A stretch of DNA of 64,000 bases from Bosea sp. Tri-49 (lineage in GTDB: Bacteria; Pseudomonadota; Alphaproteobacteria; Rhizobiales; Beijerinckiaceae), in NCBI RefSeq assembly GCF_003952665.1, contig NZ_CP017946.1, positions 3,596,001 through 3,660,000 of the forward strand, in the 5' to 3' direction. Below, one piece after another: positions 1 to 64,000 of this stretch (positions are counted from its first letter, which is position 1; every line of letters begins with the position of its first letter). Both the position numbers and the translations under genes were made by a program. The notes under the pieces are model-generated. The model worked only from the letters and a program-made list of their open reading frames with translations. It did not search any database and had not been told where the DNA came from.

Positions 1-1267
1 CGCCCATGGCGGGGTCACCGAGCTGGTAGAGGAAGTTGAAGTTGAGGTCGAAGTCCCAGTTGCTGGCCTTCTGTGTCCAGCCGGGCACGTCGGTGTTCTC
101 GACCTGCACCTTGACCCCGACATCCTCGAGGTTCTGCTTGATCGCCTCGGTCCAGCGGGTCCAGGTCTCGCCATAGGGCAGGTTGAGCAGCCGGATCGTC
201 TCGCCCTTATAGCCGGAGGCCTTGATCAATTCCTTCGCCTTCTTCGGGTCGAAGGCGTAGAGCGGCACATCGGACGAGTAGAACTTGGTCTTCGACGAGA
301 TCGGGCCGGTCGGCAGCTTGCCGAGCCCACCCCAGACCACCTCGCGGCCGAATTCGCGATCGATCGCGTACATCAACCCCTGGCGGAACTGCTTGTTGCC
401 CAAAATGCCGTTGCGGACATTCGGCGTCAGCCAGGCATGAGGCGCGAACATCTCCCAGCCCTTTGTGGTCATGCAGGTGTTGGGCAGCTTGGCGAGCCGC
501 GCCACGTCGTAGACGTCGACCGAGCCGCCTGTCAGCACGTCGACCTTGCCGGTCTCGTAGGCGACCGCGCGCGCCGCCGCATCGGGGATGATCTGCCAGT
601 AGATCTCGTCGAGGTTCGGCCTGCCCTTCAGCCAGTAATTCTCGTTTTTGACGAGGTGGATGTAGGAGCCCTTCTTCCACTCCTTAAGCTTGAACGGACC
701 AGTGCCGATCGGCGTATTGTTGGCCGGGTTGGCGCGATAATCGGTGCCATCATAGATGTGCTTCGGGATCATCGGCGCGGAGGCGACCTCCTGCGTCATG
801 ATCATCGGGCCGAAGGGCTGCTTCAGCGTGATCTTGACGGTGAGGTCGTCGACCTTCTCGATCTTCTCGACCTGGGCGTTGACGATCGGACGCCAGCGCG
901 GATGGACCTCGCGCAGGAACTTGTCGAGGGTGAAGACAACGTCGTCGGCGGTGAACGGCTTGCCGTCATGCCAGGTCACACCCTCCTGCAGCTTGAAGGT
1001 GTAGACCTTGGCGTCCGGCGAAATTTCCCAGCTCTTGGCCAGCGAGGGCTGCGGCTCGAGCTTCTCGTTATAGCGCAGCAGGGATTCGTAGATGTTGCCG
1101 GCGACCATGTTGGTCGGGCCGTTCTGGTTGAGCCCCTGCATCAGCATCGGCGGCTCGGGCTGGACGACGACGTGGACCGTGCCGCCCTTCTTCGGTTCCT
1201 GCGCCTGTGCCACGCCGAGCGCCAGGACGGAGGCGGCGAGCGCCAGGCCAAATCTCAATCCGGTCAT
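1..1267 (-). CDS. Peptide-type ABC transporter substrate-binding protein (SBP family 5), C-terminus cut by window edge
   Basis: Reading the minus strand from the ATG at 1267 gives an open frame of 422 codons that runs off the left edge. The product starts with a signal peptide (about residues 1-24, ending AQAQE) and continues with the family 5 pattern: EPKKGGTV near the mature start, YNEKLEPQPSLAKSWE, a GVTWHDGKPFTADDVVFT block and IGTGPFKLKEWKKGSY. Family 5 proteins bind peptides, opines or similar solutes in the periplasm and deliver them to DppB/DppC-type permeases. The permeases of this system presumably lie beyond the window. It is divergent from the IclR gene at 1468, which probably controls it. 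The substrate cannot be read from sequence. Confidence 0.9.
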   Translation of the reverse strand, partial: MTGLRFGLALAASVLALGVAQAQEPKKGGTVHVVVQPEPPMLMQGLNQNGPTNMVAGNIYESLLRYNEKLEPQPSLAKSWEISPDAKVYTFKLQEGVTWHDGKPFTADDVVFTLDKFLREVHPRWRPIVNAQVEKIEKVDDLTVKITLKQPFGPMIMTQEVASAPMIPKHIYDGTDYRANPANNTPIGTGPFKLKEWKKGSYIHLVKNENYWLKGRPNLDEIYWQIIPDAAARAVAYETGKVDVLTGGSVDVYDVARLAKLPNTCMTTKGWEMFAPHAWLTPNVRNGILGNKQFRQGLMYAIDREFGREVVWGGLGKLPTGPISSKTKFYSSDVPLYAFDPKKAKELIKASGYKGETIRLLNLPYGETWTRWTEAIKQNLEDVGVKVQVENTDVPGWTQKASNWDFDLNFNFLYQLGDPAMG

Positions 1268-1416
1268 CGTCGTTCTCCGTTCCCAGCGCCGGGATCCGCA
1301 GCACGCAGCGGTCCAGGCGTCCCCGTTTTTCGTTCACCAGCCAGCTCAGGCCGATCGCACCCGATCAAGCGCCCGTTGGCAAGCTCCGCCGCAATGAAAG
1401 CGAGAGACAAATTCCG

Positions 1417-1431
1417 TGTCAAGGATTGACA
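1417..1431. promoter_or_regulatory. 15-bp palindrome, candidate IclR operator
   Basis: TGTCAA-GGA-TTGACA is a perfect 6+6 inverted repeat with a 3-base centre, 36 bases before the iclR-family start and within the divergent promoter region. IclR regulators usually bind short palindromes and autoregulate. The right arm is also a perfect -35 hexamer (TTGACA), so binding could block transcription of the regulator. Assignment to this regulator is inference from position. Confidence 0.45.
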
Positions 1432-1467
1432 TGCTGTGTTATTAGGCGACACGCTCAGCAAACGAAC

Positions 1468-2292
1468 ATGGCGCAGCCTTCAGGTGCAATGAATCAGGAA
1501 GACCGAGACAGGACCGCGCAATTGCCACCGGGCGTGCCGATCGTCCGGGCGGTCGACCGCGCCATCGCCTTGCTCAGGGCCTTCCGCCCGGAGCACCCGC
1601 GGCTCGGCCTGAGCGAGCTGGCGCGGCAGGTCGGGCTCGACAAGGGCACGACGCGGCGGCTGCTGCTGACGCTCCAGCTCAACGAGCTCGTCGAGTATGA
1701 CGAGCATTCGCAGAGCTATGCCCTCGCCGTCGGCCTGATCGAGCTCGGCAGCGCCGTCACGACCGGTCGCGAACTCCGTGACATCTCCGGGCCCTATCTG
1801 ACCGAGATCGCCGAGAAGACCGGCGCGACGTCCTTCCTTTGGGTCCATATCGCCGGGCGTGGCCTCTGCGTCGATCGCGTGCGCGCTTCGCTGCCGCATG
1901 TCGACGCAACCTGGTTTGCGGTAGGGGCGCAGGCGCCGCTAAACTGCGGCGGCGGCCCGCGCGTGCTGCTCGCCTATCTCGACGACGAGCAGCGCCGGGC
2001 GGCCCTCTCGCTCGACCTGCCCAAGCGCGCGCCGGCGAGTCAGACCGATCCCGAACTGCTCTGGCGCGAAGCCGACCGCATCCGGGAACAGGGCTGGGAG
2101 CTTGCTGCCGACGACTTCTTCATCGGGCTGACCGGCGTCGGCGTGCCGATTTTCGACCGCAGCGGCGCGCTCGCAGGGGCGCTCAGCATCTCCTCGTTGA
2201 CCTCGATCGTCGCGCCGGAAGGCCATCCGGTGCATCTCGACGCGTTGCTCGACGCGGCGGCGCGGATCGGCGCGCGGGTGCTGCCGGCTTGA
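1468..2292 (+). CDS. IclR family transcriptional regulator
   Basis: 274-residue protein from ATG 1468; an in-frame ATG at 1489 is an alternative. An N-terminal winged helix-turn-helix (about residues 20-80, with LSELARQVGLDKGTTRRLLL as recognition region) is followed by the IclR effector domain (about 95-270), including the conserved stretch around CGGGPRVLLAYL and GLTGVGVPIFD. Family members are effector-responsive repressors or activators of catabolic and transport operons. It is divergent from the family 5 binding protein at 1-1267 and ends one base from the convergent Lrp gene. A palindrome at 1417-1431 is a candidate operator. Confidence 0.93.
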   Translation: MAQPSGAMNQEDRDRTAQLPPGVPIVRAVDRAIALLRAFRPEHPRLGLSELARQVGLDKGTTRRLLLTLQLNELVEYDEHSQSYALAVGLIELGSAVTTGRELRDISGPYLTEIAEKTGATSFLWVHIAGRGLCVDRVRASLPHVDATWFAVGAQAPLNCGGGPRVLLAYLDDEQRRAALSLDLPKRAPASQTDPELLWREADRIREQGWELAADDFFIGLTGVGVPIFDRSGALAGALSISSLTSIVAPEGHPVHLDALLDAAARIGARVLPA

Positions 2293-2293
2293 G

Positions 2294-2725
2294 CTAGCGT
2301 TCGATCCGGGTCGACAGGATGATCGAGGACATAGTGCGCTCGACACCTTCGAGTGCGCCGATCCGGTCGATCAACCCGTCGAGCTCGCCGATCGAGGGCG
2401 CGACGACCACCGCGATCATGTCGAACTGACCGCTGACCGAGTGCAGCGTCCTGATCTCGGAGATGCGGCGCAGCTCCGCCTCGACGCGACCCGCGAGCTT
2501 CGGCAAGGCGGTGATCAGGACATGCGCCTTGACCTGGCCCTTTTCGTAGTCATCCGAGAGCCGGGCGGTATAGCCGGCAATGACGCCGCGGCGTTCCAGC
2601 CGCTCGATCCGGCTCTGCACCGTCGTGCGCGACAGGCCGAGCTTGCGGCCGAGCTCGGCCACCGGCGCACGGGCGTTCTCGGTGAGCAGGGTCAGGAGCT
2701 GGCGATCGGTCTGGTCGGTTAGCAT
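2294..2725 (-). CDS. Lrp/AsnC family transcriptional regulator
   Basis: 143 residues. An AsnC-type helix-turn-helix occupies about residues 4-55 (VAELGRKLGLSRTTVQSRIERL) and a RAM ligand-binding domain about 65-140 (VSGQFDMIAVV is the typical core). Such proteins sense amino acids and control their metabolism. It is divergent from the saccharopine dehydrogenase-like gene at 2845 across a 119-base gap containing an 18-bp near-palindrome at 2812-2829. That arrangement suggests it controls the dehydrogenase in response to an amino acid, plausibly lysine or a relative; the ligand is inference. Confidence 0.93.
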   Translation of the reverse strand: MLTDQTDRQLLTLLTENARAPVAELGRKLGLSRTTVQSRIERLERRGVIAGYTARLSDDYEKGQVKAHVLITALPKLAGRVEAELRRISEIRTLHSVSGQFDMIAVVVAPSIGELDGLIDRIGALEGVERTMSSIILSTRIER

Positions 2726-2811
2726 AGCGCCGAGACCTTACGGCGTTTCGCTGAAAAATCCCATATGAATCGTCGTGTCGCCTGCTTCTAACCGACGAAC
2801 TCTTCGGTGAC

Positions 2812-2829
2812 TCTGTCTCTAGAAACAGA
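2812..2829. promoter_or_regulatory. 18-bp near-palindrome upstream of saccharopine dehydrogenase-like gene
   Basis: TCTGTCTCTAGAAACAGA is symmetric except for one base pair (C/A at positions 6 and 13) and ends 15 bases before the start at 2845. A second inverted repeat, ACCGA-N8-TCGGT, lies at 2791-2808. Both sit between the divergent Lrp and dehydrogenase genes, so they are candidate Lrp operators. Overlap with the ribosome-binding region would suit repression. Confidence 0.4.
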
Positions 2830-2844
2830 CTCATCGGGGGAACC

Positions 2845-3972
2845 ATGAAAAACGTGGTCGTCATCGGCGCCGGCAAGATTGGCGCAACAATCGCCGACCT
2901 GCTCGGCGCCACCGGGGATTACCGCGTGGTGATCGCCGACCGCTCCAACGAACAGCTCGCCGCGATCAAGACCAGCCCGACGATCTCAACGCGCAGGGTC
3001 GACATTACCGACGCGGCCGAGCTCGCCCAGGTCCTCAACGGCGCCTTCGCCGTGCTCTCGGCCGCGCCCTACGACCTGACGACGCGCATCGCCGAAGCGG
3101 CCGCGGCGCAGGGCGTGCATTATCTCGACCTGACCGAGGACGTCGCCTCGACGCGGCGGGTCAAGGAACTGGCCCTGACCGCCAAGGCGGCGCTGATTCC
3201 GCAATGTGGGCTGGCGCCGGGCTTCATCTCGATCGTCGCCGCCGATCTCGCCCGCGACTTCGACCAGCTCGACAGCCTGAAGCTGCGCGTCGGCGCGCTG
3301 CCGCAGTACCCGTCGAACGCGCTGAACTACAACCTGACCTGGAGCACGGACGGGGTCATCAACGAGTACTGCGAACCCTGCGAAGCGGTCGTCAACGGCG
3401 AGCGCGTGCTGGTGCCGGCGATGGAGGAGCGCGAGGAGTTCTCGCTCGACGGCATCACCTACGAGGCCTTCAACACCTCGGGCGGGCTCGGCACGCTTTG
3501 CGACACGCTCGCCGGCAAGGTGCGCACGCTGAACTACCGCACCATCCGCTATCCCGGCCATTGCGCGATCATGAAGGCGCTGCTGCAGGATCTGCGCCTG
3601 TCCGAGCGCCGCGATGTGCTGAAGGACATCTTCGAGAACGCCCTGCCGAGCACCCTGCAAGACGTGGTCGTGATCTTCGTCACCGCCAGCGGTCGGCTGA
3701 ACGGGCGGCTGACCCAGCAGACCTATGCCAACAAGGTCTACAGTGCCGTGGTCGGCGGCGTGATGCGCAGCGCCATCCAGATCACCACGGCATCGGGCAT
3801 CTGCGCCGTGCTCGATCTGCTCGCCCAGGGCAAACTGCCGCAAAAGGGCTTCGTCAAGCAGGAGGACATCGGCTTCGACGCCTTCCTCGCCAACCGCTTC
3901 GGCCGCGCCTATGCCCGGCCCGAGGATCTCGGCAACGCGCCCGGCGAGAGTCACGCGGCCCGCGCCGCCTGA
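2845..3972 (+). CDS. Saccharopine dehydrogenase family protein (possible lysine 6-dehydrogenase type)
   Basis: 375 residues. It starts with a Rossmann nucleotide-binding motif, VVVIGAGKIGATIADLLG (residues 4-21), then the saccharopine dehydrogenase fold including LDLTEDVASTRRV and CGLAPGFISIVAADLA. Length and architecture fit single-domain homologues such as L-lysine 6-dehydrogenase, which oxidise an amino acid with NAD(P); true saccharopine dehydrogenase is also possible. The start follows GGGGGAACC. The divergent Lrp regulator and the downstream M81 peptidase and amidohydrolase place it in an amino-acid or amide catabolic setting. Exact substrate unknown. Confidence 0.85.
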   Translation: MKNVVVIGAGKIGATIADLLGATGDYRVVIADRSNEQLAAIKTSPTISTRRVDITDAAELAQVLNGAFAVLSAAPYDLTTRIAEAAAAQGVHYLDLTEDVASTRRVKELALTAKAALIPQCGLAPGFISIVAADLARDFDQLDSLKLRVGALPQYPSNALNYNLTWSTDGVINEYCEPCEAVVNGERVLVPAMEEREEFSLDGITYEAFNTSGGLGTLCDTLAGKVRTLNYRTIRYPGHCAIMKALLQDLRLSERRDVLKDIFENALPSTLQDVVVIFVTASGRLNGRLTQQTYANKVYSAVVGGVMRSAIQITTASGICAVLDLLAQGKLPQKGFVKQEDIGFDAFLANRFGRAYARPEDLGNAPGESHAARAA

Positions 3973-4118
3973 GCAGGCGCCAAGCATATTCGCCCTCGGC
4001 TCGCAAGCGAGCCAATGCAGGGCGCGCATGAACGACTTTGGGCTGGCAGCGGCCCAAAGCCGAGCTACAAGACAAAAAATGGTTCCATAGGGAACGTTTC
4101 CGGGGGAACGACCGAACG

Positions 4119-5606
4119 ATGGCCAGACGCGTCCTGATCGCGGAATTCATGCATGAGACGAACACGTTCAGTGTTCAGCTCACCGATGAGGCGGTGTTCC
4201 GCCATCACGGCGTCTTCCGCGACAACGAGGTTCCCGCTGCCTTCCAGGGCACCCGGACCTCGATGGGTGCAGCCTTCGAAGCGGCCGAGAAGTTCGGTTG
4301 GAGCCTGGTCCATCCGCTGGTCACCGGCGCCAATCCCTCCGGCCGCGTCACCGATGCTGCTTTTGACGTCTTCGCCAACATGATCCTCGCCGCCTGCGAG
4401 CGGCTCGACGGCGTGTTGCTGCATCTGCACGGCGCGATGGCGACGGAAAGCTCGGACGACGGCGAAGGCGAATTGCTGAAGCGCATCCGTGCCAAGGTCG
4501 GTCCTGACGTGCCGGTCATCGCGGTCCTCGACCTGCACGCGACTCTGACCCAGTTGATGGCTGACAATGCCAATGCGCTGATCTCCTACCGGACCTATCC
4601 GCATATCGACCAGTATGAGCGGACCTGGCAGGCGGCCGAGCTGCTCGAACGGGCGATGAAGGGTGAGATCAGGCCGCGCGTCGCGGTCGCCCGCCGGCCG
4701 ATTCTCTACGCTCTCGATGGCGGGCGCACGACCTCGCCGCCGTTCATGGAGTTGCTGCGTCGCGGCGACGTGCTGGAAGCGGCGGGTGATGCGCTCGTGG
4801 TCAGCGTCCAGGCCGGCTTCTCCTCGGCCGATGTGCACGATATCGGCCCCTCAATCGCCGTCACCCATGACGACCGCGGCAAGGCGCAGGCCATCGCCGA
4901 GGAGCTGATGGACTATGCCTGGGAGCAGCGGCATTTCTCCTCGATCCACTTCACCCCGCTGAAGGAGGCGATGGCCAGGGCCAAGGCGGGCGAAGGCACG
5001 CTCGGGCCCGAGGCAGGCGGCAAGCCGCTGGTGATCTCCGACTATTCCGACAATCCGGGCTCCGGCGCCTATGGCGACGCGACCAACCTGCTGCGTGCCG
5101 TGCTCGAGGCCGGCCTCAGGAATGTCGGCTTCCATGCCATCCGCGATCCCGAGGCGGCGCTCGCGGCGCAGGCGGCCGGCGTCGGCAACCGCGTCAGGCT
5201 GAAGCTCGGCGGCAAGGTCGATCCGAATACCGGCGGCGGACCGCTCGATCTCGACGCCCATGTCGTGGCGCTGACCGACGGGCATTTCATCTGCTACGGG
5301 CCGATGGCCGGCGGCGTCTGGCGCAATTACGGGCTCTCGGCCCTGCTGCGGGTCGACGATGTCGAGATCATCGTCATCACCCATAATGGCCAGGCGACCG
5401 ACCTTGCCCAGTTCACCTCGCTCGGCGTCGAGCCGACGCGGAAATCGACGGTCATCGTCAAGTCGATGCAGCATTTTCGCGCCGCCTTCGAGCCGATCGC
5501 CCGCGAGGTGATCGAGGTCGACACCGGCGCGCTCTCGACCAAGAATTTCAAGGAGCGCCCCTACAGGAAGGTGCGCCGCCCGATCTTCCCGCTCGACGAC
5601 ATCTGA
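4119..5606 (+). CDS. M81 family metallopeptidase (microcystinase C / MlrC-like)
   Basis: 495 residues from ATG 4119, preceded by a GGGGGAACG ribosome site; an upstream in-frame start at 4038 has no such site. The N-terminus carries the family signature AEFMHETNTFS (His12, Glu13). DLHAT places Asp138 and His140 as likely zinc ligands, and YRTYPHIDQYERT follows. The C-terminal MlrC domain includes DYSDNPGSGAYGDATNLLRA. MlrC-type enzymes cleave short linear peptides or amides and in Hyphomicrobiales often sit beside peptide importers, as here (7444-10892). It is cytoplasmic, with no signal peptide. Confidence 0.92.
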   Translation: MARRVLIAEFMHETNTFSVQLTDEAVFRHHGVFRDNEVPAAFQGTRTSMGAAFEAAEKFGWSLVHPLVTGANPSGRVTDAAFDVFANMILAACERLDGVLLHLHGAMATESSDDGEGELLKRIRAKVGPDVPVIAVLDLHATLTQLMADNANALISYRTYPHIDQYERTWQAAELLERAMKGEIRPRVAVARRPILYALDGGRTTSPPFMELLRRGDVLEAAGDALVVSVQAGFSSADVHDIGPSIAVTHDDRGKAQAIAEELMDYAWEQRHFSSIHFTPLKEAMARAKAGEGTLGPEAGGKPLVISDYSDNPGSGAYGDATNLLRAVLEAGLRNVGFHAIRDPEAALAAQAAGVGNRVRLKLGGKVDPNTGGGPLDLDAHVVALTDGHFICYGPMAGGVWRNYGLSALLRVDDVEIIVITHNGQATDLAQFTSLGVEPTRKSTVIVKSMQHFRAAFEPIAREVIEVDTGALSTKNFKERPYRKVRRPIFPLDDI

Positions 5607-5668
5607 GCAGGATTGAAGACCACGACCGGCCGAAAGCGCCGGCAGCGACAAGACTGGAGGATGCAGGG

Positions 5669-5689
5669 ATGACGGAGACAAGGGCATGA
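5669..5689 (+). other. Six-codon upstream ORF overlapping the amidohydrolase start
   Basis: ATG at 5669, preceded by TGGAGGATGCAGGG, encodes MTETRA and stops at TGA 5687-5689, overlapping the ATG of the amidohydrolase (5686) by four bases. Translating it would bring ribosomes exactly to the next start, as in a coupled leader peptide. It may equally be chance, since AAGGGC near 5681 can serve the main start directly. Confidence 0.3.
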
Positions 5690-7314
5690 GCGTCAAGGCC
5701 GATATCGTGCTGCGCGGCGGGCCTATCTGGTGCGGGCGCGAGGAGGGCGTGGTCGAGGCGCTGGCGCTCTGGGGCGACAAGGTGCTCGCCGCCGGCAAGG
5801 AGGCCGAACTCGCCGATCTCATCGGGCCCACGACCAAGGTCATCGACCTCGCTGGCCGGCTGGCGACACCGGGACTGAACGATTCCCATCTCCATCTGAT
5901 CTCGGTCGGCCTGACTATGGACTGGGTCGATGCCCGCCCCGCCGCAGCGCCGACGCTGGAGGCGTTGCTCGGCCAGATCGCTGCCCGTGCGGCGCAGTTG
6001 AAACCCGGCGACTGGGTGCTGGCGCGCGGCTACGACCAGACCAAGCTCGACACCGGCCGGCACCCGTTCCGCGAGGAGCTCGACCGCGCCTCCCCGAACA
6101 ATCCGGTCATGCTGGTCCGAACCTGCGGCCACATCTCGATCTGCAATTCGCTGGCTCTCAAGCTCGGCGGCATCGACGAGACCTCGCCGACCCCGCCCGG
6201 CGGGCTGATCGAGCAGCAGAACGGCAGGCTCACCGGGATGCTGGCGGAGAACGCCCGCGCCCCGGTCAAAGCCGCAATTCCAGCGCCGAACGAGGAGCAG
6301 TTGATTGCCGCGATCGAGCGCGGCGGGCAGTACCTGCTGTCGCTCGGGATCACCAGCTGCATGGATGCGGCGGTCGGGATGGTGACCGGCTTCAACGAGA
6401 TCGCGGCCTATCACAAGGCCAAGCGCGACGGCCGCCTGCCGGTGCGTACCTGGCTCGCTCTGCTCGGAGACGAGGGCCGTTCGATCGTGCCGCAATGCCA
6501 TGAAGCGGGGCTGATCTCCGGCACCGGCGACGAGATGCTGATGATCGGGGCGGTCAAGATCTTCTTGGACGGCTCGGCCGGCGGCCGCACCGCCTGGATG
6601 AGCGAGCCCTATCTCGGCGACGACAAGACCACCGGCGTGCAGATGCTCTCGAACGAGGAGCTGGAACGCCAGGTGCTCGACGCCCACGCCAAGGGCTACC
6701 AGCTCGCCTGCCACGCCATCGGCGACGCCGCGATCGAGCAGTTGATCACCGCCTATGAGAAGGCGCTGGTAGCCCATCCCGATCCCGACCGGCGCCACCG
6801 CATCGAGCATTGCGGCTTCTCGACGCCGCAGCAGCACGAGCGGATGGTCAAGGCCGGGATCTATCCTTGCCCGCAGCAGGTCTTCATCCACGATTTCGGC
6901 GACGCCTACGTCAAGGTGCTCGGCGAGGAGCGGGCACTGCCGAGCTACCCGTTCCGGACCTGGTTCGACCTTGGCCTGAAGCCGGCGACCGGCAGCGACG
7001 CGCCGGTCTGCGACCCGGATCCGTTCCCGAACTTCCACACCATGCTGACGCGCCAGACCTGGCGCGGCACGGTGATGGATGCCGGCCAGCGCGTCTCGAT
7101 CGAGGAAGCGCTGCAGGCCTATACCGAATACGGCGCCTTCTCGCAGAAGCAGGAAGCTGTAAAGGGCAAGCTCGTTCCGGGCTTCCTCGCCGATGTCGCC
7201 GTGTTCTCGCAGGACCTGCTCTCGGCCGCGCCGGAAGATATCCTGAAGGACACGCGCTGCGACCTCACCATTCGCGGCGGCAAGGTCGTGTACGAGCGTT
7301 CGGGCGCTGCCTGA
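5686..7314 (+). CDS. Amidohydrolase family protein (YtcJ / amidohydrolase_3 type)
   Basis: 542 residues. The metal-binding HxH of the TIM barrel is seen in LNDSHLHLIS (His68, His70). Later barrel ligands appear in LACHAIGDAAIEQ, RHRIEHCGF and GSDAPVCDPDPF, and the C-terminal beta domain ends in DLTIRGGKVVYE. YtcJ-like enzymes hydrolyse amide or formamide bonds with a metal centre; their physiological substrates are mostly undefined. It lies between the M81 peptidase and a family 5 binding protein, so it probably processes the solute that importer brings in. A very short ORF overlaps its start. Confidence 0.9.
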   Translation: MSVKADIVLRGGPIWCGREEGVVEALALWGDKVLAAGKEAELADLIGPTTKVIDLAGRLATPGLNDSHLHLISVGLTMDWVDARPAAAPTLEALLGQIAARAAQLKPGDWVLARGYDQTKLDTGRHPFREELDRASPNNPVMLVRTCGHISICNSLALKLGGIDETSPTPPGGLIEQQNGRLTGMLAENARAPVKAAIPAPNEEQLIAAIERGGQYLLSLGITSCMDAAVGMVTGFNEIAAYHKAKRDGRLPVRTWLALLGDEGRSIVPQCHEAGLISGTGDEMLMIGAVKIFLDGSAGGRTAWMSEPYLGDDKTTGVQMLSNEELERQVLDAHAKGYQLACHAIGDAAIEQLITAYEKALVAHPDPDRRHRIEHCGFSTPQQHERMVKAGIYPCPQQVFIHDFGDAYVKVLGEERALPSYPFRTWFDLGLKPATGSDAPVCDPDPFPNFHTMLTRQTWRGTVMDAGQRVSIEEALQAYTEYGAFSQKQEAVKGKLVPGFLADVAVFSQDLLSAAPEDILKDTRCDLTIRGGKVVYERSGAA

Positions 7315-7383
7315 ACGCGCTGCACAATGGAAACAAGAAGACAGGGCGTGAAAGCCCGCTAAAGTCTCAGATGGAACAAATAC

Positions 7384-7404
7384 CGGCGCCGGCCAACGGC
7401 GCCG
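7384..7404. other. Stem-loop between amidohydrolase and binding-protein genes
   Basis: CGGCGCCG occurs twice (7384-7391 and 7397-7404) around a five-base loop; because the octamer is its own reverse complement the copies form an 8-bp stem. There is no T-run, so it is more likely an mRNA-stability or processing hairpin than a terminator. It precedes the binding-protein gene, which in importer operons is normally the most highly expressed cistron. Confidence 0.4.
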
Positions 7405-7443
7405 ACCTCAAAAGAGTTCACCAATAAATTGGGAGGTTTCGAC

Positions 7444-9036
7444 GTGTTGAAAAAGCTTGCCTTCACGACCGCGCTGACATTCGCGGCCTTCACCCTACAG
7501 GCGCAGGCCCAGGAGCCGCGCCGTGGCGGGACGATCCGCTTCACGGCCCCCTACGGCGCCTCCTTCGTCAGCAATGACAGCCATGTCTCGAACCAGATCC
7601 AGGACGAGATCTACGGCTATGCGCTGCACGGCATGCTGTACAAATGGGATGCCAAGAACGGCAAGCCAGTGCTCGACATCGCCGAGAGCGTCCAGGTCTC
7701 GGCCGACGGCAAGACCTATACCTACAAGCTGCGCGACAATGCGCTTTTCCACAACGGCCGCAAGCTGACGGCCGACGACGTCATCTGGTCCTACACCCGC
7801 ATCATGGATGGTTCGAAGAACTATCCGGGCGCGCGCTATGTCGCCCGTATCGTCGGCGCGACCGACGTCCAGAAGGGCCAGGTCAAGGAAATCTCCGGCC
7901 TGAAGAAGATCGACGATTCCACCTTCTCGATGACGCTGACCGACAAGGCCGATCCCGGCTACTTCCTGTTCCAGGCGCAGACCGCGATCCTGCCCGCCAA
8001 GGAGGCGCAAGCCGCCGGCTTCTTCGACAAGCCGATCGGCCTTGGGCCCTTCAAGTTCGTCGAGCACGTGCCGGGATCGCGCATGGCCTTCGAGCGCTGG
8101 GACAAATACTATCTGGCCGGCAAGCCCTATGCCGACAAGCTCGTGATCTCGCCGATGGGCGAAGCGGCGGCGCGCGACGTCGCCTTCCGCAACAAGGAGG
8201 TCGACGTCTCGATCCTGGGCTCGACCCAGTACGTCGCCTACAAGGCCGACCCCAACCTCTCGAAGGGCATCCTCGAGGTCGCCGAGGTCTTCACCCGCAA
8301 CATGGGCATGAACCCGACCTTCAAGCCCTTCTCCGACAAGCGGGTGCGCCAGGCGATCAACCACGCCATCGACAGCGAGCTGATCATCAAGCGCCTCGTC
8401 CGCGACAAGGCCTACCGCGCCGCGAGCTGGCTGCCGCTGTCCTCGCCGGCCTTCGACAAGGACGCCAAGTCCTACGCCTTCGATCCGGACAAGGCCAAGA
8501 AGCTCCTGGTCGAGGCCGGCTATCCCGATGGCTTCGAGTTCGAATGGACCGCAACGCCGAACGAGAGCTGGGGCGTTCCGATCGTCGAGGCCACGATCCC
8601 GATGCTCGCCAAGGTCGGCATCAAGGTGAAGGTCAAGCCGGTCGAGACCTCGGCGCTCGGTGGCGTCGTCGTGGGCGGCGATTTCCAGGCCTATATCTGG
8701 TCGAACACCTCGGGCCCGGACTCGCTGACGGCGCTGAAGTGCTTCCATTCCTCGACGCCGCGCTCGTCCTGCAACTACACCACCTTCAAGAACCCGGCCT
8801 ATGACAAGCTGATCGACGACGCCTCGAACGAGGCCGATCCGGCCAAGCAGCTCGACCTCCTGAAGAAGGCCAACGCCTTCCTGCAGGAAGAAGCACCCGT
8901 CTGGTTCTTCAACTACAACAAGGCAGTGCTGGCCTATCAGCCCTGGCTGCATGGCCTCCAGCCAAACTCGACCGAGCTAGCGCTGCAGCGCTATGAGGAG
9001 CTCTGGGTCGACACCACCTCGCCTGCGGCGAAGTAA
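7444..9036 (+). CDS. Peptide-type ABC transporter substrate-binding protein (SBP family 5)
   Basis: 530 residues from GTG 7444, placed seven bases after GGGAGG (7431-7436); an in-frame TTG at 7429 would overlap that site and is less likely. A signal peptide (about residues 1-22, ending LQAQA) precedes the mature N-terminus QEPRRGGTIRF. Family 5 landmarks follow: DNALFHNGRKLTADDVIWSYTR, IGLGPFKFVEHVPGSRMAFER and VRQAINHAID. It binds a solute in the periplasm for the permeases at 9126 and 10071. Neighbouring peptidase, amidohydrolase and deacylase genes point to a peptide or N-acyl amino acid. Confidence 0.93.
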   Translation: MLKKLAFTTALTFAAFTLQAQAQEPRRGGTIRFTAPYGASFVSNDSHVSNQIQDEIYGYALHGMLYKWDAKNGKPVLDIAESVQVSADGKTYTYKLRDNALFHNGRKLTADDVIWSYTRIMDGSKNYPGARYVARIVGATDVQKGQVKEISGLKKIDDSTFSMTLTDKADPGYFLFQAQTAILPAKEAQAAGFFDKPIGLGPFKFVEHVPGSRMAFERWDKYYLAGKPYADKLVISPMGEAAARDVAFRNKEVDVSILGSTQYVAYKADPNLSKGILEVAEVFTRNMGMNPTFKPFSDKRVRQAINHAIDSELIIKRLVRDKAYRAASWLPLSSPAFDKDAKSYAFDPDKAKKLLVEAGYPDGFEFEWTATPNESWGVPIVEATIPMLAKVGIKVKVKPVETSALGGVVVGGDFQAYIWSNTSGPDSLTALKCFHSSTPRSSCNYTTFKNPAYDKLIDDASNEADPAKQLDLLKKANAFLQEEAPVWFFNYNKAVLAYQPWLHGLQPNSTELALQRYEELWVDTTSPAAK

Positions 9037-9044
9037 ACCCATCC

Positions 9045-9077
9045 CAGGCCCCCGCCGTCACAGCCGGCGGGGGCCTG
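9045..9077. other. Strong intra-operon stem-loop (13-bp perfect stem)
   Basis: CAGGCCCCCGCCG at 9045-9057 pairs perfectly with CGGCGGGGGCCTG at 9065-9077 around a seven-base loop. It lies between the binding-protein stop (9036) and the first permease start (9126) and has no T-run. This is the classic position of a stabilising hairpin that keeps the binding-protein transcript abundant relative to the permeases; partial termination is the alternative. Confidence 0.6.
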
Positions 9078-9125
9078 CCCGCCTCCGCCCGCCGGCCACG
9101 CCCCGGCGCTCAGGAGCCTATCGTC

Positions 9126-10061
9126 ATGTTGCCTTATGTCTTTCGCCGGCTGCTGCAGGCCGTTCCGATCCTGCTCGCGGTCGCCGCGTTGATCTTCGTG
9201 CTGTTCAGCGTCATTCCGGGGAACTTCGCCACTAGCCAGATGGCCGACGGGCGCAGCAATATCGACGCCGCGACGATCGAGCGGATGAACCAGCAGTTCG
9301 GCCTCAATGATCCGCTGCCGCTGCGCTTCGCAAAATATGTCGGGGGCCTCGCAACCTTCGATCTCGGCGATTCCTTCCGCACCCGCCAGCCGGTGACCAA
9401 ACTGATCGGCGAGCGGCTCTGGCCGAGCCTGCAACTCGCGCTCGCCGCCATGCTCTTCGCCATCGTCATCGGCGTGCCGCTCGGTTTTCTGGCGGCGCTG
9501 AAGCCGGGGGGCTGGCTTGACATGTTCTCGATGGTCTTCGCCGTGTCCGGCCTGTCGCTGCCGATGTTCTGGCTCGGCCTGCTCCTGATGTATGCCTTCG
9601 CGCTGACGCTGAACTGGTTCCCGAGCTTCGGCTATGGCGATGGTGATCCGCGCTACATCGTGCTGCCAGCGATCGCGCTCGGCGTCTCGCCATTGGCCCT
9701 CCTGGCCCGCACCTCCCGCGCAGCCGTGCTCGAGATCCTGCACGCCGACTTCGTCCGCACCGCCCGTGCCAAGGGCGCGAGCGCCTACCGGGTGATGCGC
9801 TGGCACGTCGCCCGCAACGCGCTCGTCATCGTCCTGACCACGCTCGGCCTGCAGTTCGGCTCGGTGCTCGGCCAGGCGGTGGTGGTCGAAAAGCTCTTTG
9901 CCTGGCCGGGACTCGGCTCGCTGCTGGTCGACAGCGTCACCTGGCGCGACATCCCGGCGGTGCAGGGCTGCATCCTGACGATCGTGCTCTTCTTCCTCGT
10001 CGTGAACATCGCCGTCGACGTGCTCTGCGCCGTCGTCGATCCGCGCATCAAGTACAGCTAG
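9126..10061 (+). CDS. Peptide-type ABC transporter permease (DppB family)
   Basis: 311 residues with the DppB topology: an N-terminal helix (MLPYVFRRLLQAVPILLAVAAL), then a periplasmic segment with GLNDPLPLRF, and five further helices. The EAA loop is readable as DFVRTARAKGASAYRVMRWH, which docks an ATPase. It follows the binding protein at 7444 and precedes the second permease by nine bases. No DppD/DppF genes follow in this operon, so ATP hydrolysis must come from elsewhere, perhaps from 17956-19943. Confidence 0.93.
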   Translation: MLPYVFRRLLQAVPILLAVAALIFVLFSVIPGNFATSQMADGRSNIDAATIERMNQQFGLNDPLPLRFAKYVGGLATFDLGDSFRTRQPVTKLIGERLWPSLQLALAAMLFAIVIGVPLGFLAALKPGGWLDMFSMVFAVSGLSLPMFWLGLLLMYAFALTLNWFPSFGYGDGDPRYIVLPAIALGVSPLALLARTSRAAVLEILHADFVRTARAKGASAYRVMRWHVARNALVIVLTTLGLQFGSVLGQAVVVEKLFAWPGLGSLLVDSVTWRDIPAVQGCILTIVLFFLVVNIAVDVLCAVVDPRIKYS

Positions 10062-10070
10062 GCCGCCCTG

Positions 10071-10892
10071 ATGAAGTTCCGTGCCAACCTCTGGATCGGC
10101 GCCACCTGCTTTGCGCTCGTCGTCGCAGGCGGCGTCTTCGCGCCCTGGCTCGCCCATACCGACCCGGTCATGGACGCCAACCTGATGAACGCCGAGGTCC
10201 CACCGGGCTCCGAGTTCTGGTTCGGCACCGATGCGCAGGGCCGCGACATCTACAGCCGCGTGCTCCATGGCGCACGTATCTCGCTGACGGTCGGCATCGT
10301 CTCGCAATTGATCAACACGCTGATCGGCGTCGCGCTCGGCCTTTCCGCCGGCTACTGGGGCGGCTGGTGGGACGACTTCGTCAACGGCCTCACCAACATG
10401 ATGCTCGCCATCCCCTCGCTGATCTTCGCGCTGGCGATCATGGCGATCCTGCAGCCGGGCCTGACCAGCCTGCTGATCGCGCTTGGCCTGACCAACTGGT
10501 CCTTCACCTGCCGGCTGACGCGGGCGGCGACGCTCTCGGTCAAATCGCTTGGCTATGTCGAGGCCGCCCGCTCGCTGGGATACGGCACCTTCCGGATCAT
10601 GTTCACGCAGATCCTGCCGAACATCGCCGGCCCGATCATCGTGATCGGCACGCTCGGCATGGGCGGCGCGGTGTTGGCCGAGGCCTCGCTCTCCTTCCTC
10701 GGCCTCGGCATCCGCCCGCCCTTCCCGAGCTGGGGCTCGATGCTGTCGGACGCGCGCGACCAGATCTCGACCGCGCCGTGGATCTCGATCTTCCCGGGCC
10801 TTGCCATCTTCCTGACGGTGCTCGGCCTCAACCTGCTCGGCGACGGCCTGCGCGACATCCTCGATCCGCACTCGCAGACGCGAAAGGCCTGA
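10071..10892 (+). CDS. Peptide-type ABC transporter permease (DppC family)
   Basis: 273 residues. A cytoplasmic N-terminus leads into the first helix (LWIGATCFALVVAGGVFAPW), then the DppC-typical FGTDAQGRDIYSRVLHGARISL segment and five helices with an EAA loop around VEAARSLGYGTFRIMFTQILPN. It pairs with the DppB-type permease ending nine bases upstream. It is followed after 43 bases by the aspartoacylase-like gene rather than by ATPase genes, which is unusual for this class of importer. Confidence 0.93.
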   Translation: MKFRANLWIGATCFALVVAGGVFAPWLAHTDPVMDANLMNAEVPPGSEFWFGTDAQGRDIYSRVLHGARISLTVGIVSQLINTLIGVALGLSAGYWGGWWDDFVNGLTNMMLAIPSLIFALAIMAILQPGLTSLLIALGLTNWSFTCRLTRAATLSVKSLGYVEAARSLGYGTFRIMFTQILPNIAGPIIVIGTLGMGGAVLAEASLSFLGLGIRPPFPSWGSMLSDARDQISTAPWISIFPGLAIFLTVLGLNLLGDGLRDILDPHSQTRKA

Positions 10893-10935
10893 GCGGCGCT
10901 CGCCTGACTTTTCCATCCGACGAAAGACCACGCCT

Positions 10936-11898
10936 TTGACCACTACCGACCTCGACGACGGCCCGCTCGAAGCCGTCCGCTTCATCGGGCTGAAGCCCGG
11001 CCCGAAACTGATCGTGACGGGCGCCGTGCACGGCAACGAGCCCTGCGGGCCGACTGCGATCAGGCGCGCCATCGAGGATTGCCGCAGCGGCCGCATCAAG
11101 ATCCTGCGCGGCGAGGTCACCTTCCTGCCCGTGACTAATCCAAAAGCCTTCCGCCAGAAGACACGCGAGGGCGACCGCAACTTCAACCGCGACCTGCGCG
11201 AGCGCCCGCTCGCCGGCGATTACGAGGACCGGATCGGCAACCCGATCTGCGCGCTGCTGCGCCAGCACGATGCCCTGCTCGACATCCATTCCTTCCGGCA
11301 GGAGGGCGAACCTTTCGTCTTCTTCGGACCCAGCAATAACCGCGGCGAGCTCGAACCTTTCGCCCGGGCGCAGGAGGAGATGGCGCTCGCCTCCTGCCTC
11401 GGCGTCTCAACCGCGATCCATGGCTGGCTCGACAACTATGCCCGGCTGCTCGACATCCGTTCGCGCCTGCCGGTGCCCAAGCTCAATGTCACCGAGGGCT
11501 ATGGCACGACCGAATTCATGCGCTTTAGCGGCGGCTATGCGGTGACGCTGGAATGCGGCACGCATGACGATCCCAAGGCCGCCGATATCGGCTATGCCGC
11601 GATCCGCAACACGCTGGCGCAGTTGCAACTGGTCGACGCTGCCCTCTCGCCCGCAGCGCTCAGCGACGTGATTGAGATGGTCGAGGTCCTGCTCTGCGAG
11701 GCGGAAGGCGACCGCGCCGAGACCGGCTGGCGCACGGGGGACGCGGTCAAGGCCGGCGCCACCCTCGCCCATCGCGCCGACGGCACCAGGGTGACGGCAT
11801 CGCGCGACGGCTACATCATCTTCCCGAATACCGCGCCCAAGCTCGGCGAGGCGATCTACCATTTCGGCATCGCCAGCAGCCGACGCATCGGCGGCTGA
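10936..11898 (+). CDS. Succinylglutamate desuccinylase / aspartoacylase family protein (M14-like zinc deacylase)
   Basis: 320 residues from TTG 10936, the only plausible start after the permease. The zinc-binding motif of the family is present as GAVHGNEPCGP (His32, Glu35) with a third ligand His118 in LLDIHSFRQ. The catalytic glutamate is likely in VTLECGTHDD. Enzymes of this family remove an acyl group from an N-acyl amino acid in the cytoplasm. Placement after an importer and two other amide-bond hydrolases suggests the imported solute is an N-acylated amino acid or dipeptide; this is inference. Confidence 0.88.
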   Translation: MTTTDLDDGPLEAVRFIGLKPGPKLIVTGAVHGNEPCGPTAIRRAIEDCRSGRIKILRGEVTFLPVTNPKAFRQKTREGDRNFNRDLRERPLAGDYEDRIGNPICALLRQHDALLDIHSFRQEGEPFVFFGPSNNRGELEPFARAQEEMALASCLGVSTAIHGWLDNYARLLDIRSRLPVPKLNVTEGYGTTEFMRFSGGYAVTLECGTHDDPKAADIGYAAIRNTLAQLQLVDAALSPAALSDVIEMVEVLLCEAEGDRAETGWRTGDAVKAGATLAHRADGTRVTASRDGYIIFPNTAPKLGEAIYHFGIASSRRIGG

Positions 11899-11973
11899 GC
11901 TTCGGCCCCGGAACTCGATCTTGCGCCGCGGCTCGATAGCGGCAACATGCCGCCGCGATCCTAGGAGCTTTCC

Positions 11974-12423
11974 ATGTCCCGCCTCGTCTACGTCCTCAAC
12001 GGCCCGAACCTGAACCTGCTCGGCAAGCGCCAGCCGCATATCTACGGCTCGGAAACCCTGGCGGATGTCGAGGATGCCTGCCGGGCGCTGAGCAAGGAGC
12101 TCGACCTCGATATCCGCTTCCACCAGTCGAACCGCGAATACGAGATTATCGACTGGATCCATGAGGCGCGCGAGACCGCGGCCGGCATCGTCATCAATCC
12201 CGGCGCGTTCACCCACACCTCGGTCGCGATCCTCGACGCGCTCAATGCCTTCGACGGCACGGTGATCGAGTGCCATATCTCGAACGTACACAAGCGCGAG
12301 AGCTTCCGGCACCATTCCTACATGTCGCTGCGCGCCGACGGCGTCATCGCCGGCTTCGGCACGCAGGGCTATCTGCTCTCGCTGCGCCGTGTCGCTAAGC
12401 TCGCCGACGAGAAGAAGGCCTGA
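11974..12423 (+). CDS. aroQ: Type II 3-dehydroquinate dehydratase
   Basis: 149 residues, the usual length. All family motifs are visible: NGPNLNLLG (9-17), the lid Arg19 and catalytic Tyr24 in [24 protein letters not shown] and GFGTQGY. It converts 3-dehydroquinate to 3-dehydroshikimate reversibly, in aromatic biosynthesis or in quinate catabolism. An AGGAG site precedes the ATG. Its position inside a catabolic and transport run, seven bases before a Gfo/Idh/MocA dehydrogenase, favours a catabolic role over housekeeping aromatic synthesis, but a single-copy biosynthetic enzyme cannot be excluded. Confidence 0.93.
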
Positions 12424-12430
12424 ACCGCTC

Positions 12431-13465
12431 ATGACTCCGGTCAAATTGGCCGTTATCGGCGCCGGGCTGATCGGCCGGCGCCATGCCGAGCATGTCGCGG
12501 CCGAGTCGCGCGCCGTTCTTTCGGCGGTGGTCGACCCGACACCGGCGGGCCGCGCGGTCGCGGCGGCGCTGAGCGCGCCCTGGTTCCCGTCCTTCGCCGA
12601 GATGTTGGCGGCGGAACGGCCCGATGGTGTGATCATCGCAACGCCGAACCAGCTCCATGTCCGCAATGGGCTGGAGGCGGTGGAGGCGGGAATCCCGGCC
12701 ATCGTCGAGAAGCCGCTGGCGGACGACCTCGCCGAGGGCGAGCGCCTGGTCGCAGCGGCCGAGCAGGCTGGCGTGCCGCTGCTCACCGGCCATCACCGGC
12801 GCTACAACCCGATGATCCGCAAGGCCAAGGAGGTCGTAGACTCCGGCCGGCTCGGCCGGGTGCTGGCGCTGAGCGGGCATTTCTGGCTGATGAAGCCGGA
12901 CAATTACTTCGAGGCCGACTGGCGGCGCGAGAAGGGCGCAGGGCCGATCCTGCTCAACCTGATCCACGATGTCGACCTGTTCCGCTACCTCTGCGGCGAG
13001 ATCGTCTCGGTCCAGGCACATTCATCGAACGCCGTGCGCGGCCATGCAGTCGAGGAGACGGCTGCGATCCTGCTGCGCTTCGCCAATGGCGTGCTCGGCA
13101 CGGTCACTGTCTCCGACTCGATTGTCGCGCCGTGGAGTTGGGAGATGACGACCGGCGAGAACCCGGTCTACCCGCAGCAGGACCAGTCCTGCTACCAGAT
13201 CGGCGGCACGCATGGCTCGCTCACCATCCCACAGCTCGAAATCTGGTCCAATCCTGGCAAGCGCAGCTGGTGGGAGCCCTTGGTGCGCGAGCGGGTCCAT
13301 GTCGCTCCCGAAGACCCGCTCCGGGTCCAGGTCCGGCATTTCTGCGACGTCATCCGCAAGGGCGTGACGCCGATCGCCTCAGGTCGCGAGGGCTTGGACA
13401 CACTGAAGGTGATCGCCGCCGTGCAGCGCTCGGCCGAGACCGGCGCGATGGTCGAGCTCGGCTGA
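12431..13465 (+). CDS. Gfo/Idh/MocA family oxidoreductase
   Basis: 344 residues from ATG 12431. The N-terminal Rossmann fold begins KLAVIGAGLIGRRHAEHV, and the EKP motif is in AIVEKPLADDLAEGE (about residues 92-106). The C-terminal alpha/beta domain carries GPILLNLIHDVDLFRYLCG with the catalytic histidine. Family members oxidise or reduce sugars, inositols and cyclitol-like acids with NAD(P). The adjacent type II dehydroquinase makes a quinate- or shikimate-type cyclitol dehydrogenase an attractive possibility; the sequence alone does not prove it. It ends three bases from the convergent RpiR gene. Confidence 0.9.
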   Translation: MTPVKLAVIGAGLIGRRHAEHVAAESRAVLSAVVDPTPAGRAVAAALSAPWFPSFAEMLAAERPDGVIIATPNQLHVRNGLEAVEAGIPAIVEKPLADDLAEGERLVAAAEQAGVPLLTGHHRRYNPMIRKAKEVVDSGRLGRVLALSGHFWLMKPDNYFEADWRREKGAGPILLNLIHDVDLFRYLCGEIVSVQAHSSNAVRGHAVEETAAILLRFANGVLGTVTVSDSIVAPWSWEMTTGENPVYPQQDQSCYQIGGTHGSLTIPQLEIWSNPGKRSWWEPLVRERVHVAPEDPLRVQVRHFCDVIRKGVTPIASGREGLDTLKVIAAVQRSAETGAMVELG

Positions 13466-13468
13466 TAG

Positions 13469-14341
13469 CTAGTAATGGAAGGTCCAGAGCAGACTTTCGC
13501 TCAGACCCTTCAGCGCTTCGACCGCATCGGGACGCTCGCGCGCCAGCGTGGTGATCAAAGCGTCGGCCACGGCGAAGGCGGCGGTCGGCGAGTTCGGCAG
13601 GAAGCTGTTGCGGGCCGGGGCGAACAGCGTCATGTCGGCCAGCGGCACCAGCGGCGATGACGGCCCGTCGGTCAGGGCGATCAGGACGGTGCCGCGCTTC
13701 TTGGCGAACCTAGCGAGCTCCAGCGTGGCGCGTGAATAGCGCGGCAGCGAGATCGCGATGACGACGTCCTCTGGCCCGGCCGAGAGCATGTGACGCACGG
13801 CGCGTTCCGGCCCGCCGCGCGAGGAGGCGAAGACCACCTCGGCATCGAGATAGAGCGCCAGCCCATCCTCCAGGAAGGCCCCGACATAATGGCTGGCGCC
13901 GGAGCCGACGATGAAGATGCGGCGCGCCTTCAACAGCAGGGCGATGGCGCGGTTGACCGTCTCCTCCTCCAGCGTCGCGATCGCCTCGTCGAGATTGGCG
14001 GCCTCGCCCTTCAACGTCGTCGCCATGGTGGCGAAGACGGAGCCGGCCGCGGCGCGGGCGCCGGCAAGGCCCTCGACCGGTCCCATCGCGACCTTCAGTG
14101 CCGTCGAGAGCGCGGCGCGGAAGTCGCCGTAGTTGCGATAGCCCAGCGCCCGGACGAAGCGGGTCACGGTCGCGGTCGAGGTGCCGCTTTTCTCGGCCAG
14201 TCCCTCGATCGTGACAGTCGCCGAGTCGAGCGGGCTCTGCAGCACGAAGTCGGCCGCCTTGCGATGGCCCTCACTCAGCGAAGGGTAGATCCGGGCGATG
14301 CGGTTGGCGAGGTCCGTCGTCGGCTTCAGGGCGCGTGACAT
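13469..14341 (-). CDS. MurR/RpiR family transcriptional regulator
   Basis: 290 residues from ATG at 14341; a longer in-frame start at 14413 would run across the palindrome and is less likely. An N-terminal HTH_6 domain (about residues 10-85, with IEGLAEKSGTSTATVTRFVRALG) is followed by a SIS domain (about 125-265, with IFIVGSGASHYVGAFL and IAISLPRYSRATLELARFA). SIS domains usually sense phosphosugars, though many RpiR proteins beside peptide importers have unknown effectors. It is divergent from the importer operon 14439-20812 and the intergenic region holds an RpiR-like dyad. Confidence 0.92.
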   Translation of the reverse strand: MSRALKPTTDLANRIARIYPSLSEGHRKAADFVLQSPLDSATVTIEGLAEKSGTSTATVTRFVRALGYRNYGDFRAALSTALKVAMGPVEGLAGARAAAGSVFATMATTLKGEAANLDEAIATLEEETVNRAIALLLKARRIFIVGSGASHYVGAFLEDGLALYLDAEVVFASSRGGPERAVRHMLSAGPEDVVIAISLPRYSRATLELARFAKKRGTVLIALTDGPSSPLVPLADMTLFAPARNSFLPNSPTAAFAVADALITTLARERPDAVEALKGLSESLLWTFHY

Positions 14342-14368
14342 GGCTCTCCCGGTGATTGACGTCGGATC

Positions 14369-14396
14369 ATTTTCATGTTTGCTACCGCGTGAAAAT
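14369..14396. promoter_or_regulatory. ATTTTCA-N14-TGAAAAT dyad, candidate RpiR operator
   Basis: ATTTTCA at 14369-14375 is mirrored by TGAAAAT at 14390-14396 in the 97-base gap between the divergent RpiR gene and the importer operon. Operators of RpiR-family proteins commonly contain TGAAA/TTTCA half-sites, so this is the natural binding site. Its AT-richness stands out against the surrounding sequence and may also overlap the promoter. Confidence 0.55.
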
Positions 14397-14438
14397 AAAG
14401 CTGTCAAAACCATCAGCTACGGGAACGGAGACGGACCG

Positions 14439-16049
14439 ATGCGTCAGCGCGCATTCATCACCATTCTGCTCGGCGCCAGCATGCTCAGCGCGCCGGCCTG
14501 GGCGCAGTCCCTGCGTATCGCGCTCGCATCTGAGCCGACCGCGGTCGACCCGCATTATCACGACCTCACCCCGAACAACGCACTCGCCCAGCACATCTTC
14601 GACAATCTCGTGCGCCAGGACGAGAAGCAGGCGCTGCAGCCCGGCCTTGCCACCTCCTGGGAGAATGACGGCAAGAACCGCTGGACCTTCAAGCTGCGCC
14701 AGGGCGTCAAGTTCACCAACGGCCAGCCCTTCGGCGCTCAGGACGTGGTCTTCACCTTCTGCCGCACGCTGAAGAACGAGACTAAGGTCTCCGATTCCTT
14801 CGCCGACATCACCGGCAACTTCGCCAAGGTCGAGACGCCAGACGCCAGCACGCTCGTGATCGAGACCAAGGAGCCGGAGCCGCTGCTGCCGAACCTGCTC
14901 TCGGGCCTGCCGATCCTCTCCGCCTCGATCGTCCAGCATGGCGAGATCAAATACGACATCGCCAGTAATTGCGGCGTCACTGGGCCCTGGCCGGCGGTCA
15001 ACAATTTCAACGACGGCACGATGGCGATCGGCACCGGGCCGTACAAGCTGAAGTCCTATGTGCGGGGCTCGGCGATCGAACTCGAGCGCAATCCGGACCA
15101 TTGGGGCGGCCACCAGCCCTGGGGAACCGTGCGCCTCCTGCCGGTGACCAATGCCGGCCCGCGCCTCGCCGGCCTGCTCGCCGGCGATTACGACGTGATC
15201 GAGAACCCGGCGGCGCGCGATCTCGGCCGTATCAAGAGCGACAAGCGCTTCGGCTCGGTCATCACGCCCTCGACCCGCGTGATCTATTTCCAGCTCGACG
15301 TCGCACGCGACGAGAGCCCCTTCGTCAAGGCCTCGGACGGCAAGAACCCGCTCAAGGATGCGCGCGTGCGCAAGGCGATGTCGCTCGCCATCGACCGCGA
15401 GGCCATCGTCAAGCGCATCATGGATAGCGCGGCCGAGCCGGCCTACCAGTACTTGCCGACCGGCATGTTCGGCACATTGGCGAACCCGCCCAAGCTCGCC
15501 TACGACCCTGCCGCAGCGAAGAAGCTGCTGGCCGAGGCCGGTTATCCCAACGGCTTCCAGCTGACGCTGTCCTCGACCAATGACCGCTACATCAACGACA
15601 GCCAGATCACCCAGGCGGTCGCGCAATACCTGACCCAGATCGGCATCAAGGCCGAGGTCGACGCGATGACGCGGGCGATCTACTTCCCGCGCCGCGCCAA
15701 GAAGGAATTCAGCGTCGCGATCGGCGGCTGGGGCTCGGCGACCGGCGAGGCCGCCTCCTTCCTGCGCCAGTGGCCGCCGACCCCGAACGAGGCCAAGACG
15801 CTCGGCGGCTCGAACTATGGCGGCTACAAGAATGATGAGTTCGACAAGGTCATCCGCGCCGCGGTCTCGACGCTCGACGACAAGAAGCGCGCCGAACTGC
15901 TGCAGCAGGCGATGACGCTCGTTCTCGCCGACGGCGCCTTCATCCCTCTGCACTTCGAAAGCGGCATCTGGGCCCACAAGGCCGAGCTCCAGGTCGTCGG
16001 CCGCGCCGACCAGTTCATGCTCGCCATGTCGGTGAAGCCGGCAAAGTAA
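14439..16049 (+). CDS. Peptide-type ABC transporter substrate-binding protein (SBP family 5)
   Basis: 536 residues from ATG 14439 after a GGGAACGGAGACG ribosome region; the longer frame from 14298 antisense to the RpiR gene is discarded. A signal peptide (about 1-21, ending APAWAQ) precedes SLRIALASEPTAVDPHYHD, a family 5 start. LRQGVKFTNGQPFGAQDVVFTF and MAIGTGPYKLKSYVRGSAIELERN are further landmarks. It is the first gene of a complete five-gene importer (binding protein, two permeases, two ATPases) plus a hydrolase, probably repressed by RpiR. Confidence 0.94.
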   Translation: MRQRAFITILLGASMLSAPAWAQSLRIALASEPTAVDPHYHDLTPNNALAQHIFDNLVRQDEKQALQPGLATSWENDGKNRWTFKLRQGVKFTNGQPFGAQDVVFTFCRTLKNETKVSDSFADITGNFAKVETPDASTLVIETKEPEPLLPNLLSGLPILSASIVQHGEIKYDIASNCGVTGPWPAVNNFNDGTMAIGTGPYKLKSYVRGSAIELERNPDHWGGHQPWGTVRLLPVTNAGPRLAGLLAGDYDVIENPAARDLGRIKSDKRFGSVITPSTRVIYFQLDVARDESPFVKASDGKNPLKDARVRKAMSLAIDREAIVKRIMDSAAEPAYQYLPTGMFGTLANPPKLAYDPAAAKKLLAEAGYPNGFQLTLSSTNDRYINDSQITQAVAQYLTQIGIKAEVDAMTRAIYFPRRAKKEFSVAIGGWGSATGEAASFLRQWPPTPNEAKTLGGSNYGGYKNDEFDKVIRAAVSTLDDKKRAELLQQAMTLVLADGAFIPLHFESGIWAHKAELQVVGRADQFMLAMSVKPAK

Positions 16050-16079
16050 GCCGGCGATCGCCCTTTCGACGTTCGGTGC

Positions 16080-17057
16080 ATGACCGCCTATGTCCTGCAG
16101 CGGCTGATCCAGAGCGTGCTCGTGCTGCTCGCGGTCTCGGTCGTGGTCTTCTTCGCCGTCTACGGCATCGGCGATCCCGTAGAGCTGCTGGTCTCGCCCT
16201 CGGTCAGTGAGGCCGAGCGCCAGGCGCTGATCCGGCGACTCGGGCTCGACCTGCCGGTCTGGCAGCAGTACCTGACCTTCATGGCCAATGCCCTGAAGGG
16301 CGATCTCGGTCGCTCCTTCGTACACGGCGTGCCGGCGCTTCAGCTGATCCTCGCGCGCTTGCCGGCGACATTCGAGCTCGTGCTGCTGGCGATGACGCTG
16401 GCGCTCGCCGTCGGCATCCCGCTCGGGCTGATGGTGGGCTTGAATCCGGACAGCCGGCGCGCCCGCATCGTCATGGCCGGAACCGTGCTCGGCTTCTCGC
16501 TGCCGAGTTTCTGGAAGGGCATGATGCTGATCCTGCTCTTCGCCGTGCTGCTCGGCTGGCTGCCGACCGCAGGGCGTGGCGAGACGGTCTCGATCCTGGG
16601 TCTCCAGACCAGCCTGCTGACGCTGGACGGGCTGCATCACATCGCCCTGCCCGCACTCAACCTCGCGATCCCGAACCTTGCGCTGATCGTGCGCCTGGTC
16701 GCCGCCGGCACCACCGAGACGATGACGCAGGACTATGTGAAATACGCCAGCGCCAAGGGCGTGCGGCCCCGGCGCATCGTCAACCGGCATGTGCTGCGCA
16801 ACATCCTGATCCCGGTCGTCACCGTGGTCGGCGTCGAATTCGGCAGCCTCGTCGCCTTCTCGACCATCACCGAGACCGTCTTCGCCTGGCCGGGCATGGG
16901 CAAGCTGCTGATCGACTCGGTCTACCAGCTCGACCGGCCGGTGGTCGTCGCCTATGTCCTGCTGGCGACGCTGCTCTTCGTCACCGTCAACTTCCTGGTC
17001 GACGTGCTCTACGCCGCGCTCGACCCGCGGGTGAAGCTCGCCGGAGAGCAAGCATGA
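16080..17057 (+). CDS. Dipeptide-type ABC transporter permease (DppB family)
   Basis: 325 residues. The N-terminus MTAYVLQRLIQSVLVLLAVSVVVFFA is the first membrane helix; RRLGLDLPVWQQYLTFMANALKGDLGRSF is the typical periplasmic segment. The EAA-type loop reads DYVKYASAKGVRPRRIVNRHVLRN. It overlaps the next permease by four bases (ATGA), indicating translational coupling within the operon that starts at 14439. Confidence 0.94.
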   Translation: MTAYVLQRLIQSVLVLLAVSVVVFFAVYGIGDPVELLVSPSVSEAERQALIRRLGLDLPVWQQYLTFMANALKGDLGRSFVHGVPALQLILARLPATFELVLLAMTLALAVGIPLGLMVGLNPDSRRARIVMAGTVLGFSLPSFWKGMMLILLFAVLLGWLPTAGRGETVSILGLQTSLLTLDGLHHIALPALNLAIPNLALIVRLVAAGTTETMTQDYVKYASAKGVRPRRIVNRHVLRNILIPVVTVVGVEFGSLVAFSTITETVFAWPGMGKLLIDSVYQLDRPVVVAYVLLATLLFVTVNFLVDVLYAALDPRVKLAGEQA

Positions 17058-17959
17058 GTCACGCTCCCGGCCTCGCCGGCCCCATGCAGGCCGATACGCC
17101 CTTGCGCGAGAAGGTGCTGCGCCGCCTGCGCAACCGGCCGACGACGCGCGGCGCCGCAATCCTGCTCGGCATCATGGTACTGCTCGCCTTGCTGGCGCCG
17201 GTGATCGCGCCGCAGAACCCGCACGATCTCGGCTCACTCAGCGTGATGGACAACCGGCTGGCCCCCGGCGAGCAGGGCATGACCGGCTTCACCTTCTGGC
17301 TCGGCAGCGACGCGCAGGGGCGCGACATGCTGAGCGCCATTCTTTACGGCCTGCGCACCAGCCTGCTCGTCGGCCTGGCGTCGACGATCGGCGCGCTCTC
17401 GATCGGCATCCTCGCCGGGCTCGCGGCGGCACAGTTTGGCGGCGTGATCGACGCCGTGATCATGCGCATCGTCGACTTCATGCTCGGCTTCCCTTCGATC
17501 CTAGTCGCACTCGTCCTGCTCGCCTCGATCGGCCGCGGCGTCGACAAGGTCATCCTCGCCATCGTGCTGGTGCAGTGGGCGCAATATGCCCGGCTGATGC
17601 GGGCCGCGGCGCTGGTCGAGCGGCGCAAGGAATATATCGAGGCGGCCGTGAATTTCGGCCTGCCGACCCGCCACATCATGCTGGCACATCTCCTGCCAAA
17701 CTCGGTCGGCGCCGTGCTTGTCGTTGCCAGCATCAGCATCGCCTCGGCGATCACGCTGGAGGCGACGCTGTCCTTCCTCGGCGTCGGCGTGCCGGTAACG
17801 CAGCCTTCGCTCGGCCTGCTCATCGCCAACGGCTTCGAATTCCTGCTCTCCGGCGAATACTGGATCGCCGTCTTCCCCGGCATCGCGCTCGTGCTCCTGA
17901 TCATGTCGCTCAACCTCGTCGGCGATCGCCTGCGCCGCAGCTTCAACGTCCGCGCATGA
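17054..17959 (+). CDS. Dipeptide-type ABC transporter permease (DppC family)
   Basis: 301 residues. About 30 cytoplasmic residues precede the first helix (AAILLGIMVLLALLAPVIAP). The DppC hallmark GSDAQGRDMLSAILYGLRTSL follows, and the ATPase-docking loop is around YIEAAVNFGLPTRHIMLAHLLPN. It is coupled by ATGA overlaps both to the DppB-type permease upstream and to the first ATPase downstream, so all subunits are made from one message. Confidence 0.94.
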   Translation: MSHAPGLAGPMQADTPLREKVLRRLRNRPTTRGAAILLGIMVLLALLAPVIAPQNPHDLGSLSVMDNRLAPGEQGMTGFTFWLGSDAQGRDMLSAILYGLRTSLLVGLASTIGALSIGILAGLAAAQFGGVIDAVIMRIVDFMLGFPSILVALVLLASIGRGVDKVILAIVLVQWAQYARLMRAAALVERRKEYIEAAVNFGLPTRHIMLAHLLPNSVGAVLVVASISIASAITLEATLSFLGVGVPVTQPSLGLLIANGFEFLLSGEYWIAVFPGIALVLLIMSLNLVGDRLRRSFNVRA

Positions 17960-18939
17960 GCGGAGCCCCTCTCCTTTCCGTGCGCGGCCTCAAGACCGTG
18001 TTCCATGCGCAGGATGGCGCCTGGCCGGCGGTGGATGGCGTCGATTTCAGCGTCGCCAAGGGCGAGGTGCTCGGCCTCGTCGGCGAATCCGGCTCGGGCA
18101 AGTCGGTGACCGGCTTCTCGCTGGTGCAACTCATCGACCCGCCGGGCGAGGTCGTCGCAGGCGAGGTGCTGTTCGACGGTAACGATCTGCGCGCCGCCTC
18201 GCAGGAGCGCTTGCGCCAACTGCGCGGCGACCGGATCGCGATGATCTTCCAGGATCCGCTGATGACGCTGAACCCGGTGCTCAGCATCGGCGAGCAGATG
18301 AGCGAGGCGATCCTCGAGCATCGCGACTGCAGTCGCAACGAGGCGCTCGCCAAGTCGGCGAAGGCACTGGCGCGGGTCGGCATCTCCTCGCCGGAGACGC
18401 GCCTGAAACAGTTCCCGCACGAATTCTCCGGCGGCATGCGCCAGCGCGTCGCGATCGCGACCGCGCTCCTGAACGATCCCGACCTGATCATCGCCGACGA
18501 GCCGACCACGGCGCTCGACGTCACCATCCAGGCGCAGATCCTCTACGAGGTGCAGAAGCTCTCGCGCGAGACCGGCGCCGCGGTGATCTGGATCACGCAT
18601 GACCTCGCCGTGGTCGCCGAGCTCGCCGACCGGGTCGCGGTGATGTATGCCGGCCGCATCGTCGAGATCGGCGAGGTCGAGACCGTGCTCGACCGGCCGC
18701 GCCACCCCTATACGCTCGGCCTGCTCAACTCCTCGGCGACGATGGTCGAGCCCGGCGAGCGCCTGCACCAGATCGACGGCATGGCGCCCCGTATCGACTC
18801 GCGCCCCTCCGGCTGCCCGTTCCGGCCGCGCTGTGAGCGGGCGCTGCCGGTCTGTGCGGATAGCGATCCGCAGCCGCAGGCCTACGACGGCCGCACCTTG
18901 CGCTGCCACAACCCCGTGCCCGACCGGGTGGCGGCATGA
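17956..18939 (+). CDS. Dipeptide-type ABC transporter ATP-binding protein (DppD family)
   Basis: 327 residues from ATG 17956, which overlaps the previous stop. Walker A is GESGSGKS, the signature FSGGMRQR, Walker [13 protein letters not shown], and the H-loop histidine is in WITHDLAVV. The C-terminal oligopeptide-transporter extension contains the cysteine cluster [14 protein letters not shown]. It forms a heterodimer with the DppF-type ATPase at 18936 and powers the permeases at 16080 and 17054. It may also serve the ATPase-less importer at 7444-10892. Confidence 0.95.
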
Positions 18940-19943
18940 GCGAGACCTTGTTCGAGCTGCGCGGCGTCCGCAAATACTTTCGCGGCAAGGCCAATATCGC
19001 CGAGCGCATCCTGACCGCGATCGGCCGGCACGCGCCGCCCTCGACCCTGAAGGCCGTCGATGGCGTCGATCTCAGCGTCAAGAAGGGCGAGGTGCTTGGC
19101 CTCGTCGGCGAATCGGGCTGTGGGAAGTCGACGCTGGCGCGCATCGCCACCGGCATCCTGCCGCCGACCGAGGGCGAGGTGTTCTACAAGGGCCGCTCGG
19201 CGGCTGGCCTCAAGGGCAAGGACCGGCTCGATTATCTGCTCAAGGTGCAGATGATCTTCCAGGACCCCTACGCCTCGCTCGACCCGCGCATGCGGGTGAG
19301 CCGCATCGTCGGCGAGGCGCTTGCGGTCCATAAGCTCGTGCCGAAGGCCGAGCTCGACGGCGCGGTCGACCAGGCGCTGAGCGAGGTCGGACTCGATCTT
19401 GCCTATCGCGAGCGCTACCCGCATCAGTTCTCCGGCGGCCAGCGCCAGCGCATCGGCATCGCCCGGGCGCTCGCGGTGAAGCCCGATTTCCTGGTCTGCG
19501 ACGAGCCGGTCTCGGCGCTCGACGTCTCGATCCAGGCGCAGGTGATCAACCTGTTCATGGATATCCGAGCGCGACACGGGCTGACCTATCTCTTCGTCAG
19601 CCACGATCTCGGCCTCGTCCGCCATATCAGCGACCGCGTCGCGATCATGTATCTCGGCCGCATCGTCGAGATCGGCAGCGCCACCGCGATCTTCGCCGAA
19701 CCGGCACACCCCTATAGCGCCGCGCTGATCAAGGCGATCCCTTCGGCCGGGCGGCGCAAGAGCGCCTTCCAGCCTCTCAAGGGCGAACTGCCGTCGCCGC
19801 TGGCCCCGCCCCCCGGCTGCCCCTTCCACCCGCGCTGCGAGCACGCCATGGCGGTCTGCCGCGAGGTCCGCCCGGAGCTCACGGAAATCGCCCCCGGCCG
19901 CAGCGCCGCCTGCCACCTGCACACGATAGCGAAAGCCGCATGA
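18936..19943 (+). CDS. Dipeptide-type ABC transporter ATP-binding protein (DppF family)
   Basis: 335 residues, overlapping the DppD gene by four bases. Walker A is GESGCGKST, the signature [15 protein letters not shown], Walker [13 protein letters not shown], and the H-loop is in [10 protein letters not shown]. The C-terminal domain has [14 protein letters not shown], typical of DppF/OppF. An insertion before the Walker A (about residues 15-30, [17 protein letters not shown]) is common in this subgroup. It is the second nucleotide-binding subunit of the importer. Confidence 0.95.
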
Positions 19944-20812
19944 CCACGCTCGTTCTCGATCCGCCGCAGGGCCGCAGCGCCCTGCCCTTCGTCGACGCGC
20001 GCCATCCGCAGCGCCCGCTCGAAGTCAACTTCTACCGGCCAGCCAGGCATGGTCCGGACGACGAGGTCGTCTTCGTCCAGCACGGCATGCTGCGCAATGG
20101 CGATGACTATCGCGATTTCTGGATCGAAGCCGCCGAAAAGCACAACCTGCTGATCGTCGCCCCGACCTTCGGCAACGAGCACTACCCCAAGGCCGAAGGC
20201 TACAATAACGGCCTCCTCGTAGGCGAGGATGGCGCGATCGCTCCGCAGGATGACTGGCTCTACGCCGTGCCGGCCCGCGTGCTGGCGGCGCTGCGCAAGG
20301 CCGGCGTCACCAGGCGCGACAAGGTCAAGCTGTTCGGCCATTCCGCCGGCGGCCAGTTCGTGCATCGCCTGCTGGCGACGCAGGCTGAGACGCCCTACGA
20401 GGCGGCCTTCGCCGCCAATTCCGGCTGGTACACGCTGCCGACGCTGGAGCGACGTTTTCCGGAAGGGCTCGACGGACTTGGCCTCGGCGAAGCGGAGCTG
20501 GCGCGCTGGCTGGCCTGGCCGATGGTGATCTTCGCCGGCGACCAGGACATCGTCACCAGCGATCCGAACCTGCCGGCGCAAGCCGAAGCGCTGGCGCAGG
20601 GGCCGATGCGCTATGCGCGCGCGCATTTCATGCTCGACTTCGCCAAGGCGGAAGCGGCGCGGCGCGGCCTGCCCTGCAGCTGGTCGCTGATCACCGTGCC
20701 CGGCATCGGCCATGACGGCGCGGCGATGTCACGGGCTGCAGCAGCCTGGTGGTACGAGGGCCGCATCCCGTCGGTGGAGGTGTTGAGGACCGAAGCGGCT
20801 TACGTGGCCTGA
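19940..20812 (+). CDS. Alpha/beta hydrolase
   Basis: 290 residues, joined to the DppF gene by an ATGA overlap. The nucleophile elbow GHSAGG lies in KVKLFGHSAGGQFVHRLLA (about residue 136 for the serine); AGDQDIVTS probably supplies the acid and PGIGHDGAAM the histidine. No signal peptide is visible, so it acts in the cytoplasm. As the last gene of a complete peptide-type importer operon it likely hydrolyses an ester or amide in the imported compound. Substrate unknown. Confidence 0.87.
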   Translation: MTTLVLDPPQGRSALPFVDARHPQRPLEVNFYRPARHGPDDEVVFVQHGMLRNGDDYRDFWIEAAEKHNLLIVAPTFGNEHYPKAEGYNNGLLVGEDGAIAPQDDWLYAVPARVLAALRKAGVTRRDKVKLFGHSAGGQFVHRLLATQAETPYEAAFAANSGWYTLPTLERRFPEGLDGLGLGEAELARWLAWPMVIFAGDQDIVTSDPNLPAQAEALAQGPMRYARAHFMLDFAKAEAARRGLPCSWSLITVPGIGHDGAAMSRAAAAWWYEGRIPSVEVLRTEAAYVA

Positions 20813-20823
20813 AGCATCAGGCC
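20806..20823 (+). terminator. Stem-loop over the alpha/beta hydrolase stop codon
   Basis: GGCCTGA (20806-20812) pairs with TCAGGCC (20817-20823) around AGCA; the left arm includes the stop codon. A TATATTT stretch follows at 20834-20840 rather than a continuous T-run, so termination strength is uncertain, but it marks the end of the importer operon. Confidence 0.45.
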
Positions 20824-20928
20824 GAGGATCGCCCTATATTTGGAATTACTATAGTATAAAACTAACGCCGAACGATGCGTGCCAGGCTCTTGGCAAGCAC
20901 ACTCCGGTGGACACTTTCTGACTTTTTG

Positions 20929-20980
20929 ATAGAAGCTGAAGCATCGGCTTGCCCAAACTGGCCTATGCTTCAGCTTCTAT
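20929..20980. repeat. Perfect 16-bp inverted repeat upstream of ialB-like gene
   Basis: ATAGAAGCTGAAGCAT (20929-20944) and ATGCTTCAGCTTCTAT (20965-20980) are exact reverse complements separated by 20 bases. The right arm ends 14 bases before the ATG at 20995, and a near-palindrome TATCGAAATTCGATA (20978-20992) overlaps its end. The whole 20834-20995 stretch is much richer in A+T than its surroundings and includes the palindrome TACTATAGTA (20847-20856). As RNA it would form a strong hairpin next to a start that has no obvious ribosome site. Confidence 0.8.
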
Positions 20981-20994
20981 CGAAATTCGATATC

Positions 20995-21756
20995 ATGACC
21001 CAATCCAGCACGCCTCTCTCCGCCGCGCTCCTCGCCGGCGGCCTCGCCCTCGCCTTGCTGACCTCTCCCGCGCTCGCGCAGCGCGAGCCGCCCGCGACCG
21101 AACAGGCCGAGGAAGCCGAACCGCAAGTGGAACCGGCGCCGCGCGCACCGGCCACTCGCCCTGCCCCTGCGACGCGCCCAGCACCTGCGGCCCGCCCGGC
21201 AACGGCGAATCCGCCCACCCGGCCAGCGAATCCGGCTCGCCCTGCCACAGCACAGGCGCCGGCTGCAGCGCCGACCGTGAGCCAGCCGGCGGCCCAGGCC
21301 GCGCGGCTGCCGAACGGCGCCTCGGCGGTGAGCGAGGTTTATGGCGACTGGACGGTCGATTGCCGCATCAATGACGGCCAGAAGCTCTGCGTGCTGACCC
21401 AATCGCAAGGTGACAGCCGCACCAATCAGCGCGTCTTTGCGATCGAACTGCGCGCGCCGAAGGATGGCCGCGCCGAGGGGACGATCCTGATGCCGTTCTG
21501 GCTCAAGCTCGAAAACGGCGCGGTGCTCAAACTCGACGACAGGGACCTCGGCCAGGGCCTGCGCTTCTCGACCTGCTCACCCTCAGGCTGCCTGTTGCCG
21601 GTCTCCTTCCCAACCGTCGCGACCGACGCAATGAAGGGCGGCAAGACACTGACTGCGGCCGCGCTCAACCTCTCGAACAACGACGTCGTTTCGTTCAACA
21701 TCGCGCTGAACGGTTTTGGCCCGGCGCTCGACCGGCTGGTGCAGCTGGCGAACTGA
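20995..21756 (+). CDS. Invasion-associated locus B (IalB) family protein
   Basis: 253 residues from ATG 20995. A signal peptide (about 1-29, ending SPALAQ) is followed by a low-complexity Pro/Ala/Thr-rich linker (about 30-105) that would be extended in the periplasm or envelope. The IalB domain (about 110-253) starts SEVYGDWTVDCRI, with paired cysteines in DCRINDGQKLC and STCSPSGCLLPV. IalB proteins are widespread in Hyphomicrobiales envelopes; their biochemical role is unclear. An in-frame ATG at 20965 lies inside the upstream hairpin and is an alternative start. No good ribosome site is visible at either. Confidence 0.85.
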   Translation: MTQSSTPLSAALLAGGLALALLTSPALAQREPPATEQAEEAEPQVEPAPRAPATRPAPATRPAPAARPATANPPTRPANPARPATAQAPAAAPTVSQPAAQAARLPNGASAVSEVYGDWTVDCRINDGQKLCVLTQSQGDSRTNQRVFAIELRAPKDGRAEGTILMPFWLKLENGAVLKLDDRDLGQGLRFSTCSPSGCLLPVSFPTVATDAMKGGKTLTAAALNLSNNDVVSFNIALNGFGPALDRLVQLAN

Positions 21757-21760
21757 TAAA

Positions 21761-21795
21761 GAAGCCGCCGCTGCGCATGGCGCTGCGGCGGCTTC
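21761..21795. terminator. Bidirectional terminator-like stem-loop
   Basis: GAAGCCGCCGC (21761-21771) pairs perfectly with GCGGCGGCTTC (21785-21795), and four more pairs form inside. It begins just past the ialB-like stop and lies before the end of the convergent small gene at 21826, so it can serve both. No T-run follows on either strand. Confidence 0.6.
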
Positions 21796-21825
21796 GACGT
21801 ATGAGCAAGTTAAAGCCCGACGCGG

Positions 21826-22080
21826 CTATCGCCCCGAGCCGTTGGTGCAATTCATGAACGCCATGTGGGCGGCCGTGCCGTGCCTGGCCGTCCGCCAGGC
21901 TTTGCGACCGGGGCGAGCAGGATCGTCGATGACCCGCCCGCCATTGCTGAGCGCGCAATTGCAGGAACGCTGATCCCTCATGCCGCGGCATTCCGGATGG
22001 GCGCCGCCTTGCGCCGATGCAGGTCCCGACGAACCAAGAGCGATCAGCGCGGCACCGCCGAGCAGAAGAGCAAGACGCAT
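21826..22080 (-). CDS. Small exported hypothetical protein, cysteine-containing
   Basis: 84 residues from ATG at 22080, preceded by GGGGGATTGAAT. Residues 1-22 form a signal peptide (MRLALLLGGAALIALG, cleavage after ASA). The mature part is short and polar with five cysteines: one in HPECRGM, two in RSCNCALSNGG, and further residues near HMAFMNCTNG. Disulfides in the periplasm are likely. I do not recognise a domain. It is convergent with the IalB gene and reads from its own promoter in the 117-base gap after the DapA-like gene. Confidence 0.65.
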   Translation of the reverse strand: MRLALLLGGAALIALGSSGPASAQGGAHPECRGMRDQRSCNCALSNGGRVIDDPARPGRKAWRTARHGTAAHMAFMNCTNGSGR

Positions 22081-22197
22081 ATTCAATCCCCCAAGCCGCA
22101 GCTCAGGGTTGCATGGCTCGGGGGCCGCGTCCATGGCCTTCGAGAACCGCGCTCTGAACCCGCGGCCCGCGCAATCTAATCGGCCCGCTGCTGCTAC

Positions 22198-23127
22198 TCA
22201 GAGCTTCGCGCGCGGATCGTGCTTCGCCAGGCGGCCGAGCAGATAGTCCACCTCAGCCTTGGCGGCGGCGGTGAGGCCCGGGCCGGGCTTGCGCTGTGCG
22301 TCGCTCGCCAGGATGCCGCGCTTCATCATGACGTATTTGCGCACGGCGAGGCCGACGCCCTGCTGCTGCTCGTAGCGCAACAGCGGCAGATGCGCGTCGA
22401 AGATGTCGTGGGCATCGTCGCGGCGGCCGGCTTTGCTGGCCCTGACCACGTCGATCAGCAGCTCCGGGAAAGCGTAGCCGGTATTGGCGCCGTCGGCGCC
22501 GCGCTCCATCTCGAAATCGAGGAAGAGCCCGCCATTGCCGGTCAGGATGGCGACACGCCGTAGCGAGCCCTCCGCCTCGAACTTGCGTAGCGTCGAGATC
22601 TTCTCAAGGCCCGGCCAGTCCTCATGCTTCAGCATCACGCAAGACGGGTTGTCCTGGATGATCTTGCGGATCACCGCCGGGGTCATCACCACCGAGAGCG
22701 TCAGCGGATAATCCTGGATGACGAAGGGGATGTCGGCGCCGATCGCCTCGACCGCCTGGGCGTAATAGCCGGTGATCTGGTCGTCGGTGCGCAGGTTGGT
22801 CGGCGGGGCGATCATCACGCCGCCGGCGCCCAATTCCATCACCTGCCGCGCCAGCGAGCGCATCGCCGCGAAGCCCGGTGCCGAGACGCCGACGATGATC
22901 GGCTTGCCGCCCATCTTCGCAACGGCACGCTTGACCAGGCCGAGCGATTCCTCCGGCTCGAGCTTGGGCGCCTCGCCCATGATACCAAGCACGGTGACAC
23001 CATCAGAGCCGATGCCGTGATAGAACTCGAACAGCCGGTCGGCCGAGGTCCAGTCGACACTGCCGTCCGGATTGAACGGCGTCGGAGCGATCGGGAAGAC
23101 GCCGGAGGCTTCGGTGGTCAGACGCAT
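22198..23127 (-). CDS. Dihydrodipicolinate synthase (DapA) family aldolase/lyase
   Basis: 309 residues with the DapA TIM barrel: GVFPIAPTPFNPDGSVDW at the N-terminus, GIGSDGVTVLGIMGEAPKL for the substrate-binding loop, and the Schiff-base lysine in CVMLKHEDWPG (about residue 166). The conserved Tyr region reads FVIQDYPLTLS instead of the YNVPGR of true DapA. It is therefore probably a catabolic paralogue acting on another 2-oxo acid, not lysine biosynthetic DapA. It lies downstream of a FAH-family gene (23-base gap) and an Lrp regulator on the same strand. Confidence 0.87.
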   Translation of the reverse strand: MRLTTEASGVFPIAPTPFNPDGSVDWTSADRLFEFYHGIGSDGVTVLGIMGEAPKLEPEESLGLVKRAVAKMGGKPIIVGVSAPGFAAMRSLARQVMELGAGGVMIAPPTNLRTDDQITGYYAQAVEAIGADIPFVIQDYPLTLSVVMTPAVIRKIIQDNPSCVMLKHEDWPGLEKISTLRKFEAEGSLRRVAILTGNGGLFLDFEMERGADGANTGYAFPELLIDVVRASKAGRRDDAHDIFDAHLPLLRYEQQQGVGLAVRKYVMMKRGILASDAQRKPGPGLTAAAKAEVDYLLGRLAKHDPRAKL

Positions 23128-23150
23128 GGTATTCTCCTTAGACCAGCCGG

Positions 23151-23837
23151 TCAGACGATCCTGGTGCGGACAGTGCCGACACCCGCGATCGTGCCTTCCA
23201 GCAGATCGCCCTTGACGACGGCGGCGACGCCTTCCGGCGTTCCGGTCATGATCAGATCGCCCGGCGCCAGCGTGACGAAGCCGGAGAGGTACGAGATCGT
23301 CTCCGGCACGTTCCAGATCATCTTCGCGAGGTCGGAGCTCTGGCGAATGGTGCCGTTGACCTTGAGCTCGATCAGCCCCTTGTCGGGATGGCCGGCCTCG
23401 GCAGCCGGAACGATCTCGCCGATCGGAGCCGAGGAATCGAAGCCCTTGCCCATGTCCCAGGGCTTGCCGGCCTTCTTGGCGGCGCCCTGCAGATCGCGGC
23501 GGGTCATGTCGAAGCCGGCGGCATAGCCGAAGACATGAGAGAGCGCGTCGGCCTCGGCGATATCCTTGCCGCCCTTCCCGATCGCGATGATCAACTCCAT
23601 CTCATGATGGAGATCGGCGGTTTTCGGCGGATAGGGCATGTCGGCGCCGCCGGTCAGCACGGCGTCGGACGGCTTGGTGAAGAAGAACGGCTCCTCGCGA
23701 TCGGGATCGCCGCCCATCTCGCGGGTGTGCTCGGCGTAGTTGCGGCCGACGCAGAAGATACGGCGCACCGGGAAGAGCCCGCCGCCGGCCACCGGAATGG
23801 CGACGACCTTCGGCTGATCGATGACATAGCTGGACAT
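23151..23837 (-). CDS. Fumarylacetoacetate hydrolase (FAH) family protein
   Basis: 228 residues from ATG at 23837, the normal size of FAHD1-like single-domain enzymes. The core is RIFCVGRNYAEHTREMGGDP, then FFFTKPSDAVL and HHEMELIIAIGKGGKDI, where the EME acidic residues bind the divalent metal, and LMTGTPEGVAAV near the C-terminus. Members hydrolyse or decarboxylate 2-oxo acids such as acylpyruvates and oxaloacetate. It is followed by the DapA-family gene, suggesting sequential steps of a 2-oxo-acid pathway. Confidence 0.9.
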   Translation of the reverse strand: MSSYVIDQPKVVAIPVAGGGLFPVRRIFCVGRNYAEHTREMGGDPDREEPFFFTKPSDAVLTGGADMPYPPKTADLHHEMELIIAIGKGGKDIAEADALSHVFGYAAGFDMTRRDLQGAAKKAGKPWDMGKGFDSSAPIGEIVPAAEAGHPDKGLIELKVNGTIRQSSDLAKMIWNVPETISYLSGFVTLAPGDLIMTGTPEGVAAVVKGDLLEGTIAGVGTVRTRIV

Positions 23838-23940
23838 GAGGCGCCCCGTTCGAGAAATGCGGGAGCGTTCATGCGGGAGCACGCCCGCCGGGGCAAGTGC
23901 CCCGCGTCGCTTGGCGGGGCTGCGCTCCTCGCAATGAGGA

Positions 23941-24423
23941 TCAGGACGCCTTCGGCAGGTCCGGCACCTTGTAGGCGGTGGTCGCCTTGATCCGCTCCAT
24001 GGCGAAGCGCGAGGTGACGTTCTTGAGCGGGATCGTCTCGATCAGCTTCTTGTAGAAGGTGTCATAGGCGGCCATGTCGGCGACGACGACGCGCAGCATG
24101 TAATCAACGTCGCCGGCCATGCGGTAGAACTCGATCACCTCCGGCATCGCGGCAACGCTCTGGGCGAACTTCTCCAGCCAGGGACCGGAATGATCGGCCG
24201 TCTCGATCTGGACGAAGACGGTGAGGCCGAGCCCGATCTTCTCAGGTGCGACGAGGGCGACGCGTTTGATGATCACGCCGGTCTGTTCGAGGCGCTGGAT
24301 GCGCTTCCAGCACGGTGTCTGCGACAGCCCGACCCGATCGGCGAGCTCCGCGATCGAGATATTTGAGTCTGCCTGCAGCACAGTCAGAATCTTGCGATCA
24401 ATGGCGTCCATCTCTCGATCCAT
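23941..24423 (-). CDS. Lrp/AsnC family transcriptional regulator
   Basis: 160 residues. The helix-turn-helix (about 5-60) contains ISIAELADRVGLSQTPCWKRIQRLE, the form typical of Lrp proper rather than AsnC; the RAM domain (about 70-150) has GDVDYMLRVVVADMAAYDTFY. It is upstream of the FAH and DapA-family genes on the same strand and divergent from the SsuABC-like importer. The AT-rich intergenic stretch carries repeated AGAAAAT-CCTTTT boxes that could be its sites. Confidence 0.93.
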   Translation of the reverse strand: MDREMDAIDRKILTVLQADSNISIAELADRVGLSQTPCWKRIQRLEQTGVIIKRVALVAPEKIGLGLTVFVQIETADHSGPWLEKFAQSVAAMPEVIEFYRMAGDVDYMLRVVVADMAAYDTFYKKLIETIPLKNVTSRFAMERIKATTAYKVPDLPKAS

Positions 24424-24431
24424 GATGATGG

Positions 24432-24517
24432 AGAAAATTCCTTTTGCCAGAGCTAGGCAATAGAGAATTTTCTTCTTTTTGAAGGGCTCATCTTGTATTT
24501 AGATAGAAAATCCTTTT
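24432..24517. promoter_or_regulatory. Two AGAAAAT(T)CCTTTT boxes, candidate Lrp sites
   Basis: AGAAAATTCCTTTT (24432-24445) recurs as AGAAAATCCTTTT (24505-24517), 73 bases apart, close to seven helical turns, so both face the same side of the DNA. A symmetric AGAATTTTCT lies between them near 24463-24472. The region separates divergent Lrp and importer genes and is strikingly AT-rich. Lrp proteins bind phased AT-rich sites and wrap DNA. Confidence 0.45.
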
Positions 24518-24567
24518 ATCAAACGTCAATAGGCTAGATATCACACACCGTCTGGGGAAATACGATT

Positions 24568-25599
24568 ATGGATCGCCGCCAGTTCCTGCTTGCCGGCTCT
24601 TCGCTCGCCGCGCTGCCCTTGGCCGCCACGCCTTTCGCCGGCGCCAACGCGCAGGAAGCGGTCCCGGCCCGGATCGGCTACATCCCCGTCATCGGCACGG
24701 CGCCGATCTTCGTCGCCAATGGCGAGGGTTGGCTGAAGCAGGCCGGCATCACGCCGACGTTCACGGTGTTCGAATCCGGCCCGAACATGATCCAGGCGCT
24801 CGCCTCGGGCACGATCGACCTTTACGTCGCCGGCGTCGCCCCGCTCGCCGTGGCCCGCTCGCGCGGCGTCGACATCCGCGTCGTCGCCTCGACCGCGACC
24901 GGCGAGAACGTCTTCGTCGCCGCTCCCGCTCTGGCGAAGTTCTTCACGGAGGGAACGAGCGCGGCCGCCGCCTTCAAGGCGCACAAGGCCGCGACCGGCA
25001 AGCCGGCGCGTCTCGCCACCCAACCGGCCGGCTCGGTGCCCAATACCGTGCTGCAGTACTGGCTCTGGGAGGTCGCCAAGGCTGACAAGGCCGATATCGA
25101 GGTGGTGCCGATGGGCATCGACGCGACGCAGCAGGCGGTGCTCGCCGGCGCCGTCGAGGGTGCGATCGTGCGCGAGCCGGCGCTGACCATCATCCAGACC
25201 CGCAATCCCGGCATCAAGCTGATCGCCGGCGGTGAGGACGTCTTCCCAGGCCAGCCCGGCACCGTCGTCGCTGTCTCCGGCGCCTTCCTCACCAAGAACT
25301 CCGCCGCCGTCCAGGGACTGGTGTCCGGCCTCGTCAAAGCGGCCGAGGTGCTGGTAAAGACGCCCGCCAAGGCCGCGCCCCATGTCGGCGCCGCACTCGG
25401 CAAGGGCATCGTCGACCCCGCTCTGATCGAGAAGTCGCTGGTCTCGCCGGCGACGAGGTTCGAGATCGACCCGCGCAAGATCATCGAGCCGGCGCGTGCC
25501 ATGCAGGCCTATCAGGTCAAGCTCGGCTCGCTGGAGAAGGAACTTCCGTTCGACGGCCTGTTCGAGACGCAGTATTACGAGCGCGCCATCAAGGGCTGA
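24568..25599 (+). CDS. ABC transporter substrate-binding protein (SsuA/NMT1-like)
   Basis: 343 residues. The N-terminus MDRRQFLLAGSSLAALPLAA carries a twin-arginine motif, so export may use Tat; cleavage is near ANAQE. The mature protein shows the nitrate/sulfonate/taurine-type fold: IGYIPVIGTAPIFVANGEGWL, ESGPNMIQALASGTIDLYVAG and QPAGSVPNTVLQYWL. Substrates of this class include sulfonates, taurine and pyrimidine precursors. It heads the operon with permease (25613) and ATPase (26341), divergent from an Lrp regulator. Confidence 0.9.
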   Translation: MDRRQFLLAGSSLAALPLAATPFAGANAQEAVPARIGYIPVIGTAPIFVANGEGWLKQAGITPTFTVFESGPNMIQALASGTIDLYVAGVAPLAVARSRGVDIRVVASTATGENVFVAAPALAKFFTEGTSAAAAFKAHKAATGKPARLATQPAGSVPNTVLQYWLWEVAKADKADIEVVPMGIDATQQAVLAGAVEGAIVREPALTIIQTRNPGIKLIAGGEDVFPGQPGTVVAVSGAFLTKNSAAVQGLVSGLVKAAEVLVKTPAKAAPHVGAALGKGIVDPALIEKSLVSPATRFEIDPRKIIEPARAMQAYQVKLGSLEKELPFDGLFETQYYERAIKG

Positions 25600-25612
25600 C
25601 GGGACTACCGAT

Positions 25613-26365
25613 TTGCGTTCACTGCGGGCTCCGGCCCTCGCCCTGACGGGCCTCATCGCCTTCCTCTTGCTGTGGGAGGCGATCCCCTATTTCGGCCTGG
25701 TCAACCCGGCCTTCCTGCCAGGACCGAGCGCCCTGCCGAGCGCCTTCCTGCGCGAAGTGAGGTCCGGCGCCTGGCTCACGGCCATCATGGGCTCGCTCGG
25801 CCACTACTTCATCGGCCTCATCACCGGTGCCGGCCTCGGCATCGCGCTCGGCGTGCTGACCGGCATGTCGAGGATCGCCGAGGAGACGACCGCCTGGGTG
25901 GTCCGGCTGCTGCGGCCGATCCCCGGCCTCGCCTGGGTGCCGTTCGCGATCATCTGGTTCGGCGTCAATCCGCAGGCGGCGGTGTTCATCATCGCGATCG
26001 GCGTGTTCTGGATCGTTTTCTTCGCAGCGCAGGGCGCTATCCGCGGCGTCGATCGCGACCTGATCGAGGTCGCCGACGCCTTCGGCTTCCGCTCGCCCTT
26101 CCAGCGATTGGTCAAAATCCTGCTGCCGGCGGCGATGCCCGGCATCCTCGTCGGCGTACGCACTGCGCTCGGCCAAGCCTGGATGGCGGTGGTCGCGGCC
26201 GAGATCTTCGGCGTTGCCGGTGTCGGCCAGCGCATGATGCAGGCTTCCAGCCTGCTCGCGACCGATCTCGTGGTGATCTACATGCTGACCATGGCGGCGC
26301 TGTACGGCCTGCTCGACACGCTGTTCGTCGCTTTCCAGGGATGGGTACTGCGTTGGAAAGCGTGA
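25613..26365 (+). CDS. ABC transporter permease (SsuC/TauC-like)
   Basis: 250 residues from TTG 25613; upstream frame overlaps the binding-protein gene and is discarded. Helices begin with LALTGLIAFLLLWEAIPYFG, and the EAA-type cytoplasmic loop is VDRDLIEVADAFGFRSPFQRLVKILLPAAMPG. SVRTALG-like and AVVAAEIFG segments are typical of this permease family. A homodimer would form the membrane channel with the ATPase at 26341. Confidence 0.92.
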   Translation: MRSLRAPALALTGLIAFLLLWEAIPYFGLVNPAFLPGPSALPSAFLREVRSGAWLTAIMGSLGHYFIGLITGAGLGIALGVLTGMSRIAEETTAWVVRLLRPIPGLAWVPFAIIWFGVNPQAAVFIIAIGVFWIVFFAAQGAIRGVDRDLIEVADAFGFRSPFQRLVKILLPAAMPGILVGVRTALGQAWMAVVAAEIFGVAGVGQRMMQASSLLATDLVVIYMLTMAALYGLLDTLFVAFQGWVLRWKA

Positions 26366-27117
26366 TCGACATCAAGGAACTGTCGCTCACCTTCACCCGC
26401 GACGGCGAAGCGACCGAGGTGCTGCACAAGCTGAATCTCAAGGTCTCGCGCGGCGAGTTCCTTGCCATTGTTGGCCCGTCGGGCGTCGGCAAGTCGACGC
26501 TGCTGCGCGTCATCGCCGGCCTCGCCAAGCCGAGCGGCGGCGAGGTCGTGATCAACGCCAAGGACAATACAAGGCGGCCGGTCGCACTGGTCTTCCAGGA
26601 TTCGCGGCTGCTGCCCTGGCGCAAGGTGATCGCCAATGTCGGCTTCGGGCTGGAAGGTCAGAAGCCGAGAGCGGAACGCCTCGCCAAGGCGCAGGAGACG
26701 CTCGATCTTGTCGGCCTCGGGCCCTTGGCCCAGCGCTGGCCGCACCAGCTCTCCGGCGGCCAACGCCAGCGCGTCTCGCTGGCGCGGGCGCTCGCGGTCG
26801 AGCCTGAGATCCTGCTGATGGACGAACCGTTCTCGGCACTCGACGCGCTGACGCGCGAGACCTTGCAGGACGAATTGATCCGCGTCTGGCAGCGCACGGG
26901 CAAGACCGTGCTGTTCGTCACCCATGACATCGACGAGGCGGCCTATCTCGCTGACCGGGTCGTGGTGCTCTCCGGAGCACCGGGCCAGATCATCGCCGAG
27001 CACCGGATTTCGGCAGCCCATCCACGCCGGCGCGGGGCAGAAGCCGAGGCGGAGATCGTGCGGGCGGTGCGCGTCGATCTCGGCGCGGACATCGTTGCCG
27101 ACGGCGCGGCGATTTGA
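26341..27117 (+). CDS. ABC transporter ATP-binding protein (SsuB/TauB-like)
   Basis: 258 residues if ATG 26341 is used. GTG at 26362, which overlaps the permease stop as GTGA, is an equally attractive start and would give 251 residues. Walker A is GPSGVGKST, the signature LSGGQRQRVSLARALA, Walker B ILLMDEPFSALD, and the H-loop is in VTHDIDEAAYLADRV. This is the standard nitrate/sulfonate-type ATPase, closing the three-gene importer operon. Confidence 0.93.
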   Translation: MGTALESVIDIKELSLTFTRDGEATEVLHKLNLKVSRGEFLAIVGPSGVGKSTLLRVIAGLAKPSGGEVVINAKDNTRRPVALVFQDSRLLPWRKVIANVGFGLEGQKPRAERLAKAQETLDLVGLGPLAQRWPHQLSGGQRQRVSLARALAVEPEILLMDEPFSALDALTRETLQDELIRVWQRTGKTVLFVTHDIDEAAYLADRVVVLSGAPGQIIAEHRISAAHPRRRGAEAEAEIVRAVRVDLGADIVADGAAI

Positions 27118-27154
27118 CTCGCCTGACTGCGTTCCGAAGGCGCCTTGCTATGGT

Positions 27155-27170
27155 TGAGGGAAATCCCTCA
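27155..27170. promoter_or_regulatory. 16-bp palindrome TGAGGGA-AA-TCCCTCA upstream of hchA
   Basis: Perfect 7+7 inverted repeat centred about 72 bases before the hchA start at 27235, in the only promoter-sized gap before the hchA-luxR-SDR set. LuxR-type regulators bind dyads of this size, and one is encoded in the operon, so autoregulation is plausible. No classical -35 or -10 was obvious next to it. Confidence 0.5.
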
Positions 27171-27234
27171 TTGTCGCCGAACGACGACCTCTTAGGTTTG
27201 GCAGTAGCAATCGCCTGCAACGACGGAGGAAGCC

Positions 27235-28113
27235 ATGGCCGACTCGCAATCCCCCGACAAGCGCCCGACCCCGGATCAGGCTGAGGACAACGCGTTCTTT
27301 CCCTCTCCTTATTCCCTCAGTCAGTTCACTGCGCCGAAATCCAATCTCGAGGGCGCGGACTATCCGGCGCCTTATGCTGACGGGCGTTGGAAGATCCTAC
27401 TGATCGGCGCCGATGAGCGCTACCTGCTGACCGATAACGGCACGATGTTCTCGACCGGGAACCACCCCGTGGAGACATTGCTGCCGATGTACCATCTAGA
27501 CAAAGCGGGATTCTCCTTCGACATCGCGACCTTGTCCGGCAATCCCGTCAAGTTCGAACTCTGGGCAATGCCATCCCAAGATGACGAGGTGAAAGGGCTA
27601 TTTGCAAAGTATCGCGACCGGTTCAAGCAGCCACTGAAGCTGTCGGATGTGGTCAAGCAGGCACTCGGTGACACATCCGATTATATCGCCGTCTTCATCC
27701 CTGGTGGCCATGGCGCACTGATCGGGTTGCCAGCGAGCGAAGAGGTCAAGGCTGTCCTCGAATGGGCCGCCGCGAAGGACAAGTTCGTGATCTCGCTGTG
27801 CCATGGGCCGGCCGCCTTCCTCGCTGCAGGCACCGGGACCACGAAGGAGAGCTACATCTACAACGGCTACAAGATCTGTGCCTTCCCCGACAGCCTCGAC
27901 GCAAAGACGCCCGATATAGGTTACATGCCCGGCCACCTGACCTGGGCCTTCGGTAAGAAACTGCAGGCGCTCGGCATCGAGATCATCAACACCGACATCT
28001 CCGGCATGACCTACCGGGATCGCAAGCTGCTGACCGGCGACAGCCCGCTCGCGGGCAATGCACTCGGCAAGCTCGCGGCCAGTGCGCTGCTCGAAGAGGT
28101 CGCGGCGGGGTGA
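27235..28113 (+). CDS. hchA: HchA-type protein deglycase / glyoxalase III (DJ-1/PfpI superfamily)
   Basis: 292 residues, close to Hsp31/HchA length. The nucleophile elbow ISLCHGPAAFL puts Cys189 and His190 at the expected positions. The N-terminal extension has PSPYSLSQFTAPK, and IGADERYLLTDNGTMFSTGNHPVETLLPM is characteristic of HchA. HchA removes glyoxal and methylglyoxal adducts and can convert methylglyoxal to lactate. Start follows ACGGAGGAAGCC. It overlaps the LuxR gene by four bases. Base composition is lower in GC than neighbours, suggesting different ancestry. Confidence 0.92.
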   Translation: MADSQSPDKRPTPDQAEDNAFFPSPYSLSQFTAPKSNLEGADYPAPYADGRWKILLIGADERYLLTDNGTMFSTGNHPVETLLPMYHLDKAGFSFDIATLSGNPVKFELWAMPSQDDEVKGLFAKYRDRFKQPLKLSDVVKQALGDTSDYIAVFIPGGHGALIGLPASEEVKAVLEWAAAKDKFVISLCHGPAAFLAAGTGTTKESYIYNGYKICAFPDSLDAKTPDIGYMPGHLTWAFGKKLQALGIEIINTDISGMTYRDRKLLTGDSPLAGNALGKLAASALLEEVAAG

Positions 28114-28829
28114 AGCCGCTGCAGGCCGAGATGGTGTTCCGCGCTGCTCTCGACATAGAGAACAGCGAAACCCTCTTGGCGATAGAGCAGGTGGTTCGCA
28201 CCTGCGCACACCCGCTCGGATATGACCGCTTCGTGATGTTCTCCGCCTCGCCCGCCCGAAGCGACGTCATCGAGCGGATTTACTGGGTCGAGGGGGACTG
28301 GTTCGACAACGCAGAAAATGTCGATACGGAGACGTATATTCGTCTCTGCCCGGTAACCCGGCACGTCATCGAAGCACGGGAACCGTTCTTCTGGACCAAG
28401 GTCAGTGAGGAGAACGGAGAGCGCTATCGCGTCGTCCGCATACCTCGCGGCGGCGGCATCCACGGCCTGCAAGTTCCGGTCTTCGGCCCGCTCGGACTCG
28501 AAGGAGCGGTAAGCCTCGGCGGAGAGCGCATCGATGCCTCGCCTCAAGCTCGGCTGGCGCTGGCAACGGTGGCAATCGCAGCCTTTCTTGCCGCCCGCAG
28601 ATTGTTAGAACTGCCGACCAACGATACCGGCAAGAGACTCTCGGAACGTGAGCGCGAGGTTCTCGCCTGGACAGCCGCCGGTCGCCGTCAGATCGATATC
28701 GCCGCAACACTCGGCTTGTCGGAGCGCACCGTCGAAAACCATCTGCGCCGGGCACGGCAGCGCCTTGGGGTCACGACGACAGCCCAAGCAGTCAGGGTGG
28801 CGATCCGCAACGGCGACATCGAAGGCTAA
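28110..28829 (+). CDS. LuxR family transcriptional regulator with autoinducer-binding-like domain
   Basis: 239 residues from GTG 28110, coupled to hchA by GTGA. The N-terminal half (about 5-165) resembles the acyl-homoserine-lactone-binding fold: CAHPLGYDRFVMF, an aromatic EGDWFDN segment and GIHGLQVPVFGPLGLEGAVSLGG. The C-terminal GerE-type helix-turn-helix is LSEREREVLAWTAAGRRQIDIAATLGLSERTVENH. No luxI-type synthase is in the window, so it would be an orphan (solo). Operon position implies control of hchA and the SDR. Confidence 0.88.
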   Translation: MKPLQAEMVFRAALDIENSETLLAIEQVVRTCAHPLGYDRFVMFSASPARSDVIERIYWVEGDWFDNAENVDTETYIRLCPVTRHVIEAREPFFWTKVSEENGERYRVVRIPRGGGIHGLQVPVFGPLGLEGAVSLGGERIDASPQARLALATVAIAAFLAARRLLELPTNDTGKRLSEREREVLAWTAAGRRQIDIAATLGLSERTVENHLRRARQRLGVTTTAQAVRVAIRNGDIEG

Positions 28830-28856
28830 TACGCAAGACCTGGGAGGCAAAACGGC

Positions 28857-29630
28857 ATGGTCAAGACAGTTCTCATCACAGGGGCTGCATCCGGCTTTGG
28901 CCGCGGGGTGGCGTGGGGGCTCGCAAGACATGGACACAAGGTCATCGCCGGCTGCCAAATCTGGCCGCAAGTCTGGGAGCTTCGGAACGCCGCCAGGGCA
29001 GAGGACGTCGACATACAGGTCATCAAACTCGACGTGCTCAACGAGATCGACCGGAGAAACGCCATCAGCCTCGATGTAGACGTCCTGTTCAATAATGCGG
29101 GGATCATGGAATCGGGGCCTCTGGTCGAGATTCCGATGACCGTATTCCGCTCGGTCTTCGAGACGAATGTCTTTGCCGCGCTTGAGCTTGCGCAAAGCTT
29201 TGCGCGCATCATGGTGAAGCGCGGCTCCGGACGAATCGTCTGGACATCCTCGGTCGCTGGGCTGGTGAAGGTGCCTTTCGACGGCGCTTATGCAGCCTCG
29301 AAACACGCGGTCGAAGGCATCTGCTCGGCGATGCATGAAGAACTCAAACCTTACGGGGTCGAAGTCGTCACGGTGAACCCCGGCGCCTTTCGGACCGGTT
29401 TCAACGACACCGGCATGGAAAGCATGGACCAATGGTGGGGACAAGGCGAGCGCATCGTCGAGCACTGGCCCGTGCGTGAGCTCAACCGTCAGCACGATCC
29501 AGCAGAAATGATCCAGGCCATCATCGAAGTGATCGAGGCGGATAAACCCGCCTATCGCACCGTGCGCCCAGCCAGTGCCGAGGAGATGATCAAGAAGGAA
29601 CAGTCGGAGGCCTGGGGGCGACAAGCCTGA
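28857..29630 (+). CDS. SDR family oxidoreductase
   Basis: 257 residues. Cofactor motif TGAASGFGRG (residues 8-17), NNAG at about 79-82, catalytic Ser in WTSSVAGL and the YxxxK pair in GAYAASKHAVEG are all intact, as in classical short-chain dehydrogenases. A GGGAGG ribosome site precedes the ATG. It lies 27 bases after the LuxR gene, so it likely belongs to the hchA operon; an aldehyde or ketone generated in carbonyl stress is a reasonable but unproven substrate. Confidence 0.9.
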   Translation: MVKTVLITGAASGFGRGVAWGLARHGHKVIAGCQIWPQVWELRNAARAEDVDIQVIKLDVLNEIDRRNAISLDVDVLFNNAGIMESGPLVEIPMTVFRSVFETNVFAALELAQSFARIMVKRGSGRIVWTSSVAGLVKVPFDGAYAASKHAVEGICSAMHEELKPYGVEVVTVNPGAFRTGFNDTGMESMDQWWGQGERIVEHWPVRELNRQHDPAEMIQAIIEVIEADKPAYRTVRPASAEEMIKKEQSEAWGRQA

Positions 29631-29741
29631 AGACGATCCCATCAGCGTTGGTCGCAGTCGATTTCAGATGACGCCTTGGTTCGCAAGCTGGCTCCGATCG
29701 CCGCTGACTGCCGCAATCCAACGTTCCCCAAAAGGAAATTT

Positions 29742-29800
29742 CGTTCGCCTTTACGAACGCAATCGACAGTGATATTCCCTTCGTCCGTTATATAGAACGG
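29742..29800. promoter_or_regulatory. metZ upstream region with two inverted repeats
   Basis: CGTTCG-CCTTTA-CGAACG (29742-29759) and CCGTT-ATATAG-AACGG (29785-29800) lie in the 185-base gap before metZ. The second surrounds the most likely -10 (TTATAT, 29788-29793), with a weak TCGACA -35 at 29763-29768. They may be operators. I looked for a SAM-II riboswitch here and did not find its conserved pseudoknot sequence. Confidence 0.35.
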
Positions 29801-29815
29801 AACGGGCGACCTATC

Positions 29816-31009
29816 ATGGCGAACGATGCGACTAGCGCAGCAGCGCTCCACCCCGAGACCCGACTGGTCCATGCCGGCACGCTGCGCTCGCAGTTCGGTG
29901 AGACCTCGGAAGCGCTGTTCCTGACGCAAGGCCATGTCTACGACAGCGCCGAGCAGTGCGAGGCGCGCTTCCTCAACAAGGATCCGGGCTTCCAGTACGC
30001 CCGCTTCTCCAATCCGAGCGTCACCATGCTGGAGCAGCGCATGGCCGCCTTCGAAGGCGCCGAAGCCTGCCGCGCCACCGCGACCGGCATGGCCGCCGTC
30101 ACCGCGGCGCTGTCGAGCCTGGTGCGGGCCGGCGACCATGTCGTCGCGGCACGCGCGCTGTTCGGTTCCTGTCGCTACATCGTCGAGGACCATCTGCCGC
30201 GCTATGGCGTTCAGTCGACGCTGGTCGACGGCACCGACCTTGCCGCCTGGCGCGCCGCCGTCAGGCCGAACACCAAGGCCTTCTTCCTCGAAAGCCCGGC
30301 AAACCCGACGCTGGAGGTGATCGACATCGCCGCGGTCGCTGCGATCGCCAGGGAGGCCGGTGCCAAGCTGATCGTCGACAATGTCTTCGCGACGCCGCTG
30401 TTCCAGCGTCCGCTCGAACTCGGCGCCGATCTCGTCGCCTATTCCGCCACCAAGCACATCGACGGTCAGGGTCGCTGCCTCGGCGGCCTCGTGCTCGGCT
30501 CGAAGGAGCTGATCGAGGGAGATATCCAGACCTTCCTGCGCCAGACCGGCCCGGCCATGTCGCCCTTCAATGCCTGGGTGATGCTGAAGGCGCTGGAGAC
30601 GCTGCCCCTGCGCGTCCGCCGCCAGGCCGAGAGCGCGACTGTGGTCGCTGCGTGGCTGAAGGGCCGCAAGGAACTGCCGCATGTCGCCTTCATCGGCGAC
30701 CCTGACCATCCGCAGGCCGAGATCATCGCGAAGCAGATGAGCGGCCCCTCGACGCTGATCGCCTTCGAGGTCGCGGGTGGCAAAGACGCCGCCTTCCGTT
30801 TCCTCAACAAGCTCAGGCTGATCCGGATCTCCAACAATCTCGGCGACGCCAAGAGCCTGATCGTGCATCCGGCGACAACGACCCATCAGCGCTTCACGCC
30901 GGAGGTTCGCGCCAGCATGGGCGTCAGCGACGGGCTGATCCGCCTCTCGATCGGCCTGGAGCACGCCGACGACCTGATCGCCGATCTCCAGCAGGCGCTG
31001 GCTGCCTGA
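29816..31009 (+). CDS. metZ: O-succinylhomoserine sulfhydrylase
   Basis: 397 residues with the Cys/Met-metabolism PLP fold. LHPETRLVHAGTLRSQFGETSEALFLTQGHVYDSA at the N-terminus, ATGMAAVTAAL for the cofactor phosphate loop, and the Schiff-base Lys213 in YSATKHIDGQGRCLGG are readable. The HIDGQGR sequence after the lysine is characteristic of MetZ, which makes homocysteine from O-succinylhomoserine and sulfide in alphaproteobacteria. It appears monocistronic, ending before a hairpin at 31037. Confidence 0.93.
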   Translation: MANDATSAAALHPETRLVHAGTLRSQFGETSEALFLTQGHVYDSAEQCEARFLNKDPGFQYARFSNPSVTMLEQRMAAFEGAEACRATATGMAAVTAALSSLVRAGDHVVAARALFGSCRYIVEDHLPRYGVQSTLVDGTDLAAWRAAVRPNTKAFFLESPANPTLEVIDIAAVAAIAREAGAKLIVDNVFATPLFQRPLELGADLVAYSATKHIDGQGRCLGGLVLGSKELIEGDIQTFLRQTGPAMSPFNAWVMLKALETLPLRVRRQAESATVVAAWLKGRKELPHVAFIGDPDHPQAEIIAKQMSGPSTLIAFEVAGGKDAAFRFLNKLRLIRISNNLGDAKSLIVHPATTTHQRFTPEVRASMGVSDGLIRLSIGLEHADDLIADLQQALAA

Positions 31010-31036
31010 TCTGAACCAGAACCGCGACCGCGCGTT

Positions 31037-31062
31037 TGAACCTCGGCAACAACCGAGGTTCA
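31037..31062 (+). promoter_or_regulatory. 10-bp perfect stem-loop covering the ribosome site of the next gene
   Basis: TGAACCTCGG (31037-31046) pairs with CCGAGGTTCA (31053-31062) around CAACAA. The right arm contains the only Shine-Dalgarno-like GAGG before the ATG at 31064, one base after the stem. It could be a metZ terminator (no T-run) or a structure that restrains translation of the small exported protein. Confidence 0.6.
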
Positions 31063-31063
31063 C

Positions 31064-31429
31064 ATGCTCCGCAAAACCGCCTGTACGACTGCGCTGCTCG
31101 CTTTCCTGGCCGCCCCGGCGCTCGCCCAGGACGCCTCACCGGCATCTCCCGCGCCAGTCGAGAAGCCGGCCTCGCCCGAGCTTGCCGCCTGCAAATCGAC
31201 GGCAATGGCGGCGCTAACCGCGCGCGAGCCGGAGATCAAGGACATCTTCATCGACGAGGATGGGCTGACGATCGCGGTCGCGGAGACGAAGGTCGAGACG
31301 ACGCCGATCACGCGCATCCTGATGGGCGAGGCCTATCTGAAGACCGACAAATCCGACAAGCCGCGCCGCTTCCTCTGCCTCATCGGCGAGAAAGGCAAAG
31401 TGCTGCTGACCTTTTTCACGCAGAGGTGA
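31064..31429 (+). CDS. Small exported hypothetical protein
   Basis: 121 residues. Signal peptide about 1-22 (MLRKTACTTALLAFLAAPALA), then a short Ala/Pro-rich segment and a compact region of about 80 residues with two cysteines (ELAACKSTA and RFLCLIGEKGK). LCLIGEKGKVLLTFFTQ forms the C-terminal strand. I do not recognise a characterised family. Its ribosome site lies within a 10-bp hairpin (31037-31062). Codon use matches neighbours, and the signal peptide supports it being real. Confidence 0.75.
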   Translation: MLRKTACTTALLAFLAAPALAQDASPASPAPVEKPASPELAACKSTAMAALTAREPEIKDIFIDEDGLTIAVAETKVETTPITRILMGEAYLKTDKSDKPRRFLCLIGEKGKVLLTFFTQR

Positions 31430-31438
31430 GGCGCAGCC

Positions 31439-31684
31439 TCAGCCGCCATCGACGATCCGGGTATTGGGCCGGTCACGGCCATCGGCCAGCTCTTCGTGCC
31501 ACTCGCCCTTCGCATCCTGATAGACGATGCCGTCGGTGACGCCCGGCCGCTTCTGGCGGGCGGCAGCCTTATTGGCCGCCTTGAGCGCCGCATCATGCGA
31601 GCGGAAGGTTTCGGAGAGGGCGTCGCCGACCTTGTAGGCCCAGCCGCCATCGTGCTGGACGATCTCGTATTTCACCATGACCAT
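31439..31684 (-). CDS. DUF2188 domain-containing protein
   Basis: 81 residues from ATG at 31684, six bases after GGAGG; an ATG two codons later is also possible. The sequence follows the DUF2188 pattern: YEIVQHDGGWAYKVGD, an aromatic/glycine pair, then SHDAALKAANKAAARQ and GIVYQDAKGEWHEE. The family consists of small soluble proteins of unknown function, often compared with strand-helix-strand repeats. It is convergent with the exported protein at 31064. Confidence 0.82.
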   Translation of the reverse strand: MVMVKYEIVQHDGGWAYKVGDALSETFRSHDAALKAANKAAARQKRPGVTDGIVYQDAKGEWHEELADGRDRPNTRIVDGG

Positions 31685-31788
31685 GAGCGTCCTCCATGGC
31701 TCACTGATCGAACCGACGGCATGCGCCCCAGGTTCCACCGGTGGGGAGGATAGTCCTGCCGCGCGGTCGGCGGAAGGCCTTGGCTGAC

Positions 31789-32622
31789 TCAGTCGCCGTT
31801 GCCGGTATCGGCGGCGCGCAGACCATCCAGCACGGGCATCGAGGTGATGTGATAACCGGCATCGATATGATGGATGTCGCCGGTCACCCCACCGGACAGG
31901 TCCGAGAGATAATACAGCGCCGAACCGCCGATCTCCTCCAGCGTCACGGACTTGCGCAGCGGCGAGTTGGCACGCTGCCAGGAGTACATGGCGCGTGCAT
32001 CGGAGATACCGGCGCCGGCAAGGGTGCGCACCGGCCCGGGAGAGAGCGCATTTACACGAATGCCCTTCGGCCCGTAATCGGCGGCGAGGTAACGCATGCT
32101 GGCTTCCAGCGCTGCCTTGGCGACACCCATGACATTGTAGTTCGGCATCACGCGGGTCGAGCCGCTATAGGTCAGCGTGATCATGCTGCCGCCCTGCGGC
32201 ATGCGCTCGGCAGCGCGCTTCGCGACTTCCGTGAACGAGAAGCAGGAGATCACCATCGTCCGCGAGAAATTCTCGCGGGTGGTGTCGGCATAGAGCCCCT
32301 TGAGCTCGTTCTTGTCGGAGAAGCCGATGGCGTGGATCAGGAAGTCGAGCGTGTTGCGCTCCGGGTCACCGCCCCAGGCCTCGTCGATCGCGGCGAAGGC
32401 AGCATCGACCGTCGAGACGTCCTCGACGTCGCAGGGAATCACAAGCTTCGAGCCGATGCTCTCGGCGAGCGGCTTGACGCGCTTGCCGAGCGCATCGCCC
32501 TGATAGGTAAAGGCCATCTCGGCGCCATGCGCGTGCAGAGTCCGGGCGATGCCCCAGGCGATCGAGTTCTGGTTGGCCACGCCCATGACGAGGCCGCGCT
32601 TGTTGTGCATCAAGGGGAGCAT
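31789..32622 (-). CDS. fabI: Enoyl-[acyl-carrier-protein] reductase (NADH)
   Basis: 277 residues from ATG at 32622. FabI features: GVANQNSIAWGIA cofactor loop, FTYQGDALGKRVKPLAES, and the catalytic Tyr152/Tyr162/Lys169 set in TLTYSGSTRVMPNYNVMGVAKA, matching the spacing of E. coli FabI. It reduces the enoyl-ACP double bond, the last step of the fatty-acid elongation cycle. It is downstream of fabB and a DUF3303 gene on the same strand, the usual Hyphomicrobiales fab block. Confidence 0.94.
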   Translation of the reverse strand: MLPLMHNKRGLVMGVANQNSIAWGIARTLHAHGAEMAFTYQGDALGKRVKPLAESIGSKLVIPCDVEDVSTVDAAFAAIDEAWGGDPERNTLDFLIHAIGFSDKNELKGLYADTTRENFSRTMVISCFSFTEVAKRAAERMPQGGSMITLTYSGSTRVMPNYNVMGVAKAALEASMRYLAADYGPKGIRVNALSPGPVRTLAGAGISDARAMYSWQRANSPLRKSVTLEEIGGSALYYLSDLSGGVTGDIHHIDAGYHITSMPVLDGLRAADTGNGD

Positions 32623-32720
32623 GAGCCTGTCTCGGGCGGATTTCCGGAACTCGGAAAGGGATGGGAATTCTATGGCGTGGTTAGAAGCGCTCTCCAACCA
32701 TTAAGCGGCAGGCCCGCTCG

Positions 32721-32993
32721 CTACAAATGCTTCTTCACCGCCGCCGCCGTATCCTTCGAGGCCGCGAGCGGCACGATCTCGAAGCGGGCGAGGTCGCCCC
32801 AGGCCAGCACCCATTCCTGCAGCTTGGTGACGTCGTCGCACTGCATCACCTGGAAGCAGCGCGCAAAATCGGCCGAAATCCAGCTGTCGACATAGGTCAG
32901 CCCGTCAGGGATCATCCGGCCCTTCTCGTGGAAGCGGGCATAGATCTCCTTCACCCGCGCCTGGTCGAAATGTTCGATCACCATGAAGAGCAT
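32721..32993 (-). CDS. DUF3303 family protein
   Basis: 90 residues: MLFMVIEHFDQARVKEIYARF, then DGLTYVDSWISADFARCFQVMQCDD and LQEWVLAWGDLARFEIVPL. This matches the DUF3303 pattern, a small ferredoxin-like-fold family of unknown function. It lies between fabB (seven-base gap) and fabI (98-base gap) in the same orientation, so it is co-transcribed with type II fatty-acid synthesis genes. Two cysteines (CF and QCDD) are present. Confidence 0.85.
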   Translation of the reverse strand: MLFMVIEHFDQARVKEIYARFHEKGRMIPDGLTYVDSWISADFARCFQVMQCDDVTKLQEWVLAWGDLARFEIVPLAASKDTAAAVKKHL

Positions 32994-33000
32994 GGCGGCC

Positions 33001-34227
33001 TCAGGCTTCCAGGCGCTTCATTACGATCGTGGCGTTGGTGCCGCCAAAACCGAACGAGTTGGAGAGCACGCAGCCGAGACCGGCATTGTCGATGCGCTTG
33101 CGCACGATCGGCATGTCCGCGAAGGCCGGGTCGAGCTCCTCGATATGGGCGCTCTCGGCGACGAAGTCGTTGTTGAGCATCAGCAGCGAGTAGATCGCCT
33201 CCTGTACGCCGGTGGCGCCAAGCGAATGGCCGGTCAGCGACTTGGTCGCCGAGATCGGCGGGCTCTTGTCGCCGGCGCCGAAGACCGCGCGGATCGCCTC
33301 TATCTCCTTGGCGTCGCCAACCGGGGTCGAGGTGCCATGCGGGTTGATGTAGTCGACCTTAGCCTTCACGCCATCAAGCGCCATCCGCATGCAGCGCTCG
33401 GCGCCCTCGCCCGAGGGCGCGACCATGTCATAGCCGTCCGAGGTCGCGCCATAGCCGACGACCTCGCCATAGATGCGGGCGCCGCGGGCCTTGGCGTGCT
33501 CGAGTTCCTCCAGCACGACGACACCGGCGCCGCCGGCGATGACGAAGCCGTCGCGCTTCGCGTCATAAGCACGCGAGGCGACCGCAGGCGTCTCGTTGAA
33601 GTCGGACGACATCGCGCCCATCGCGTCGAACAGCACGGAGAGCGTCCAGTCGAGTTCCTCGCAGCCGCCGGCGAAGATCACGTCCTGCTTGCCCCACTGG
33701 ATCAGCTCATAGGCATTGCCGATGCAATGGTTCGAGGTCGCGCAGGCCGAGGAGATCGAATAATTGACGCCCTTGATCTTGAACCAGGTGGCAAGCGTCG
33801 CCGAAGCGGTCGAGGACATACCCTTGGGCACTGCGAACGGGCCGACCTTCTTGGACGAGCCGCTCTCGCGGGCCTTGTCATAGGCATCGATCAGCGCACG
33901 GGTCGAGGGGCCGCCCGACCCCATGATGATGCCGGTGCGCTCATGGCTGATTTCTTTTTCTTCCAGCCCGGCGTCGCGGATGGCCTGCTCCATCGCGACC
34001 TGGTTCCAGGCCGAGCCGCCGCCATGGAAGCGCATGGCGCGGCGATCGAGCACGGTCGCGGGGTCGAGCGAGGGCACGCCGGCGACGCGGCTGCGGAAGC
34101 CGTGCTCGGCGAAATCCGGTACATAGGAGATGCCGGACTTGGCCTCGCGCAGCGAGGCCAGCACTTCCTGCGTATTGTTGCCGATGGACGAGACGATGCC
34201 CATCCCGGTGACCACAACGCGTCTCAT
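33001..34227 (-). CDS. fabB: Beta-ketoacyl-ACP synthase I
   Basis: 408 residues. The catalytic triad of elongating condensing enzymes is intact: Cys162 in [13 protein letters not shown], His297 in [12 protein letters not shown] and His334 in [11 protein letters not shown]. The N-terminus [17 protein letters not shown] is typical. In the anaerobic unsaturated fatty-acid route FabB extends the cis-3-decenoyl-ACP made by FabA, and fabA lies immediately upstream (34460-34972), separated by a 232-base gap with a palindromic hairpin. Confidence 0.95.
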
Positions 34228-34409
34228 GCTGCTTCTCCGGCTCTTTGGTGACAGGCCGGGAGGCCAGCCCCGGACCCTCGTTCAGTCGATACCTGCGCAA
34301 ATGGACCGCGCGGACGGCGAACGCAAGACACCTCGATCACGATGATTCCGGACAAGAAGGGTCCAAAATCGCAAACGCCATCGATTCTAATATTTTAGAG
34401 CGGCGTCCC

Positions 34410-34438
34410 TGCGGAAAAGCGGCTGCCACTTTTCCGCA
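34410..34438. repeat. Palindromic stem-loop between fabA and fabB
   Basis: TGCGGAAAAG (34410-34419) and CTTTTCCGCA (34429-34438) form a perfect 10-bp stem with a nine-base loop. Flanks (GAGCGGCGTCCC before, TCCCGATCC after) resemble intergenic palindromic elements that recur in many Hyphomicrobiales genomes. It begins 22 bases past the fabA stop on the transcribed strand; with no long T-run it may attenuate or process the fabA-fabB message. Confidence 0.55.
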
Positions 34439-34459
34439 TCCCGATCCGGCTGGTTTGGC

Positions 34460-34972
34460 TCAGGCCGCTTCGGGCTTGAACAAGCCGACGCGCATATCCG
34501 AGACCGTATAGATACGCTTGCCGTCGGCTTCGAGCCAGCCATCGGCGATGCCGAGGACGAGCTTGGACTTGAAGACGCGCTTGAAGTCGACGCCGTAGAC
34601 GACGCGCTTGACGGAGGGCAGCACCTGGTCGGCGAACTTGACCTCGCCAACGCCGAGCGCCCGGCCACGACCCGGCAGGCCGAGCCAGCCAAGGAAGAAA
34701 CCGGTGAGCTGCCAGAGCGCGTCGAGCCCGAGGCAGCCCGGCATGACCGGATCGCCCTTGAAATGGCAATCGAAGAACCAGAGGTCCGGGCGAATGTCGA
34801 ACTCGGCACGGACGAGGCCCTTGCCGTGCGGACCGCCATCCTCGCTGATTTCGGCGATACGATCGAACATCAGCATCGGCGGCAGCGGCAGCTGCGCATT
34901 GCCCGGCCCGAAGAGTTCACCGCGCCCGCAAGCGAGGATTTCCTCGTAGCTGAATGACGATTGCCGCTCCAT
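34460..34972 (-). CDS. fabA: 3-hydroxyacyl-[acyl-carrier-protein] dehydratase/isomerase FabA
   Basis: 170 residues from ATG at 34972. Active-site His70 ([14 protein letters not shown]) and Asp84 ([12 protein letters not shown]) sit at exactly the E. coli numbers. It dehydrates 3-hydroxydecanoyl-ACP and isomerises the product to cis-3-decenoyl-ACP, committing to unsaturated fatty acids. It is first in the fabA-fabB-DUF3303-fabI run and divergent from irr across 258 bases, linking membrane lipid synthesis physically to iron regulation. Confidence 0.95.
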
Positions 34973-35028
34973 ATCCGACTTCACTCCATTCCGGCCGCCA
35001 TGCATTCGGCTGCCAACCCCCGATGCAA

Positions 35029-35115
35029 TGTGCCTAACACAGCGTCGCTGCGGAACGGAAGGGCGCAAGGCCGGCGCGGCCGTGGATGATCAGCCGGCGA
35101 CACTGTGTTAGTCTC
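35029..35115. promoter_or_regulatory. fabA-irr divergent control region with long-range inverted repeat
   Basis: CTAACACAG (35034-35042) and CTGTGTTAG (35103-35111) are exact reverse complements; including flanks 16 of 18 bases match (CGAC-CTGTGTTAG core). Their centres are 69 bases apart within the 258-base gap. One copy lies near each divergent gene, as expected if one regulator, possibly Irr itself, or symmetrical promoters act on both sides. No consensus iron-control element was recognised. Confidence 0.45.
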
Positions 35116-35230
35116 TCGCAGGTCCTGGCGGCGGCGCTGCGATGCTTGCGGCCAGGGGATCAAAGCCTTACATCGAATCTAAGCTGGCGCTTTCCCATTC
35201 CGGGAAAGATATGAGGAGTTGACGCAAGGC

Positions 35231-35692
35231 ATGGACCGCCTGACGCAGGACGAGGGCAATGGAGCGGATGCGCGGCAGGGCTGCCCCTTCCACGATGTGC
35301 GCCAGAAGCTGCGCCGGGTAGGCCTGAGACCGACCCGTCAACGCGTCTCGCTCGGCTGGCTGCTCTTCGCCAAGGGGGATCGGCATGTCAGCGCCGAGAT
35401 CCTCTACGAGGAAGCGATGAAGGCGCGCGTGCCGGTTTCGCTCGCGACCGTCTACAACACGCTGCATCAGTTCACCGAGGCCGGCCTGCTGCGCGAGCTC
35501 GCGATCGACGGCGCCAAGACCTTCTTCGACACCGACAACAGCGACCATCACCATTTTGTCGTCGACGGCGAGGACAAGGTGATCGACATCCCGGCTTCGG
35601 CAATCGACGTCGCCGAACTGCCGCCCGCGCCCGAAGGTTACGAGATCAGCCGGGTCGATGTCGTGGTCAGGCTGCGCAAGATCGCCGACTGA
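35231..35692 (+). CDS. irr: Irr, heme-responsive Fur-family iron regulator
   Basis: 153 residues from ATG 35231; an in-frame TTG at 35219 is an alternative. Diagnostic Irr features: the heme regulatory motif GCPFHDV with Cys18-Pro19, the winged helix LRRVGLRPTRQRVSLGWLLF to ATVYNTLHQFTEAGLL, and three consecutive histidines 106-108 in SDHHHFV. Irr represses or activates iron and heme genes under iron limitation and is degraded on heme binding. It is divergent from fabA, the conserved Hyphomicrobiales order. Confidence 0.93.
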   Translation: MDRLTQDEGNGADARQGCPFHDVRQKLRRVGLRPTRQRVSLGWLLFAKGDRHVSAEILYEEAMKARVPVSLATVYNTLHQFTEAGLLRELAIDGAKTFFDTDNSDHHHFVVDGEDKVIDIPASAIDVAELPPAPEGYEISRVDVVVRLRKIAD

Positions 35693-35693
35693 A

Positions 35694-35710
35694 GCCCCTG
35701 GTTCAGGGGC
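35694..35710. terminator. Convergent terminator-like hairpin after irr
   Basis: GCCCCTG (35694-35700) pairs with CAGGGGC (35704-35710) around GTT, two bases past the irr stop and before the end of the convergent SH3 gene (35746). Short but perfect; no T-run. Confidence 0.5.
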
Positions 35711-35745
35711 GGGTCCGACCGTTCAGCGCTTCCCGGATCGAAGCG

Positions 35746-36282
35746 CTACTGCACGGTTTCGTTGGGATAGACGCCCCAGAGCCGATCCTGCCGGATATAC
35801 CCCGACATCTTGCTGACCGTGACACGGCACCAGGCATTCTGGCAGGACTGCACATTGGCGATGACGCCGGGCTCGAGGGTCGCGACCACGGCCCCGCCCT
35901 CATTCGCGGCATCGCGCAGGGAAAACGGTTCGTTCTTGTTCTTCGACCAGGGCGAGACCAGCACGGTGCGCCGCCCCGAGAGCAGGCTGTGCAGAACCCA
36001 GCCTTCAGTGCCGTCGGCGTCGCGCACGCGCCGCCAGGTCTCGAATTCGGCGGTGATCTCGACGGGCAGGCCAGCGCGCTGAAAAACCCAGCTGGTGCGA
36101 TGCTCCTTCGACGGGCCCTCGCGCAGATTGACCCGGTCCGATTTGAGGCTGACATAGCGCGGCAACGGCAGGCCGGAGACGGGGCCGGCGGCGACCTCCT
36201 GCGCAGTGCTCCGCGTCGCCAGCAGGGCCAGGCCCACTGCGAGCAGAAGGCCGGCGGCGCCGCGCATCGTCTGAACCGTCAT
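35746..36282 (-). CDS. SH3 domain-containing exported protein
   Basis: 178 residues. A signal peptide covers about 1-27 (GAAGLLLAVGLALLATRSTA). Two bacterial SH3-like segments follow: LKSDRVNLREGPSKEHRTSWVFQRAGLPVEI (about 46-76) with ADGTEGWVLHSLLSG, and SLRDAANEGGAVVATLEPGVIANVQSCQNAWCRV (about 120-155) with SGYIRQDRLWGVYP. Such proteins bind peptidoglycan or envelope partners in the periplasm. No enzymatic domain is attached. It is convergent with irr and divergent from the hydroxyacid dehydrogenase. Confidence 0.9.
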   Translation of the reverse strand: MTVQTMRGAAGLLLAVGLALLATRSTAQEVAAGPVSGLPLPRYVSLKSDRVNLREGPSKEHRTSWVFQRAGLPVEITAEFETWRRVRDADGTEGWVLHSLLSGRRTVLVSPWSKNKNEPFSLRDAANEGGAVVATLEPGVIANVQSCQNAWCRVTVSKMSGYIRQDRLWGVYPNETVQ

Positions 36283-36521
36283 TCAACCCACTCCTCGACC
36301 TGCCCGGCGCCGACTACGCGCCAATGGGTCAGGTTGTGTTCCGCCGCAACGCTGCTAGACAACGAAACGGCTGCTGTCCGTCGAAACTGTCCGACTCAAT
36401 TCCTGAAGTGCCTCGGTTAATGGGGGGTTGAGGCGGAATGGCGACGAAGCAGCCACGGTGTCGCGCCTAGCCGGCGCTCGCCAGTAATATCGGAGCCTGA
36501 GGGGCCTTCAAGGAGCCGCCC

Positions 36522-37517
36522 ATGTCGAAGAAGAAGCCCCTGGTCGTCGTCACGCGCAAGCTGCCCGCCGTGGTCGAGACGCGCATGCGCGAGCTCTTCG
36601 ATGCCAGGCTCAACCTCGACGACACGCCGATGAGCCAGGCCGCTTTGGTCGAGGCGATGAAGACCGCCGACGTGCTGGTCCCGACCGTGACCGACAAGAT
36701 CGATGCCCGCTTGATCGCCCAGGCTGGCGAGCAGCTGCGCCTGATCGCCAATTTCGGCAATGGCGTCGACAATATCGACGTCGCCAGCGCCGTGCAGCGC
36801 GGCATCACCGTGACCAACACGCCGGGCGTGCTGACCGACGACACCGCCGATATGACGATGGCGCTGATCCTCGCCGTGGCACGCCGCATCGCCGAAGGCG
36901 CACGCATCATCACCGACGACGAGTGGGGCGGCTGGTCGCCGAACTGGATGCTCGGCCGTCGCATCACCGGCAAGCGCCTCGGCATCGTCGGCATGGGCCG
37001 GATCGGCCAGGCGCTGGCAAAGCGGGCCTCCGCCTTCGGCCTCTCGATCCACTACCACAACCGCCGCCGGCTCGACGCCCGCATCGAGGAGGCGCTCGAC
37101 GCGACCTACTGGGATTCGCTCGACCAGATGCTGGCACGGATGGACGTCGTCTCGGTCAACTGCCCGCATACGCCGGCGACCTATCATTTGCTCTCGGCCC
37201 GCCGGCTCAAGCTGATGAAGCCGGACGCCATCCTGGTGAACACGGCGCGCGGCGAGATCGTCGACGAGACGGCGCTGTCGCGCATGCTGGAGGCCGGCGA
37301 ACTCGCCGGCGCCGGCCTCGACGTGTTCGAGCACGAGCCGGCGGTCAATCCGCGCCTGCTCAAGCTCGCGCGCAATCATCGCGTCGTCGTGCTGCCGCAT
37401 ATGGGCTCGGCCACGCATGAGGGCCGCGCCGACATGGGCGAGAAGGTCATCGTCAACATCAAGACCTTCATGGACGGGCACAAGCCTCCGGACCGCGTCC
37501 TGCCCAGCATGCTTTGA
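36522..37517 (+). CDS. D-2-hydroxyacid dehydrogenase (glyoxylate/hydroxypyruvate reductase type)
   Basis: 331 residues. Cofactor motif GIVGMGRIGQALAKRA (about 152-167), catalytic Arg in VNTARGEIVDE, Glu in AGLDVFEHEP and His in VVLPHMGSATHEGR are all present. NFGNGVDNIDV near residue 80 and the overall length match glyoxylate reductases. It reduces glyoxylate or hydroxypyruvate with NAD(P)H. An AAGGAG site precedes the start. It ends seven bases from the convergent HxlR gene and seems monocistronic. Confidence 0.92.
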   Translation: MSKKKPLVVVTRKLPAVVETRMRELFDARLNLDDTPMSQAALVEAMKTADVLVPTVTDKIDARLIAQAGEQLRLIANFGNGVDNIDVASAVQRGITVTNTPGVLTDDTADMTMALILAVARRIAEGARIITDDEWGGWSPNWMLGRRITGKRLGIVGMGRIGQALAKRASAFGLSIHYHNRRRLDARIEEALDATYWDSLDQMLARMDVVSVNCPHTPATYHLLSARRLKLMKPDAILVNTARGEIVDETALSRMLEAGELAGAGLDVFEHEPAVNPRLLKLARNHRVVVLPHMGSATHEGRADMGEKVIVNIKTFMDGHKPPDRVLPSML

Positions 37518-37524
37518 GACGGCT

Positions 37525-37911
37525 TCAGGCCGCCTCGGAACGCTCGCCCGGGCGGTAACGGCACTCGGACAGGGTGTCGAGCTCGCCGAGATCGGCGGCA
37601 TGGCGGCGGCCCCAGTCGCACAGCGTTGCAATCACCGGGGCGAGGCTCTGGCCAAGCGGTGTCGCCGCATAGTCGACGCGCGCCGGCACCTGCCGGAAGA
37701 TCTCGCGGCTGACGAGGCCGTGCTCTTCCATCTCGCGCAATTGCTGAATCAGCACCTTCTGGGTGATTGGCGGAATGCGCTTCTGCAGCTCCGACAGGCG
37801 CTTGGGGCCGTCGAAGAGCTGGTAGAGGATCACGGCCTTCCAGCGGCCGGAGATCACCTTGAGCGCCCGCTCGACCGGCAGCATCGGCAAGCGCTTCATC
37901 GGGTCGGCCAT
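37525..37911 (-). CDS. HxlR family transcriptional regulator
   Basis: 128 residues from ATG at 37911, five bases after AGAGGTG; a longer start at 37938 is possible. The winged-helix HxlR pattern is clear: ALKVISGRWKAVILYQLFDGPKRLSELQKRIPPITQKVLIQQLREMEEHGLV followed by RVDYAATPLGQSLAPVI. Members respond to thiols, aldehydes or quinones. It is divergent from a quinone oxidoreductase gene at 38014, the standard target arrangement for this family. Confidence 0.92.
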   Translation of the reverse strand: MADPMKRLPMLPVERALKVISGRWKAVILYQLFDGPKRLSELQKRIPPITQKVLIQQLREMEEHGLVSREIFRQVPARVDYAATPLGQSLAPVIATLCDWGRRHAADLGELDTLSECRYRPGERSEAA

Positions 37912-38013
37912 GCTCACCTCTTGGTCTGCAGCGAACAAATCGGTGTGTAGCCACCGCTCGCTACCCTAGCCCAGAACGCGCCTCACGTTCAGCCCCTTCG
38001 CGTGAGGCCTGCC

Positions 38014-39003
38014 ATGAAAGCCATCCAGTACAGCCGCTTCGGCGGCCCCGACGTGCTCGAGACCGTCGAGATCGACCAGCCCTCGCCTGGCCCCGGCGAG
38101 GTGCTCATCGCGGTCGGCGCCGTCGGCGTCAATTTCTTCGAGGTGTTGATGCGGCAGGACCGCTATGTCGTGACACCGCCCCTGCCCTTCAATCCCGGTG
38201 TCGAGATTGCCGGCACCATCGCGGCTCTAGGGGAAGGCGTCACAACGTTTTCGGTCGGCGAGCGCGTCGCCGCAGCCCTTTATCTCGCAGACCGTCAGAG
38301 CGGCGGCTACGCCGACTATGTCGCGGTCAGCGCGGATGTCCTCGTGCACTTGCCGGAGACACTGCCGTTTGCGGCCGCTACCGCGCTGCAGGTGCAGGGC
38401 CTGACCGCGCTGCATCTGCAGCGCAGCAATCCGGCCGCCGGGCGCAACGTCCTGATCAGCGCCGCGGCTGGCGGCGTCGGCAGCCTTTTGGTCCAGTTGG
38501 CGAAGCGGGCCGGGGCGAAGCGCGTGATCGCTATGGCGAGCTCGAACGAGAAACTCGCGCTGGCACAGGACATCGGCGCCGATGCGGGCGTCGACTACAC
38601 ACGGCCCGATTGGCCGGAACAGGTCCGTGCCCTAACCGACGGCGCAGGTCCGGACCTGATCTTCGATGCGTCCGGCGGCGACATCCCGGCGCAATGCCTC
38701 GCCTTGCTCGCGCCATTTGGACGTCTCGTGCTTTACGGCCCGCTCTCGATAGCCGATTTCCGGCCGGATGCAGAGGCGTTGAACGCCCTGATCTTCGGCA
38801 ATCGCGCGATTGCCGGCTTCTCGCTCCTACAGCATCTGGCGCCCGAGCGCCTCGCGCAGGATCTTGGCGAGCTGTTCGCGCTGGCTAGCGCTGGCGAATT
38901 GAAGCTCCTGCCCGGCGGCACCTTCCCGCTGGCACAGGCGAGCGCCGCCCATGCCGCGCTCGAAAGTCGGCAGACGGCCGGCAAGCTTGTGCTGGTGCCG
39001 TGA
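38014..39003 (+). CDS. Zinc-independent quinone oxidoreductase (MDR superfamily)
   Basis: 329 residues from ATG 38014. N-terminal GroES-like domain (KAIQYSRFGGPDVLETVEID, PGVEIAGTIAALGEGV) and a C-terminal Rossmann domain with AAAGGVGSLLVQLAKRAGAKRVIAMASS. The cysteine ligands of zinc alcohol dehydrogenases are absent, as in NADPH:quinone reductases (QorA type). It is divergent from an HxlR regulator, which probably induces it on quinone or electrophile stress. Confidence 0.91.
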   Translation: MKAIQYSRFGGPDVLETVEIDQPSPGPGEVLIAVGAVGVNFFEVLMRQDRYVVTPPLPFNPGVEIAGTIAALGEGVTTFSVGERVAAALYLADRQSGGYADYVAVSADVLVHLPETLPFAAATALQVQGLTALHLQRSNPAAGRNVLISAAAGGVGSLLVQLAKRAGAKRVIAMASSNEKLALAQDIGADAGVDYTRPDWPEQVRALTDGAGPDLIFDASGGDIPAQCLALLAPFGRLVLYGPLSIADFRPDAEALNALIFGNRAIAGFSLLQHLAPERLAQDLGELFALASAGELKLLPGGTFPLAQASAAHAALESRQTAGKLVLVP

Positions 39004-39009
39004 CCGGGG

Positions 39010-40014
39010 TCAGCCGCCAGCGCGGGCGGTGTCGAACTGGCCGGACTTGCGGAAGCGCCAGAGATAGCCCGGTACCTCAGCCTCGGCCGAGACCGGAGCG
39101 ATGCCGAGCCCGCGCAGGGTCCGGCCTTCCTTCTCCGCCGTCTCGGACACGACATTGTCGCTCTCGAGCAGATGGACCTGGTCGCGCGTCAGAATAAGCT
39201 CTTTCGGCAAAAGGCCGAGCGTCAGCATGTCCGCGATCTCGAGGACCTGCCCCTGCAGGCGGGCGAGCCCGAAAGGCATCGGCGCGATCAGGCGCCTGCG
39301 ACCGGTGACCTCGCAGACATAGCCGATCAGTTCCCGCAGGGTCTTCGCCTCCGGACCGCCGAGCTCATAGACCTTGCCGGCCTCGAGCTTGCCGTCGACG
39401 GCACGAGCAACCGCTTCGGCGACGTCGCCGACGAAGACCGGCTGGAATTTGGTCTCGGCGCCGGCGAGCGGTAGCACCGGCAGCATGCGCACCAGCGAAG
39501 CGAAGCGGTTGAAGAAGGTGTCTTCCGGCCCGAACATCACCGAGGGGCGCAGCACGATCGCCTGCTCGACCAGAGCATGAACGGCCACCTCGCCCTCGGC
39601 CTTGCTGCGAGCATAGGCTGATTTCGAATCAGCGCTGGCGCCGAGCGCGGAGACCTGGATCAGCCGGTCGACGCCGAAAGTCGCGCAGGCCTGCGCGACG
39701 GTGCGCGCGCCCTGCGCCTGCACCGACGAGAAGTTCTGCCGGCCCTTCTCCTGCATGATGCCGACGAGGTTGATCACCGCATCGGCGCCCTTCACAGCGG
39801 CCGCGACCGAATCGGGGTAGCGCAGATTGGCCTGCACCGCGGTGATCTGGCCGACGGTGCCAAGCGGCTGCAGGAAGCCGGCGAGATCGGGGCGGCGCAC
39901 CGCAGCGCGGACACGATAGCCGCGCCGCGCCAGCGCCCGCACGACATGCCGCCCGAGGAAGCCCGAGCCGCCGAAAACCGTGACGAGTTGCGAAGCGGGA
40001 GGCAGGACCGTCAT
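39010..40014 (-). CDS. Complex I NDUFA9 subunit-like NAD(P)H-binding protein
   Basis: 334 residues. An extended-SDR Rossmann fold opens with QLVTVFGGSGFLGRHVVRALARRGYRVRAAVRRPD; GADAVINLVGIMQEKGRQNF and VSALGASADSKSAYARSKAEGE follow, without a full catalytic YxxxK in the usual place. This matches the bacterial NDUFA9-like family, related to the respiratory complex I accessory subunit and probably membrane- or quinone-associated. It is convergent with the quinone oxidoreductase, with six bases between stops. Confidence 0.88.
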   Translation of the reverse strand: MTVLPPASQLVTVFGGSGFLGRHVVRALARRGYRVRAAVRRPDLAGFLQPLGTVGQITAVQANLRYPDSVAAAVKGADAVINLVGIMQEKGRQNFSSVQAQGARTVAQACATFGVDRLIQVSALGASADSKSAYARSKAEGEVAVHALVEQAIVLRPSVMFGPEDTFFNRFASLVRMLPVLPLAGAETKFQPVFVGDVAEAVARAVDGKLEAGKVYELGGPEAKTLRELIGYVCEVTGRRRLIAPMPFGLARLQGQVLEIADMLTLGLLPKELILTRDQVHLLESDNVVSETAEKEGRTLRGLGIAPVSAEAEVPGYLWRFRKSGQFDTARAGG

Positions 40015-40157
40015 GATGCCGCGAAGCTCCGTTTGGAAGCGCTGAAAACTGGGATCGCTGCGCCTGTCCTAGTGCATCGCAACGCGGCTGTGAAGGCAGC
40101 GAGACGTTGCCGGAGGACGGGCAGATGCAGTGTTACCAATAAAGCCGGCTTCGCCCG

Positions 40158-40186
40158 TTGACAGGTGCGTTCGGCCCCCGTAAACG
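40158..40186 (+). promoter_or_regulatory. Promoter of tRNA-Leu
   Basis: Perfect -35 TTGACA (40158-40163), a 17-base spacer, and TAAACG (40181-40186) as -10. The tRNA 5' end at 40197 lies 11 bases beyond, so transcription would begin almost at the mature end. Confidence 0.65.
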
Positions 40187-40196
40187 AACCGCCGTT

Positions 40197-40283
40197 GCCC
40201 AGGTGGCGGAATTGGTAGACGCACCAGCTTCAGGTGCTGGCGCTCGCAAGGGCGTGGAGGTTCGAGTCCTCTCCTGGGCACCA
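40197..40283 (+). tRNA. tRNA-Leu (anticodon CAG)
   Basis: 87 bases including encoded CCA. Acceptor stem GCCCAGG (40197-40203) pairs with CCTGGGC (40273-40279), followed by A and CCA. The anticodon stem CCAGC/GCTGG encloses loop TTCAGGT, anticodon CAG. A long variable arm (type II, as in leucine tRNAs) and the T-loop GTTCGAGTC are present. It reads CUG, the dominant leucine codon in this GC-rich genome. No integrase gene follows. Confidence 0.97.
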
Positions 40284-40389
40284 CTCTTTCTCGCTTCGGC
40301 GTCAAAGAGTTCAGCATTGACAGGGGCTTGCGTAGCCCTTTCGATGCATTTCCCTTCACTACCAAGTTGGGATTCTATGACCTCGACGT

Positions 40390-40431
40390 CGGCCTTCCGA
40401 AGGCCGTCGCCTCTGGGCCTTCGGCCAGAGG
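40390..40431. terminator. Tandem stem-loops between tRNA-Leu and the amino-acid importer
   Basis: CGGCCTT-CCG-AAGGCCG (40390-40406) is followed three bases later by CCTCTGGGCC-TTC-GGCCAGAGG (40410-40431, one bulge). They lie in the 220-base gap between the tRNA and the convergent end of the ATPase gene at 40504 and could end transcripts from both sides. The rest of the gap shows no gene. Confidence 0.5.
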
Positions 40432-40503
40432 TCAGACTGCCGATCGGGACCGAGAACACCTCATCGGTCGTGCGCGACAAGGCCTTCGTCTCTCTGCCGG
40501 AAT

Positions 40504-41235
40504 CTATCGGTGGTGACCGACCATGCGCAGGAAGTCTGCGAGCCGCGGATAGGCTGCCGCGTCGCCGAGTTCCGCCGGCCTGCCGCGCTCGATCACCCTC
40601 CCCGCCTCCATGAACCAGATCTCGTCCGCGACCTCGCGGGCGAAACCGATCTCGTGGGTGACGCAGATCATGGTCATGCCGCCGGCGGCGAGCCGCTTCA
40701 TCGCGGCCAGCACCTCGCCGACCATCTCCGGATCGAGCGCCGAGGTCGGCTCGTCGAACAGCATCACCTCCGGGTCCATCGCCAGTGAGCGGGCGATGGC
40801 GACGCGCTGACGCTGGCCACCCGAGAGCAGGCCGGGCATCTCGTTCGCCTTCTCGGTCAGCCCGACGCGGGCGAGCTCTTCCATGGCGCGCTCGCGTGCT
40901 GCCGCCTTGGACAGGCCGCGCAACTTGGTCAGGCCCAGCGTGATGTTGCCGAGCGCAGTGAGATGCGGGAACAGGTTGTAGGCCTGGAAGACGAAGCCGA
41001 CGCGCTGGCGCAGGCGGTTGATGTCGAGCCCGCGTGCTGCGACATCCGCGCCATCGACGCAGACGCGCCCGCCCTGGACCTTCTCCAGCCGCGTCACGGT
41101 GCGGATCAGGGTCGACTTGCCCGAACCCGATGGTCCAATCAGGACCTTGACCTCGCCGCGCCGGACCTCTCCGGAGACGTCGGCCAGCACCTGCAGCGTC
41201 CCGAACCATTTGTCGACGTTCTCGAAGCGGATCAT
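40504..41235 (-). CDS. Polar amino-acid ABC transporter ATP-binding protein (GlnQ/GltL family)
   Basis: 243 residues from ATG at 41235; a TTG at 41253 would overlap the permease end. Walker A GPSGSGKST, signature LSGGQRQRVAIARSLA, Walker B VMLFDEPTSALD and H-loop VTHEIGFAREVAD are all standard. It is the last gene of the operon that begins with the RraA gene at 45385 and powers the two permeases at 41243 and 41953. Confidence 0.94.
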   Translation of the reverse strand: MIRFENVDKWFGTLQVLADVSGEVRRGEVKVLIGPSGSGKSTLIRTVTRLEKVQGGRVCVDGADVAARGLDINRLRQRVGFVFQAYNLFPHLTALGNITLGLTKLRGLSKAAARERAMEELARVGLTEKANEMPGLLSGGQRQRVAIARSLAMDPEVMLFDEPTSALDPEMVGEVLAAMKRLAAGGMTMICVTHEIGFAREVADEIWFMEAGRVIERGRPAELGDAAAYPRLADFLRMVGHHR

Positions 41236-41242
41236 GCCAGCC

Positions 41243-41953
41243 TCATGCCGCAATGGTGACGCCGGGCGTGCCGCCGCGGTCGCCCGAGATACGCCGCTCG
41301 ATAAAGCGGGCCAGCGAAGTCAGCGCGAAGCAGAGCGCGAAATAGGTCAGCGCCAGGATGCCGTAGACCTCGAAGGGCTGAGTCAGCAGGACGTTGTTGA
41401 CCTGGGCCGCCGCGAAGGTGAGCTCATGGGCGCTGATGACATAGCCGAGTGAGGTCTCCTTGATGGTCGAGACGAACTGGCTGACCATGCTCGGCAGCAT
41501 GTTGTGCAGCGCCTGCGGCAGCACGACCTTGAAGGTTGTCGGCCAGTAGCGCAGGCCGAGCGAGGTCGCCGCCTCGACCTGGCCCTTGGGCAGGCCCTCG
41601 ATGCCGGCGCGGATGATCTCGGAGAGATAAGCTGCTTCATAGATTACGAGCGCGATCACCAGCGTCTCGACCCCGCCGACCGCCCGGCCGATGATCAGCG
41701 GCGAGAAGAAATAGGTCCAGAAGATGAACATGATCAGCGGCAGGCCGCGCACCGTGTGCACGATTGCGGTCGCCGGCAGCCGCAGCCAGCGATAGGGGCT
41801 GAGGCGCGCCAGCGCCAGCGCGATGGCGAAGGGGAAGCACAGCGCCAGCGAAATCGAGGCCATGAACAGCGTCATGGCGAGGCCGCCGATCGGCCCGTGC
41901 GGGTACTGCCCGACGAGAAAGAGCAGCCAGTTGTTCTCAAGGATCTCGAGCAT
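41243..41953 (-). CDS. Polar amino-acid ABC transporter permease (GltK/GlnP family)
   Basis: 236 residues. HisM-type permease with helices from LAMTLFMASISLALCFPFAIALAL onward and EAA loop YLSEIIRAGIEGLPKGQVEAATSLGLRYWPT. It shares one base with the upstream permease gene, indicating coupling. With the permease at 41953 it forms the heterodimeric channel. Confidence 0.93.
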   Translation of the reverse strand: MLEILENNWLLFLVGQYPHGPIGGLAMTLFMASISLALCFPFAIALALARLSPYRWLRLPATAIVHTVRGLPLIMFIFWTYFFSPLIIGRAVGGVETLVIALVIYEAAYLSEIIRAGIEGLPKGQVEAATSLGLRYWPTTFKVVLPQALHNMLPSMVSQFVSTIKETSLGYVISAHELTFAAAQVNNVLLTQPFEVYGILALTYFALCFALTSLARFIERRISGDRGGTPGVTIAA

Positions 41954-42651
41954 CAGCGCGTCTCGAGCTTGAGGCGGTGGCCGGACCAGCTGCCCAGCGC
42001 CATGATGCCGAAAGAGATGGCGAGGTAGATCGCGGTCGCGACCGCGAAGGCCTCGAAGGTCTTGAAGGTGTAGCTCTCGACCTCGCGCGTCCGGTAGGTC
42101 AGTTCGCCGACGCCGATCGCCATGGCGAGGCTGGTGTTCTTGAACAGCAGCAAGGTCTGGTTGATCAGCGGCGGCACGGCGATGCGCAGCGCCTGCGGCA
42201 GCACGACATAGCCCATGGCGCCGAGATAGCCGAAGCCGATCGAGCGGGCCGACTCGTATTGCGCCTTGGGGATCGAGCGGATGCCGCTGCGGATGTCCTC
42301 GGCGACATAGGCTGCGGCGGCGAGGCCGAGCGCGATCGCCGCCAGCAGGAATTCACCGTGATGGGCGTTGATCCATTGCCGCGCCGGGCGCGGCAGCAGC
42401 GAGGGCACGCCAAAATACCAGACGAAGATCTGGACCAGCAGCGGCACGTTGCGGTGGTATTCGACATAGAGCGCCACGAACCAGCCGAGCGGCGGGAACG
42501 GGATCATCCGGACGAGCGTCAGGATGATCCCCATCGCCATGGCGAGGCACCAAGCCGCGACCGTCAGTGCCAGCGTGGTGGCAAGACCGATCAGGAACCA
42601 GTCGAGATATTTCCCGTTCAGCACGCTGCCGAGATCGAAGACATAGCCCAT
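41953..42651 (-). CDS. Polar amino-acid ABC transporter permease (GltJ family)
   Basis: 232 residues from ATG at 42651; upstream extension of the frame is noise. KYLDWFLIGLATTLALTVAAWCLAMAMG is the first helix pair, and the EAA loop reads YVAEDIRSGIRSIPKAQYESARSIGFGYLGAM. A short GltJ-like N-terminus with DLGSVLNG is typical of glutamate/aspartate-type systems. It lies 31 bases after the binding-protein gene. Confidence 0.93.
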   Translation of the reverse strand: MGYVFDLGSVLNGKYLDWFLIGLATTLALTVAAWCLAMAMGIILTLVRMIPFPPLGWFVALYVEYHRNVPLLVQIFVWYFGVPSLLPRPARQWINAHHGEFLLAAIALGLAAAAYVAEDIRSGIRSIPKAQYESARSIGFGYLGAMGYVVLPQALRIAVPPLINQTLLLFKNTSLAMAIGVGELTYRTREVESYTFKTFEAFAVATAIYLAISFGIMALGSWSGHRLKLETR

Positions 42652-42682
42652 CCGACCACGCCCCCTGGCGCTCGCCGCGCGA

Positions 42683-43495
42683 TCAGCTCTTGATCTCTTC
42701 GACCTTGTAGTCGCGCTTGATGTTGAAGGCGGTGCCTTCGCCGAGCCATTTGCCGAAGATCGTGTCGAGCTCGCCGGAGCTCGCGAGCTTGCTGAGCACG
42801 CCGTTGACCTGTTCCTTGAAGGCGGTCTCGCCCTTGCGCAGGCCAAGGCCCCAGGGCTCGACGAAGAGCGACTTCTCGATCACCAGCATCGGCACCTTCG
42901 ACTGCTTGGCGAGCTTCACCAGGATCAGCTCGGAACCGCAGAACGCATCGACCTTGTCCTGCGCCAGCGCCAGGAAGGCCGAGGAGGTGTCCTGGAAGGT
43001 CACGGTCTCGGCGGTCGGGATCAGCCGGCGCACGCCCTGTTCGGAGGACGAGCCCTTGATCGCGGTCACCTTCTTGCCGGCCAGGCCCTCCAGCGTGGTG
43101 ATGCCGGAATCCTTGGTCGTCAGCAGCTTCTGCTGGCTGACGAAATAGGAATGGGAGAAGTCGATCTGCTGGGCGCGCTCCGGCGTGTAGCCGAGATTGG
43201 CAGCGAGGATGTCGACCCGGCCCTGCAGCAGCTCTGGGATGCGGGCTTCGACCGCGATGCCCTTGAGCTCCAGCGAAACGCCCAGGGCGTCGGCGACCTT
43301 CTGGCAGATGTCGACGTCGTAGCCGACGATCTGGCGGGTCTGCGGATGCTGGAAGGAGAACGGCTCGGCAGTGCCGAGCGTGCCGCAGATCAGCTTGCCG
43401 CGCGCCTTGATGTCGGCGAGCTGGTCGGCTTGCGCGGTGCCGCAGAGGCCGGCGGCGAGAACAGCCGTCAGGCCCAGAACCGAAAAGAGCTTCAT
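42683..43495 (-). CDS. Amino-acid ABC transporter substrate-binding protein (GltI-like, SBP family 3)
   Basis: 270 residues from ATG at 43495, six bases after AAGGGG. The signal peptide is about 1-22 (MKLFSVLGLTAVLAAGLCGTAQA). The family 3 fold is clear: ARGKLICGTLGTAEPFSFQHPQTRQIVGYDVDICQKVADAL and RVDILAANLGYTPERAQQIDFS. Overall it resembles glutamate/aspartate binding proteins, fitting an acidic amino acid. The aminotransferase and aldolase genes upstream suggest what happens to the ligand. Confidence 0.91.
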   Translation of the reverse strand: MKLFSVLGLTAVLAAGLCGTAQADQLADIKARGKLICGTLGTAEPFSFQHPQTRQIVGYDVDICQKVADALGVSLELKGIAVEARIPELLQGRVDILAANLGYTPERAQQIDFSHSYFVSQQKLLTTKDSGITTLEGLAGKKVTAIKGSSSEQGVRRLIPTAETVTFQDTSSAFLALAQDKVDAFCGSELILVKLAKQSKVPMLVIEKSLFVEPWGLGLRKGETAFKEQVNGVLSKLASSGELDTIFGKWLGEGTAFNIKRDYKVEEIKS

Positions 43496-43508
43496 CGTCA
43501 TCCCCTTC

Positions 43509-44729
43509 TTATGATCGTTGCAGTACTTCGCTCGCCCGTCTGATGCGGGCGCAGGCCTCCTCGATCGCAGCAAGCGAGGTCGCGATCGACAGGCGCAGAT
43601 AGGGCGAGAGCCCGTAGGCCGAGCCGTCGAGGACGGCGACACCGGCTTCCTCGAGGAAATAGAGAGCGACATCGAGATCGCTCTCGAGCACCCGCCCGTC
43701 CGGCCGGCGCCGGCCGATCAGCCCGGCGCAGCTCGGATAGACATAGAAGGCGCCATCCGGCTTCAGGCAGCTCATGCCATCGATCGCGTCGAGCAGTTCG
43801 ACGGCGCGATCGCGCCGCTGGCGGTAGGCGGCCCGCGCTTCGCCGACGAAGCTCTGGTCGCCTTCGAGCGCCGCCGCGGCCGCGGCCATGCACATCGAGG
43901 CGGCGCCCGACGTCGTCTGCGACTGGATGATATTGATCGCCTTGACCAGCCCCTTCGGCCCAGCCCCGTAGCCGATCCGGAAGCCGGTCATCGCATAGGT
44001 CTTGGAGACGCCGTTGACGAGCAAGGTACGCTCGCGCAATTCCGGTGCGAGCGCCACCGGGCAGACCGGCTTCCCGCCGTCGAAGCGAATGTGCTCGTAG
44101 ATGTCGTCAGTCATCAGCGCCACCTGCGGGTGGCGCTTCAGGACCTCGGTCAGCGCCGTCATCTCGGCAGCCGAATAGAAGGCGCCGGTCGGGTTCGACG
44201 GCGTGTTCAGAAGCAGCCAGCGCGTGCGCGGCGTGATCGCGTCTTCGAGTGCCTCGGCGGTTAGCTTGAAGCCGGCATTCTCGCCGGAGGCGACGATGAC
44301 TGGGGTGCCGTCGCAGGCCAGCACCATGTCGGGATAGGACACCCAATAGGGCGCCGGCACGACGACCTCGTCGCCCTCGCCCACCGTCGCCGCCAGCGCA
44401 TTGAAGATCACCTGCTTGGCGCCGCTGCCGACGACGATCTCGTCGGCAGCGTAGGTCACCCCGTTCTCCCGCGCGAACTTGGCGATGATCGCCTTGCGCA
44501 GGCGCGGCGTACCGTTGACCGGCGCGTAGCGCGTCTCGCCGGCTGCCATCGCCGCGGTCGTCGCCTGCTGGATATGAAGGGGCGTATCGAAGTCGGGCTC
44601 GCCGGTGGTGAGGTCGATGATGTCGCGACCCTGCGCCTTGAGCTCCTGGGCACGCATGCGCGCCACCATGCTGGGCGAGGGCTTGATCCGGCCGACCCGG
44701 GCCGAGAGCGGTATCGCGGAAACGGTCAC
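43509..44729 (-). CDS. Pyridoxal-phosphate aminotransferase, class I (aspartate aminotransferase type)
   Basis: 406 residues. VGRIKPSPSMVARMRAQELKAQG at the N-terminus, NTPSNPTGAFYSAAEM for the NPTG cofactor motif and the Schiff-base lysine in LVNGVSKTYAMTGFRIGYGAGP mark an I-gamma aspartate-type enzyme. It removes the amino group of an imported acidic amino acid to give a 2-oxo acid. It overlaps the RraA gene by four bases, so the pair is translationally coupled, and is followed after 13 bases by the importer genes. Confidence 0.91.
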   Translation of the reverse strand: MTVSAIPLSARVGRIKPSPSMVARMRAQELKAQGRDIIDLTTGEPDFDTPLHIQQATTAAMAAGETRYAPVNGTPRLRKAIIAKFARENGVTYAADEIVVGSGAKQVIFNALAATVGEGDEVVVPAPYWVSYPDMVLACDGTPVIVASGENAGFKLTAEALEDAITPRTRWLLLNTPSNPTGAFYSAAEMTALTEVLKRHPQVALMTDDIYEHIRFDGGKPVCPVALAPELRERTLLVNGVSKTYAMTGFRIGYGAGPKGLVKAINIIQSQTTSGAASMCMAAAAAALEGDQSFVGEARAAYRQRRDRAVELLDAIDGMSCLKPDGAFYVYPSCAGLIGRRRPDGRVLESDLDVALYFLEEAGVAVLDGSAYGLSPYLRLSIATSLAAIEEACARIRRASEVLQRS

Positions 44730-45385
44730 GACGCAGCCTTTCCGGCACCCATGTAGAACGTGTCGATCCGGCCCTCGGCGATCGCGGCGAGGGCGTTCGC
44801 CTCGCGTTCTTCCTGCTGGTGCACCAACATGAGGAGCTCGGCCGCATCGGTTCGATCGAAGGCGACGATGCCGTCGGCGTCGCCGACCACGACATCGCCC
44901 GGCATCACCACCATGCCGTCGATCGAGACCGGCACGTTGATCTCGCCCGGCCCGCTCTTGTAGGGGCCGCGATGGGTGACGCCGCGGGCGTAGCAGGGGA
45001 AGTCGGACTGCAGGAAGGCATCGACGTCGCGGATCGCGCCGTCGATGACGAAGCCGGCGACGCCCATGGCGCGAGCCCGGCTCATCATGATCTCGCCGAC
45101 CAGCGCCTGGGTCAGGTCGCCGCCGCCATCGACGACGAGGACGTCGCCGGCGCGCAGCAGTTCATAGGCGCGGTGCAGGGTCTGATTGTCGCCGGGCCGC
45201 GTCTTGACCGTCACCGCCGTGCCGACGAGCACGCCGGAGCGATGATAGGGCCGCAAGGCCTTCGTCCCATGCAGTCGGTTCATCACATCGGAGATGAGCG
45301 AGACCGCGGCGTTGCGGAACCCGTCGAGGACTACGCCGGGAACGGCGGGAGAGCTCGGATTAGTGCGATGACCGATCAACGGCAT
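44726..45385 (-). CDS. RraA family aldolase/decarboxylase (4-hydroxy-4-methyl-2-oxoglutarate aldolase type)
   Basis: 219 residues from ATG at 45385; ATG at 45412 is an alternative. The RraA fold is seen in GTAVTVKTRPGDN, AGDVLVVDGGGDLTQALVGEIM and the active-site GFVIDGAIRDVDAF with conserved Arg-Asp. Enzymes of this class cleave 4-hydroxy-4-methyl-2-oxoglutarate to two pyruvates or decarboxylate oxaloacetate, with a divalent metal. It is first in the operon with the aminotransferase and acidic amino-acid importer and divergent from a LysR regulator. Confidence 0.88.
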   Translation of the reverse strand: MPLIGHRTNPSSPAVPGVVLDGFRNAAVSLISDVMNRLHGTKALRPYHRSGVLVGTAVTVKTRPGDNQTLHRAYELLRAGDVLVVDGGGDLTQALVGEIMMSRARAMGVAGFVIDGAIRDVDAFLQSDFPCYARGVTHRGPYKSGPGEINVPVSIDGMVVMPGDVVVGDADGIVAFDRTDAAELLMLVHQQEEREANALAAIAEGRIDTFYMGAGKAAS

Positions 45386-45421
45386 GGAAGATTCTGTCCC
45401 GGATGACGCCATTGCAAAAAT

Positions 45422-45478
45422 TATGTGACATAGCGACGATGACAGAAAGCGAATATAATTCTCGATAGGCATCGCTTT
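45422..45478. promoter_or_regulatory. Divergent RraA-operon / LysR control region
   Basis: Three dyads lie close together: TATGT-G-ACATA (45422-45432), AAAGCGA-N19-TCGCTTT (45446-45478) and GAAT-ATA-ATTC (45451-45461) inside the second. LysR proteins bind such interrupted dyads between divergent genes, often a strong recognition site plus a weaker activation site. The stretch is AT-rich relative to its surroundings. Confidence 0.5.
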
Positions 45479-45519
45479 TCTTCATAACCAGTCGATTGCT
45501 GGACGCGAGGACACGCATC

Positions 45520-46431
45520 ATGAGATCGGCCAGCCTCAAGCAGATCGAGGCATTCTACTGGACGGCCAGGCTGGGAGGTTTCACCGAGGCTGCGCACCAT
45601 CTCAGCCTCGCGCAATCGACGGTGTCGAAGCGGATCATCGAGCTCGAGAGCGTCGTCGCCGGCCCGCTCTTCGACCGCTCCAACCACGCCTTGCGCCTGA
45701 CCCGGGCCGGCGAAGCGAGCCTGCCGATCGCGGCCGAGTTGCTGGCACTGGAGCCGCGCTTCCGTGAGGCGGCGGGCGGGGCCGCGACCTTCTCGGGCCC
45801 GTTCCGGTTCGGCGCGACCGAGCTCGTCGCCTTGACCTGGCTGCCCAAGCTGATCGTCGCGATGAAGCGCGACTACCCCAATGTGATCCCGGTTCCCGAA
45901 GTCGCCGCCAGCGTCGACCTGTTCGGCAAGCTCGGCGCCAACGAGCTCGATCTCGTTATCGCGCTCGACCCGCCGCAGCGTCCCGATTTCGCCAGCTTGC
46001 CGCTCGACGCGGTCCAGCTCGAATGGGTGTCGGCGCCGGGCTTCGGTCCTGAGTTGGATACGATTCCACTCGGCGAGATGGCGCGCTATCCGATCCTGAG
46101 CCAGACACAGGGTTCCGGCCTCCAGAAGTTGGTGCTCGATTGGGCCGTGGCAAACGGGCTTCAGATCAACCGCGTCGTCCAGTGCAACAGCCTGAACGTG
46201 CTGGCCGGTCTCGCCGCCGCTGGGCTGGGCGTCACCTTCCTGACCGCGAGCTATTTCGGGCCGGAGATCGCCCGCGGCCGGCTGCGCGTCATCCGGACCG
46301 AGCCGCCGATCCCGCCGCTGCGCTACTACGCGGTGCACCGCAAGGGCGATGTCTCGCCGCTGGCCGAACGCGTCGCGGCGATCGCCCAGCAATCCTGCGA
46401 CTTCACCGCCCGCAGCCTGCCGCGGGACTAG
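45520..46431 (+). CDS. LysR family transcriptional regulator
   Basis: 303 residues from ATG 45520, nine bases after GAGG. The N-terminal helix-turn-helix is LKQIEAFYWTARLGGFTEAAHHLSLAQSTVSKRIIELE; the two-lobed effector domain runs from about residue 90 (FSGPFRFGATELVALTWLPKLI) to 295. It is divergent from the aldolase-aminotransferase-importer operon and very probably activates it with a pathway intermediate as coinducer. Confidence 0.93.
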   Translation: MRSASLKQIEAFYWTARLGGFTEAAHHLSLAQSTVSKRIIELESVVAGPLFDRSNHALRLTRAGEASLPIAAELLALEPRFREAAGGAATFSGPFRFGATELVALTWLPKLIVAMKRDYPNVIPVPEVAASVDLFGKLGANELDLVIALDPPQRPDFASLPLDAVQLEWVSAPGFGPELDTIPLGEMARYPILSQTQGSGLQKLVLDWAVANGLQINRVVQCNSLNVLAGLAAAGLGVTFLTASYFGPEIARGRLRVIRTEPPIPPLRYYAVHRKGDVSPLAERVAAIAQQSCDFTARSLPRD

Positions 46432-46522
46432 TGGTCGATCGTGCAACGCTCAGCTTCGTCAGCCCGAGCTGGCTTCCATCCGCAATTGGCGCACAGCGAA
46501 TGCCGGCGGACGGTCGTGCTAC

Positions 46523-47002
46523 CTAGCGAATATCCGCCTTGCCCAGACGCGGCCAGTTGCCGTCGGCGCGGGTGATGTATGTCTTCGGCTTGCCGGCCCA
46601 AGTCTTGCGGACGCCGAGGTCATAATTGAGGTAGAGCCGGCCATCGACGATCGACCAAGCTTCCGGCTCGATCTTGACCAGGTAGCCGCGCGAGGTGCCG
46701 TAGGCGCAGAAGCCACCATAGGCCGGCTGGTAGCGCGCTGGCTGTGCCTCGAACGCAGCCTTGTTCTCGGCACTGGCGAAGCGCCAGGTGGCGCCGGCAT
46801 GACTGACCGAGAATTCCGCCTTGCCGAGCCTTGGGCCACCCTCGCGGAAATAGGCGACCGGATCGTAGCCGCGGATCGCGATGCCGTCGGGCGAGCCGAG
46901 CGTGTTGACGGGACGGGTTTCGTCGGCACTGACGCCGTTTGTTACGATTGCAGCTGCAAAGGCTGCGACCGCGATCCGGATGAAACTGCGCCTGTCGAAC
47001 AT
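46523..47002 (-). CDS. YHS domain-containing exported protein
   Basis: 159 residues from ATG at 47002. The N-terminus MFDRRSFIRIAVAAFAAA has a twin-arginine-like motif and cleavage near VSADE. The YHS domain (about 40-90) includes IAIRGYDPVAYFREG, the variable HAGATWRFASAENKAAFEAQPARYQPAYGGFCAYG core with the metal-binding-type cysteine. YHS domains occur in copper and other metal-associated proteins. It is the last of three same-strand genes (TTC38-like, membrane protein, YHS). Confidence 0.9.
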   Translation of the reverse strand: MFDRRSFIRIAVAAFAAAIVTNGVSADETRPVNTLGSPDGIAIRGYDPVAYFREGGPRLGKAEFSVSHAGATWRFASAENKAAFEAQPARYQPAYGGFCAYGTSRGYLVKIEPEAWSIVDGRLYLNYDLGVRKTWAGKPKTYITRADGNWPRLGKADIR

Positions 47003-47025
47003 TGCGTTTCTCCCTGTGGTGACGG

Positions 47026-47511
47026 TCAAGCCGAGCGCGCTTCGAGCGCTTCGAAGACGTAAGCGGCGAGATAGCCGTAAATGGCGTGGCCGATCAGGCT
47101 CATCAGCGAGAGGCGCGGCACATCGCTGAGCAGGAAATGCTGGCCGGCGAGCGGGGCGAAGAAGCCGAGCGCGATGAAATAAGTGATCACGCCCCAGATC
47201 CAGCCATCGGCCGGCATGCCGAAGCTCTTCACCCAGCGGGTCAGCAGCCAGTAGCCGAGCGGGTAGAACAGGAAGCCGGTGAGGAAATGCAGCAGCTTGG
47301 CGACCGGCGTCGACAGCGCCAGGCCGAATTGATGCGAGAACAGCGACTTGACCAGCTCCGGTGGCTCCAGCGGGTATTCGGCGAACCAGGCGGTCGGCAC
47401 CGCCGAGAACAGCTCCCAGAAGCCGAGAGCCGCGAAGCCGCCAAGCGCGAGATTGAGCACTGTGCGGGCGGAGGGCAGCGCGAGGCTGCGGGACATGGTG
47501 GCGCTGGTCAT
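47026..47511 (-). CDS. Hypothetical integral membrane protein
   Basis: 161 residues from ATG at 47511, nine bases after AGGGAG; a TTG at 47541 is less likely. Four membrane segments are apparent: LNLALGGFAALGFWELFSAV, LLHFLTGFLFYPLGYWLL, WIWGVITYFIALGFFAPLAG and LMSLIGHAIYGYLAAYVFEAL. Conserved His and aromatic residues near helix ends could bind a cofactor, but I do not recognise the family. It lies 23 bases before the YHS gene and directly after the TPR gene, probably one operon. Confidence 0.78.
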   Translation of the reverse strand: MTSATMSRSLALPSARTVLNLALGGFAALGFWELFSAVPTAWFAEYPLEPPELVKSLFSHQFGLALSTPVAKLLHFLTGFLFYPLGYWLLTRWVKSFGMPADGWIWGVITYFIALGFFAPLAGQHFLLSDVPRLSLMSLIGHAIYGYLAAYVFEALEARSA

Positions 47512-47537
47512 GACGGTGGGCTCCCTGGTTTCGGGGT

Positions 47538-48923
47538 TCAATGGGCGATGGCGAGCGGGGTCGATGCGACGGCGAGCGCGGCGATGAGACCGCCGGCAGA
47601 CTTTCCGAGCATTGCGAGCCTTCGGCTGGCGAAGCGGTTGTGACCGCCACGCCGGGCCAAGCGTTGCCGCAGCACAACCGCAGCGCGGTCGTGATTGCCG
47701 GAGCGGATCAGGCTCTCGACATAGACCTGCTCGAACAGGTCGCGCTGGGCGTGGCTGCCGCCGATGGCCAGGAGATGATCGCGAGCGGTGCCGAGACGGC
47801 GAGCCGCTTCGGCATGATCACCTTCGTTGAACGCGATCAGGCCCAGGGCGGCGAGCGCGCCGGCATAGGCGGCCTCGGCGCGCTCTTCACTGGGGTGGGA
47901 CCGCGCATCGAGGACGAGGCAGCGGGCGATCGCCTCGGCGCCGTCAGGACGGCCGGCGCCGAGCAGCGAGAGCGCATAGTGCAGGTCGGCGAAGACGAGA
48001 CGGCCGTCCTGGGCGTGGCCTTCCGCCTTGGCAGCGAGCTCCTCCCAGCGCGTGCCGACATTGACGCCGGCATAGGTCAGCCGCGCGAGAAGCGAGGCAC
48101 CATTGGCGATGTCGCGATAATCGTCGGTCTGCTCGGCCCGGATCTCCTCGTCGTAGAGGCGCAGCACCTCGGTGGTCTCGCCGCGCTCGAGATGGAACAG
48201 CGCGAGGTGCCAGAAGATGTGGAAGCGCAGATTGTTGGCATGAGCGAAGGTGCGACTGTCGCCGAGCCAGGCGATACCCTCGTCGACACGACCCGTCATC
48301 TCCAGGACATGAGCGACGGCGTGGCGGCCCCAGGCGTCGCGCGGGCTCAGGGACACGGCGCGACGGCCGACCCGCTCAGCCTCGGCATAGAGGCCACGCT
48401 CCTCCAGAGCAAAGGCGTAGCAACCATGGACATAGCCGGCGAGCGGGTGGTGCTCGCCGAAACCGGGCGCGGTGCGGTGCAAGGTCGCCAGCATCTCGCG
48501 CTGGTCGCCGAGCATGAAGCGAATGCCATGCGAGATTTTCAGCGCCAGCACGTCGTGGGGGTGCCTTTTCAGGATCGCTTCGAGCTGTTCGGCTGCTCGC
48601 CGCGGCGCCTCGCCAAGCCAAAGCGCAAGCGCTTCGATGACCATGCGCTCGCGCGGCGTCACCGGCCGCTGCGCGACGGCAGTACGCGCCCTGGCGAGAC
48701 AGTCGTATGCGGGGCCGAGCAGCTCGGCCCGGGCGAGCGACATCAGCATCAGCCCCTTGGCGGCATGGGCAAGCGCGAAATCGGGATCGGCGGCAAGCGT
48801 GCGGGCGAGGTGATCCGGCGCCGCGGCGGCATGCGCCAGCACCGCTTCGAGCGTGTCGTTCCAGGCGAGCCTGGCGGCATCGTTCGCGACGGTGACACGG
48901 TCGCCGGAAAGGTCGTGGTACAT
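47538..48923 (-). CDS. Tetratricopeptide-repeat protein, TTC38-like
   Basis: 461 residues of mostly helical repeats with no signal peptide. DLSGDRVTVANDAARLAWNDTLEAVLAHAAAAPDHLARTLAADPDFALAHAAKGLML resembles the TTC38 family start, followed by HPLAGYVHGCYAFALEERGLYAEAERVGRRAVSLSPRDAWGRHAVAHVLEM and a conserved HIFWHLALFHLERG block. TTC38-like proteins occur in bacteria and animals and have no established function. It is followed directly by the membrane protein and YHS genes, so it is likely the cytoplasmic partner of that set. Confidence 0.85.
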   Translation of the reverse strand: MYHDLSGDRVTVANDAARLAWNDTLEAVLAHAAAAPDHLARTLAADPDFALAHAAKGLMLMSLARAELLGPAYDCLARARTAVAQRPVTPRERMVIEALALWLGEAPRRAAEQLEAILKRHPHDVLALKISHGIRFMLGDQREMLATLHRTAPGFGEHHPLAGYVHGCYAFALEERGLYAEAERVGRRAVSLSPRDAWGRHAVAHVLEMTGRVDEGIAWLGDSRTFAHANNLRFHIFWHLALFHLERGETTEVLRLYDEEIRAEQTDDYRDIANGASLLARLTYAGVNVGTRWEELAAKAEGHAQDGRLVFADLHYALSLLGAGRPDGAEAIARCLVLDARSHPSEERAEAAYAGALAALGLIAFNEGDHAEAARRLGTARDHLLAIGGSHAQRDLFEQVYVESLIRSGNHDRAAVVLRQRLARRGGHNRFASRRLAMLGKSAGGLIAALAVASTPLAIAH

Positions 48924-48993
48924 GGCAGGCTCCTTTGCAGCGCTTTCGACGAGCGCTCATCAGGGAGTTCGCAGGCGGGCGATCAAACGGCGA

Positions 48994-50193
48994 TCAACTC
49001 GCTTCACGGACGCGTGTAGGCATGGACGGACCGGCGCTGGTCGGCTCGGACAGCGGATTGGCCTCGGGCTTCGGCGCCGGCCCGGCCCAGGGCGCGCGCT
49101 TGAACCAGCCGACCACCACCGCCGTGGCGAGGATCAGGGAAAAGCCGGCGAGGTTGAGCGCCGCGACCACGGGTTCGCTGTGTCCAGCCAGCTCGGCGGT
49201 GCTGCCGGCGAGCCGGGCGAGGACGACGCTGGCGAGGAAGGCGGCGAGCGATTGCCGGCCGATCAGGACGAGGAGATGGCCCACGCCCCTGTCGAGCCGG
49301 TCGCGCACCGGCTCGATCAGGCTCAGCACGAGATAGGCCAGAGCGAGGAAGTGCAGCGGACGCAGGAGATGCAGATTGCTCTTCTCGCTCGCGGGCAGGA
49401 CGAGATCGCGCAGCGCCTGCACCGCCGGCCAGTGTTCGAGGATGCCCCAGAAGGACAGCGGCACGGCGAACACCAGGATCGCGGCGCAGGCCAGCATCAG
49501 CCACCGGTCGCGAAGGCGCGGCGCCGGCAGCCAGCCCATCCCGAGGAAGAAGCCGATGAAGAAGATCAACTGCCAGGCGAAGGGATTGAGGAACCAGCCG
49601 GCGCCGTTCCAGGGATTGCCGGTCAGGTTGAGATCGGTCGTCCAGGTCAGCGCGTAGAGCAATCCGGACAGCGCGAAGGGCAGCATTGGTTGCAGACGGC
49701 GCAGCGCCATCATCACCGGCACCAGTGCCAGGATGACGAGATACATCGGCAGGATGTCGAGATAGTCCGGCTGCCAGGTCAGGGTGACGAGGCCGACGAT
49801 CGCCCCGGCGGGATCGGCGACGAGCGGCGCGAACTGCTTGGGCAGCTCGGCCATCCCGAAGGCATGATCCAGCAGGCCAGCGAGCGCGATCACCGCCAGC
49901 ACGAGGCCGAGCTGGACCCAGTAGACCTGCCAGATCCGGTAGGCGATACGCGCGCTGCCGAGCAGCAGGCCGCGCCGGACGAAGACGCTGCCGAAAGCAA
50001 GCGCGCTGGCAAAGCCCGAACAGAAGACGAAGAGCTCCGCCCCGGAGGAGAAACCGAAGCGGGCAGGGATGAAGGCGTTCCAGCTGTTCGCCGGCAGATG
50101 CGCCACGAAGATGATCAGCATGGTCAGCCCGCGGAAGAGATCGAGCCGTTCGTCGCGCGACCGCTTCTCGGACGTCCGGTGAGCCACACTCAT
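48994..50193 (-). CDS. OpgC-domain membrane protein (acyltransferase-3-like)
   Basis: 399 residues. About ten membrane helices; the N-terminus RDERLDLFRGLTMLIIFVAHLPANSWNAFIPARFGFSSGAELFVFCSGFASAL is diagnostic of OpgC. OpgC adds succinyl groups to periplasmic glucans in alphaproteobacteria, though many OpgC-domain proteins modify other glycans. Its start shares one base with the stop of the thiamine-diphosphate enzyme upstream (TGATG), so the two are translationally coupled, an unusual pairing. A sigma-dependent promoter candidate lies before that upstream gene. Confidence 0.89.
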   Translation of the reverse strand: MSVAHRTSEKRSRDERLDLFRGLTMLIIFVAHLPANSWNAFIPARFGFSSGAELFVFCSGFASALAFGSVFVRRGLLLGSARIAYRIWQVYWVQLGLVLAVIALAGLLDHAFGMAELPKQFAPLVADPAGAIVGLVTLTWQPDYLDILPMYLVILALVPVMMALRRLQPMLPFALSGLLYALTWTTDLNLTGNPWNGAGWFLNPFAWQLIFFIGFFLGMGWLPAPRLRDRWLMLACAAILVFAVPLSFWGILEHWPAVQALRDLVLPASEKSNLHLLRPLHFLALAYLVLSLIEPVRDRLDRGVGHLLVLIGRQSLAAFLASVVLARLAGSTAELAGHSEPVVAALNLAGFSLILATAVVVGWFKRAPWAGPAPKPEANPLSEPTSAGPSMPTRVREAS

Positions 50194-51842
50194 CAGAACG
50201 CCCCCTCGTAATCGGCGGCATCGATGCGGCAGGCGAGCACGGTGAAGCCTTCGCGCCGGAAGGCGGCCTGCGCCTCGCGCCGCAAGCCTTCGCGATCACT
50301 GACCGTGACGCCATGCCCGCCCATCGCCCGAGCGACCGCAGCGAAATCGGTCGCGCCGAAATCGACTCCGGCACGCTTCAGGCCGAGCTGACGCTGCTTC
50401 AGCGCGATCAGCCCGAGGCTTTCATCGACCAGGACGGTGATCACGACCGGCAGCTTCAGGTCGCGCAGCGTGGCGAGTTCGCCCAGCACCATCTCCAGCC
50501 CGGCATCGCCGACGAAGCACAGCACCGGCTTGCCTGAACCCAGCGCTGCGCCAGTTGCGAGCGGCAGTGCGCAGCCCATGGTGCACAGCCCGGTCGATTG
50601 CAGCAGCTGGCGCGGTCCGTCGCAGCGCCAGATCTGGCTGAGCAGGATGCGGTGCGCGCCGGAATCGGCGGTCGCGACGGTGCCGGCCGGAGCGGCTTCG
50701 CGCAGGGTCTCGAAGACCGCATGCGGCCCCCACGCGGACGGTGCGGCGAAGGCGGCGCGAAAGCGCGAGCGAAGTTCCGCCGGCTCGCCCTCCGGCCATG
50801 TTGCCTTGGCGGCCTGGCGATCGGTCAACGCATCGAGGATCGCGCCGACATCGCCTTCGAGCCGCAGCGTCGCCGCATGCACCCCGTGCGGCATGTCCTC
50901 GGCGACGATATCGATGACGCATTTCCCGTCGGGCCAGGGATTGCGCCAGCCCTGCCGCATCTCGATCGGATCATAACCGGCGAGCACGATCAGGTCGGCG
51001 GCGTCGATCAGCGGCCGGACGATCGCATCGGCTTTCGGCGACAGTCCGACGCCGCCAATGACGCGCGCGTCGTCCTCCGGCACAAGGCCCTTGGCCTTGT
51101 AGGTCGTCAGCAGGGGCGCGCCGATCCGTTGGAGACAGCGATCGAGTGCGGCGGCGCCAACCTGGTTGACGAGGTCGAGGCCGGCGATGACCAGCGGCCT
51201 CTGCGCCTGCGCCATCAGACCCCGGGCGAAACTCAGATTGGCGGGGACAGCAGGCTGCATCACCGGTGTCATCGGCGGTGTTCGCCAAGAGGTGCGCGCT
51301 TCGGCGACCGAGATCGGCAGGTCGATATGCACCGGACCGGGGCGACCGCGCCGGGCGACCGCCACGGCCTTCTCGGCCACCAGATCCTCGGTGCCCGGCG
51401 CGGCACGGAAACTCGCCTTGACCAGAGGCCGCAGCACGGCCTGATGGTCGAAGACCTGATGCGTGTAGCTCTCGGCCAGGGCCTGGTCGACGCAGCCGGT
51501 GACGAAGATCAGCGGCACGCGGTCCTGCTGGGCATTGGCGACGACGTTGACCGCGTTGGCGACGCCGGGCCCCAGAGTCGCGACCAGGACAGGCAAGGCG
51601 CCGGTCGCATGCCAGAGCCCCTCGGCCATGAAGCCGGCGGCGTTCTCGTGCTTGGCGAGCTCGAAGCGGATGCCGGCCCGCTCCAGCGCATCGACGAGGA
51701 CCAGCACTTCGCCGCCGGGAATGCCGAAGGCGTGGGTCGCGCCGGCGGCCCGTAGCCGCGCCGCCAGCAGATCGGCGCCCGTCACCATGAGCTGCGGGCT
51801 ATTACCTGCGCTTGTCTCGCTTCGCTCGAGGTCCTGCCGCAT
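50193..51842 (-). CDS. Thiamine-diphosphate-binding protein, acetolactate-synthase-like
   Basis: 549 residues from ATG at 51842, five bases after GGAGAG. The N-terminal domain has the catalytic Glu66 in AKHENAAGFMAEG, the central domain covers about 205-335, and the C-terminal domain has the cofactor motif as GDAGLEMVLGELATLRDLKLPVVITVLVDESLG, where the usual GDG and NN read GDA and DE. It is therefore a divergent paralogue, not biosynthetic IlvB, and its 2-oxo-acid substrate is unknown. It leads an operon with the OpgC-like gene, divergent from the ECF sigma gene. Confidence 0.86.
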   Translation of the reverse strand: MRQDLERSETSAGNSPQLMVTGADLLAARLRAAGATHAFGIPGGEVLVLVDALERAGIRFELAKHENAAGFMAEGLWHATGALPVLVATLGPGVANAVNVVANAQQDRVPLIFVTGCVDQALAESYTHQVFDHQAVLRPLVKASFRAAPGTEDLVAEKAVAVARRGRPGPVHIDLPISVAEARTSWRTPPMTPVMQPAVPANLSFARGLMAQAQRPLVIAGLDLVNQVGAAALDRCLQRIGAPLLTTYKAKGLVPEDDARVIGGVGLSPKADAIVRPLIDAADLIVLAGYDPIEMRQGWRNPWPDGKCVIDIVAEDMPHGVHAATLRLEGDVGAILDALTDRQAAKATWPEGEPAELRSRFRAAFAAPSAWGPHAVFETLREAAPAGTVATADSGAHRILLSQIWRCDGPRQLLQSTGLCTMGCALPLATGAALGSGKPVLCFVGDAGLEMVLGELATLRDLKLPVVITVLVDESLGLIALKQRQLGLKRAGVDFGATDFAAVARAMGGHGVTVSDREGLRREAQAAFRREGFTVLACRIDAADYEGAF

Positions 51843-51882
51843 ACACTCTCTCCGCCGGCCGCTGCAGCGGCTTGCTGACGAG

Positions 51883-51908
51883 ATCGCAATCGGAGGGGGT
51901 TTGGTTAC
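51883..51908 (-). promoter_or_regulatory. Candidate ECF sigma promoter facing the thiamine-diphosphate gene (GTAACC-N16-CGAT)
   Basis: On the minus strand GTAACC (51908-51903), 16 bases, then CGAT (51886-51883), about 40 bases before the start at 51842. This differs by one base from the perfect GTAACC-N16-CGAA at 52614-52639. Caulobacter SigF, the paradigm of sigma factors paired with NrsF, is reported to use this type of element. The site lies in the gap divergent to the sigma gene. Confidence 0.55.
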
Positions 51909-52020
51909 AGGCTCTTTGGATATGAGCCCGGCCAGGGTGCCGAAAGGCAGCGCCGGCTTGTGAGCCGGCCCGCGCCATGGCACGCATTGGCGAGTTCGTG
52001 CATCCTCGGAAAAGCAAGCC

Positions 52021-52590
52021 TTGTCGCTGGACGACCTCGAAACCGAGCTTCGGCCTATATTCCTCGCCGCGCTCGCCGGCGATGCCGCGGCCTACAAGGT
52101 CTTCCTCGATACGATCAGCACCCGTCTACGCGGTTATCTGCGCCGGCTGCTGGCGCGCACCGGCCGCAGCGAGCCGAGCGAGGCCGAGGACGTTCTGCAG
52201 GAAACGCTGCTGGCGCTGCATCTCTCCCGCCATACCTATGAGCCGTCGAGCCCGGTGACCGCCTGGGCGCATGCGATCGCGCGCTACAAGCTCGTCGACC
52301 ATCTGCGCCGAACCGGCCGCCATGCCGGGAACCTGCCGCTCGATGACGAGGTCTATCAGCTCGCAGCGCCCGAAAGCGGTGCGGCCGACGCAAGGCTCGA
52401 CCTCGAGCGCGCCATGCAGGCGCTACCGGAGCGGACGCGCCGCCTGGTCGAGCAGGTCAAGCTGCAGGGCGCGAGCGTCGCCGAGGCAGCAGGCGCTGCG
52501 GGAATGACCGAAACGGCAGCCAAGGTCGCGATCCATCGCGGCCTTCAGGCGATGGCGAAGTTCCTATCGCGGCGCGGGCGCTCGCCGTGA
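52021..52590 (+). CDS. ECF-type RNA polymerase sigma factor (SigF-like, NrsF-associated)
   Basis: 189 residues from TTG 52021; no ATG start fits. Sigma region 2 spans about 20-95 with AEDVLQETLLALHLSRHTYEP and VTAWAHAIARYKLVDHLRR; region 4 spans about 120-180 with LPERTRRLVEQVKLQGASVAEAAGAAGMTETAAKVAIHRGLQ. The following gene encodes an NrsF-type anti-sigma protein, placing this in the SigF-like group, which responds to metal and oxidative stress in Caulobacter. A 6-bp hairpin (51952-51969) precedes the start. Confidence 0.92.
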   Translation: MSLDDLETELRPIFLAALAGDAAAYKVFLDTISTRLRGYLRRLLARTGRSEPSEAEDVLQETLLALHLSRHTYEPSSPVTAWAHAIARYKLVDHLRRTGRHAGNLPLDDEVYQLAAPESGAADARLDLERAMQALPERTRRLVEQVKLQGASVAEAAGAAGMTETAAKVAIHRGLQAMAKFLSRRGRSP

Positions 52591-52613
52591 CCGGCTCGGA
52601 GATCAGCAGCAGC

Positions 52614-52639
52614 GTAACCTTTCGCCGGCTTGCGGCGAA
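52614..52639 (+). promoter_or_regulatory. Perfect GTAACC-N16-CGAA promoter before nrsF
   Basis: GTAACC at 52614-52619, 16 bases, CGAA at 52636-52639, lying between the sigma stop (52590) and the nrsF start (52673). This equals the consensus reported for SigF-type ECF sigma factors. Its position gives nrsF a promoter separate from the sigma gene, so active sigma would raise its own inhibitor. Confidence 0.72.
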
Positions 52640-52672
52640 TTCCCTTAAACCAGCCCCTGGGCGGAATTGGAC

Positions 52673-53314
52673 ATGAAGACCGACGAGTTGATCTCCCTCA
52701 TGGCCGCGAGCCACCAGCCGGTGGACACCGGCCGGCTGCGCCACGCGACCTGGCTCGCGGCGGCGGCGGCGCTCGGCGTCACCGCGACGGTGCTCGTCAA
52801 CACGCTCGGCGTACGTCCGGATCTGGCGGCTGCAATCATGACGATGCCGGTCATCGCCAAGCTGCTCTTCGGCGGCAGCATCGCCGTGATCGCCCTCATC
52901 CTGTTCCAGCAGAGCTTGCGGCCTGGGCTGCAGCCGCGGCGCTTGTTGCCTCTGGCCGCGATTCCGGCCGCGCTGATCGCCGGCTTTGCCCTGCTCACAT
53001 TAGCCCAGGCGCCAGCCGAGCAGTGGAATTCACTGATCTTCGGTCGCTATTGGCGCAGTTGCCTCGTCAACGTGCCACTCTATGCGCTGCTACCACTAGC
53101 CGTCCTTCTGCTGTTGGCCCGCCGCGGTGCACCGATCGACGGGCGCTTGACCGGCGCCTCCGCCGGGCTTGCGTCCGGTGGACTGGCTGCAGTCGCTTAT
53201 GCCTTGCATTGTCCGGACGACACGATTCCGTTCCTGGCGATCTGGTATACGCTCGCCGTTGCGCTGGTTGCCGGCGTCAGCGCACTGGCGCTTCCCCGGC
53301 TTTTGCGCTGGTGA
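52673..53314 (+). CDS. NrsF-type (DUF1109) membrane anti-sigma factor
   Basis: 213 residues from ATG 52673. After a short cytoplasmic N-terminus (MKTDELISLMAASHQPVD) six membrane helices follow, the DUF1109 pattern. Cys130 (WRSCLVNVPLYALLPL) and Cys180 (AYALHCPDDTIPFLAIWY) correspond to the two cysteines known to matter for sensing in Caulobacter NrsF. It holds the ECF sigma at the membrane until stress. A perfect sigma-type promoter lies 34 bases upstream. Confidence 0.92.
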   Translation: MKTDELISLMAASHQPVDTGRLRHATWLAAAAALGVTATVLVNTLGVRPDLAAAIMTMPVIAKLLFGGSIAVIALILFQQSLRPGLQPRRLLPLAAIPAALIAGFALLTLAQAPAEQWNSLIFGRYWRSCLVNVPLYALLPLAVLLLLARRGAPIDGRLTGASAGLASGGLAAVAYALHCPDDTIPFLAIWYTLAVALVAGVSALALPRLLRW

Positions 53315-53415
53315 TCGGAGCGTCTGCGGCGAAGTCCGGGCCTTGATGTCGCGACAGCTCAGGTGATCGAGCAGATTGAATGCGCGCACCGCCAGGGTGC
53401 CGCCTTGTGGTACGC

Positions 53416-54696
53416 CTACCGCCTCGTCGCCTCGAGCGTCTGCTCCAGCGCTGTGACCAGCTGGTCGGCATTCTCCCGCGAAAAGACCATCGGCGGACGG
53501 ATCTTGAGCAGGTTGCGGCCGCCGCCGGTGATGCCGACAAGGACGCCGCGCTGCATCAGGCCCTCGATCAAGGCGCGGGCCGTCTCCGGCGCGGGCGCAT
53601 ATCCGGCGCGATCCTTCACGATCTCCACACCGACGAACAGGCCGGTGCCGCGGACATCGCCGATGCGCTCGTCCTTCTCCATCAGCCCTGCGAGGCGCTG
53701 GCGCAAATAGGCTCCGACCTGAAGCGCGTTCTCCTGCAAACCCTCGTCGCGCAGCACGTCGAGAACGGCGATGCCGGCGGCGGCGACGACCTGATTGCCT
53801 CCGAAGGTGTTGAAGTAGCGTTCTGTCCTAAGGAAGCCTTCGACCAGCTCGCGGCGGGTGATGACGACGGCGAGCGGCAGCCCGTTGCCCATGGGTTTGG
53901 CCATGGTGACGATGTCAGGCACGACCCCGGCGTGCTGGAAGCCCCAGAAATGCGTGCCAGTGCGGCCGAGCGCCGACTGGACCTCGTCGGCGATGATCAA
54001 TGCGCCGGACTTGCGGACCTCGGCGATCGCTTCATCGAGGTAGCCGGCGGGCGGGCTGTAGAGACCGTCGCTGGCGAAGACCGGGCAGGCGAACAACGCC
54101 GCCGACCGGTGCCCGCGTTCGGCGAGCCCGGCGATCGCCCCGCGGTACTGCTCGGTATAGTCCGAGGCCGTCAGCTTCGGGGTCCGGTCGCCGGTGCCGC
54201 GGTGCTCGGGGGCTGGCACGGTCGCGACCCAGCCCTGCTGGCGCTCGGCGGGGATCGTCGAGGAATCGAGCGCGCCGATGATGGTCGAGTTGCCGTGGAA
54301 GGCAGAGCGGGTGATCAGCGCGCCGCTGCCCCCGGAATTGGCCATGGCGATCCGCCAGGCTAGCTCGTTCGCCTCGGTCCCCGAGCAGACGAACATGCAG
54401 ACCTTGAGCGGGTCCGGCATGGTCTCGGCGAGGCGCTCGGCATAGTCGACGATCAGCTCGCTGGGATAGCGGGTGTTGGAGTTGAAGGTCGCGAGCTGGC
54501 GGCTCGCCGCCTCGACCACCCTGGGATGGCAATGGCCGACATGCGGGACGTTGTTGTAGGCGTCGAGATAGCGCTTGCCGCTCTCATCGGTCACCCAGAC
54601 GCCCTCGCCGCGCACCGGCACGAACGGAGCCTGGTAGAATTGCTTGTACATCGGCCCGAGCAGGCGGGCGCGGCGTTCCATCAGCGTATCGTACAT
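53416..54696 (-). CDS. Class III PLP enzyme of the phospho-lyase type (5-phosphohydroxylysine / ethanolamine-phosphate phospho-lyase-like)
   Basis: 426 residues from ATG at 54696. The N-terminal YLDAYNNVPHVGHCHPRVVEA (43-63) and the lysine motif DIVTMAKPMGNGLP (Lys267) are hallmarks of the AGXT2L1/AGXT2L2 subgroup rather than ordinary omega-transaminases; Asp238 and Gln240 in ADEVQ contact the cofactor. KIRPPMVFSRENAD near the end also fits. Those enzymes eliminate phosphate and ammonia from a phosphorylated amino alcohol. The adjacent kinase-like gene (54723-55784) mirrors the animal hydroxylysine kinase and phospho-lyase pair, strengthening the call. Confidence 0.85.
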   Translation of the reverse strand: MYDTLMERRARLLGPMYKQFYQAPFVPVRGEGVWVTDESGKRYLDAYNNVPHVGHCHPRVVEAASRQLATFNSNTRYPSELIVDYAERLAETMPDPLKVCMFVCSGTEANELAWRIAMANSGGSGALITRSAFHGNSTIIGALDSSTIPAERQQGWVATVPAPEHRGTGDRTPKLTASDYTEQYRGAIAGLAERGHRSAALFACPVFASDGLYSPPAGYLDEAIAEVRKSGALIIADEVQSALGRTGTHFWGFQHAGVVPDIVTMAKPMGNGLPLAVVITRRELVEGFLRTERYFNTFGGNQVVAAAGIAVLDVLRDEGLQENALQVGAYLRQRLAGLMEKDERIGDVRGTGLFVGVEIVKDRAGYAPAPETARALIEGLMQRGVLVGITGGGRNLLKIRPPMVFSRENADQLVTALEQTLEATRR

Positions 54697-54722
54697 GGCG
54701 GGCTTCTTTCCGGGAGAGACTG

Positions 54723-55784
54723 TCAGTGATTGCCGAGGCCGGCGGCCTCGGCGAGGCGAGCGTGGAGTTCGGCCGGAGGCAGCGCGTCGCAGCGGGCGAG
54801 CGCCTCCCAGCCGAAGCGGCTGACATCGTCGCGATAGGAGGTGGTCGCGGCGGGATTGGCCTGGCGGCGCCACGAGACGATGAGCTCGCGGGTCGCGAGC
54901 CGCGCCTGAATGAGAACCGGCAGCACCGCGATCTCGCTGGCCTCGATCGGCAAGACTCGGGCATAGCCCTTTACCACCTGCGCCATCGCGCTCACCGGGT
55001 CGGCCTCGCGATAGATGAGATGCGCAGCCGCGATCGCGACCTCGGCGACGCGGATCGTCCTGATCATGTCGCCGAAATCGATGATGCCGGAGACCGCCCC
55101 GTCCTGCGGCCGCAGCAGGAGGTTGTTCTGGTTGAGGTCGTTATGGATGACCTGCCGGGGCAGCGCCGGCAGCAGCGGCACGACGCGCTCGGCAAAGCGG
55201 TCGAGCACCCGCTCCGCCAGGGCCTTGCGCTGGTCGGTATCGAGGAAGGCGATCTTCTCGCGCAGGCTGGCGAAGTGGACGAGGTCCCAGATGAAGGCCC
55301 GGTTGGCTCCGGGATGATCGAAATCGGCCAGAGCGCGATCGAGCCGGGCCGCCAGCATGCCGACCTCGACGCGCTGGGCCCGCGACAGCGTGCTGCCGAG
55401 CGCCGGCTCGCCCGGCAGATAGGTCAGGACGCGCATCAGATGGCGCCGGCCGCCACTTTCATGCGCCACGATGGTGCTGCCATCGCGTGCGGCGACCACG
55501 CGCGGCACCGGCAGGGCCGGATCGGTCCGCGCCAGATGGGTGAGCGCCGCGTTCTGGAAGGTGAGCTCCTCCGCGCTGTCGGAGTCGCCGCAGACCTTGA
55601 AGACGTAGTCCCTGCCATCCGCGCCGCGGACATGGAGGTTGAGATCGCGCTCGCCGCTGATCCGCGCGAACGAGCCGCTGATCCCGAAATGCTCGCGAAG
55701 AACCTGCGCCGGTTCATCGCCGGCGAACTGTGGTAGCGGCGCCATCAGCGCGTCGTCCAGCGCGGGCGCAGCAACGCCGCTCAC
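54723..55784 (-). CDS. Hydroxylysine kinase-like phosphotransferase (APH fold)
   Basis: 353 residues with an aminoglycoside-phosphotransferase fold: nucleotide region around RDYVFKVCGDSDSAEELTFQNAAL (Lys63), catalytic loop VIHNDLNQNNLLL (Asp216) and metal-binding IIDFGD (Asp237). RDLNLHVRG near residue 50 and the overall pattern match AGPHD1-type hydroxylysine kinases, which use GTP or ATP to phosphorylate the hydroxyl of 5-hydroxylysine. It overlaps the deacetylase gene by four bases and precedes the phospho-lyase-like gene by 26. Homoserine-kinase-like activity is the alternative. Confidence 0.85.
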   Translation of the reverse strand: MSGVAAPALDDALMAPLPQFAGDEPAQVLREHFGISGSFARISGERDLNLHVRGADGRDYVFKVCGDSDSAEELTFQNAALTHLARTDPALPVPRVVAARDGSTIVAHESGGRRHLMRVLTYLPGEPALGSTLSRAQRVEVGMLAARLDRALADFDHPGANRAFIWDLVHFASLREKIAFLDTDQRKALAERVLDRFAERVVPLLPALPRQVIHNDLNQNNLLLRPQDGAVSGIIDFGDMIRTIRVAEVAIAAAHLIYREADPVSAMAQVVKGYARVLPIEASEIAVLPVLIQARLATRELIVSWRRQANPAATTSYRDDVSRFGWEALARCDALPPAELHARLAEAAGLGNH

Positions 55785-56809
55785 GCCATCGCCTCCTGGA
55801 AGCCGGTCAGGAACGCCGCGAGATTGGTCCCCAGCACCGGCGAGGGATAACCGCCTTCCTGGATGATCACCGTCGGCCGCCGCAAGCTCGCCAGGCTCTC
55901 GCCCATGCGTTGGAAGCCTTCGGTCGTCACAGCGGTGCAGGCGAAAGGATCGGCCACCGAGGGATCGAGACCGAGCGCGATCACCAGGACATCGGGAGAG
56001 AACACCTTCGCCTGCTCGACCGCATGCCGGACGGCGGTGAGATAGACCTCGTCGTCGGCCCGCTCCGGAACCGGAAGGTTGAGGTTGAAGCCCTCGCCAG
56101 CGCCTTCACCGACCTCGTCGGCATAGCCGGCATAGAACGGGTAGACCGTCGCCGGGTCGGCATGGACGGAAATGGTCTGGACGTCGGCGCGATCATAGAA
56201 CAGCGCCTGCGTGCCATTGCCGTGGTGCACGTCAATATCGAGGATGCTGACGCGTTCGACGTGATCGCGCGCCAACGTCGCCGCCAGCGCCGTATTGTTG
56301 AGGAAGCAGTAGCCGCAGGCCTGGTCGCAATAGGCGTGATGCCCCGGCGGCCGGCACAGCGCATAGGCCGCCCGCTCGCCGTTCAGGACCCGTACCGTTG
56401 CGTCAATTGCCGTCGCGCCGCTGGCAAGGATCGCGGCCCAGCTGTCGGCGAGCAGGACGCTCGCCGCATCGGCGATGTAGTAGCCGGCCCGTCCGAGCAG
56501 GTCCTGCGGAAGGCGCCGCATATAGGCGTTGGGATGCAGGCTCGGGCGCAGTTCCTCGCTCGCCGGGAAGCGCTGCTTCCAGGCGGCGAAGCCGGTTTCG
56601 AGGAAGGCGAGATAATCGGCGTCGTGGACGCGCCGGATCAGCGCGAGGTCGGCCGGCCCCGGCGCGACCACGGCCTCGGTACAGCCCTCGGCCGCCGCGA
56701 GCAGAACGCGCGCCCGGTCCGGCACTTCCAGCGCCGTGGTGAGCGCCCCGCCCGAGAGCCGGGTGCGCACGAGATGACCGTACTGGTCAGGATGGAAGAT
56801 CGTCTTCAT
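55781..56809 (-). CDS. Histone deacetylase superfamily zinc deacetylase (acetylpolyamine amidohydrolase type)
   Basis: 342 residues, the size of bacterial acetylpolyamine amidohydrolases. The active site is complete: RPPGHHAY (His157, His158), zinc ligands Asp193 and His195 in ILDIDVHHGNGTQ, Asp282 in ALGLDPSVADPF and the transition-state Tyr321 in QEGGY. It removes an acetyl group from an amine in the cytoplasm. Sitting between a PotD-type binding protein and an amino-alcohol kinase, it probably deacetylates the imported compound first. A degenerate paralogue is at 58064. Confidence 0.93.
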   Translation of the reverse strand: MKTIFHPDQYGHLVRTRLSGGALTTALEVPDRARVLLAAAEGCTEAVVAPGPADLALIRRVHDADYLAFLETGFAAWKQRFPASEELRPSLHPNAYMRRLPQDLLGRAGYYIADAASVLLADSWAAILASGATAIDATVRVLNGERAAYALCRPPGHHAYCDQACGYCFLNNTALAATLARDHVERVSILDIDVHHGNGTQALFYDRADVQTISVHADPATVYPFYAGYADEVGEGAGEGFNLNLPVPERADDEVYLTAVRHAVEQAKVFSPDVLVIALGLDPSVADPFACTAVTTEGFQRMGESLASLRRPTVIIQEGGYPSPVLGTNLAAFLTGFQEAMA

Positions 56810-56829
56810 CTCAGGCAGTCCTCAAAGGC

Positions 56830-57882
56830 TCACTTCGCGATCAGCGCCTGGTAGCGCTCCTGCACGCTGGCGATATTGTCGGCCCACCAGGCAGGCTGGA
56901 GCGGCGCCTGGCGATCCTTGTTCTGCGGCGAGGAATTGGCCTTCGCCAGCGCCTCCGCCGAGAACTGCTTGGCTGCAAAGGCGCGCTCGTTGATCGGCCC
57001 GTAATAGGGCAGCACATCGGGGATGTTGGCCTGGATCTCGGGCGTGACCATCTGCGCGATCATGCGCTGCGCGGCGGCGGCGTTGGCGGCACCCTTGGGA
57101 ATGCCGAAGCAGCCGAAGCCGAGCAGGGCCTGGTCATAGGTGAAGTCGACCGGCGCGCCGTCGGCCAGCACGCTCGCGACCCGGCTGCCCCAGATCACGA
57201 TCATGTCGACCTCGCCATCCTTCAGCAGCTGTGCGGCCTGGGCGCCCGATTGCCAGAACACGTCGATCGAAGGCTTCAGCTTCGCCAGCGAAGCCAGGGC
57301 CCGGTCGGCGTCGAGCGGGTAGAGCTTGTCCTTGTCGACCCCATCGGCGAGGAGCGCGACCTCCATGCTCTCCTGCGGGTAGATGTGCATCGCCCGCCGG
57401 CCCGGGAACGCCTTGGGATCCCAGAAATCCTTCCAGTTGCGCGGCGGCTTGTCCTTGTACTTGTCCTTCTGCCAGGCCAGCACGGTCGAGACGTAGTTGC
57501 TGCCGATATAGGCCGTTCCGCGGGCCAGCGGCGCGATGCCGGTCGTATCGATCTTCGAATAGTCGAGCGGCTCGAACAGCCCTTCGCTCTGGCCGCGGGC
57601 GCAATCGGCCTCGCCCAGCTGTACGATATCCCAGCCCGGCTTGCCGGACTGAACCTGCACCCTGACGCTGGCGAGCCCGCTATGGCTCTCCTCGCGGACG
57701 CGCACGCCAAGCTTCTTGCCGGCCGGGTCGAACAGCGCCTTGCGGACGCTGCCCTGATACTGCCCGCCGAAGCCGGCGAAGGTGACGGATTCCTGCGCGA
57801 TGGCGACCGGCGCCGAACCGATCAGCACGGCGGCAGCGAATGCGAAGCGCGACGTCATCATGCCCGATGAAAACTGCGTCAT
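56830..57882 (-). CDS. PotD-type ABC transporter substrate-binding protein (second paralogue)
   Basis: 350 residues from ATG at 57882 after GGGGAGGAG. Signal peptide about 1-27 (FAFAAAVLIGSAPVAIAQ). It is a clear paralogue of the protein at 61713: both share VRVQVQSG-P-WD-V-LG-CARG-SEGLFEPLD, a FPGRRA segment, LLADGV-KDKLYPLD and NSSPQN near the end. It has no permease of its own nearby, so it likely feeds the channel at 58903-60641. It is followed by the deacetylase gene. A strong hairpin precedes it (57908-57949). Confidence 0.9.
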   Translation of the reverse strand: MTQFSSGMMTSRFAFAAAVLIGSAPVAIAQESVTFAGFGGQYQGSVRKALFDPAGKKLGVRVREESHSGLASVRVQVQSGKPGWDIVQLGEADCARGQSEGLFEPLDYSKIDTTGIAPLARGTAYIGSNYVSTVLAWQKDKYKDKPPRNWKDFWDPKAFPGRRAMHIYPQESMEVALLADGVDKDKLYPLDADRALASLAKLKPSIDVFWQSGAQAAQLLKDGEVDMIVIWGSRVASVLADGAPVDFTYDQALLGFGCFGIPKGAANAAAAQRMIAQMVTPEIQANIPDVLPYYGPINERAFAAKQFSAEALAKANSSPQNKDRQAPLQPAWWADNIASVQERYQALIAK

Positions 57883-57907
57883 GTTTCTTCTCCTCCCCAT
57901 GTGAAAA

Positions 57908-57949
57908 CGGCGCCGCGCACGCGGACGGGCTGTCCGCATGCCGGCGCCG
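57908..57949 (-). promoter_or_regulatory. Leader hairpin before the second binding-protein gene
   Basis: Outer arms CGGCGCCG (57908-57915 and 57942-57949), then GCA/TGC, then GCGGAC (57921-57926) with GTCCGC (57932-57937) make a roughly 17-bp interrupted stem. On the transcribed minus strand it is followed by GTTTTC, terminator-like but with a short U-tract, and then the ribosome site. It begins 26 bases before the ATG. Confidence 0.6.
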
Positions 57950-58036
57950 GTCCATCCGCTTGCTCGTGTCCATCCTTGCGGGAAGGACACCGCGAAATGC
58001 CTTGCGACGTTGATGAAAAAGGCGGGTTCGGGCCGA

Positions 58037-58055
58037 GCGCCCTAGTCGAGGGCGC
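58037..58055 (-). terminator. Hairpin after the degenerate deacetylase gene
   Basis: GCGCCC (58037-58042) pairs with GGGCGC (58050-58055) around seven bases, nine bases past the gene end at 58064. A TTTTT stretch follows on the minus strand near 58016-58020. It may partly end the importer operon before the second binding-protein gene. Confidence 0.45.
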
Positions 58056-58063
58056 GCGGCCGG

Positions 58064-58906
58064 CTAGCTGGTCTCACATGCGATCACCATGACCGGACAA
58101 TTCAGGGCGCCGGAAAGCTTGCGCGCTGCGGCGGCGGGGCCCGACAGGGCGGGGCGGTCGAACGGCGCCGTCAGCCCAGCCTCGATATCGACCACGACCG
58201 CGCCGGGCGAGAAGCGCCTGATCGCCTCGCAAGCCTCGGCCAGCGCCGCATCGGCAGCCTTTTCGTCGGCCTCGGCCCCGAGGACGAGATTGAGATTGGC
58301 GCCGGCGGCGTCCTCGCCGCCATGCTCGTCAGCATAGCCGGTATAGAAGGGATAGCGCAGGGCGGGATCGCCATGAACCGACAGGCAGAGCACATCGGCA
58401 CGCGACAGGAAGATCGACTGGGTTCCACTCGCATGGTGCTCGCCAAGGCTGAGCACCGCGACGCGCGGCAGGTTCTCGCGCAGATAGGACGCCGCGATCG
58501 CCGCATGGTTGAGGTAGCAACCATGCGCCGCACGTCCGGCATAGGCATGGCGCCCGCTGCCAGCACAGCGGATGACAACCTGCCGCTCGCCCGCCGCGAC
58601 GCGCAAGGCGCCAGCCATGACGCTTCGTGCGTCACTGAAGGCGTCCGGCCAGGTCGAGGGCGAGACCGCCGTAAGCGCATCCACGAGATAGAAGCCGGCG
58701 CGCGCCTCGATATGCGCGGGCAGGCGCATCCGGTCGCAGCCGGGATGCAGCGTCGCCTTGATCACGGCGCCCGGCTTCTCCAGTGGCGCGAAGCGCAGGA
58801 ATTCCAGATAGGAGGCTTCATGCACGCCCTGGATCGCGTACTGGCAGAGCGAGTCAAGCTCTGTCGCGTCCCTGTCGTCACGCTTCGAAACGGATCTGGC
58901 CGTCAT
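58064..58906 (-). CDS. Degenerate histone-deacetylase-like protein lacking zinc ligands
   Basis: 280 residues from ATG at 58906, coupled to the permease by ATGA. It aligns over most of its length with the deacetylase at 55781, for example VHEASYLEFL, RAGFYLVDA and SVHGDPALRYPFYTGYADEHG. Catalytic positions are lost: the His-His pair is GRHAY (Arg119), the zinc-binding Asp becomes Gly155 in SLGEHHASGTQ, the second Asp is missing in VDIEAGLTAPF, and the QEGGY tyrosine is absent. The frame is intact with normal codon use, so it is a maintained pseudoenzyme, perhaps a ligand-binding or regulatory subunit. Confidence 0.85.
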   Translation of the reverse strand: MTARSVSKRDDRDATELDSLCQYAIQGVHEASYLEFLRFAPLEKPGAVIKATLHPGCDRMRLPAHIEARAGFYLVDALTAVSPSTWPDAFSDARSVMAGALRVAAGERQVVIRCAGSGRHAYAGRAAHGCYLNHAAIAASYLRENLPRVAVLSLGEHHASGTQSIFLSRADVLCLSVHGDPALRYPFYTGYADEHGGEDAAGANLNLVLGAEADEKAADAALAEACEAIRRFSPGAVVVDIEAGLTAPFDRPALSGPAAAARKLSGALNCPVMVIACETS

Positions 58907-59724
58907 CGTGCTGCTCCCTTTTCCGGCCGCTTCGCGATCTGGACGATGAGCAGCAGCACGATCGAGGCGACGACGAGCACCGAGGAAACCGCCGCGACCA
59001 GCGGGTCGACCTGATCGCGGATGTTGGCGAACATCCGGCGCGGCAAGGTCGAGTTCTCGCCGCTGGAGATGTAGAGGGCGATCACCACCTCGTCGAAGGC
59101 GGCGACAAAGGCGAAGAGTGCTCCGGCCGCGATCGAGCTCTTGATCTGCGGCACGGTCACCGTGAGGAACGCCTTCAACCTGGTCGCGCCGAGGCTGCGC
59201 GCCGCCCGCTCCAGATTGCCGTCGAAGGATTGCAGCCCGCTCGACACCGTCACCAGCACGAAGGGCAGCGCCAGCATGATGCCAACGAGCACGAGGCCGG
59301 TGACCGTATTGTTGAGCCCGAGCTTGGCAAAGACGAAGAAGACGCCGATCGCGACCAGGATGTTCGGCACGATCATCGGCAGCAGGAAGGACATGCGCAG
59401 CGGCTTGGTCAATCGCTCCGGCATCTGCGAGAGGCCGTAAGCCGCCGCGGTCCCGATCGGCGTCGCGATCAGCGTGGTCAGCCCGCCGACCCTGAGCGAG
59501 AGCCAGAGCGCATCCATCCACTCGGCGGAGTCGAAGAACTCGCGATACCAGCGCAAGCTCCAGGCTCGCGGCGGGAACTCGAGATAGTTCGAGGCCGAGA
59601 ACGACATCGGCACGATCAGCACGCAAGGCACGATCAGGAAGGTGAAGATCAGCGCGCACAGGCTGTACAGCCAGAGCCTCTGATAGTGCCTGATCTGCGT
59701 GGCGCTGGCGGCGGCGGTCAGCAT
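58903..59724 (-). CDS. PotC-type ABC transporter permease
   Basis: 273 residues from ATG at 59724, sharing one base with the preceding permease stop. Six helices start with LWLYSLCALIFTFLIVPCVLIVPMSF; the EAA-type loop is NLERAARSLGATRLKAFLTVTVPQIKSS. YREFFDSAEWMDALWLSLRVG is typical of the PotC/spermidine-type subfamily. It overlaps the degenerate deacetylase gene, tying that protein's synthesis to the transporter. Confidence 0.92.
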   Translation of the reverse strand: MLTAAASATQIRHYQRLWLYSLCALIFTFLIVPCVLIVPMSFSASNYLEFPPRAWSLRWYREFFDSAEWMDALWLSLRVGGLTTLIATPIGTAAAYGLSQMPERLTKPLRMSFLLPMIVPNILVAIGVFFVFAKLGLNNTVTGLVLVGIMLALPFVLVTVSSGLQSFDGNLERAARSLGATRLKAFLTVTVPQIKSSIAAGALFAFVAAFDEVVIALYISSGENSTLPRRMFANIRDQVDPLVAAVSSVLVVASIVLLLIVQIAKRPEKGAAR

Positions 59725-60641
59725 CAGCGGCCCCCGTATAGCTTGTCGACGCGGAACACCTTGTTCAGCGCGGCAAGGATGGCGATGGTCACGACGAGCA
59801 GCAGCACGCCGAGCGCGCTCGCCGCGCCCCAGTTGCTGTAGGTCGAGACATTGGTGGCGATCTGCATCGACCACATGCTGACCCGTCCGCCGCCCAGCAA
59901 GGCCGGCGTCAGGTAGAAGCCGAGGCTCAGGATGAAGACGAGCACGGTGCCGGCGAAGAGGCCGGGCCGGCTGAGCGGGAAGAACACGTCCCAGAAGGCT
60001 CGCATCGGCGAGGCGCCGCAGCTCGACGCCGCCTTCAGATAATCGGTGTCGATGGTCTTCATGCTCGAATAGAGCGGCAGGATCATGAAGGGCAGCAGCA
60101 CGTGCAGCATGCCGATCGTGGTGCCGATGAAGTTGTTCACCAGCGGGATCGGCTCGTTGATGATGCCGAGGCTGATCAGCCAGCTGTTCACAAGGCCGCG
60201 TCGCTGCAGCAGCACGAGCCAGGCATAGGTTCGGACCAGCACCGAGGTCCAGAACGGCAGGATCACGAAGATCATGCAGATCGCCGCCGCCCTTGGGCTG
60301 AGCTGCGAGAGCAGATAGGCGACGGGATAGCCGAGCAGGATCGAGCCGAGCGTGACGATCCCCGCGATCTGGAAGGTCGTGACGAAGGTGATGACGTAGA
60401 CCGGCTGCGCCAGCCTTGCGTAGTTCTCGAGCGAGACACCGCCATCCTTGCCGATGAAGGAGAGGACGAAGAGCCAACCGACCGGGACGATCAGCAGGAG
60501 CCCGATGACGATGAGTCCGGGCACTGCGAGGAGTGCGAAGGACCAGGCTTCGCGCCGCTCGGCGCTGGCGAAATAGGATGCATCGGCAGTGTCTGACGAC
60601 GCCGCTGCGATCAAGCCGGTCATGGGCCGCGCCTCAGACAT
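59724..60641 (-). CDS. PotB-type ABC transporter permease
   Basis: 305 residues from ATG at 60641, which overlaps the ATPase end by eight bases; ATG at 60665 or 60623 are alternatives. The first helix is ALLAVPGLIVIGLLLIVPVGWLFVLSF and the conserved FWTSVLVRTYAWLVLLQRRGLVN segment marks the PotB family; the EAA loop is YLKAASSCGASPMRAFWDVFFPLSRPG. With the PotC-type subunit it forms a channel for polyamine-like or related cationic solutes. Confidence 0.91.
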   Translation of the reverse strand: MSEARPMTGLIAAASSDTADASYFASAERREAWSFALLAVPGLIVIGLLLIVPVGWLFVLSFIGKDGGVSLENYARLAQPVYVITFVTTFQIAGIVTLGSILLGYPVAYLLSQLSPRAAAICMIFVILPFWTSVLVRTYAWLVLLQRRGLVNSWLISLGIINEPIPLVNNFIGTTIGMLHVLLPFMILPLYSSMKTIDTDYLKAASSCGASPMRAFWDVFFPLSRPGLFAGTVLVFILSLGFYLTPALLGGGRVSMWSMQIATNVSTYSNWGAASALGVLLLVVTIAILAALNKVFRVDKLYGGR

Positions 60642-61716
60642 CGCCGCTGACCAGGATGCTGTCATTGCGGTGGACGTTGATGTGGATCGGCTGGCCCGGG
60701 GTCGGCACGAGCCCGCGATTGGCCTCCTGCGGCACCAGCCGCACCGCGATGTTCTGGCCGTCCGGGAAGCCCGCGATCACTAGCAGGCTGTCGCCCTGGA
60801 AGATCGTCTCGCGCGCCACGGCGGAAAACGAGTTGACCTCGGCCTCCGGACCGGCGACCGGCCCGATCGCCAGTTTTTCCGGCCGCAGCGCCAGCCAGCT
60901 TTCCCGCGGATTGGCCGTCGATGTTCCCGCATGATCGGGCAGGCGCAAGGGCGTGCCGAAGACGCTCGCGCCGCCGCTGCCGAGCTCGACCGGCAGGAAG
61001 GTTGTCTCCCCCACGAAATCGGCGACGAAGCGCGTCCTCGGTCGGTCGTAGATCGCGCGCGGCGTGTCGAACTGGATCAGGGCGCCGTTGTTGATCACGG
61101 CGATCCGGTCCGACATGGTTAGCGCCTCGCGCTGGTCATGCGTCACGAACACCGTCGTCGTGTGCAGGCGCTCATGCAGATGGCGCAACTCGATCTGCAT
61201 CTGCTCGCGCAGCTTCTTGTCGAGCGCCGAGAGCGATTCGTCCATCAGGAGGATGCGCGGCTCGAAGATGATGGCCCGCGCCAGAGCGACGCGCTGCTTC
61301 TGCCCGCCCGAGAGCTTGTCGACGGGACGATCGATGAACTGGCTCAGCCTGACCATGTCGAGCGCGCCGCGCACCCTGGTCTCGATCTCGCTGCGCGAGA
61401 GGCGCCGGAGCTTCAGCGGATAGGCGACGTTCTCGAACACGTTCATGTGCGGGAACAGCGCGTAGTTCTGGAAGACGAGGCCGATCTCGCGCTGATGCGG
61501 CGGCCTCGTCAGCAATTCCTCGCCCGCGACCAGGATGCTGCCGCTGGTCGGGGTGACGAAGCCGGCGAGCACCTGCAGCAGCGTGGTCTTGCCCGAGCCG
61601 GAGGGGCCGAGCAGCGTGACGAACTCGCCGGGCGCGATGTCGAGATTGATGTCCTTGAGAGCCTCGAACGAACCGAATTTCTTCGAGAGCCCCCGGATCG
61701 AAACCGGAACTTTCAT
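60634..61716 (-). CDS. PotA-type ABC transporter ATP-binding protein
   Basis: 360 residues from ATG at 61716. Walker A GPSGSGKTT, signature LSGGQKQRVALARAI, Walker B ILLMDESLSALDKKLREQM (Ser where Pro is usual, common in this subfamily) and H-loop VTHDQREALTMSDR. A C-terminal TOBE domain (about 280-360) has SWLALRPEKLAIG. Its start overlaps the stop of the binding-protein gene by four bases. Confidence 0.94.
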   Translation of the reverse strand: MKVPVSIRGLSKKFGSFEALKDINLDIAPGEFVTLLGPSGSGKTTLLQVLAGFVTPTSGSILVAGEELLTRPPHQREIGLVFQNYALFPHMNVFENVAYPLKLRRLSRSEIETRVRGALDMVRLSQFIDRPVDKLSGGQKQRVALARAIIFEPRILLMDESLSALDKKLREQMQIELRHLHERLHTTTVFVTHDQREALTMSDRIAVINNGALIQFDTPRAIYDRPRTRFVADFVGETTFLPVELGSGGASVFGTPLRLPDHAGTSTANPRESWLALRPEKLAIGPVAGPEAEVNSFSAVARETIFQGDSLLVIAGFPDGQNIAVRLVPQEANRGLVPTPGQPIHINVHRNDSILVSGDV

Positions 61717-62768
61717 TGCAGGATCGCCGACTTGAAGGCCTCTTCCGCCTTGTCGCCGTTCTTGGCCCACCAGGCTGCGTCGATCAGCACCTGCTTGGCA
61801 GCGTTTTGCGGCGAGGAGTTGGTCTTGGCGAGCTGTTCCGGCGTGAACTTGCGGACCTCATAGGCCTTGGCGTTGACCGGGCCGTAATTGTCCATCTTCT
61901 CGATGATGTTGGCCTGGATCTCGGGCGAGATCATCGCCAAAGCCAGCTCCTTCGCCTTGGCGGCATTCTTGGCGCCCTTGGGAACGGCGATGCAGCCATA
62001 GCCGAGCAGCCCCTGGTCATAGGTGAACTTGACGGCGCTGCCGTCCTCGATCACCGGTGAGACCCGGCTGCCATAGATCGCGATCAGATCGACCTCGCCA
62101 TCCTTGATCAGCTGCGTCGACTGGGCGCCCGTCGTCCAGAACACGCCGATCTGTGGCTTGAGCCGCTTGATCGCGGCAAGCGCGCGCTCGACATCGAGCG
62201 GATAGAGCTTGTCCTTCGGCACGCCGTCGGCGAGCAATGCGATCTCCAGCGTCTCCTGGGCGAGACCGGCGATGGCGCGGCGACCCGGAAACGCCTTGAC
62301 GTCCCAGAAATCGGCCCAGGATTTCGGCGGCTGCTTCACCTTGTCGGTGCGCCAGGCCAGGACCACGGAATAATAATTGGTCGCGACCCAGCTCTTGCCG
62401 CGCGCCGCGGCCGGGATCGAGGCATCGTCGAGCTTCGAGAGGTCGAGCGGTTCGAACAGCCCCTCGCTCTCGCCGCGAGCGCATTCGTCGCCGCCGAGAT
62501 GCACGAGATCCCAGGCGGGCGCTCCGGACTGGACCTGCACCCGGATCGAAGGCAGGTCACCATGCGTCTCGCTGCGGATCTTGAGGCTGAGTTTCTGTGC
62601 GGCGGGATTGACCAGCGCCGCATCGAAGCCCTTGCGCATGGCGCCGCCATAGCCGGCTACAGTCACGGTCTCCTGCGCGATCGCGGCAGCGGGAAGCATT
62701 GCGGAAATCGCCACACCGACGATCATGGCGATCTGTCGGCGCCTTGCGCTGTCTGTCCTGTCGGTCAT
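61713..62768 (-). CDS. PotD-type ABC transporter substrate-binding protein (first paralogue)
   Basis: 351 residues from ATG at 62768, with GAGGGG seven bases before. A long signal peptide, about 1-35, ends AAAIAQ. Mature features: VTVAGYGGAMRKGFDAALVNPAA, WDLVHLGGDECARGESEGLFEPLD and GLLGYGCIAVPKGAKNAA. It opens the operon binding protein-ATPase-permease-permease-degenerate deacetylase. The polyamine-type fold and neighbouring deacetylases suggest an acetylated amine ligand. Its leader contains a promoter and a terminator-like hairpin. Confidence 0.91.
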   Translation of the reverse strand: MTDRTDSARRRQIAMIVGVAISAMLPAAAIAQETVTVAGYGGAMRKGFDAALVNPAAQKLSLKIRSETHGDLPSIRVQVQSGAPAWDLVHLGGDECARGESEGLFEPLDLSKLDDASIPAAARGKSWVATNYYSVVLAWRTDKVKQPPKSWADFWDVKAFPGRRAIAGLAQETLEIALLADGVPKDKLYPLDVERALAAIKRLKPQIGVFWTTGAQSTQLIKDGEVDLIAIYGSRVSPVIEDGSAVKFTYDQGLLGYGCIAVPKGAKNAAKAKELALAMISPEIQANIIEKMDNYGPVNAKAYEVRKFTPEQLAKTNSSPQNAAKQVLIDAAWWAKNGDKAEEAFKSAILQ

Positions 62769-62811
62769 TGCCAACCCCTCGGAATTGTTCTGCGCCGAGG
62801 TGATCCAGAAC

Positions 62812-62869
62812 AAAAAAAGACCGGCGCTTTGACCCCGGCCGGATCGGCCTGGAGAAAAAGCGCCGGTCT
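62812..62869 (-). terminator. Intrinsic terminator in the leader of the importer operon (attenuator candidate)
   Basis: Read on the minus strand, AGACCGGCGCTTT and AAAGCGCCGGTCT form a perfect 13-bp stem (plus-strand arms 62857-62869 and 62818-62830), with an inner GGCCG-ATC-CGGCC hairpin, directly followed by a run of seven T. It lies 44 bases before the start codon at 62768. GAATTGTTC also occurs on the plus strand as a direct repeat at 62782-62790 and 62870-62878, flanking the hairpin. No gene upstream on this strand would need this terminator. Confidence 0.78.
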
Positions 62870-62931
62870 GAATTGTTCCTCTGGGAGCCCGTCGCGAGAG
62901 GGGCAGGCCCAGCACAAATCACCTAGCTCGT

Positions 62932-62962
62932 TTAGTACGCGCCGGAATTTCACCCCTGTCAA
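62932..62962 (-). promoter_or_regulatory. Promoter candidate of the PotD-type importer operon
   Basis: Minus-strand TTGACA (62962-62957) is a perfect -35; TACTAA (62937-62932) after 19 bases is a fair -10. Transcription would start near 62925, giving a leader of roughly 155 bases. That leader can fold CTGGG...CCCAG with GCCC/GGGC (62881-62915) before the terminator hairpin. Confidence 0.5.
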
Positions 62963-63053
62963 CCGTCGTCCCGCACCTGTCTTTTCAGCCTTGCCAGCTG
63001 GCAGGCGAGTGTGAGAGCCGTCGAGCCAAGCAAGCACGAAACAGGGGAACGTC

Positions 63054-63380
63054 ATGTCGGATGTCAGGACAGTGTTGGTGAGCGGCTACTCAGCCGCCCC
63101 AAAAGGCACCAGCATGTTCGAGGAGTTCAAGCACGCCGGCGTGGTGCTCGAGATCGACCCGGCGACGAACGTCATCGTGGCGGTCGACGCCACCTTCGTC
63201 ACCCAGCTCGCACGCTCGTTCTACTCGCGGCTGATCGTCGGCTACGACGTCAGCAACGGCATGGCGCCGCTGGAGCGGTTGATCTCCACGGCCGTGCACA
63301 CGCCGTCGCGCGAGGCGCTGATCGTCGCCACGCGCGCCGCCGTGCAGCGCTATTTCCAGATCCGCGACAATCGCGGCTGA
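63054..63380 (+). CDS. DUF3870 domain-containing protein
   Basis: 108 residues: VLVSGYSAAPKGTSMFEEFKHAGVVLEIDPATNVIVAVDATFVTQLARSF followed by LIVGYDVSNGMAPLERLI and a C-terminal helix ALIVATRAAVQRYFQIR. This matches DUF3870, a small cytoplasmic family of unknown function often located beside amino-acid and amine catabolic genes. It is divergent from the importer operon and converges on the class III aminotransferase, so it shares their control region. Confidence 0.88.
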   Translation: MSDVRTVLVSGYSAAPKGTSMFEEFKHAGVVLEIDPATNVIVAVDATFVTQLARSFYSRLIVGYDVSNGMAPLERLISTAVHTPSREALIVATRAAVQRYFQIRDNRG

Positions 63381-63401
63381 GAAGGATGGATCCGGCTGCC
63401 G

Positions 63402-64000
63402 TCAGGCGGCCTTATCCAGCGCAATGCCCTTCGTCGTCAGCAGATCGAGCCCGAGGTCGAGCGCTTTGGTGAAGCGGTCGACGGCATCGTCGATGCCCTC
63501 GGGCGTGATGATCAGCGGAGGCGTCATGATCAGGGTATCGCCGAGCGCCCGCACGATCAGGCCGTTCTCGAAGGCGAGACGCTGGATCTCCAGGCCGAAC
63601 TTCAGCGAGGGCTCGAAGGCCTGCCGCGTCGCCTTGGAGCGGACGAGCTCGATTCCCCACATCAGGCCGACGCCGCGGACCTCGCCGACGAGCGGATGGT
63701 CGAGCAAGGCCTTGAGGCGCCCTTCCAGCTGGGCGCCCAACACCTGGGCGCCGGCGATCAGCCCGCGCTCCTCGTAGAGCGTCAACGCCTCCAGGCCGAC
63801 CGCACAGGCGATTGGGTGGCCGCCATAGGTATAGCCATGGCCGAAGACGCCGATCTTGTCGCCCTGCTCCTTCATCGCCTGATAGATCGGCTCCGACAGC
63901 AGCAAGGCCGAGAGCGGCTGATAGGCCGCGGTCAGCGCTTTGGCGCTGCTGATCATGTCCGGCTTGAGGTCATAGGTCTGCGAACCCCACCAGTTGCCGG
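63402..64000 (-). CDS. Class III aminotransferase, N-terminus beyond right edge
   Basis: The open frame from 64000 to 63402 encodes about 199 C-terminal residues. NWWGSQTYDLKPDMISSAKALTAAYQPLSA contains the Schiff-base lysine, and VFGHGYTYGGHPIACAVGLEAL and GEVRGVGLMWGIELV are standard for omega-transaminases. This is a conventional transaminase pattern, unlike the KPMGNG phospho-lyase type at 53416. It would use an amine or beta-amino acid with pyruvate or 2-oxoglutarate; proximity to the PotD-type cluster suggests a role in the same amine pathway. Confidence 0.9.
   Translation of the reverse strand, partial: GNWWGSQTYDLKPDMISSAKALTAAYQPLSALLLSEPIYQAMKEQGDKIGVFGHGYTYGGHPIACAVGLEALTLYEERGLIAGAQVLGAQLEGRLKALLDHPLVGEVRGVGLMWGIELVRSKATRQAFEPSLKFGLEIQRLAFENGLIVRALGDTLIMTPPLIITPEGIDDAVDRFTKALDLGLDLLTTKGIALDKAA

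Follow-up and report, generated by a model that had tools for sequence, protein, structure and literature searches.

Organization of the gene cluster

The window analyzed here is a stretch of 64,000 nucleotides from the soil bacterium Bosea sp. Tri-49, and all coordinates refer to it. Nine genes form a run on the minus strand at positions 53416-62768. In the order of transcription, they encode solute-binding protein 1, an ABC transporter ATPase, two ABC permeases, a degenerate deacetylase, solute-binding protein 2, an acetylpolyamine-amidohydrolase-type (APAH) deacetylase, a kinase, and a PLP enzyme. An earlier note on this DNA had placed an importer with two binding proteins, a deacetylase, a kinase, and a PLP enzyme on one strand, and this was confirmed by the coordinates and domain searches. 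The overlaps or short gaps that it described were found at most junctions. The second permease gene overlaps the degenerate deacetylase gene by 4 nt, as the APAH gene does the kinase gene, and gaps of 20 nt and 26 nt separate binding protein 2 from the APAH and the kinase from the PLP enzyme, respectively. That description failed at the longest junction, a 181-nt gap from the degenerate deacetylase to binding protein 2, which leaves room for a second promoter. A scan for promoters and terminators returned 0 and 3 sites, compared to 0.6 and 5.0 in shuffled sequence. The starts of the ATPase and permease genes follow the annotation of the Bosea sp. F3-2 homologues, and hand-set starts differ by a few codons.

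Identical nine-gene content and order were observed in five further Bosea-lineage copies (six in total, one plasmid-borne), which indicates that the cluster is more than a product of chance. A chance neighbourhood as the sole explanation was ruled out by the conserved gene order and by the recurrence of the linkage across loci. No published description of the cluster was found in the open-licence literature.

Importer and binding proteins

Solute-binding proteins 1 (61713..62768) and 2 (56830..57882) both match PF13416 and share 53% identity. The ATPase (60634..61716) only just clears the cut-off of the potA subfamily TIGR01187 (359.1 vs. 355.6 bits). The PotB-like (59724..60623) and PotC-like (58903..59724) permeases match PF00528 and score under the cut-offs of PRK09497 (173.9 vs. 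348 bits) and PRK09500 (145.2 vs. 326 bits). Both binding proteins scored about 39 bits against the PotD equivalog, whose cut-off is 582, and they were closer to MotA, agropine- and GABA-sensor-type proteins. The earlier name of a PotD-type importer is therefore suitable only at the superfamily level. In a quick tree without bootstrap, both binding proteins fell into one clade with their homologues from Mesorhizobium and Shinella, which have one each. The two look like a duplication within the Bosea lineage, with a weak branching order between them.

Phospho-lyase-type PLP enzyme and kinase

The closest solved relatives of the class III PLP enzyme (53416..54696) were the phospholyase 5g4i (E 9e-104) and human ETNPPL (6tor). 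The two motifs reported earlier are both present, VGHCHP within YNNVPHVGHCHP and KPMGNG in the alignment. A tree was built from the window enzyme and 39 loci hand-picked from 90 (quick search, no bootstrap), and a single change split its 42 phospho-lyase-type rows from 11 transaminase rows with an SH-aLRT of 100. At 25/25 positions separating the two groups, including N48, N49, R76, F295, N296, and K398, the window enzyme carries the phospho-lyase letter, and 11 of these positions are kept in 42/42 rows. A true transaminase at 53416-54696, which the earlier note had named as one outcome that would speak against it, was ruled out by this placement and these residues. The PLP enzyme is thus a predicted phospho-lyase, which would act on the phosphate ester of a 1,2-amino-alcohol and set free ammonia and phosphate. 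The placement of human ETNPPL (AGXT2L1) does not decide the substrate, as it branches outside the bacterial rows.

The kinase (54723..55784) matches PF01636 and carries the HxDxxxxN motif and DFGD-type metal site of the APH fold, with H214, D216, N221, and D236 invariant among 28 relatives. The earlier note had named a hydroxylysine-type kinase of this fold and, as an outcome against it, action only on unrelated substrates such as homoserine. The kinase part of PRK06148 scored far better, at 273.8 bits, than homoserine kinase, which at 67.1 bits was ruled out as the nearest family. The fused kinase/M23/aminotransferase proteins PRK06148 and PRK06149 resemble the kinase of the window at one end and its PLP enzyme at the other; however, the Bosea genes are separate and score far under the full-length cut-offs.

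The kinase and PLP subfamilies of the window (type A) consist of the same eight members, and each clade had a support of 99 in quick trees of hand-picked rows. The C-terminal Y[IL]LRN, a feature of the bacterial proteins in this data set that are often annotated as hydroxylysine kinase and not a published criterion, was carried by 30/32 other kinases and is missing from the window kinase subfamily. TTSYR[DN]D[VI]S was found in 6/8 type A kinases, a related SPYRVDIS in the relative L115, and neither in L116. Judged from these sequences, the kinase-PLP pair is a separate subfamily, distinct from the main family. The type A subclade joins the bacterial phospholyase 5g4i/5g4j, the best solved relative, with a support of 85, but the branch is long (1.38), and no deacetylase link of that phospholyase is known here.

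The PLP enzyme directly follows the kinase on the same strand in 79/79 loci, which come from 80 of 293 related stretches and are not independent; they were fetched by the kinase, and hence this count is uninformative on lone PLP enzymes. The two proteins are fused in one open frame in L115, and in Shinella sp. PSBB067 they stand in the opposite order. An APAH was located near the pair in 14/79 loci (about 21 kb each) and was absent nearby in 65/79. Chance would place one near the pair in about 1% of loci, given that genomes of about 5-6 Mb contain 1 to 5, mostly 2, matches to the family. The linkage of a deacetylase to a kinase and phospho-lyase, as first noticed in the single Bosea locus, was thereby upheld. 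The APAHs beside the pair fall into two separate clades (quick tree, hand-picked rows), and the association therefore probably arose twice. All three lineages of the kinase-PLP subfamily show linkage to an acyl-CoA module that includes an HMG-CoA-lyase-like protein.

Intact deacetylase and pseudo-deacetylase

The APAH (55781..56809) matched PF00850 with 235.6 bits, and its best solved relatives are APAHs. It shares with the acetylpolyamine amidohydrolases of Mycoplana ramosa and Pseudomonas the fold, the complete catalytic set (His/His/Asp/His/Asp/Tyr), the zinc ligands, and the RPPGHH and EGGY motifs. It differs from them in its linkage to a kinase and a phospho-lyase and in the equivalent of Glu106, a marker of polyamine selectivity, which is Leu in the window APAH, as in 8/8 type A copies. 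According to PMC11532494, the L2-loop Glu106 of the Mycoplana enzyme gives polyamine selectivity, acting in trans, and is not universal among APAHs, being His in the Pseudomonas enzyme. That source also describes a deacylase survey in which RPPGHH and EGGY were associated with acetyl and not with longer acyl groups (PMC11532494). The change to Leu argues against a firm choice of the natural acyl-amine.

The earlier note rightly called this deacetylase intact, but the degenerate copy was only implied by that word and was not described. This pseudo-deacetylase (58064..58906; PF00850, 104 bits) is a truncated, apparently inactive APAH-family protein. In 15/15 full-length copies, D195 is changed to G, D284 to E, and H158 to R, and Tyr323 is lost. 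These changes hit two of the three zinc ligands, an active-site His, and the catalytic Tyr; the D284 column is alignment-dependent and gapped in another alignment. A 220-residue piece (P0135) was excluded from these counts. The protein is truncated at both ends, lacks the N-terminal lid loop, and is missing from the Mesorhizobium and Shinella clusters. Truncation, loss of the catalytic residues, and this absence are all features that a merely decaying gene would show. Decay is nevertheless improbable, because the mean dN/dS of 0.161 (15 pairs of six copies), lower than the 0.207 of the kinase, indicates purifying selection. Furthermore, an open frame of 279-280 codons is kept in 15/15 full-length copies at identities down to 58%, and two histidines and the L2-loop Glu are invariant, with the Glu106 equivalent in 15/15. 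A test of one clade for the pseudo-deacetylase and the type A APAHs did not reject it (p-AU of 0.435), with the pseudo-deacetylase on a very long branch of a quick tree.

Human HDAC10 combines an active deacetylase with a pseudo-deacetylase domain, as described in PMC11532494. The Bosea cluster likewise sets an apparently active polyamine-type deacetylase beside an inactive family member, but the two are separate genes, the inactive one is truncated, and the pairing is one of genes. A tentative and, on the whole, unlikely extension is a new N-acylated amino-alcohol pathway in which the APAH and the pseudo-deacetylase would form a heterodimer. The pseudo-subunit would donate its L2-loop Glu in trans, across the dimer interface, in place of the one missing from the active subunit. 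The product would pass to the phospho-lyase and to a CoA module with an HMG-CoA-lyase-like protein of new specificity. In such a heterodimer, the missing lid loop of the pseudo-deacetylase partner would open the active site to a larger substrate.

Flanking genes and the proposed pathway

The nine genes of the earlier note are real, but the span it gave was too short, as a transaminase and an acyl-CoA module lie beyond. At 63402..64000 (minus strand), the window holds the C-terminal end of a class III transaminase of the PRK06105 type (705 bits for a homologue, against a cut-off of 517), whose gene continues beyond the window. Between this gene and the nine others lies a small conserved gene (63054..63380, plus strand), annotated as DUF3870 in the Bosea F3-2 homologue. 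Beyond the window edge, the island comprises this transaminase, the acyl-CoA module, and an SSADH-like aldehyde dehydrogenase; no aldehyde dehydrogenase was found between 53416 and 62768. The linked CoA genes encode a CoA ligase, a CoA transferase, enoyl-CoA hydratases, and the HMG-CoA-lyase-like protein. Among 385 genomes of the class, the last had a match at E 1e-70 in just 1, the window's own, and gene contexts were therefore taken from plasmids.

Gene content, order and conservation, the clade of the PLP enzyme, the intact motifs of APAH and kinase, and the linkage to the CoA module can be read directly from the sequence. The phospho-lyase clade, the diagnostic residues, and the linkage of the kinase-PLP pair to the APAH make deacetylation, phosphorylation, and phospho-elimination a good reading of the cluster. 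We favour, with modest confidence, the catabolism of an N-acylated amine bearing a 1,2-amino-alcohol. The ABC importer would take up the compound through one or the other of its two binding proteins, and the APAH would remove the acyl group, which is most likely acetyl. The kinase would then place a phosphate on the hydroxyl adjoining the freed amine, and the PLP enzyme would eliminate phosphate and ammonia to yield an aldehyde. Conversion of the remaining ends to a carboxylic acid would fall to the linked aldehyde dehydrogenase and transaminase. The enoyl-CoA-hydratase/HMG-CoA-lyase-like module just beyond the window would then cleave this acid after its activation as a CoA thioester. The order of reactions, the acyl group, the substrate, and all activities are what we infer from these genes.

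The order of deacetylation, phosphorylation, and phospho-elimination proposed in the earlier note is thus plausible from the PLP clade and the linkage. Its hydroxylysine substrate and 2-aminoadipate semialdehyde product are not supported, given the distinct subfamily, the missing Y[IL]LRN, and the acyl-CoA linkage. Veiga-da-Cunha and colleagues reportedly described in 2012 the animal hydroxylysine kinase/ammoniophospholyase pathway, with AGPHD1, AGXT2L1, and AGXT2L2. As in that AGPHD1/AGXT2L pathway, an APH-fold kinase is followed by a class III PLP phospho-lyase, and the PLP clade is shared; however, the Bosea pair is its own bacterial subfamily, linked to an importer, deacetylase, transaminase, and CoA module. 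It is very improbable that acetylated 5-hydroxylysine is imported, deacetylated, phosphorylated, and converted by the phospho-lyase to 2-aminoadipate semialdehyde. The PLP enzyme lies in a fitting clade, and hydroxylysine kinase is a frequent annotation name of the kinase homologues (among the matches listed, the best 120 of 884), although such a name is no test. Against this route stand the separation of both subfamilies from the main family and the CoA ligase, CoA transferase, enoyl-CoA hydratases, and HMG-CoA-lyase-like protein, none of which a 2-aminoadipate route is known to need.

The Mesorhizobium locus (L033) has an independent layout, in which the importer and APAH are divergent from kinase-PLP-HMGL-ECH-CaiB-ECH-ligase-FabK-like. 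The kinase-PLP pair there heads a same-strand run, with the CoA module straight after. This close linkage of the CoA module to the APAH and kinase-PLP, seen in both Bosea and Mesorhizobium, would also suit a two-arm pathway, in which the APAH frees an amine for kinase-PLP and transaminase and a non-acetyl organic acid for the CoA ligase/CoA transferase module. The GGCP motif of HMG-CoA lyase bears the catalytic Cys. In 7/7 copies of the HMG-CoA-lyase-like protein it is changed to GGHP, with a 4-residue insertion, which makes an unusual acid likely and weakens a canonical HMG-CoA lyase, and hence a 3-methylglutaconate skeleton. A cluster copy nevertheless passes the NCBIfam subfamily cut-off (273 vs. 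246 bits). We regard two arms as distinctly unlikely, because the CoA module also occurs without an APAH in view, as in Gemmobacter and on a Paracoccaceae plasmid, which show neither APAH nor kinase-PLP. In addition, the RPPGHH and EGGY of the window APAH fit acetyl over longer acyl groups (PMC11532494).

Within the 25 kb seen, kinase-PLP is absent from two Shinella plasmids that carry the importer, the APAH, the transaminase, and the CoA module. The pair may therefore be dispensable for the core pathway or serve a side branch. These plasmids count against the favoured reading, as do the CoA module without APAH or kinase-PLP in view, the 65/79 loci whose pair has no APAH close by, the opposite gene order in Shinella sp. 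PSBB067, and the absence of an aldehyde dehydrogenase from the nine-gene run. Deacetylation, transamination, and oxidation would then suffice for polyamine or omega-amino-acid degradation, which the SSADH-like aldehyde dehydrogenase and the PRK06105-type transaminase would suit, and kinase-PLP would detoxify or salvage a hydroxylated side product. This is rather unlikely given that the pair heads the CoA-gene run in Mesorhizobium and ends the operon right after the APAH in Bosea, overlapping it.

For the favoured N-acylated amino-alcohol, hydroxyputrescine, hydroxycadaverine, and acyl groups larger than acetyl were considered as candidates. In Pectobacterium, gabT and SSADH adjoin the kinase-PLP pair, which suggests 4-amino-3-hydroxybutyrate as a candidate substrate, and in Chelatococcus, ectoine genes adjoin a type B cluster, which suggests 3-hydroxy-diaminobutyrate.

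Significance

If correct, the favoured reading would place a recurrent bacterial kinase-PLP pair in a testable pathway with an importer, a deacetylase, a transaminase, and CoA steps. It would also show that kinase-PLP subfamilies differ in their partners, so that hydroxylysine kinase is not a safe name for them all. With a conserved, apparently inactive deacetylase next to an active one, the cluster would offer a simple bacterial model of how a pseudo-deacetylase may influence its partner, and the same question is raised by HDAC10. A heterodimer, should it exist, would match with two bacterial genes the combination of active and pseudo-deacetylase in HDAC10.

Gene content of the island

The nine genes at 53416-62768, on the minus strand, encode in order binding protein 1, an ATPase, two permeases, a degenerate deacetylase, binding protein 2, an intact acetylpolyamine-amidohydrolase-type deacetylase (APAH), a kinase and a PLP enzyme. 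Most junctions are overlaps or short gaps, except for a 181-nt gap ahead of binding protein 2. Identical gene content and order were found in five further Bosea-lineage copies (loci L031, L032, L034 and L111, and plasmid pB32-1 of Bosea sp. F3-2); on pB32-1, transposase genes lie beyond the PLP gene, on its far side. The degenerate deacetylase was present at 89-100% identity in 4 of the 61 genomes of the genus, so the cluster is an accessory island. The clusters of Mesorhizobium and Shinella lack the degenerate deacetylase, which is therefore a Bosea-lineage addition, as probably is the second binding protein.

Just past the PLP gene, on the opposite strand, lies a gene pair for an ECF-type sigma factor and a probable anti-sigma factor (52021-53314, plus strand; assigned from sequence alone). 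A further apparent catabolic region (2845-20812, mostly plus strand) contains a gene for an MlrC-like protein and, by sequence inspection, genes for a saccharopine-dehydrogenase-like protein and a Dpp-type transporter.

The kinase and the PLP enzyme

The kinase (54723-55784) carries APH motifs and scored 273.8 bits against the kinase part of PRK06148 versus 67.1 bits against homoserine kinase. A search at E 1e-10 found a single copy of it in the window genome. A PLP enzyme of phospho-lyase type comes after the kinase, on the same strand, in all 79 loci fetched from the genome collection via the kinase clade, and in locus L115 a single 792-residue frame encodes both. On a Shinella plasmid, the PLP gene lies ahead of the phosphotransferase, and the kinase-first order is thus not universal.

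The closest solved structures to the PLP enzyme (53416-54696) were the bacterial phospholyase 5g4i (E 9e-104) and human ETNPPL 6tor (E 1e-95), the third reaching only E 1e-51. A tree of 53 rows was built from the window, 39 hand-picked loci, 2 solved proteins and 11 transaminases from near such loci, and one branch (SH-aLRT 100) set the phospho-lyase-type rows apart from the transaminases. Of the residues that are conserved in the phospho-lyase set and rare among transaminases, the window enzyme shows 25 of 25. Together with seven other PLP enzymes it makes up a subclade (support 99), which joins 5g4i with support 85, and the kinases of the same eight members likewise group as one clade (support 99). 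Six of these eight kinases carry TTSYR[DN]D[VI]S at the place where 30 of 32 other kinases show Y[IL]LRN; of the remaining two, L115 has SPYRVDIS and L116 has neither motif. This replacement is taken to point to a different substrate for the window-type kinases.

Association of the APAH with the kinase-PLP pair

An APAH lay inside the 21-kb locus in 14 of the 79 cases, four of the same type as the APAH at 55781-56809 (type A) and ten of another clade (type B); the chance expectation is approximately 1%, based on 1 to 5 (mostly 2) family matches per genome. Types A and B formed separate clades in the tree, and therefore the APAH and the pair probably came together at least twice. The other 65 loci have no APAH nearby, so the pair has other uses besides the APAH-linked one.

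Most type B loci contain a Dpp-type importer and a TPP enzyme, plus an M20-family hydrolase, a GntR regulator or an aldehyde dehydrogenase, and the type B cluster of Chelatococcus adjoins ectoine-degradation genes. A second cluster type, in Bosea, Microvirga and Chelatococcus (L067, L046, L066, L077, L087 and L118), combines a Dpp-type importer, TPP enzyme, APAH, GntR regulator, aldehyde dehydrogenase and/or M20-family hydrolase, kinase and PLP enzyme; the TPP enzyme was found in all of these loci except L118. In the window, an acetolactate-synthase-like TPP enzyme (50193-51983, minus strand) scored under every listed NCBIfam cut-off, and type B clusters hold a different TPP family.

The pair adjoins gabT, an SDR gene and a Pot-type importer in Pectobacterium (L105) and Rouxiella (L103), together with an SSADH gene in Pectobacterium, and these neighbours suggest a GABA-related amino-alcohol. 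Close to a kinase-PLP pair on a Comamonadaceae plasmid lie two APAH genes (L126:2798-3838 and 6823-7851), both with catalytic motifs kept. A second APAH of the window genome (G000:C1:3222773-3223336) showed type B affinity in the tree, and the stretch fetched around it (L114) contained no kinase-PLP pair.

The degenerate deacetylase

The gene for the degenerate deacetylase (58064-58906) shares 4 nt with the stop end of the permease gene, and its product matches PF00850, short at both ends. All 15 full-length copies (the window copy and P0121-P0134, leaving out the piece P0135) have His158 changed to Arg, zinc ligand Asp195 to Gly and Asp284 to Glu, the last column being alignment-dependent, and are without Tyr323 (Mycoplana numbering); His159 and His197 are retained in 15 of 15. 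Mean dN/dS over 15 pairs from six copies was 0.161 for the degenerate deacetylase, 0.093 for the APAH and 0.207 for the kinase; at 0.161, the gene is under purifying selection and is kept, not decaying. It may stem from the cluster's own APAH: a clade uniting it with the type A APAHs was not rejected (p-AU 0.435).

The L2-loop Glu106 is kept in all 15 degenerate copies and is Leu in 8 of 8 type A APAHs. According to a deacylase survey, bacterial polyamine deacetylases are head-to-head dimers and the L2-loop Glu works in trans across the dimer (PMC11532494). Based on this split of Glu106 and on the survey, a testable guess is a putative heterodimer in which the dead subunit would lend Glu106 to the APAH and its missing L1 lid would open the pocket.

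The acyl-CoA module

Beyond the right edge of the window, the island goes on with a PRK06105-type transaminase and then divergent genes for an HMG-CoA-lyase-like protein (HMGL), two enoyl-CoA hydratases (ECH), a CaiB-type CoA transferase, an AMP-forming ligase, a FabK/nitronate-monooxygenase-like protein, a TTT-type binding protein and an SSADH-like aldehyde dehydrogenase. The acyl-CoA module with HMGL is located at L110:6196-14975 and is conserved in seven copies of the cluster. In Mesorhizobium (L033; APAH 60% and PLP enzyme 80% identical to the window), kinase and PLP enzyme are followed on the same strand by HMGL-ECH-CaiB-ECH-ligase-FabK-like, with importer and APAH divergent, and in L115 (genome G325) the module surrounds the fused kinase-PLP gene. 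The importer (51-59% identical), the APAH (55-56%), the transaminase (69%), the module and the aldehyde dehydrogenase (70-71%) are all retained on two Shinella plasmids, which carry an extra GMC oxidoreductase; no kinase-PLP pair was found in the 25 kb seen, and one of the two has a PLP gene of the kinase-PLP type elsewhere. In Gemmobacter and on a Paracoccaceae plasmid, the module is present with neither APAH nor kinase-PLP pair in view.

HMGL scored above its NCBIfam subfamily cut-off (273 vs 246). In 7 of 7 cluster copies, GGCP, whose Cys is catalytic in HMG-CoA lyase, is changed to GGHP with a four-residue insertion, and the substrate of HMGL is therefore probably not HMG-CoA.

Proposed pathway

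The gene content, clades and linkage observed are best read as a pathway for which the order of reactions, the acyl group, the substrate and all activities are predictions. A compound would be imported, deacylated and phosphorylated; phospho-elimination would then yield an aldehyde, and after oxidation and transamination the carbon skeleton would undergo CoA-dependent cleavage. The earlier note had proposed a route for an acylated hydroxy-amine, namely acetylated hydroxylysine or a similar amino alcohol; the general idea is plausible, and hydroxylysine itself received no specific support. Literature searches in an open-licence library found no description of the cluster. Animals are known to use a kinase followed by a phospho-lyase, and APAHs are a familiar enzyme family. 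The combination of kinase, phospho-lyase and APAH, the CoA module and the kept degenerate deacetylase set this cluster apart.
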